Shown in pieces: positions 1 to 17,747 of a stretch of DNA of 17,747 bases. How positions within the stretch are numbered: the stretch's first letter is position 1; each line of letters begins with the position of its first letter. The notes beneath the pieces are model-generated. The model saw only the letters and a list, made by a program, of their open reading frames with translations. It did no database searches and was not told where the DNA came from. The DNA is taken from NCBI GenBank assembly GCA_029785235.1, contig JAFMAA010000016.1, forward strand, positions 1-17,747. Reading direction: 5' to 3'. The position numbers and the translations under genes are program-made. Source of the DNA: Nitrososphaerota archaeon. Lineage in GTDB: Archaea > Thermoproteota > Nitrososphaeria > Nitrososphaerales > UBA183.

Positions 1-189
1 GACAAGGAGGTTGTCATGCGTGAAACGGACATCCACCCGAATCTAGAACAGATGATGGAGCCGCACATCCAAGAGGTCCTCTCTGACAGCGCACCCCGAC
101 CGGTGAGGAACCCCGCCTGCCGGTGGTGCTGGGCGGACTGTCAGTTTGCAGGGAAGAGATCCCAGGTGAAGGCCAGTGGGAGTGGGTGA
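1..189 (+). CDS. C-terminal part of a Cas4/RecB-like PD-(D/E)XK nuclease (5' end outside window)
   Basis: Reading frame 1 is open from the first base to TGA at 187-189 (62 residues). It reads as an acidic helix followed by a cysteine cluster, NPACRWCWADC, in which the Cys spacing is C-x2-C-x3-C. A C-terminal cluster of three Cys like this, together with one N-terminal Cys, binds a 4Fe-4S cluster in Cas4 and related RecB-family exonucleases. The catalytic core would lie to the left of the window. One alternative is a stand-alone 57-residue ORF from ATG 16, which has a perfect AAGGAGG at 4-10. I prefer the partial-gene reading because the protein pattern continues upstream of that ATG. It overlaps the next gene by a few bases, suggesting one operon. 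A role in defence DNA processing is inference. Confidence 0.5.
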   Translation, partial: DKEVVMRETDIHPNLEQMMEPHIQEVLSDSAPRPVRNPACRWCWADCQFAGKRSQVKASGSG

Positions 190-523
190 CCGACCGATCT
201 CTGCACACGAACTCGCTTCCTACGCCTATTGCCCTCGGGCATGGTGGTACGACCACCACCCCGAAGAGGTGCCCCAGATCTCCCATGACCGGAACCAGGC
301 AGGCTTCGCTAGGGGCGACGCCTTCCAAGACCGGCTCCTCGCTTCCCATGTCCGAGCCCAGCAGACCTCGGTCGGACCGTACGTCGTAGCTGCTGGGATA
401 GCGCTGGCACTCTTGGTGGTGGTACTGTGGTGGAACCACTTTTTCGGGCACTCATCGTTCCCGGGGGTACGGACCAGATCTTCTGGCCCGTGCGGTTATG
501 TAGAGTGCCACTCTCTACTGTAA
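176..523 (+). CDS. Small membrane protein with Cas4-like N-terminal motif
   Basis: This 115-residue ORF starts at GTG 176; GTG 182, two codons later, is an equally possible start. The N-terminus, ISAHELASYAYCPRAWWY (about residues 8-25), matches the opening helix and first Cys (C19) of Cas4-like nucleases. The nuclease core is absent. Instead there is a hydrophobic segment at about residues 69-86, fit for one membrane helix, and then a low-complexity tail. Small proteins of this design often sit next to a full Cas4-like nuclease, as here, where the upstream gene overlaps by 8-14 bases. The last 25 or so residues look unlike the rest and are encoded over the promoter of the next operon, so the original C-terminus may have been replaced at an insertion boundary. 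The function is unknown. A catalytic role is unlikely because no Asp or Glu/Lys active-site motif is visible. Confidence 0.55.
   Translation: MGVGDRPISAHELASYAYCPRAWWYDHHPEEVPQISHDRNQAGFARGDAFQDRLLASHVRAQQTSVGPYVVAAGIALALLVVVLWWNHFFGHSSFPGVRTRSSGPCGYVECHSLL
496..514 (+). promoter_or_regulatory. TATA-like box plus palindromic operator before the helicase operon
   Basis: TTATGTA at 496-502 is centred 26 bases before the GTG at 525, the distance expected for an archaeal TATA box driving a leaderless transcript. It abuts a perfect 13-base palindrome, AGAGTGCCACTCT, at 502-514, placed between the TATA box and the inferred transcription start. A protein bound there would block initiation. No Shine-Dalgarno precedes GTG 525, which agrees with a leaderless mRNA. 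The palindrome could also form a short hairpin, but its one-base centre favours a protein-binding site. Confidence 0.5.
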
Positions 524-524
524 C

Positions 525-2216
525 GTGGTCAAAGTCATAGTGGGAGCGGGAGTTCTCTCCGCATACATCCAGGAGCTCAGAGAAAGAGACCCCTCTGCAC
601 CCATTGAAGTGACCATCCTTACGGGCTTCTTCTCACATTCCTTCCATGGGTTCTTTTCAGGGCTGCTCCCCAAGGTTGACTACCAGATTCTTGTTGACAA
701 GGCTGGATTAGAGGAAGCGGTCCCTGAAACACCAGGCTACTCCATCAGCGGAGTGGATGTCAAGGAGGGACTATTTCACCCAAAGGTGATCTGCGTGCGC
801 ACACAAAGGGAGCTGCATCTGCTTCTTGGCTCAGCAAATTTCACGAATGGGGGGGAAAAGAATTTTGAGGCTGCGATCTATCTCGCCGGAGAGGAGGCCA
901 ACACTGCGTGGAATGAGATCCAGCGGTCGGTGAAGGAGCTCAGTCTTGTCAACGACCTAGGAGTCTTGAATAGGCTAGTGGAACTGGAACGAAGGAAGGC
1001 GCAACAAACAATGGAGGAGGCAAAGCGGTGGCGCCATCAGGATGAGGCTACTGCTGAGTTCCTCGCTAGCAAGAAAGGAGTACTCGAGATGGCGACTGGG
1101 ACCGGGAAAACACGCACCGCGATTCGTATCCTCAACACTCTCAAGGATCAGCAACTCATTCTGGGTGCGGTGATTACTACCTTCGGAACTGACCTTCTCG
1201 ATCAATGGTATCGGGAGCTTTGTGAAAACACCAACTTGGTCATATGGAGAGAGTATGGGTCGAATCACGACATGTCTCAGTTCATGCAGTCTCCTAAGGG
1301 CTCCATCCTGTTGGTTTCTAAGGAAAAGTTGCCTAATGCTTTTGTGAAAGGCGCTCCCGACCTCTCCAGACACCTGCTGGTTTGTGATGAGGTTCATGGG
1401 ATGGGGTCACCGTTGGCGCGTGAGAAGCTTGGAGGCCGACTGTCAGTGTTCGAGTACAGGCTCGGGCTGAGTGCAACCCCGGAGCGAACCTACGATGAGG
1501 AGGGAAACCAGTTCATTGAGCATGAGATTGGGCCGGTGATTTTTCGATTCACTCTAGAAGACGCTATACGAAGAGGGATTCTTTGTGAATTCGACTATGC
1601 ACCCCTCAGCTACGAGCTGAGCGACGAAGACCGGGATGCGCTCCGAGCCGCATTTGCGCGGTACCAACGGAAGGTTCAGGCAGGAGAACCAGTTCTGCGG
1701 GAGGACCTCTATCAAGAGCTATCGAGGGTAGTGAAACTGTCCAAGAGCAAGATTCCAGTATTCTCGAAGTTCGTATCCAGCCGACCGGATTCACTTGACA
1801 AGTCGATAGTCTTTGTGGAGACTAAGGAGTATGGGGAGTTAGTCCAGCAGGTAGTGATTCAACATCAGCCGAACTATCACACCTACTACGGAGAGGATGA
1901 AACCGAGAACCTAGAGCGCTTTCGGGCAAACGAGCTTGAGTGCTTGATCACATGCCACCGTTTGTCAGAGGGCATTGACATCAGGCACATCTCACGTATT
2001 GTTCTCTTCTCGGTGGCGAGAGCACGTCTTGAGACCATTCAACGGATTGGAAGATGTCTGAGAATGGACCCTGAGGACCCATCAAAGAGAGCGCTGGTAG
2101 TAGATTTCATTAGGACTGACGCTGTTGCGCCGGGAGATGGTGGCAGCTTCGTTCCAGCTGATGTCGAGAGAAAGGAATGGCTTGCGACTCTCAGCCTTGT
2201 GAGAAAGGAGGAGTAG
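525..2216 (+). CDS. PLD-nuclease/SF2 DEAD-like helicase fusion, Dnd-associated restriction protein
   Basis: A 563-residue protein from GTG 525. The N-terminal 130 or so residues hold one phospholipase-D half-site: H85-P-K87 followed by GSANFT at 102-107, with Glu117 further on. A single HKD half-site usually works as a dimer in PLD-type nucleases. Residues about 165-560 form a superfamily 2 helicase/translocase: Walker A MATGTGKTRT (189-198), DEVH (288-291), SATPE (316-320) and the arginine-finger motif QRIGRCLRM (506-514). Related DEAD-like proteins occur next to dnd genes and are described as phosphorothioation-dependent restriction enzymes. It heads a four-gene operon convergent with dndBCDEA. 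I infer an effector that loads on DNA lacking the sulfur mark. Whether it cuts, or only blocks replication as reported for archaeal PbeABCD, cannot be read from the sequence. Type I HsdR is unlikely because there is no HsdR nuclease domain and no HsdM or HsdS. Confidence 0.9.
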   Translation: MVKVIVGAGVLSAYIQELRERDPSAPIEVTILTGFFSHSFHGFFSGLLPKVDYQILVDKAGLEEAVPETPGYSISGVDVKEGLFHPKVICVRTQRELHLLLGSANFTNGGEKNFEAAIYLAGEEANTAWNEIQRSVKELSLVNDLGVLNRLVELERRKAQQTMEEAKRWRHQDEATAEFLASKKGVLEMATGTGKTRTAIRILNTLKDQQLILGAVITTFGTDLLDQWYRELCENTNLVIWREYGSNHDMSQFMQSPKGSILLVSKEKLPNAFVKGAPDLSRHLLVCDEVHGMGSPLAREKLGGRLSVFEYRLGLSATPERTYDEEGNQFIEHEIGPVIFRFTLEDAIRRGILCEFDYAPLSYELSDEDRDALRAAFARYQRKVQAGEPVLREDLYQELSRVVKLSKSKIPVFSKFVSSRPDSLDKSIVFVETKEYGELVQQVVIQHQPNYHTYYGEDETENLERFRANELECLITCHRLSEGIDIRHISRIVLFSVARARLETIQRIGRCLRMDPEDPSKRALVVDFIRTDAVAPGDGGSFVPADVERKEWLATLSLVRKEE

Positions 2217-2220
2217 ATTC

Positions 2221-2415
2221 ATGGCAGCCAAGGGTTCGGTCGACCCAGTCCTACTCGAAACGCTCGAGTTGGTCATGCGAGAGTACGCCCAGGGAACGAG
2301 CCTTCATAGTCGCCTCAGGAAGCTGATGGAGAATCTTGTACGTGGACAGGTCCCTGACGAGGACATTGTTGAGATAATTGAGGCCGTGAAGCTGGTACCA
2401 GCAAATGGACGTTAA
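2221..2415 (+). CDS. Small helical protein of the Dnd-associated effector operon
   Basis: A 64-residue protein beginning at ATG 2221, 4 bases after the helicase stop, with GGAGGAG at 2206-2212 as a strong ribosome binding site. Its 3' end overlaps the ATPase start at 2405 by 11 bases, so it is translationally coupled on both sides. It has no signal peptide, membrane segment or Cys. The predicted content is almost entirely helical (LETLELVMREY, LHSRLRKLMENLV, DEDIVEIIEAVK). Very short proteins of this kind recur in DNA-modification and restriction operons, but I do not know their biochemical role. A bridging or inhibitory subunit between helicase and ATPase is a guess from position only. Confidence 0.75.
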   Translation: MAAKGSVDPVLLETLELVMREYAQGTSLHSRLRKLMENLVRGQVPDEDIVEIIEAVKLVPANGR

Positions 2416-4339
2416 GATCCTAGGCTTTCGATACGAGAACATTCGTGAGTTCAAGTCTCTAACCGTCTCTCTGACGCCGAAGCCAGGAGGAATGAAACCA
2501 CATCATGTCTCACTTGTACAGATGCCAAATGGGCTTGGCAAGACCACAACGATAAGATTGATTCGCTTGTGTTTGAATGGCAAGGCAGGTCAACTAACGC
2601 CGGACGAAGTCAGGGGGTTCAAGCTCCTTGCAATTCCGGTGTCAAAAGGGGAATTTGAACTCAAGCTAGCCGTGGATGGCAAGGTCATGTACGTCGGGAT
2701 GACACTCGATTTTGACTCCGGGAAGGCCGCATATTATACGGTGAGCGTAGAGGGTCACGGTAGGAACAAGGGGCTGAGACTACCTGCCGAGTTGGAAGCC
2801 AGGTTTAGTGAGGCGTTTGTTCGGCTCTTCGTATTCGACGGTGAGCTGGCACAGCAGATACTGGATTCCTCCCGAGACGAGGCAGAGCAGGCCATTGTCT
2901 CGCTCTATCACCTAGACAGCTTGTCCGCGCTTGCGACCGAAGACGGGACTGTGGACAGGGTTGTGGCCCACAGACAGGAGTTAGTTGAGACCAACATAGA
3001 GACTCCTCAAGGCAAGAAGGCCTTCGAGACGAAACTCCAAAACGCGAGAGATGTTCTGAAACAGCTGAAAGAAGCGAAGGAGAAGTTGGACGCCAATCTC
3101 AACAAAGTCAGATCAGAGATCGCTGGAAAGGAGGCTCAAAGGGCCAAGATCATCTCGAGTAACGAGGCGATACTGAGGAGATCTACTGAGGTTCAGAACA
3201 AAGTTGATCGCTTGACTAGCGAACTCACTCTTCGCACGAGAACCCTCCTAGAAGATACCCGCTCCCCTCACAACCTCCCTGGCAACGTCCGGTCCCAGCT
3301 AACAAAGCTTGCAGAGTCAATGGTCAAGCTGAAGCTACCGAGATCTCAATCCGTCGAATTCTTCAAGGAACTATCGGAACGAACCAAGTGCATCTGCGAT
3401 CGGGACATTGGCCCCGAAGAGAGACTCAAGATCCTAGCATCTGCCAAGGACTTCCTTTCAGAAGATGATATCGGAGTAATTAATGCTCTCAAGACGAACC
3501 TTAGGAGCCTCCCCGAAGCAAAGGACCTCACGGTAGAGTGCGGCCAAGTTAGCGAATCTGCAAATGAGCTCCAGAAGGCAGTACAGGAGAGAGACACGAT
3601 CGAGCACCAATTAAGAGGAGCCGACAAGGAAGCAGTAATCACACTTGAGCGAGAGAGGGACTCGCTGCGCGTCGAGGAGGGGCAGTACACTGAAGACCTC
3701 AAGGCCCTCACCGAGACCGATGTAGTATTGCTCCAAGGGATGCCTTGGGATGTGAACATCAATCTGTGCCAGAAACATGTTGATGAGTTGAATCACCAAC
3801 TTGCAGAGGTTACTCGTACCGTCGAGTTCGTGGAGAAGGCCAAGCTTCTCAAGACCATTCTTCTGAATGTCCAGGCCAAGGCCCTAGAGGCTCTCAAGGA
3901 GAGAGTGCGTGTGTCGACGAATGCGCGTATCGCCCAACTTCTTGGTAGCAAGGACGTTTACATCGTATCAATTGCTGGCGGGCTCAGGATGGCAGGGCGG
4001 ACCGGTGTGAGCGTGGGGCAGAGTCTTGCGATAACTTACGGATATCTTTCGTCGCTCTTCTATGACTCGGCACACAAGTTACCGTTCGTTGTCGACAGCC
4101 CTGCTGGGTCCCTTGGATTCCCGATTCGACGGGAAGTTGGTGCTTTGATCCCATCGATGTTTGAACAGCTTGTCGTGTTCATTATTTCGACTGAGAGAGC
4201 AGGCTTCGTTGAGAACATTCGGAAGAGCGGAGATGTCCAGAACTTAACTATTTCCGAGGGTCCAGATGGGCCCTCGAAGATCCAAGTGTCAACTGACCAG
4301 GCATTTTTCGACCAATTTGAGTCTTCGGTGGAGAGCTAG
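2405..4339 (+). CDS. SMC/Rad50-like ATPase, DndD-related, of the effector operon
   Basis: A 644-residue ABC-type ATPase. Walker A is MPNGLGKTTT (40-49). Walker B is LPFVVDSPAGSL (559-570), where the usual acidic pair is D-S-P, as in DndD proteins (D-T-P). An ABC signature-like stretch, SVGQSLAI, lies about 20 residues before Walker B. Long coiled-coil arms fill about 170-320 and 380-500. They flank KCICDRDIG, with C329 and C331 as a CxC, at a position that could act as a zinc-hook-like dimer tip. The overall plan matches DndD but the sequence is clearly divergent from the dndD gene at 6402-8435. ATG 2405 lies inside the preceding gene and the stop abuts the next ATG (TAG-ATG). It probably provides ATP-gated DNA engagement to the helicase partner. 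RecF/RecN repair roles are less likely given the operon. Confidence 0.9.
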   Translation: MDVKILGFRYENIREFKSLTVSLTPKPGGMKPHHVSLVQMPNGLGKTTTIRLIRLCLNGKAGQLTPDEVRGFKLLAIPVSKGEFELKLAVDGKVMYVGMTLDFDSGKAAYYTVSVEGHGRNKGLRLPAELEARFSEAFVRLFVFDGELAQQILDSSRDEAEQAIVSLYHLDSLSALATEDGTVDRVVAHRQELVETNIETPQGKKAFETKLQNARDVLKQLKEAKEKLDANLNKVRSEIAGKEAQRAKIISSNEAILRRSTEVQNKVDRLTSELTLRTRTLLEDTRSPHNLPGNVRSQLTKLAESMVKLKLPRSQSVEFFKELSERTKCICDRDIGPEERLKILASAKDFLSEDDIGVINALKTNLRSLPEAKDLTVECGQVSESANELQKAVQERDTIEHQLRGADKEAVITLERERDSLRVEEGQYTEDLKALTETDVVLLQGMPWDVNINLCQKHVDELNHQLAEVTRTVEFVEKAKLLKTILLNVQAKALEALKERVRVSTNARIAQLLGSKDVYIVSIAGGLRMAGRTGVSVGQSLAITYGYLSSLFYDSAHKLPFVVDSPAGSLGFPIRREVGALIPSMFEQLVVFIISTERAGFVENIRKSGDVQNLTISEGPDGPSKIQVSTDQAFFDQFESSVES

Positions 4340-4807
4340 ATGGCGTTCAAGCTGCTTGACGAAACCCGGATCTTCTTCAGACACCTTGAGCGAGAGTCTG
4401 CCTTTGTCAAGCTTGACACTCTGTTTGACCAGTACTACTTGTGTCTGATGGCTGGACTGATTCACCGCAAGTTAGGGTCCGACAAGGATGAAGGAACTGA
4501 GTTCGTGGGGGAGTTCCCGGGAGACTACTACCAACGACGCCACGAAATTATCGGACTACTCATTGCTGCTGAACTCGACCGAAAAGGCGTGGCAGAGGAA
4601 GACAGGCACGGCATGGAAGCGCTTGTGCTCAGGTACGTTAGCCACCAGTCGACAACGAATCTGAGCCCAGACGGCATGGCATTGTTGAACCGATACGCCC
4701 GGGGCGGTTTCGAGGTTCTTCAGGATCACTTTAAGGACTCTCCTCGGAATGTTCACACCTTCCTATTGGAGTATCAGAAGCTGATTTCCCCCCATCAGGA
4801 GTCATAA
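4340..4807 (+). CDS. Last gene of the effector operon, possible divergent DndE-like protein
   Basis: A 155-residue protein whose ATG directly follows the ATPase stop, without its own spacer, so translation is coupled. It is soluble and largely helical. I do not recognise it firmly. Three blocks resemble the DndE helical pattern: YYLCLMAGLIHRKLG (about 33-47), IIGLLIAAELDRKGVA (about 71-86) and LLNRYARGGFEVLQDHF (about 116-132). The last parallels LRAHVNRGVMAL of the dndE gene at 6040-6405. It also follows a DndD-like ATPase exactly as dndE follows dndD. If correct, this operon carries its own D-E pair. The resemblance was judged by eye and is weak, so the function stays open. The next gene, dndA, converges on it with only 40 bases between, and no obvious hairpin terminator is visible there. 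Confidence 0.8.
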   Translation: MAFKLLDETRIFFRHLERESAFVKLDTLFDQYYLCLMAGLIHRKLGSDKDEGTEFVGEFPGDYYQRRHEIIGLLIAAELDRKGVAEEDRHGMEALVLRYVSHQSTTNLSPDGMALLNRYARGGFEVLQDHFKDSPRNVHTFLLEYQKLISPHQES

Positions 4808-4847
4808 CCCTCCTTGGCAACGCAGGCGTCGGCTTCCCGATTCCCCC

Positions 4848-6002
4848 TCACGACAGCTTCCGGAGGAACCTAATGCTGTCGGTTACGACAGAGCTGGCGT
4901 GCTCGATATCTTCTTCCGTTGTGAATCTTCCCAAGCCGAATCTGACGCACTGATGCGCCTGTTCAGGGCTGTAACCGAGAGCTAGCAAGACGTGGGAGGG
5001 CTCGACGACGCGCGAGGAACAAGCCGAACTAGCAGAGAATGCGACCTCCTTTGCGCAAGCACCAATGAGAGCCTTTCCGTCCACCCCAACGATCCTGATA
5101 TTCAAATTGTGTGGCAAGCGAGCCGACCGATCCCCGTTGACCTCCACCTCTCCGAGTGCGGCAATGGCTGACTCGAGCTTATCCCTAAGTCTGGTGAGAC
5201 GATTGCTCTCCTGCCTCAAGTCACTCCTAGCAAGGGAAAGAGCTTCCCCCATACCCACAATTCCAGGAACGTTCAGAGTTCCAGACCTCAACCCCCGTTC
5301 TTGCCCCCCACCCAGGAGTTGAGGGGAGAGGCGGATCCTACCCCCCCTTCTGCGGATGTATAGGGCCCCGACTCCCTTGGGGCCATTCACTTTGTGTGCT
5401 GAGATAGACATAAGGTCAACACCCATCTCGTCAACATCAACCGGAACATGTCCCACTGCTTGAGCTGCATCCGTGTGGAAGAAGGCTCCGCGGTTGTGGA
5501 CTTCCTTCGAAAGCTCGGCCAGTCGCTGAAGAGTTCCGACTTCGTTGTTGGCTAGCATGATTGAAACCAACGCTGTCTTGTCGGTTATCGTATCTCTTAA
5601 CGTCTCGACCGACACGCGAGCACGCTTGTCAACGGGGACGTATGATACCTGGATCCCTGACCTTTGTAGACGCCCGACCGAATCCAGCACTGCTCTGTGC
5701 TCGATTGTGGAGGTAATCACATGCAGATCTCTCTCTCCACGAGCTTCGATGAAACCCCCGATCGCGAGGTTGTCTGATTCCGTGGCGCCACTGGTGAAGA
5801 CTATTTCATCAGGGTTGGCACCGATCAACTTGGCAACTGATTCACGCGCTTCTTCGACCGCCGTGGCCGCCGTGACGCCGAAGGTATGATCAGTACTTGA
5901 TGCATTCCCGAAATCCTCCCTGAGGAACGGCAACATCGCATCCAAGACTCGGGGATCGAGGGGAGTAGTCGCGTGGTTGTCGAGATACACGGGAAGGCGC
6001 AT
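4848..6002 (-). CDS. dndA: Cysteine desulfurase DndA, sulfur donor for DNA phosphorothioation
   Basis: A 384-residue PLP enzyme of the NifS/IscS class. It converts cysteine to alanine and leaves a persulfide on its own catalytic Cys. Visible landmarks are the start YLDNHATTPLDP, H102, the PLP lysine K204 in SAHKVNGPKG, and C328 in the mobile loop SSACSS. Its length is normal for the family. The start ATG has GGGGGAGAGAGGAGAGA directly upstream, a strong ribosome binding site, needed because 37 bases separate it from the dndE stop. It is the last gene of the dnd operon, an order (C-D-E-A) reported for archaeal systems. It could also serve other sulfur pathways, but the operon position makes delivery of sulfur to DndC the likely job. 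Confidence 0.9.
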   Translation of the reverse strand: MRLPVYLDNHATTPLDPRVLDAMLPFLREDFGNASSTDHTFGVTAATAVEEARESVAKLIGANPDEIVFTSGATESDNLAIGGFIEARGERDLHVITSTIEHRAVLDSVGRLQRSGIQVSYVPVDKRARVSVETLRDTITDKTALVSIMLANNEVGTLQRLAELSKEVHNRGAFFHTDAAQAVGHVPVDVDEMGVDLMSISAHKVNGPKGVGALYIRRRGGRIRLSPQLLGGGQERGLRSGTLNVPGIVGMGEALSLARSDLRQESNRLTRLRDKLESAIAALGEVEVNGDRSARLPHNLNIRIVGVDGKALIGACAKEVAFSASSACSSRVVEPSHVLLALGYSPEQAHQCVRFGLGRFTTEEDIEHASSVVTDSIRFLRKLS

Positions 6003-6039
6003 TCTCTCCTCTCTCCCCCGTTACCTTGTGCTGGCGTCC

Positions 6040-6405
6040 CTATGTCGATGGAAGAAGAGAAGAAAGATCCCCCAGGTCCTTCATCCTTCCTGATAGCGCC
6101 ATTACACCTCGGTTGACGTGGGCTCGCAATTGAGACCCGAGGTCTGAGTCTGGGTCTATGCCATCTGCCACACATCTCTCTCTGAGAATGGCAAGATAAG
6201 CCAACTCGCTTTCTCCTAACAGGGTTGCGCGCGCTATCTCCAGACCCTTTTCATCATAGTCCCCACCACTGACAGGGCGGGGATCGGTGAGGGAGTGACA
6301 TAGACCTAGTCGGCAGTAAACGTTGTAATCCATGCCTGTCCTGGCTTTCAGATTGCGCAGCCGGTTCGTAGCATCCACAGATAGCCGTACCCGTGTCGGA
6401 ATCAT
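6040..6405 (-). CDS. dndE: DNA phosphorothioation protein DndE
   Basis: A 121-residue protein, the usual size for DndE. The opening RVRLSVDATNRLRNLKART and the following NVYCRLGLCHSL are the recognisable N-terminal family pattern, and LRAHVNRGVMAL is the C-terminal helix. Family members are small, helical and reported to bind nicked DNA or to act as a scaffold in the DndCDE complex that installs non-bridging sulfur in the backbone. No catalytic motif is expected. ATG 6405 overlaps the dndD stop in an ATGA, so the two are co-translated in a fixed ratio. No frame damage is seen. Confidence 0.9.
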   Translation of the reverse strand: MIPTRVRLSVDATNRLRNLKARTGMDYNVYCRLGLCHSLTDPRPVSGGDYDEKGLEIARATLLGESELAYLAILRERCVADGIDPDSDLGSQLRAHVNRGVMALSGRMKDLGDLSSLLPST

Positions 6406-8435
6406 GTCGCCTCCGCCGATGAGTCCGGGCGCCAGAAGTAACCCGACTCGAATCGAGTAAGCCCTAGCCCTTCGTCGTGTACCAGATGATAGGTACGGGC
6501 GATGTGCGGACTTAGGGAAGCGAAGTAGGGCCGATCGATTTCCGTATCAGTCGAAAAGACTATGACTTGCTCACTCGCCACCGGAAGGAACGATGTGACA
6601 AGGTTGCGGCGATGCGAGCTATCGAGCCGGCCAAGTGGGGTGTCGATTATGAACGGAAGGCTCCGACCAGAGGCCTTCGCGAGGGCCCAGAGTAGGGCCA
6701 CCGCATAGATCTGTTTCTCACCGGCTGCTAGACGCTCCTTAGGGAGCTCCCGGCCGTTCTTGTCCACTAGGGAAACCGAGAAGGACTTTGGGTCAACACG
6801 GATTCCTCCAAGCCACCCTCTCTTTCTCGACAGAGAAGAGAAAGTCTCCTGGAGGGTGTGGGTGACCTCAGCTATTCTTGCCTCCGTCAAGGCCGTCTGG
6901 AACTCTCTCAACACGTTCCCTATCTTTCGTGCGGTCCCAAGGGTCATGGACGCCCTCTCCTGGTGGTACGCCTCCTCTCGAAGTCGATCAATTGTTCGAT
7001 TGACAGAATCGATCTCCCGGTCAAGGCGGGCTAGATCTGTATCTAGGGTGGCCAGTTGAGCCTTCAATTCGCTTAGCCGAGTATGCAGGGCGTTGAACTC
7101 GGTAATCAGCGGCGCAAGCTGAGCTTCCGACGGGGCCTTGGCTAGGCGTTGAATGACATCCTGTTGTTGAAGGCTCAACTCCCTGTGACGGGTGGCCAGG
7201 TTCCTTACCTCTGCAGACGATCGGGAGGACGCCTCCTCGAACCACCCTAAGACTTTCGCCGCATCGCGGGCGGAGAACTGGTTCAGATTCCCGCTGTTCT
7301 GTAAGCTGGACGGAGGAACTAGTGCGCCCTCGATGATCGCTCGCACCATGGAGGCAACCACCGGGTCCAGCGACTCACCCTTCGACCCATTGTTGATCTG
7401 GGCGAGTTCGGAAAGTCGCTCATCGACGCGTTTTCGAATGAATGAAGACGCCGTGAGCCACTGTTCACCCTCGACTTCGTCCTCTATCCTTCGGCGTGCC
7501 CTCAGCATAAGTTCGGGGGTGAGGGCAATAGGAAATACGCCGGCAGCTAGTTCCCGTAGCCGAGTTTCAGTAGCTTGCAACTCGGTGGCCAGCGCAGATT
7601 GGTGGTGAACCAAACGTTCTCTCTCCCGAGCCCACCCTCCCCCTTCTGCTGCAATGTGACGCTCCTTACTTTCGACCTGGGATGCAGTCACATCCGCGTC
7701 AGTTTGAACCCCCGCTCTGACTGAAAAAAGGTCGCTTCGTTTCCTCTTCAGTTCCTCCAACCGCCTGTGGGCCTGACCCAACTGTCTACCGACACGGGAC
7801 GTTCCTGTCTTCCTGAGCTCCTTAGCGACAATGAAGTCAAGATCGACTGTAAGCCTATCCACTAAATCAAGGCCGACCAAGGAACGGAAGGACTCGGCCA
7901 GACGCAGAGCGCCAGACTCATCCTCGGCCAAGGACTGAATCTTCTCTCCGTCGAAGAAGAACAAGCGGGAGAGCCCCGGGGGAATCAGGTCCCAGACGAA
8001 GTCCTGCAACAGTGACCTCTCCACATCGCCAAGAGGTAATCCGTCTCTGTAAATTTCCAAGGATTCTTTCATGGCCTTGTTTCGGAAGCCCCACTCTCGG
8101 CGGATGGTGTAGCGATTCTGAGTTCCGAGGCGACCATGTTCTAGCTCCAGTTCGACCGAACAGGATTCAGGATCTGCCAGCGTCGCTGAGTGTCTTGAGA
8201 GACGGTTCCGCATCTCCGCTTCGTACTGGTCGCGGGTGAGTGGGGGCCAGAATGCCCCCGCCCCGTAGAGGGCGAGCTTGAATGCCTCGAATACGGTGGT
8301 CTTTCCGGACCCATTCATACCGCCAAAAAGAATGATCGGACGACGAGCGAAACGCGTCGTTGACGGTGTGAGGTCAAAGTCGGTACGACCTCGGAAGACC
8401 CCAAGGTTCTCAATTGAGAGCCGGCTAAAGATCAT
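6402..8435 (-). CDS. dndD: DNA phosphorothioation ATPase DndD (SMC-like)
   Basis: A 677-residue ATPase with the DndD plan. Walker A is GGMNGSGKTT (38-47). After the N-terminal lobe come the FFFDGEKIQSLAE motif, typical of DndD, and long coiled coils in the middle. The signature-like AAGEKQIYAVALLWALA and Walker B LPFIIDTPLGRLD (about 593-605) close the head. It uses ATP to open or scan DNA so that DndC can exchange oxygen for sulfur. ATG 8435 overlaps the dndC stop as ATGA. Length and motifs are intact, so an active enzyme is expected. It is clearly different from the second DndD-like ATPase at 2405-4339. Confidence 0.95.
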   Translation of the reverse strand: MIFSRLSIENLGVFRGRTDFDLTPSTTRFARRPIILFGGMNGSGKTTVFEAFKLALYGAGAFWPPLTRDQYEAEMRNRLSRHSATLADPESCSVELELEHGRLGTQNRYTIRREWGFRNKAMKESLEIYRDGLPLGDVERSLLQDFVWDLIPPGLSRLFFFDGEKIQSLAEDESGALRLAESFRSLVGLDLVDRLTVDLDFIVAKELRKTGTSRVGRQLGQAHRRLEELKRKRSDLFSVRAGVQTDADVTASQVESKERHIAAEGGGWARERERLVHHQSALATELQATETRLRELAAGVFPIALTPELMLRARRRIEDEVEGEQWLTASSFIRKRVDERLSELAQINNGSKGESLDPVVASMVRAIIEGALVPPSSLQNSGNLNQFSARDAAKVLGWFEEASSRSSAEVRNLATRHRELSLQQQDVIQRLAKAPSEAQLAPLITEFNALHTRLSELKAQLATLDTDLARLDREIDSVNRTIDRLREEAYHQERASMTLGTARKIGNVLREFQTALTEARIAEVTHTLQETFSSLSRKRGWLGGIRVDPKSFSVSLVDKNGRELPKERLAAGEKQIYAVALLWALAKASGRSLPFIIDTPLGRLDSSHRRNLVTSFLPVASEQVIVFSTDTEIDRPYFASLSPHIARTYHLVHDEGLGLTRFESGYFWRPDSSAEAT

Positions 8436-9880
8436 GGTTCGCCTTGGGCTGCTCTTGAACGAGAATTCAACTCACGGAGAACGGTCTTCTCGTCGCGCCA
8501 TTCTTCGCGCAGGACCTGGGCCAGATTCTGGAACACCGAGGCCCTTCTAGCCATCCCCTGAACCTCCCGTTCCACGTCAAGGAGCCGCACCACTAGCAAC
8601 GGGGGTACACCATGGCGTTCACATACATCCGATAGGAGTTTCGCATCCTCTGTGGAGAAGCTCCCCAGATCATCAGAAATCCAAGTGCCGTCAGCGCCAA
8701 ACACCTTCCTGAAGATCCTCGGAACTGAGTCGTCCCAGTCGCCGCACTCGTGTTTCCATATTCGCCTTATCTCCTCAAGCTCTCGGTGCTGAATCAGTTC
8801 CATTCCCCCATCAGGACCGTTCTGCTGGACTGCCTTCTGAGCTTGGAGCAGACGTTCAAGGAGTTCCTTACGAAACTCGAAACGATAGGGGCCCCGAGAG
8901 AATGTAGGGGATCCATTTGACTTCATCCGCATCTGACCGTTGCGACGCTTTGCTTCTCTGAACTCCACCTTCCTTTCAGGGTTTTGGGTACTGGCCAGAA
9001 GGTTCCGGAAGTCTAGAAGAGGCTGCATCCATGTTTCTCCACCGTCTATCAGAGCCTCCATGGCGTGATCTTTGCTTACCACTGTGCAGACCCAGCAGCC
9101 GAATCGACTGTTGCCGCACGATGGAGTGGTTTCATCCACGACCAAGGGACACTCGCCAGCGTTGGCGCTACGGTAGAGGGCCAACAGGTCCCTGTTGTTG
9201 TTTCCCCACGGGCTCTGGTTCTGAAGCAGGTAACTCCAGACGTCGTCCGTGGAGAAGTCGGCGATGGGCGTGTAGACGAAGGTATTCGATAGAGTGCGAT
9301 GTCTGGATAGCAGGCTTCCCTTGATGTGGGCTAGACTCATGACCTGAGCTCGGGTCATGCTCTCTTGCTTTCGCACACCGAGCACGACGATGACCTCCCC
9401 GCTTTTTGAGACTTGATCGAGGATGAAGCGATCTGCCGGCTGAATCTTCATCCGGTCCGTGCACCATCTAAAGGCTCGAGAAGGAGCAGGGTATCCGCGG
9501 CCGATGAGGTTGACCCAGAAGGTCTCGGTGGCGGCCGGTTGTACCTTGGTGGATGTGAAAGGTAAATGCCGCTCCTTGGCCACCGTCCTGATACGCTCCA
9601 GGGAGCGGTCGATTAGACCGACGATGACAGGTGTTTCAACTAGTGTGTCTGAGGAGATTACGTGTATCGACTTCGTCCGTTGGGATGCGGGGAGTTCGGC
9701 AATGGCATTCCATACGAGCTGGAGTGTGCAAGTCGAGTCCTTCCCCCCGCTGTATCCGATGACCCAAGGGCGTTTGTCCTGAAGGTAGACCGACCGAATC
9801 TCATCGCTGATGTCTCGAAGCGATCGCTTGTCAAAGACTGAGCCGGCCGTGAAGGGGACAATCAGGTCGTCTGGGCTCAT
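8432..9880 (-). CDS. dndC: DNA phosphorothioation sulfurtransferase DndC (PAPS reductase-like, Fe-S)
   Basis: A 482-residue member of the ATP-pyrophosphatase/PAPS-reductase superfamily. The PP-loop GYSGGKDST lies at 42-50. Cysteines likely to hold the 4Fe-4S cluster are C140 (RWCTDRM), C255, C262 and C265 (SCGNSRFGCWVC). It activates the DNA backbone phosphate with ATP and transfers sulfur received from DndA. The C-terminal third (about 290-482) is the longer DndC-specific extension, rich in charged helices. ATG 9880 overlaps the dndB stop as ATGA. All expected catalytic features are present, so modification activity is plausible. A role in sulfate assimilation is unlikely in this operon. Confidence 0.97.
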   Translation of the reverse strand: MSPDDLIVPFTAGSVFDKRSLRDISDEIRSVYLQDKRPWVIGYSGGKDSTCTLQLVWNAIAELPASQRTKSIHVISSDTLVETPVIVGLIDRSLERIRTVAKERHLPFTSTKVQPAATETFWVNLIGRGYPAPSRAFRWCTDRMKIQPADRFILDQVSKSGEVIVVLGVRKQESMTRAQVMSLAHIKGSLLSRHRTLSNTFVYTPIADFSTDDVWSYLLQNQSPWGNNNRDLLALYRSANAGECPLVVDETTPSCGNSRFGCWVCTVVSKDHAMEALIDGGETWMQPLLDFRNLLASTQNPERKVEFREAKRRNGQMRMKSNGSPTFSRGPYRFEFRKELLERLLQAQKAVQQNGPDGGMELIQHRELEEIRRIWKHECGDWDDSVPRIFRKVFGADGTWISDDLGSFSTEDAKLLSDVCERHGVPPLLVVRLLDVEREVQGMARRASVFQNLAQVLREEWRDEKTVLRELNSRSRAAQGEP

Positions 9881-11016
9881 GCCTCAGCTCCCCTCGCTGA
9901 CCCCTTCCGGAATGAGGTTTCTGCTTGGTGCTCGGCCGGTGTGAGAGGAAGTCCAAGAATGGTCTTGAGCAAGTTCCCGGTGAGAATGATGTTCATCGGC
10001 ACCTTGCTGGCGCGGCCACCCATCAGGGCCCGTCCCTCCCAGAGTCTTGCGTTGGTGCGATGCCAATCGATCTCGTCCAACTTGGACAAACGGCTCTTCC
10101 AGTCGTCAGGATATCGTCCGACAAGAGAATATCCTGCGCGGCCGAGGGCGTGAAGAGCAATCCCATGAGCATGGACGAAGTCCTGACGAAGCTCTGCACA
10201 GCTTACCTTACCTTCCACCGCTAGCCTCCATTCGGGTATGTGATCTAGCAGTTCTCCCCAGTAGGCCGCAGCTAGCTCCTCGTCCCTCCGCGTAGGTGGT
10301 GTCTTGCGACTCTCGCCCCCTAGAAGTGCCTTCGTCGCCTGGAAGATTGTGCTCAACGTGAACAACTTCCGTGAGCGGTTCGAAATAGTCGTCTTTCCCA
10401 CCTCCGTGAACCCCCTAAAGGTCGGGACTCTCTCGACCAGGGTCTTGGCCAGGGTGGCAAAGGGGTCACGATTGTCATAGAGAATCCCGAGTGATCGGGT
10501 GGGCCGAACTGCATGCTTGTTAAGATCAGCGAACATCTGCTGGCTTCGCTTCAAGCCAGCGTCTTGGAAGAACACTACGGAAAGCGTCTCATCACCGAGA
10601 TCAGGCCGTTGCTCAAGCGCTTCCTCTATTGCAGCTCGCCGGTGTTGACCGTCATTGATAACAATCCTCGCGCTCATCGGGATGACGAGCTGGCCGAGTT
10701 GGGAAGGCGCCTTTCCATCCCCCACTGGGGTGAACTGGACACGCTTGTCGACAGAGGCGGTGATTGAAGAGAAGACATAGTCTCTCGGGTTTGTGGTAAT
10801 GTACTTGGCGATCTCTGGAATCCGAGCTTTGTTCAGAACCCTTTGAGCCCTCAGTTCGGGCGGAACCTCACCACCGTCGAAGGTAAAAATCTTGGGAACG
10901 AGTTTCATCGGGCACATAGCCACGTAGAACTCACGCCCTGCCTGTATTCCTCTTAATGCGGGGAAGCTGTAGTTGTAGGGGTCTGAAGGCTCTGCACTCG
11001 GCAACGTCCGCCTCAT
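9877..11016 (-). CDS. dndB: DGQHR-domain protein DndB, regulator of phosphorothioation
   Basis: A 379-residue protein with the defining DGQHR motif at 122-126 inside VINDGQHRRAAIEEAL. It also has the QMFADLNKHAVRP block (160-172) that DGQHR/ParB-like proteins share. DndB is not needed for the chemistry. In bacteria it lowers modification frequency and represses dnd transcription by binding the operon promoter. Here it is first in the operon and directly downstream of a promoter with three direct repeats, which suits autoregulation. ATG 11016 is supported by a TATA box at the right distance for a leaderless transcript, and no ribosome binding site precedes it. The archaeal system described as DndCDEA lacks dndB from its core, so its presence here is notable. 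Confidence 0.95.
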   Translation of the reverse strand: MRRTLPSAEPSDPYNYSFPALRGIQAGREFYVAMCPMKLVPKIFTFDGGEVPPELRAQRVLNKARIPEIAKYITTNPRDYVFSSITASVDKRVQFTPVGDGKAPSQLGQLVIPMSARIVINDGQHRRAAIEEALEQRPDLGDETLSVVFFQDAGLKRSQQMFADLNKHAVRPTRSLGILYDNRDPFATLAKTLVERVPTFRGFTEVGKTTISNRSRKLFTLSTIFQATKALLGGESRKTPPTRRDEELAAAYWGELLDHIPEWRLAVEGKVSCAELRQDFVHAHGIALHALGRAGYSLVGRYPDDWKSRLSKLDEIDWHRTNARLWEGRALMGGRASKVPMNIILTGNLLKTILGLPLTPAEHQAETSFRKGSARGAEA

Positions 11017-11030
11017 GTCAGACCGAGAGT

Positions 11031-11080
11031 GGAAGTCTGATATAAGTGTTTGGAAGTCTACTGGTACGTTGCGGAAGTCT
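11031..11080. repeat. Three direct repeats GGAAGTCT at exact 21-bp spacing, candidate operators
   Basis: GGAAGTCT occurs at 11031-11038, 11052-11059 and 11073-11080, each 21 bases from the next, which is two turns of B-DNA. The sites therefore face the same side of the helix and lie on both sides of the TATA box of the dnd operon. The first copy is also part of an inverted repeat, TCAGAC (11018-11023) and GTCTGA (11035-11040), that covers the inferred transcription start. DndB is the obvious candidate ligand because bacterial DndB binds its own promoter. An unlinked repressor is possible. Confidence 0.6.
11040..11045 (-). promoter_or_regulatory. Archaeal-type TATA box of the dnd operon
   Basis: On the minus strand CTTATATC spans this site, with its centre 26 bases before the A of the dndB ATG. 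That spacing fits an archaeal TATA box with transcription starting at, or within a few bases of, the start codon. The lack of a Shine-Dalgarno sequence before dndB agrees. A bacterial -10/-35 pair with proper spacing is not apparent. Confidence 0.55.
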
Positions 11081-11135
11081 TCCTAGAAATGGGATTCCCA
11101 CCCTTGGCCAAGTTGGAGTAGGACAACCTGGCCCC

Positions 11136-11159
11136 GCACCCTTAAAGAGTAAGGGGTGC
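11136..11159. repeat. Inverted repeat between dndB and sfsA
   Basis: GCACCCTTA at 11136-11144 and TAAGGGGTGC at 11150-11159 are complementary except for one extra G, with five bases between. The element lies in the divergent intergenic region, about 120 bases from dndB and 83 from the sfsA ATG. It could be an operator or an insulating hairpin. No U-tract follows on either strand, so a terminator is not supported. Confidence 0.4.
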
Positions 11160-11198
11160 CGACGGAAGCTTTGGCGATCGTACGGCAAGATTCGGTGA

Positions 11199-11205
11199 TT
11201 TAATC
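11199..11205 (+). promoter_or_regulatory. TATA-like box for sfsA
   Basis: TTTAATC is centred 40 bases before ATG 11242. Transcription would begin near 11228 and leave a leader of about 14 bases that contains a G-rich run and GGGAG just before the ATG. This supports ATG 11242 over the upstream in-frame GTG 11218, which would be too close to the box to be transcribed. Confidence 0.35.
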
Positions 11206-11241
11206 TCAGTTTGCTATGTGAAGCCCGGGGGGGACAGGGAG

Positions 11242-11988
11242 ATGCCTAAGAGCGGAACTCATGCTGCCTTGCCGAAGGATCCGAAGGGGGCATGGATTCG
11301 CGTGAGGGGTCGCGTGGTGGAGGGATCTTGTGTGAGACGGTCCAAACGGTTTGTCGTCACGGCTGAAACCTCCCAAGGTCAAGTGCAAGCCTTCTTGGCA
11401 CACACAGGCCGTTTGGGGAATCTCGTGTACCCTGGAGCGAATCTCTCTATTGTAGGGCCACTATCTGCCGGTACCCGCACTCTTCAGTACGACGTACTGG
11501 CATCCCGGCAGGGGGATGTCGAAGTTGTTGTCGACACTCGACTCCCCAACGCGTTGGTCCATCGTGCCCTTGAAGTACACGCCATACGCGGCCTGCCCGC
11601 TTACTCCGCAATTCAGACAGAGGTCCCACTGGGAGATAGCCGAATTGACTTCTCTCTGCTTGGTGCGAAGGGAACGGCGTATCTTGAGGTGAAGTCTTGT
11701 TCCCTTTCCGATGCCGGAGTTGCTCTCTTCCCCGACGCTCCTTCGGAGCGTGAAGCCCGTCACCTGAAGGTTCTTGCAAGTGCACTGAGAGCCGGAGACG
11801 AGGCGGCCATGCTATTCCTCGCTACGAGGCCGGACGTCTCAGAGTTTCGCCCCAATGAAGACGCTGACCCTGTTTTTGCCCACTCTCTACGGAGTGCTCA
11901 GAAGATCGGACTTCGAGTGCGGGCATACAACTCTCGTCTCAAGGGCACTATGTTCTACCTTGGGTCTCCCCTTCGAGTATGTCTGTAG
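11242..11988 (+). CDS. sfsA: SfsA family DNA/RNA nuclease
   Basis: A 248-residue protein from ATG 11242; an upstream GTG at 11218 would add eight residues but fits the promoter less well. SfsA proteins have an N-terminal OB-like domain and a C-terminal PD-(D/E)XK fold. Seen here are the AHTGRLGNLVYPG block of the first domain and the active-site set D136 (RIDFSL), E149 and K151 (YLEVKS). The ending YNSRLKGTMFYLG is also typical. Originally named for sugar fermentation stimulation, the family is now regarded as a nuclease, with unclear physiology. It stands alone between the dnd operon and an integrase. Whether it is a core gene or part of the island cannot be decided from the window. Length and motifs are complete. 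Confidence 0.9.
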   Translation: MPKSGTHAALPKDPKGAWIRVRGRVVEGSCVRRSKRFVVTAETSQGQVQAFLAHTGRLGNLVYPGANLSIVGPLSAGTRTLQYDVLASRQGDVEVVVDTRLPNALVHRALEVHAIRGLPAYSAIQTEVPLGDSRIDFSLLGAKGTAYLEVKSCSLSDAGVALFPDAPSEREARHLKVLASALRAGDEAAMLFLATRPDVSEFRPNEDADPVFAHSLRSAQKIGLRVRAYNSRLKGTMFYLGSPLRVCL

Positions 11989-12065
11989 CAGACTTCGCTA
12001 ATGCAGTTCTCGGGACCCCTTTCCTACCGACTAGGCTGGTGGCCTCCACGTTTCTTTCGCCGCTC

Positions 12066-13106
12066 TCACGTGCGTACTCTCCTGGGCCTCTGGGAAGAGG
12101 AAGACCCAGAGGGCGGCGCGCTCCATGAACGCGCTTGCGTTGAGCGAATCAGATCCCTCATCTTAGCATCGAACTTTGCGACCCCATCCCTCATCCTGTC
12201 CTCATCCATCCCGATGTAGTGTGCTGTCATATCGATGGAGGTGTGCCCGAAGAAGTTCTTCAGCTCCACGAGGTTCATCCCTGCGTAGTACGCGATTCGA
12301 CCGAACGTGCGCCGAAGGTCGTGGTGGGAGACCAGCGCCCAACCATTGGCGTTCGTGGGGAATCCTGCAAGGTGGGCGGACCTCTGGATGAGCTGGTCGG
12401 TGCCGCTATGGCAAATTGACCGGCCCGGCTCAATACCTGGGAAGACGAGGTCTCCTGGAGCTCTTCCTTGGGCCAAAGGCTGAAGGACCGCCCTCGCGGA
12501 TTCGGTCATGGGGATCGTTCGCCACTTCCCACCATTCCGGCCCTTGCCATGAACCATCATCCGAGAGCCCTCAAAATCGAGGTCCTTCACCCTGAGCCGC
12601 TGGACCTCGATGCGTCGTAGGGCGTTGAACCCTTCGCACGCCACCAAGGCAGGTGCGAGGTAGTTGATGCCGGGCACGCGAGGGGGCCTGGCATGGGGAT
12701 TGACTGGCTGACTGGTTAGTTTCTGCGCCCCTCGAAAGAGAGCTACCAGCTGTTCCTCTGTCAACCAGCGTCGATGCGACATCTTTCCCGTCGGTAGACA
12801 CCAGACACCTTTGCGGTCCGCGACTGGGTTCCCGATCCACTTCAAGAAGGGTCGCAGACAGTTGAAGAAGTTCGACATCGTAGTCGGCTCCCAACCTATT
12901 TTCTCTTTCAGTGCCCGAATGTGCTCGACTCCCACCTTCCGTGGTGTTGGAGCAGGGTCGAACCCGAGAGGGCGGAGTAGTGCCGGCATCCGGTTTATGC
13001 ACCACAACATTCGCGCGAGCCATCCCTCCGTCACCTCGTCCTGCTGTCTCTTCCAATCGACAAACGCCTTTCCCCGCTCTTGCCAATAACGATCGAGTGT
13101 GTTCAT
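12066..13106 (-). CDS. Tyrosine recombinase/integrase, full length
   Basis: A 346-residue site-specific recombinase. Residues 1-100 are a helical core-binding (SAM-like) domain and about 110-315 the catalytic domain. Catalytic residues are R164 or R165 (NALRRIEV), K188 (HGKGRNGGK), H262 and R265 (HHDLRRTF), H288 (FFGHTS) and the nucleophile Y297 (TAHYIG). All are in place, so it is probably active. The C-terminal 25 residues are a Ser/Arg-rich tail outside the fold. A strong TAGGAG ribosome binding site precedes ATG 13106, and an 8-bp hairpin sits just before that. It is convergent with sfsA. It likely mobilises, or once mobilised, part of this island. No tRNA or att duplicate was found by eye. 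Confidence 0.93.
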   Translation of the reverse strand: MNTLDRYWQERGKAFVDWKRQQDEVTEGWLARMLWCINRMPALLRPLGFDPAPTPRKVGVEHIRALKEKIGWEPTTMSNFFNCLRPFLKWIGNPVADRKGVWCLPTGKMSHRRWLTEEQLVALFRGAQKLTSQPVNPHARPPRVPGINYLAPALVACEGFNALRRIEVQRLRVKDLDFEGSRMMVHGKGRNGGKWRTIPMTESARAVLQPLAQGRAPGDLVFPGIEPGRSICHSGTDQLIQRSAHLAGFPTNANGWALVSHHDLRRTFGRIAYYAGMNLVELKNFFGHTSIDMTAHYIGMDEDRMRDGVAKFDAKMRDLIRSTQARSWSAPPSGSSSSQRPRRVRT

Positions 13107-13116
13107 CTTCTCTCCT

Positions 13117-13140
13117 ATCGGGGCTGTTTGGGGCCCCGAT
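13117..13140 (-). repeat. Perfect 8-bp hairpin upstream of the integrase ribosome binding site
   Basis: ATCGGGGC (13117-13124) and GCCCCGAT (13133-13140) pair perfectly around an 8-base loop. On the minus strand the element ends directly at the integrase Shine-Dalgarno (TAGGAGAG). It could be an mRNA hairpin modulating translation or a dyad operator. A weak TATA-like ACTATTG lies further upstream, which would place the hairpin at the start of the transcript. The 147 bases between 13141 and 13287 hold no other feature I can see. Confidence 0.4.
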
Positions 13141-13287
13141 CAAGCCGTACCCGAACGAACAACAATAGTTCCCTGAGTTGGCTATCGAGGACGCCATGGG
13201 AGCCTCATCAGTCGCTGGGCCTACCCTTGCGGTCTCTCAGCTTCCCTACCTCGAACTCGTGCTTCGGTTGATAGGATTACTCGAGGT

Positions 13288-14871
13288 TCAGCGCTTTCGG
13301 TGTAGCCTCCATTTCCTAGCTGGAGGCGCTTTGCTTGAGTGTTCTTCTTCCTCTCTCAAACGCTTCCACATCGTGTCAACACCTACCGGGACCCAGTGAG
13401 CATCGCCGAGCCCGGAGTATTGGTCTTTCGGACAACCCGCGTCACAGGCTGTCTTGGGGCCCCACTTCATCTCTCCGAGCTCAACATAGAAGCGTTGCTG
13501 GAACCCAGGCTCCTCGGGTGGGAATCCCAAGGTGATTCGTAGGAGCCGTTGAACCATCAACGAGCCGACAAGGGCATTGTGGCTGACAACGCTAGGCGCC
13601 CTCGGTGTTTCAGTGGGTTCCTTGCCAAAGACGCGAACATAAGGATTGGGGCCCTGAAGTTCTGGCGACTCGCGGGCAAGTGTAACCTCCTCTCTATTGT
13701 AGACACCTTGGCACTCGAGACAAGGTCCCTCAGGGGCACATTCTGACACCTGCGACTTCCCAGTGACTCGTCCCGTTCTCTCGTTGACTACGAAGATGGT
13801 TCCGCCATCGACTACTGGAATCTGGTAAGCGTATGACACGTGATCGAGCACCTGCCGGGCCACCGGACTGTCGGCCGCGGCAAGGATAACATCACAGTCT
13901 AGGAGGGGACGAAGACCCTCCCATTCGGCGACACTAGCTCTGAATGCCAGGATGTCTAACCCATCCACCGTCGCACTTTCTCGTGCCAGCCTTTCCACGT
14001 AAGAGACTTTGGGTTGCCCCACATCTGTCCGTCTTGCCCCTATGGCTCTGTTGAGATTCTCGACCTTCAGCCTGTCAAAATCGACTAGCACCAGGCTCCC
14101 AACACCAAGGCGGGCGAGCGCCTCCACGACGTAACTTCCTACACCTCCCGCTCCTGCCACGCCCACCCTCAACTGCTTGAGGATACGCTGACCACCGGAA
14201 CCCCAGAGACGAAGCGTGCTGTCGAGGCTCTGGGACAGAGGATCAATCGTCCCTGGACCGCCAGCAACCCGTCTCAGTCGGCGGGGTCCGACTATCTTGA
14301 CGAAGTCTACATCCTTGAAATGCCCACCACTAGAACGGAAGTCCCTCTGTCTGGCTTCTCTCGGCGTAGTAGGTTGTGGCCACCAGTACTCTCGTACCCG
14401 CCATGCTCCATTCGGGGCCACTATCCCAGCAGCAACCGGGGAGTTATCGTCCAAGCCACGCGCGAGTGTCCACAGATGGTCCCGCTCCGTTCTAAGATCG
14501 GGAGGACTGGGTGAAGGCCGAAGTTGGGGGGCTGTCGAGGGCCCAAAGTGAGAGTGAACAACGACGAGGCCTGCATGAGAAGAGTCGGCACGCGCCACTT
14601 CCAGTGCTCTACGGAAGTACAAGTGAGAGAACTGCAGCCCATCCGCACCTTCTCCAACCCATCCGGGTTCTTGCGTCACAATGCTTCGAAGGTGCAGTGT
14701 TCGTCTCCTGACTCCCTGCCCAGAATGAACAACCCCGATGAAACCGCGTTCCTCCATGGTCGTGCCGGCCTCGGCGTTAGTGAAAAGAAATTCCAGAATC
14801 CCCTGTTGGAGGGATTCCCTTACAGCGAACGCGAGTTCTCTTACGCGAGTCGGATCCGACGTTCTATCCAC
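13288..14871 (-). CDS. JAB isopeptidase-E1 (ThiF/MoeB-like) fusion of a ubiquitin-like system
   Basis: A 527-residue two-domain protein. The N-terminal 165 or so residues are a JAB/JAMM metalloprotease, with zinc motif H106-S-H108 and later S122-P-P-D125. The gap between H108 and S122 is 13 residues, longer than the usual 7-10. Residues about 215-475 are an E1-like adenylating domain: GAGGVGSYV (240-248), VDFDRLKVENLNR (263-275), K288 and AADS (332-335). C384/C387 and C476/C480 are probable zinc ligands, and C378 could be a thioester Cys. Such proteins trim a ubiquitin-like tail, then adenylate it for conjugation. The start is GTG 14871 with AGAGG 7 bases upstream, and it overlaps the E2-like gene by 31 bases. 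ThiF or MoeB metabolism is unlikely because of the JAB fusion and the E2/Ubl neighbours. Confidence 0.9.
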   Translation of the reverse strand: MDRTSDPTRVRELAFAVRESLQQGILEFLFTNAEAGTTMEERGFIGVVHSGQGVRRRTLHLRSIVTQEPGWVGEGADGLQFSHLYFRRALEVARADSSHAGLVVVHSHFGPSTAPQLRPSPSPPDLRTERDHLWTLARGLDDNSPVAAGIVAPNGAWRVREYWWPQPTTPREARQRDFRSSGGHFKDVDFVKIVGPRRLRRVAGGPGTIDPLSQSLDSTLRLWGSGGQRILKQLRVGVAGAGGVGSYVVEALARLGVGSLVLVDFDRLKVENLNRAIGARRTDVGQPKVSYVERLARESATVDGLDILAFRASVAEWEGLRPLLDCDVILAAADSPVARQVLDHVSYAYQIPVVDGGTIFVVNERTGRVTGKSQVSECAPEGPCLECQGVYNREEVTLARESPELQGPNPYVRVFGKEPTETPRAPSVVSHNALVGSLMVQRLLRITLGFPPEEPGFQQRFYVELGEMKWGPKTACDAGCPKDQYSGLGDAHWVPVGVDTMWKRLREEEEHSSKAPPARKWRLHRKR

Positions 14872-15278
14872 GAGACAACCTCTGAGATGTCAGCTGGCGT
14901 CTGAAGTCGTGGGCCCGGTCCGTAATCGTTGCCATTCCAAGTCCAGCTGTAGTAGCAAGTCCCGCCGAATGTACGAACGGGCTCTGAGGTTCCCTCGTTG
15001 ACATTCTGGCCCTTCAGTTGATGGCCATCTTTGGGGGTGAGGGGACCCTTGGTCACGACGCCATGAGGGAATGCTTGAGGGAATTGCAACGGCAGGCGTA
15101 CCCATACACCGCGTTCCAAGGGGGGGTCAAACATCCCGGCGTCCAACCTAATCTTCGGGAGCCACAAGTAAGCCCAGTTGTCCTTGACCGCGTCCACCCT
15201 GACGTCAGTACCCTGAGCACGTCTAAGGTGTTCAAGGGATTCCCGGAACGGGCCTGGCAAGCTGGACTCGTCCACCAT
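14841..15278 (-). CDS. E2/UBC-like conjugating protein, prokaryotic E2 type
   Basis: A 145-residue protein starting immediately after the Ubl stop (TAG-ATG). It has an E2-like layout: an N-terminal helix, strands ending in VWVRLPLQFPQAFPHGVV (the FPxxxP segment of E2 folds), and then a loop with the only Cys of the protein, C108, in FGGTCYYSW. It closes with a C-terminal helix, DISEVVSWIERRI. The classic His-Pro-Asn motif is not visible, which is a feature of some prokaryotic E2 families that keep the Cys. Its job would be to accept the Ubl from the E1 domain and pass it to a target. The assignment rests on layout and context more than on strong similarity. An inactive E2 variant acting as adaptor is possible. 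Confidence 0.72.
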   Translation of the reverse strand: MVDESSLPGPFRESLEHLRRAQGTDVRVDAVKDNWAYLWLPKIRLDAGMFDPPLERGVWVRLPLQFPQAFPHGVVTKGPLTPKDGHQLKGQNVNEGTSEPVRTFGGTCYYSWTWNGNDYGPGPRLQTPADISEVVSWIERRIRLA

Positions 15279-15542
15279 CTACGAGTATCCACCTCCCCCG
15301 GCAGTGACATGGAAGAACTTCCGGTCGTTCTCCCTGAGATCCACGGTCTCGTTAGACTTGAACTCCTTGACGACCTCGCCATGGGGGCCGTCCAGCGCCT
15401 CTAGGATGTGGGTTTGAGGATCGCTGGTTCCCGCTCTCTCCATGATCGTGCCCGCCAACACTTGGGGCTCAGACCACTTCTCCTCCACCTTGTCTACGAA
15501 GATGACGAACTCCCTGTGCTCCCTCTTCTCTTCTTCTGGCAT
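15279..15542 (-). CDS. Ubiquitin-like protein, single beta-grasp (multiubiquitin-family-like)
   Basis: An 87-residue protein. After a charged leader (about 1-10) comes a beta-grasp-like pattern: EFVIFVDKVEEKW, a helix around LAGTIMERAG, then THILEAL, ETVDLRENDRKFFHV. It ends AGGGGYS. The Gly run followed by Tyr-Ser resembles an immature ubiquitin-like tail that a JAB protease could trim to a Gly-Gly end. The pattern recalls prokaryotic multiubiquitin domains, but only one copy is present. AGGAGA lies 3 bases before ATG 15542. It is the first gene of a three-gene operon with the E2-like and JAB-E1 genes, which is the main support for the call. Similarity was judged by eye. Confidence 0.72.
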   Translation of the reverse strand: MPEEEKREHREFVIFVDKVEEKWSEPQVLAGTIMERAGTSDPQTHILEALDGPHGEVVKEFKSNETVDLRENDRKFFHVTAGGGGYS

Positions 15543-15545
15543 GAC

Positions 15546-15587
15546 TCTCCTGACCTCGACAGACCAAGTGTGATGGCAGATATTAAG
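15546..15587 (-). promoter_or_regulatory. Promoter of the Ubl operon: TATA-like box and ribosome binding site
   Basis: On the minus strand CTTAATATC (15587-15579) is TATA-like and centred 41 bases before ATG 15542, so transcription would start near 15557. AGGAGA (15551-15546) is the ribosome binding site in the short leader. The box, read on the plus strand as GATATTAAG, could also serve the divergent regulator gene at 15653, so the two operons may compete for one TATA element. Confidence 0.42.
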
Positions 15588-15652
15588 TACCGCTGCTTAC
15601 TTAGCTTAACCAACGGAATTACCTTGAGACCCATACTGCTCGGAGAACAACG

Positions 15653-16519
15653 GTGAGCGTCGGAGGCCAACCTGTCAGACTGCGAGTTCACTTTGCGCCC
15701 GTTGGGTTCCAGATACAACGTCTCGTCGTCCCCGCCGTTGCGATGAAGGCGGATGTGGTGATTCTTCTTACCAAGAGCACAACTGATTCGGCCCGAGAAG
15801 CGCTTGAGAAGGACCTCCAGCACCTTGCCGATGCCAAGATAGGCCACCATCTCATTGAATGCAACATCTGGGATCCCGCAGTGGTAACTAGCGAGGTAGG
15901 TACCATGGTGACGGCTGCCCCTCAGCATGAGTACTTCTTCAACACCTCAACAGGCCCTAGGACCGCTTGTATCGCTGGGACGGTGGCGGCAATGCTCTGG
16001 CCGGTTCGACCGTACTACGTTCCTGTAGATGCAGATGCCAAGGAGGTAGAGGGCCGCGATGATTTTCCAGTCAGCGGAGAGGCCATCTTCATACCCACAT
16101 TCGAAACACCGTCTCTCGAAAGGTCGACTGTCGAAGCGCTTGAGTACATCGCCACGAGGGGCAACCCTCTCTCCAAGAAGGAACTGATGAGTCATTTGCG
16201 AGATGTCGGGGTTCTGAAACCAAGGAGAGGGATAGAAGCTGTGACTCCACAGGCTTATCACGCGCAGACAGACTCCATCTTGCAACGCCTGGTCGCCTGG
16301 GGTTTCGTGGAACTGAGCGGCAGGGGAAAGACTCTCCAGATACGGGCCACATCGATGGGAAGCGCCGGGTCGAAGATGTTCCATCACGTTCTCAACCCAA
16401 GACCGCCTCCCGAGGTTCTTCTGGCCCGGTCGAGCAAGATGTGGACCGCCCCTCCGATCCGATCTACTGCAAAGGCCGTCCGCTCGGGATTGCAGGACGC
16501 CAAGCGAAAGAAGACTTGA
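15653..16519 (+). CDS. CARF-like winged-helix regulator (DUF6293/HFX_2341-like family)
   Basis: A 288-residue protein from GTG 15653, with GGAG 7 bases upstream. Residues about 10-125 form a Rossmann-like domain: VHFAPVGFQIQRLVVPA at the start, and FFNTSTGPRTACIAG (95-109) at the place where CARF domains have their ligand-binding N-x-S/T-G-G/P-x-K-like loop. Residues about 155-235 are a winged helix-turn-helix (SKKELMSHL through LQRLVAWGFVEL). A basic tail of about 45 residues follows. The family is mainly archaeal and related to Csa3-type sensors that bind cyclic nucleotides and regulate transcription. It is divergent from the Ubl operon with 110 bases between, so control of that operon is a reasonable inference. 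No CRISPR locus is in the window. Confidence 0.82.
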   Translation: MSVGGQPVRLRVHFAPVGFQIQRLVVPAVAMKADVVILLTKSTTDSAREALEKDLQHLADAKIGHHLIECNIWDPAVVTSEVGTMVTAAPQHEYFFNTSTGPRTACIAGTVAAMLWPVRPYYVPVDADAKEVEGRDDFPVSGEAIFIPTFETPSLERSTVEALEYIATRGNPLSKKELMSHLRDVGVLKPRRGIEAVTPQAYHAQTDSILQRLVAWGFVELSGRGKTLQIRATSMGSAGSKMFHHVLNPRPPPEVLLARSSKMWTAPPIRSTAKAVRSGLQDAKRKKT

Positions 16520-16679
16520 TCAGGGCGACCGCCACCTCGAGAACCCCTTCAGGCTGCGAATGGATATAGCCTTGTGTAGTCCAATAGCGAGCACTCACGA
16601 CTGTTGAAGGGACGTTCGTTGCAACGACCCCCGCTTCGAAGAACGCCTTGCCCCGCTCTATGTCCGCCGTTGACCCCCC
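16464..16679 (-). pseudogene. Possible coding remnant without start codon
   Basis: Directly after the recombinase stop the same minus-strand frame stays open for 71 codons to TAG 16464-16466. The first 55 or so residues look protein-like (IERGKAFFEAGVVA, ARYWTTQGYIHS, GVLEVAVALIK) with GC-rich third positions at the beginning. No ATG is present, and the end runs over the 3' end of the divergently oriented regulator gene. It may be the residue of a gene cut by rearrangement, a read-through extension, or chance. I do not recognise the family. Confidence 0.22.
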
Positions 16680-17300
16680 TCAGAGCTTCCCTGCCACGAA
16701 CTGCCGCTGGACTTCCGGCGTAATCACCAGGTAGTACCGCAGCGTCGTCAAGATGTTCGAGTGTCCCAGCCTCGCCGAGATGATTGGGATGGGCACGTTG
16801 CTCTCGAGAAGGTGGATTGCCAGCCCGTGCCGAAACATGTGCGGATGGACCTGGATCCCGGTCATCTCCCCGTACTTCTTGATGATCTTCCACGCCGCCA
16901 CCTTCGAGATGTCGAGAAGGGGCCGCTGGTAGTCCGCCGGAGGGTAGTTCCGCAGGAAGTTGCTCACCTCGAGGAGCAGGTTGTCGTCGAGGGGTATCGT
17001 GTTCACGTTCCTTCTCTTCTTCACCGACAGGTTGAGCACCTTCGCCTTGAAGTCGAAGTCACTTGGCTTGGCCGAGAGTATGTCGCCGACGCGTCCGCCA
17101 GTCTCCCACATCAACCGGAGCAGGAGGCGATCCCGATCGTGGAACCACTGGGCCTTCTCCGCCCGCTTGCTCGGGTGTGCGTAGCGTCGGTCGACCGCGT
17201 CGAGGAAGTCTAGGTAGTCCCGTCGGGTGATGTGCGGGGGCAGCTGGTCGTACTCCTTCAGCCTCAGCGAGGTTTGACCGTACGGGACCAGGGCCTGCAT
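16680..17300 (-). CDS. Minimal tyrosine recombinase (catalytic domain only)
   Basis: A 206-residue recombinase with the complete catalytic set: R70 (GGRVGDIL), K94/K95 (SVKKRRN), H154 and R157 (HMFRHGL), H180 (RLGHSN) and Y189 (TLRYYLV). The usual N-terminal core-binding domain is missing: only about 25 residues precede the catalytic fold. An in-frame TAA four codons before ATG 17300 shows that the gene really starts here and is not a longer protein cut short by the wrong start. Compact enzymes like this occur in archaea and on mobile elements. Its GC-rich third positions differ from those of the effector operon, suggesting another origin. A 9-bp inverted repeat with a 51-bp spacer lies just upstream. 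Confidence 0.9.
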   Translation of the reverse strand: MQALVPYGQTSLRLKEYDQLPPHITRRDYLDFLDAVDRRYAHPSKRAEKAQWFHDRDRLLLRLMWETGGRVGDILSAKPSDFDFKAKVLNLSVKKRRNVNTIPLDDNLLLEVSNFLRNYPPADYQRPLLDISKVAAWKIIKKYGEMTGIQVHPHMFRHGLAIHLLESNVPIPIISARLGHSNILTTLRYYLVITPEVQRQFVAGKL

Positions 17301-17308
17301 TTCTGTCA

Positions 17309-17417
17309 GTTAACAGCAACGCACAGTCATTAACTTTCCTGTAGGTCCGGGCCTGGTTGCCGGGTGCCCGGAGGGGGTCCGGATTACTCGAAAGTTAACC
17401 TTTGGGCCACTTGCGTT
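17309..17417. repeat. Nested inverted repeats upstream of the minimal recombinase
   Basis: TTAACTTTC (17330-17338) and GAAAGTTAA (17390-17398) are perfect inverted copies 51 bases apart. Outside them AACGCA (17318-17323) and TGCGTT (17412-17417) also mirror each other. GTTAAC occurs at 17309-17314 and again within the right arm. Between the arms lie direct repeats of GGTCCGG (17344-17350, 17376-17382) and a CCGGGC/GCCCGG dyad (17348-17353, 17366-17371). The left arm overlaps the likely promoter of the recombinase. This could be its binding/crossover region, an operator, or a small hairpin element. The rest of 17301-17511 holds no gene I can see. Confidence 0.5.
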
Positions 17418-17511
17418 ACCCCTCCCAAGTCACTGTGTGAGAGTATAGGCGAGCCCGAGCCCTGTATCGGTTTGAGCTTCGATGAAGCATGATGTGTGTG
17501 GCAGTGGCCTA

Positions 17512-17747
17512 CTACGTCCCGGAGGGCGAAGCTCTCTGTGAAGTCTGAACCACCTCGATTGAATCGAGTCTTCGGAGAAACAGTGCAAAGTTGCGGAGTG
17601 CGGTGAGCTTCTCAGGAAGAATACCATCAGGGTCGAAATGCATGACGTCGTTTCGGATGCGCCCTACGTTACCCAGTGATTTGACGAAGCTTCTACGATC
17701 AAGACGGGTCGCGAGTTTGTTCCAACGTTCCGGGTCTTCGAGGAGAC
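17512..17747 (-). CDS. C-terminal part of a protein with HEPN-like R-x4-H motif (5' end outside window)
   Basis: The minus frame is open from the window edge (first full codon 17745-17743) to TAG 17512-17514, giving 77 residues. It opens LLEDPERWNKLATRLDRR and continues RIRNDVMHFDPDGI, then ALRNFALFLRRL. R-N-D-V-M-H matches the R-x4-6-H signature of HEPN domains. This combination (DP-x-x-W, LDR, RNDVMHFDPDG) is the ending of proteins that often carry N-terminal CBS or other sensor domains. Whether it is a nuclease cannot be told from the fragment. The family name is from memory and uncertain, but the coding call is good. Confidence 0.6.
   Translation of the reverse strand, partial: LLEDPERWNKLATRLDRRSFVKSLGNVGRIRNDVMHFDPDGILPEKLTALRNFALFLRRLDSIEVVQTSQRASPSGT

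Follow-up and report, generated by a model that had tools for sequence, protein, structure and literature searches.

Related systems

In Bil systems, E1 and JAB are encoded by separate genes, and in type II CBASS the Cap2 protein is an E2-E1 fusion, with a CD-NTase encoded in the operon. Operon type 6e, described by Iyer et al. 2006 (PMC1779556), is composed of an E1 with a JAB domain at its N-terminus, a Ubl gene and a gene for a Cys-less E2-like protein that was judged inactive; the accessible part of that article lists this type for Proteobacteria, Actinobacteria and Cyanobacteria. The available portion of another report (PMC13373217) describes 544 Bub operons from a wide range of bacteria, with many located beside Cap-type regulators (CapW, CapH+CapP or CapK+CapS), and states that protection against phage has so far not been shown for Bub.

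The locus analyzed here lies in a 17,747-nt stretch of DNA (the window) and encodes a Ubl, an E2-like protein and a JAB-E1 fusion (Table 1). The closest solved structures for all three proteins are those of Citrobacter BubA, BubB and BubCD (PDB 9ea4, 9ea5, 9ea8, 9eae and 9eav). As in Bub, JAB and E1 form a single chain, the E2 is a separate BubB-like protein and the Ubl is of the multi-ubiquitin type. Type 6e, as presented in the accessible text (PMC1779556), likewise places a Cys-less E2-like gene between the Ubl gene and the JAB-E1 fusion, and in the window the gene at this place encodes a protein of BubB-like E2 fold in which no Cys is conserved. The window has E1, E2 and JAB components in common with Bil and type II CBASS (Cap2/Cap3), but JAB and E1, separate in Bil, form here one 527-aa chain, and the E2 fused to E1 in Cap2 is here a separate ORF, with JAB joined to E1 instead. 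No CD-NTase was seen among the window proteins scanned (part of the ORFs).

Since type 6e already describes this architecture in bacteria, the three-gene core is of a known kind (bacterial Bub/6e). In the initial annotation a compact version carrying JAB and E1 on a single chain was seen as a possible new subtype; as a new architecture the fusion was rejected, being present both in type 6e (PMC1779556) and in the solved Citrobacter BubCD. Several features nevertheless distinguish the window from Bub: a Ubl with a single Ubl domain, an E1 in which four probable zinc ligands are conserved (the aligned stretch of Citrobacter BubCD lacks the CxxC pair), a CARF-type regulator in place of the Cap-type regulators named in the available text of PMC13373217, and a host that is probably archaeal, which also sets it apart from the bacterial phyla listed for type 6e. 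What is new is a well-supported clade comprising the window and a Thermoplasmata genome, close to haloarchaeal plasmid operons, with a divergent regulator as a fourth gene. Openly licensed papers yielded no description of a Bub operon from archaea accompanied by a CARF regulator; the main Bub paper may list archaeal members.

Table 1. Features of the window (coordinates refer to the whole 17,747-nt stretch).
Feature	Position	Strand	Evidence or remarks
PbeA-like helicase	525-2216	+	
PbeC-like ATPase	2405-4339	+	
155-aa ORF	4340-4807	+	no family match
DndA-like desulfurase	4848-6002	-	
DndE	6040-6405	-	
DndD	6402-8435	-	
DndC	8432-9880	-	
DndB	9877-11016	-	
SfsA-family gene (sfsA)	11218-11988		between Dnd genes and integrase
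Tyrosine recombinase (integrase) gene	12066-13106		one flank of operon and regulator
JAB (JAMM)-E1 fusion, 527 aa, BubCD-like	13288..14871	-	GTG start; ThiF, BubCD matches, invariant residues
E1 adenylation half, ~residues 225-500	13372..14199	-	limits approximate; probable zinc ligands C384, C387, C476, C480
JAB/JAMM half, ~residues 15-165	14377..14829	-	limits approximate; E41, H106, H108, S122, D125
E2-like protein, 145 aa, BubB-like	14841..15278	-	Ser111 invariant, no conserved Cys
Ubl, 87-aa beta-grasp protein, BubA/multiubiquitin-like	15279..15542	-	C-terminus TAGGGGYS; Pfam, AlphaFold2, Foldseek
15-bp element between regulator and Ubl	15595..15609	-	candidate operator/promoter; 14/15 identical in L001
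HFX_2341/Csa3-like CARF-winged-helix regulator, 288 aa	15653..16519	+	divergent from operon; PF19810, PF22665
Tyrosine recombinase gene	16680-17300		other flank of operon and regulator

Organization of the operon

The ORF analysis confirmed the set of three overlapping or abutting minus-strand genes noted initially: the Ubl and E2 ORFs are joined without a gap, and the E2 and JAB-E1 ORFs overlap by 31 nt. Of the 56 matches of the JAB-E1 protein, 47 (P0002-P0048) show 43-61% identity over 52-98% of the query, and the E2-like protein has, besides itself, two relatives at 53-54% identity. A profile search of genome contigs identified a locus, designated L001 (Thermoplasmata contig JAKAUN010000012.1), in which Ubl, E2 and JAB-E1 follow in the same order, with identities to the window proteins of 44%, 53% and 50%, respectively, and with the same 31-nt overlap of E2 and E1. 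Because of the JAB-E1 and E2 relatives and this shared gene order, the three ORFs are, on sequence grounds, genes and not chance ORFs. Neither the Rfam scan nor the tRNA scan of the window yielded a match.

Domain, profile and structure matches bear out the earlier view that the operon encodes a complete Ubl/E2/JAB/E1 set, and the co-occurrence of the three genes in other genomes, put forward as a check, was found, e.g. in L001 and on an Acidiphilium plasmid.

The JAB-E1 fusion

The fusion matched Pfam ThiF with an E value of 6.5e-36, and Pfam JAB gave no match at E values up to 1. Citrobacter BubCD was matched at 6e-14 by the single sequence and at 1.9e-27 by profile. A profile of 31 JAB-E1 members matched BubCD in both halves, strongly in E1 and weakly (12.4 bits) in the JAB half, in agreement with the fusion of JAB to the N-terminus of E1 that is typical of Bub and type 6e. 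PADLOC E1-E2 models matched the E1 half alone.

Alignment A1, built with 30 of the 55 non-self matches, revealed that JAMM residues E41, H106, H108, S122 and D125 and adenylation residues D264, D266, R275, K288 and D327 are invariant in 31/31 sequences; residue names and roles follow common usage for JAMM and E1 enzymes. The sole invariant Cys residues are C384, C387, C476 and C480, whose placement makes them probable zinc ligands. At position 430, close to the E1 crossover region, 17 of the 31 sequences have Ser, ten have Cys and four have Ala, Thr or Gly. Since this position varies, the E1 is considered to have no conserved catalytic Cys, one sub-branch carrying a Cys at 430.

A ThiF/MoeB-like E1 with four Cys residues arranged like zinc ligands could also belong to a sulfur-carrier or cofactor system of the ThiS/MoaD type, with no role in conjugation. 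This is highly improbable, given that the best profile match of JAB-E1 is BubCD, that it scores far below the cut-offs of the equivalog models for ThiF and MoeB (73.5 vs 275 bits), that the operon includes an E2-like gene and that the Ubl is closest to multi-ubiquitin proteins.

The Ubl protein

The AlphaFold2 model of the Ubl (mean pLDDT 82.8) supports the predicted beta-grasp fold of the 87-residue protein. Its match to Pfam Multi_ubiq (E 3.4e-4; 21.2 bits) is below the 24.5-bit cut-off; in the Foldseek comparison the best nine matches of the model were bacterial multi-ubiquitin proteins or BubA (E 2e-3 to 1.2e-2), and these, together with the top VIA rows, place it in the multi-ubiquitin (BubA) group. 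The Gly-rich tail noted initially is real, although the chain ends in GGGGYS and not in Gly-Gly.

The last Ubl residue is Ser in 21 of 28 loci (DDNS, GRS, GYS, GFS, TVS etc.), which is unexpected for a ubiquitin-like protein. Two other variants were observed: a fused Ubl-E2 ORF in a Myxococcota locus (L009, 8835-9560) and, in L042 (496-1122) and L043 (484-1017), long Ubl ORFs that appear to be double.

The E2-like protein and its putative catalytic residue

The model of the 145-residue protein is UBC-like, as had been anticipated, with BubB as its best match (Foldseek E 0.31), but parts of it are of low confidence, and the active-site region (residues 72-113) is unreliable. The protein contains exactly one Cys (C108), as first described; as a conserved E2 active site this residue was rejected, since the three closest E2s have His at its position and, among 30 related E2s, 16 are devoid of Cys. 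A different Cys, at a position occupied by Ser in the window, is common to three close E2s.

In the alignment, Ser111 is invariant in 30/30 E2s that are otherwise highly diverged. This alignment joins very diverged rows, five haloarchaeal rows being near copies; the L009 row is the E2 part excised from the Ubl-E2 ORF, and the alignment omits L005, L008 and L011 (no separate E2 ORF picked out), L040 (no E2) and L006, L015-L018, L020-L027 and L029-L032. The absence of a conserved Cys from the E2s, the invariance of Ser111 and the restriction of invariant Cys in E1 to the probable zinc ligands suggest cysteine-free (oxyester) transfer. A Cys route may operate in some members, as Cys430 is present in 10/31 JAB-E1 proteins and a Cys is common to three close E2s. 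Unusual oxyester chemistry in Bub has reportedly been described by Ye et al.; in that case Ser111 would probably correspond to the residue concerned, and this element of the scheme would already be known.

The lack of a conserved Cys would also suit a non-catalytic scaffold (RWD/UEV-like) that positions the partners while the Ubl goes directly from E1 to targets. UEV folds occur among the VIA matches of the E2 model, and the type 6e E2s were judged inactive by Iyer et al. 2006 (PMC1779556). However, a Ser that is invariant in 30 diverged E2s exceeds what a scaffold would be expected to require, even if it could also be structural, and this alternative appears unlikely to us.

The divergent CARF-type regulator

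The protein encoded divergently from the operon contains an HFX_2341_N Rossmann (CARF-like) domain and a DUF6293 winged helix, with matches to PF19810 (E 8.2e-20) and PF22665 (E 2.1e-7) above the Pfam cut-offs and to Csa3_N (0.0025) below the cut-off. Its database entry (P0060) is a shorter, 258-aa form starting at 15743. The combination of an N-terminal PF19810 domain with a C-terminal winged helix is shared with HFX_2341 of Haloferax mediterranei and Csa3 of Sulfolobales. According to the accessible part of PMC11434293, HFX_2341 is a global regulator with a Csa3a-like structure that represses cas genes, and it is as a cas-gene regulator that it is studied there, whereas the window protein adjoins a Ubl operon; Csa3a binds cyclic tetra-adenylate, as stated in the available text of PMC8699464.

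Could such a protein be a chance neighbour, i.e. a general regulator of the HFX_2341 type standing by accident beside a mobile Ubl operon? HFX_2341 is present also in CRISPR-less species (PMC11434293, accessible part), the DUF6293 annotation occurs in none of the 11 haloarchaeal stretches opened, and recombinase genes are located on both sides of the operon of the window. Against this, L001 contains a 52% identical regulator in the same divergent place, so that two loci with proteins of about 50% identity agree in this arrangement, and the L001 genome has exactly one PF19810 match, which is the operon-side regulator. Moreover, three of 25 non-self regulator relatives match JAB-E1 relatives in longest-contig size (3522, 47847 and 67046), suggesting that they may be located on the same contigs. 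Finally, the regulator-Ubl intergenic regions of the window and L001 have a 15-mer in common (14/15 positions identical); when one region was block-shuffled 500 times, its score was reached twice. Mere coincidence therefore seems quite improbable, more so than the scaffold role considered above for the E2.

Regulator relatives were not found in the 12 haloarchaeal operon records, and because of this absence the regulator is, by this comparison, confined to one sub-branch at most. Nine plasmid records contain relatives at 24-30% identity. No match to Cas10 (palm2) was found in the L001 genome, for which completeness is not given.

Proposed conjugation cycle

The explanation that we consider probable is that the genes form an archaeal Bub-type (type 6e) cycle of ubiquitin-like conjugation, in which the E2 carries the Ubl as a Ser111 oxyester, JAMM removes it and a dedicated CARF-type regulator controls the operon; the presence of Cys430 in 10/31 JAB-E1 proteins and the weakness of the E2 model lower our confidence in it. 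Adenylation of the Ubl C-terminus would fall to the E1 half of JAB-E1; the Ubl would move to the E2-like protein as a Ser111 oxyester, not a Cys thioester, and would then be passed to a target. The JAMM half would remove the Ubl from targets and may trim a Ubl precursor. The divergent HFX_2341/Csa3-like protein is predicted to control transcription of the operon, probably by responding to a small signal that its CARF domain binds, and the operon may serve a stress or antiviral role. From sequence, the domains and the conserved catalytic motifs of this scheme can be read, as can the invariant Ser, the absence of any catalytic Cys that is conserved, the conservation of gene order and overlap, and the identical placement of the regulator at two loci.

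A more far-reaching version, which we regard as possible but doubtful, is an archaeal, cysteine-free Ubl conjugation distinct from SAMPylation, in which the E2 would use one invariant Ser and expression would be switched by a CARF-type receptor for a nucleotide second messenger, antiviral signalling thereby activating protein tagging.

The full Bub-type Ubl/E2/E1/JAB set is hereby extended to archaea, including haloarchaeal plasmids of cultured species, which makes the pathway amenable to genetic tests in archaeal hosts. Whether the 6e/Bub E2s that lack Cys use a single serine, and whether a ubiquitin-like pathway is under the control of a CARF-type sensor, also become directly testable.

Genomic setting

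The phosphorothioation (Dnd) genes mentioned in the initial annotation are present (positions 4848-11016), separated from the operon by the sfsA and integrase genes. A link of the operon to phosphorothioation was left unsupported: none of the ten ORFs around the L001 operon matched Dnd models and the 11 haloarchaeal stretches opened carry no Dnd annotation. In L001, an XPB-type helicase (6000-7451) matches PbeA models at 3.6e-53 and is placed by Pfam as XPB, and the ORF at 2630-3745 matches methyltransferases.

Given the recombinase genes on both flanks and the location of the haloarchaeal sets on plasmids, the operon and its regulator probably form a mobile cassette, a setting that would fit a defence or stress role. 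A search with the recombinase, aimed at placing the host, gave matches at 1e-20 or better in three of 243 Thermoplasmatota genomes (43-48% identity).

Distribution and phylogeny

In a midpoint-rooted tree of JAB-E1 (43 rows), the window falls into a 13-row clade with L001 and 11 rows from the metagenome search (100/99), nested in a 29-row set (97/97) with nine haloarchaeal plasmid proteins. This larger set is not purely archaeal, because P0047 is, by its source name, a Myxococcales protein. Ten bacterial Bub/6e rows form a separate group (100/99). An archaeal host, as proposed initially, is supported as probable by these kin and by the regulator.

A first scan of genome contigs revealed no JAB-E1 relative, and the profile scan detected at least 32 loci, L001 alone among the matches listed being full-length (50% identity). 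Viral contigs scanned with the JAB-E1 protein and with the profile contained no relative. JAB-E1 matches at 1e-40 or better were found in three of 389 Thermoplasmatota genomes, that of L001 alone being close; the order-wide search of 106 genomes gave a match only in G001 itself, and two of 282 Myxococcota genomes had a match, these forming a separate group in the tree.

Among the 12 haloarchaeal matches, 11 were opened (H5 was left out), and in all 11 of these plasmid loci two small CDS lie directly upstream of JAB-E1. The Acidiphilium plasmid also has the order Ubl-E2-JAB-E1, with the first two genes annotated as multiubiquitin and E2/UBC.

Distant JAB-E1 genes were noted in Thermoplasmatota loci L040 (1396-2793) and L041 (1297-2706), which group in the tree with Myxococcota L042/L043 and would represent a second archaeal JAB-E1 lineage. 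A Piwi-domain gene adjoins the haloarchaeal Ubl operon of L034 (1-2137), and in L033, L034, L035 and L048 the region upstream of the Ubl gene carries tyrosyl-DNA phosphodiesterase or phospholipase D-like annotations, with helicase genes around.
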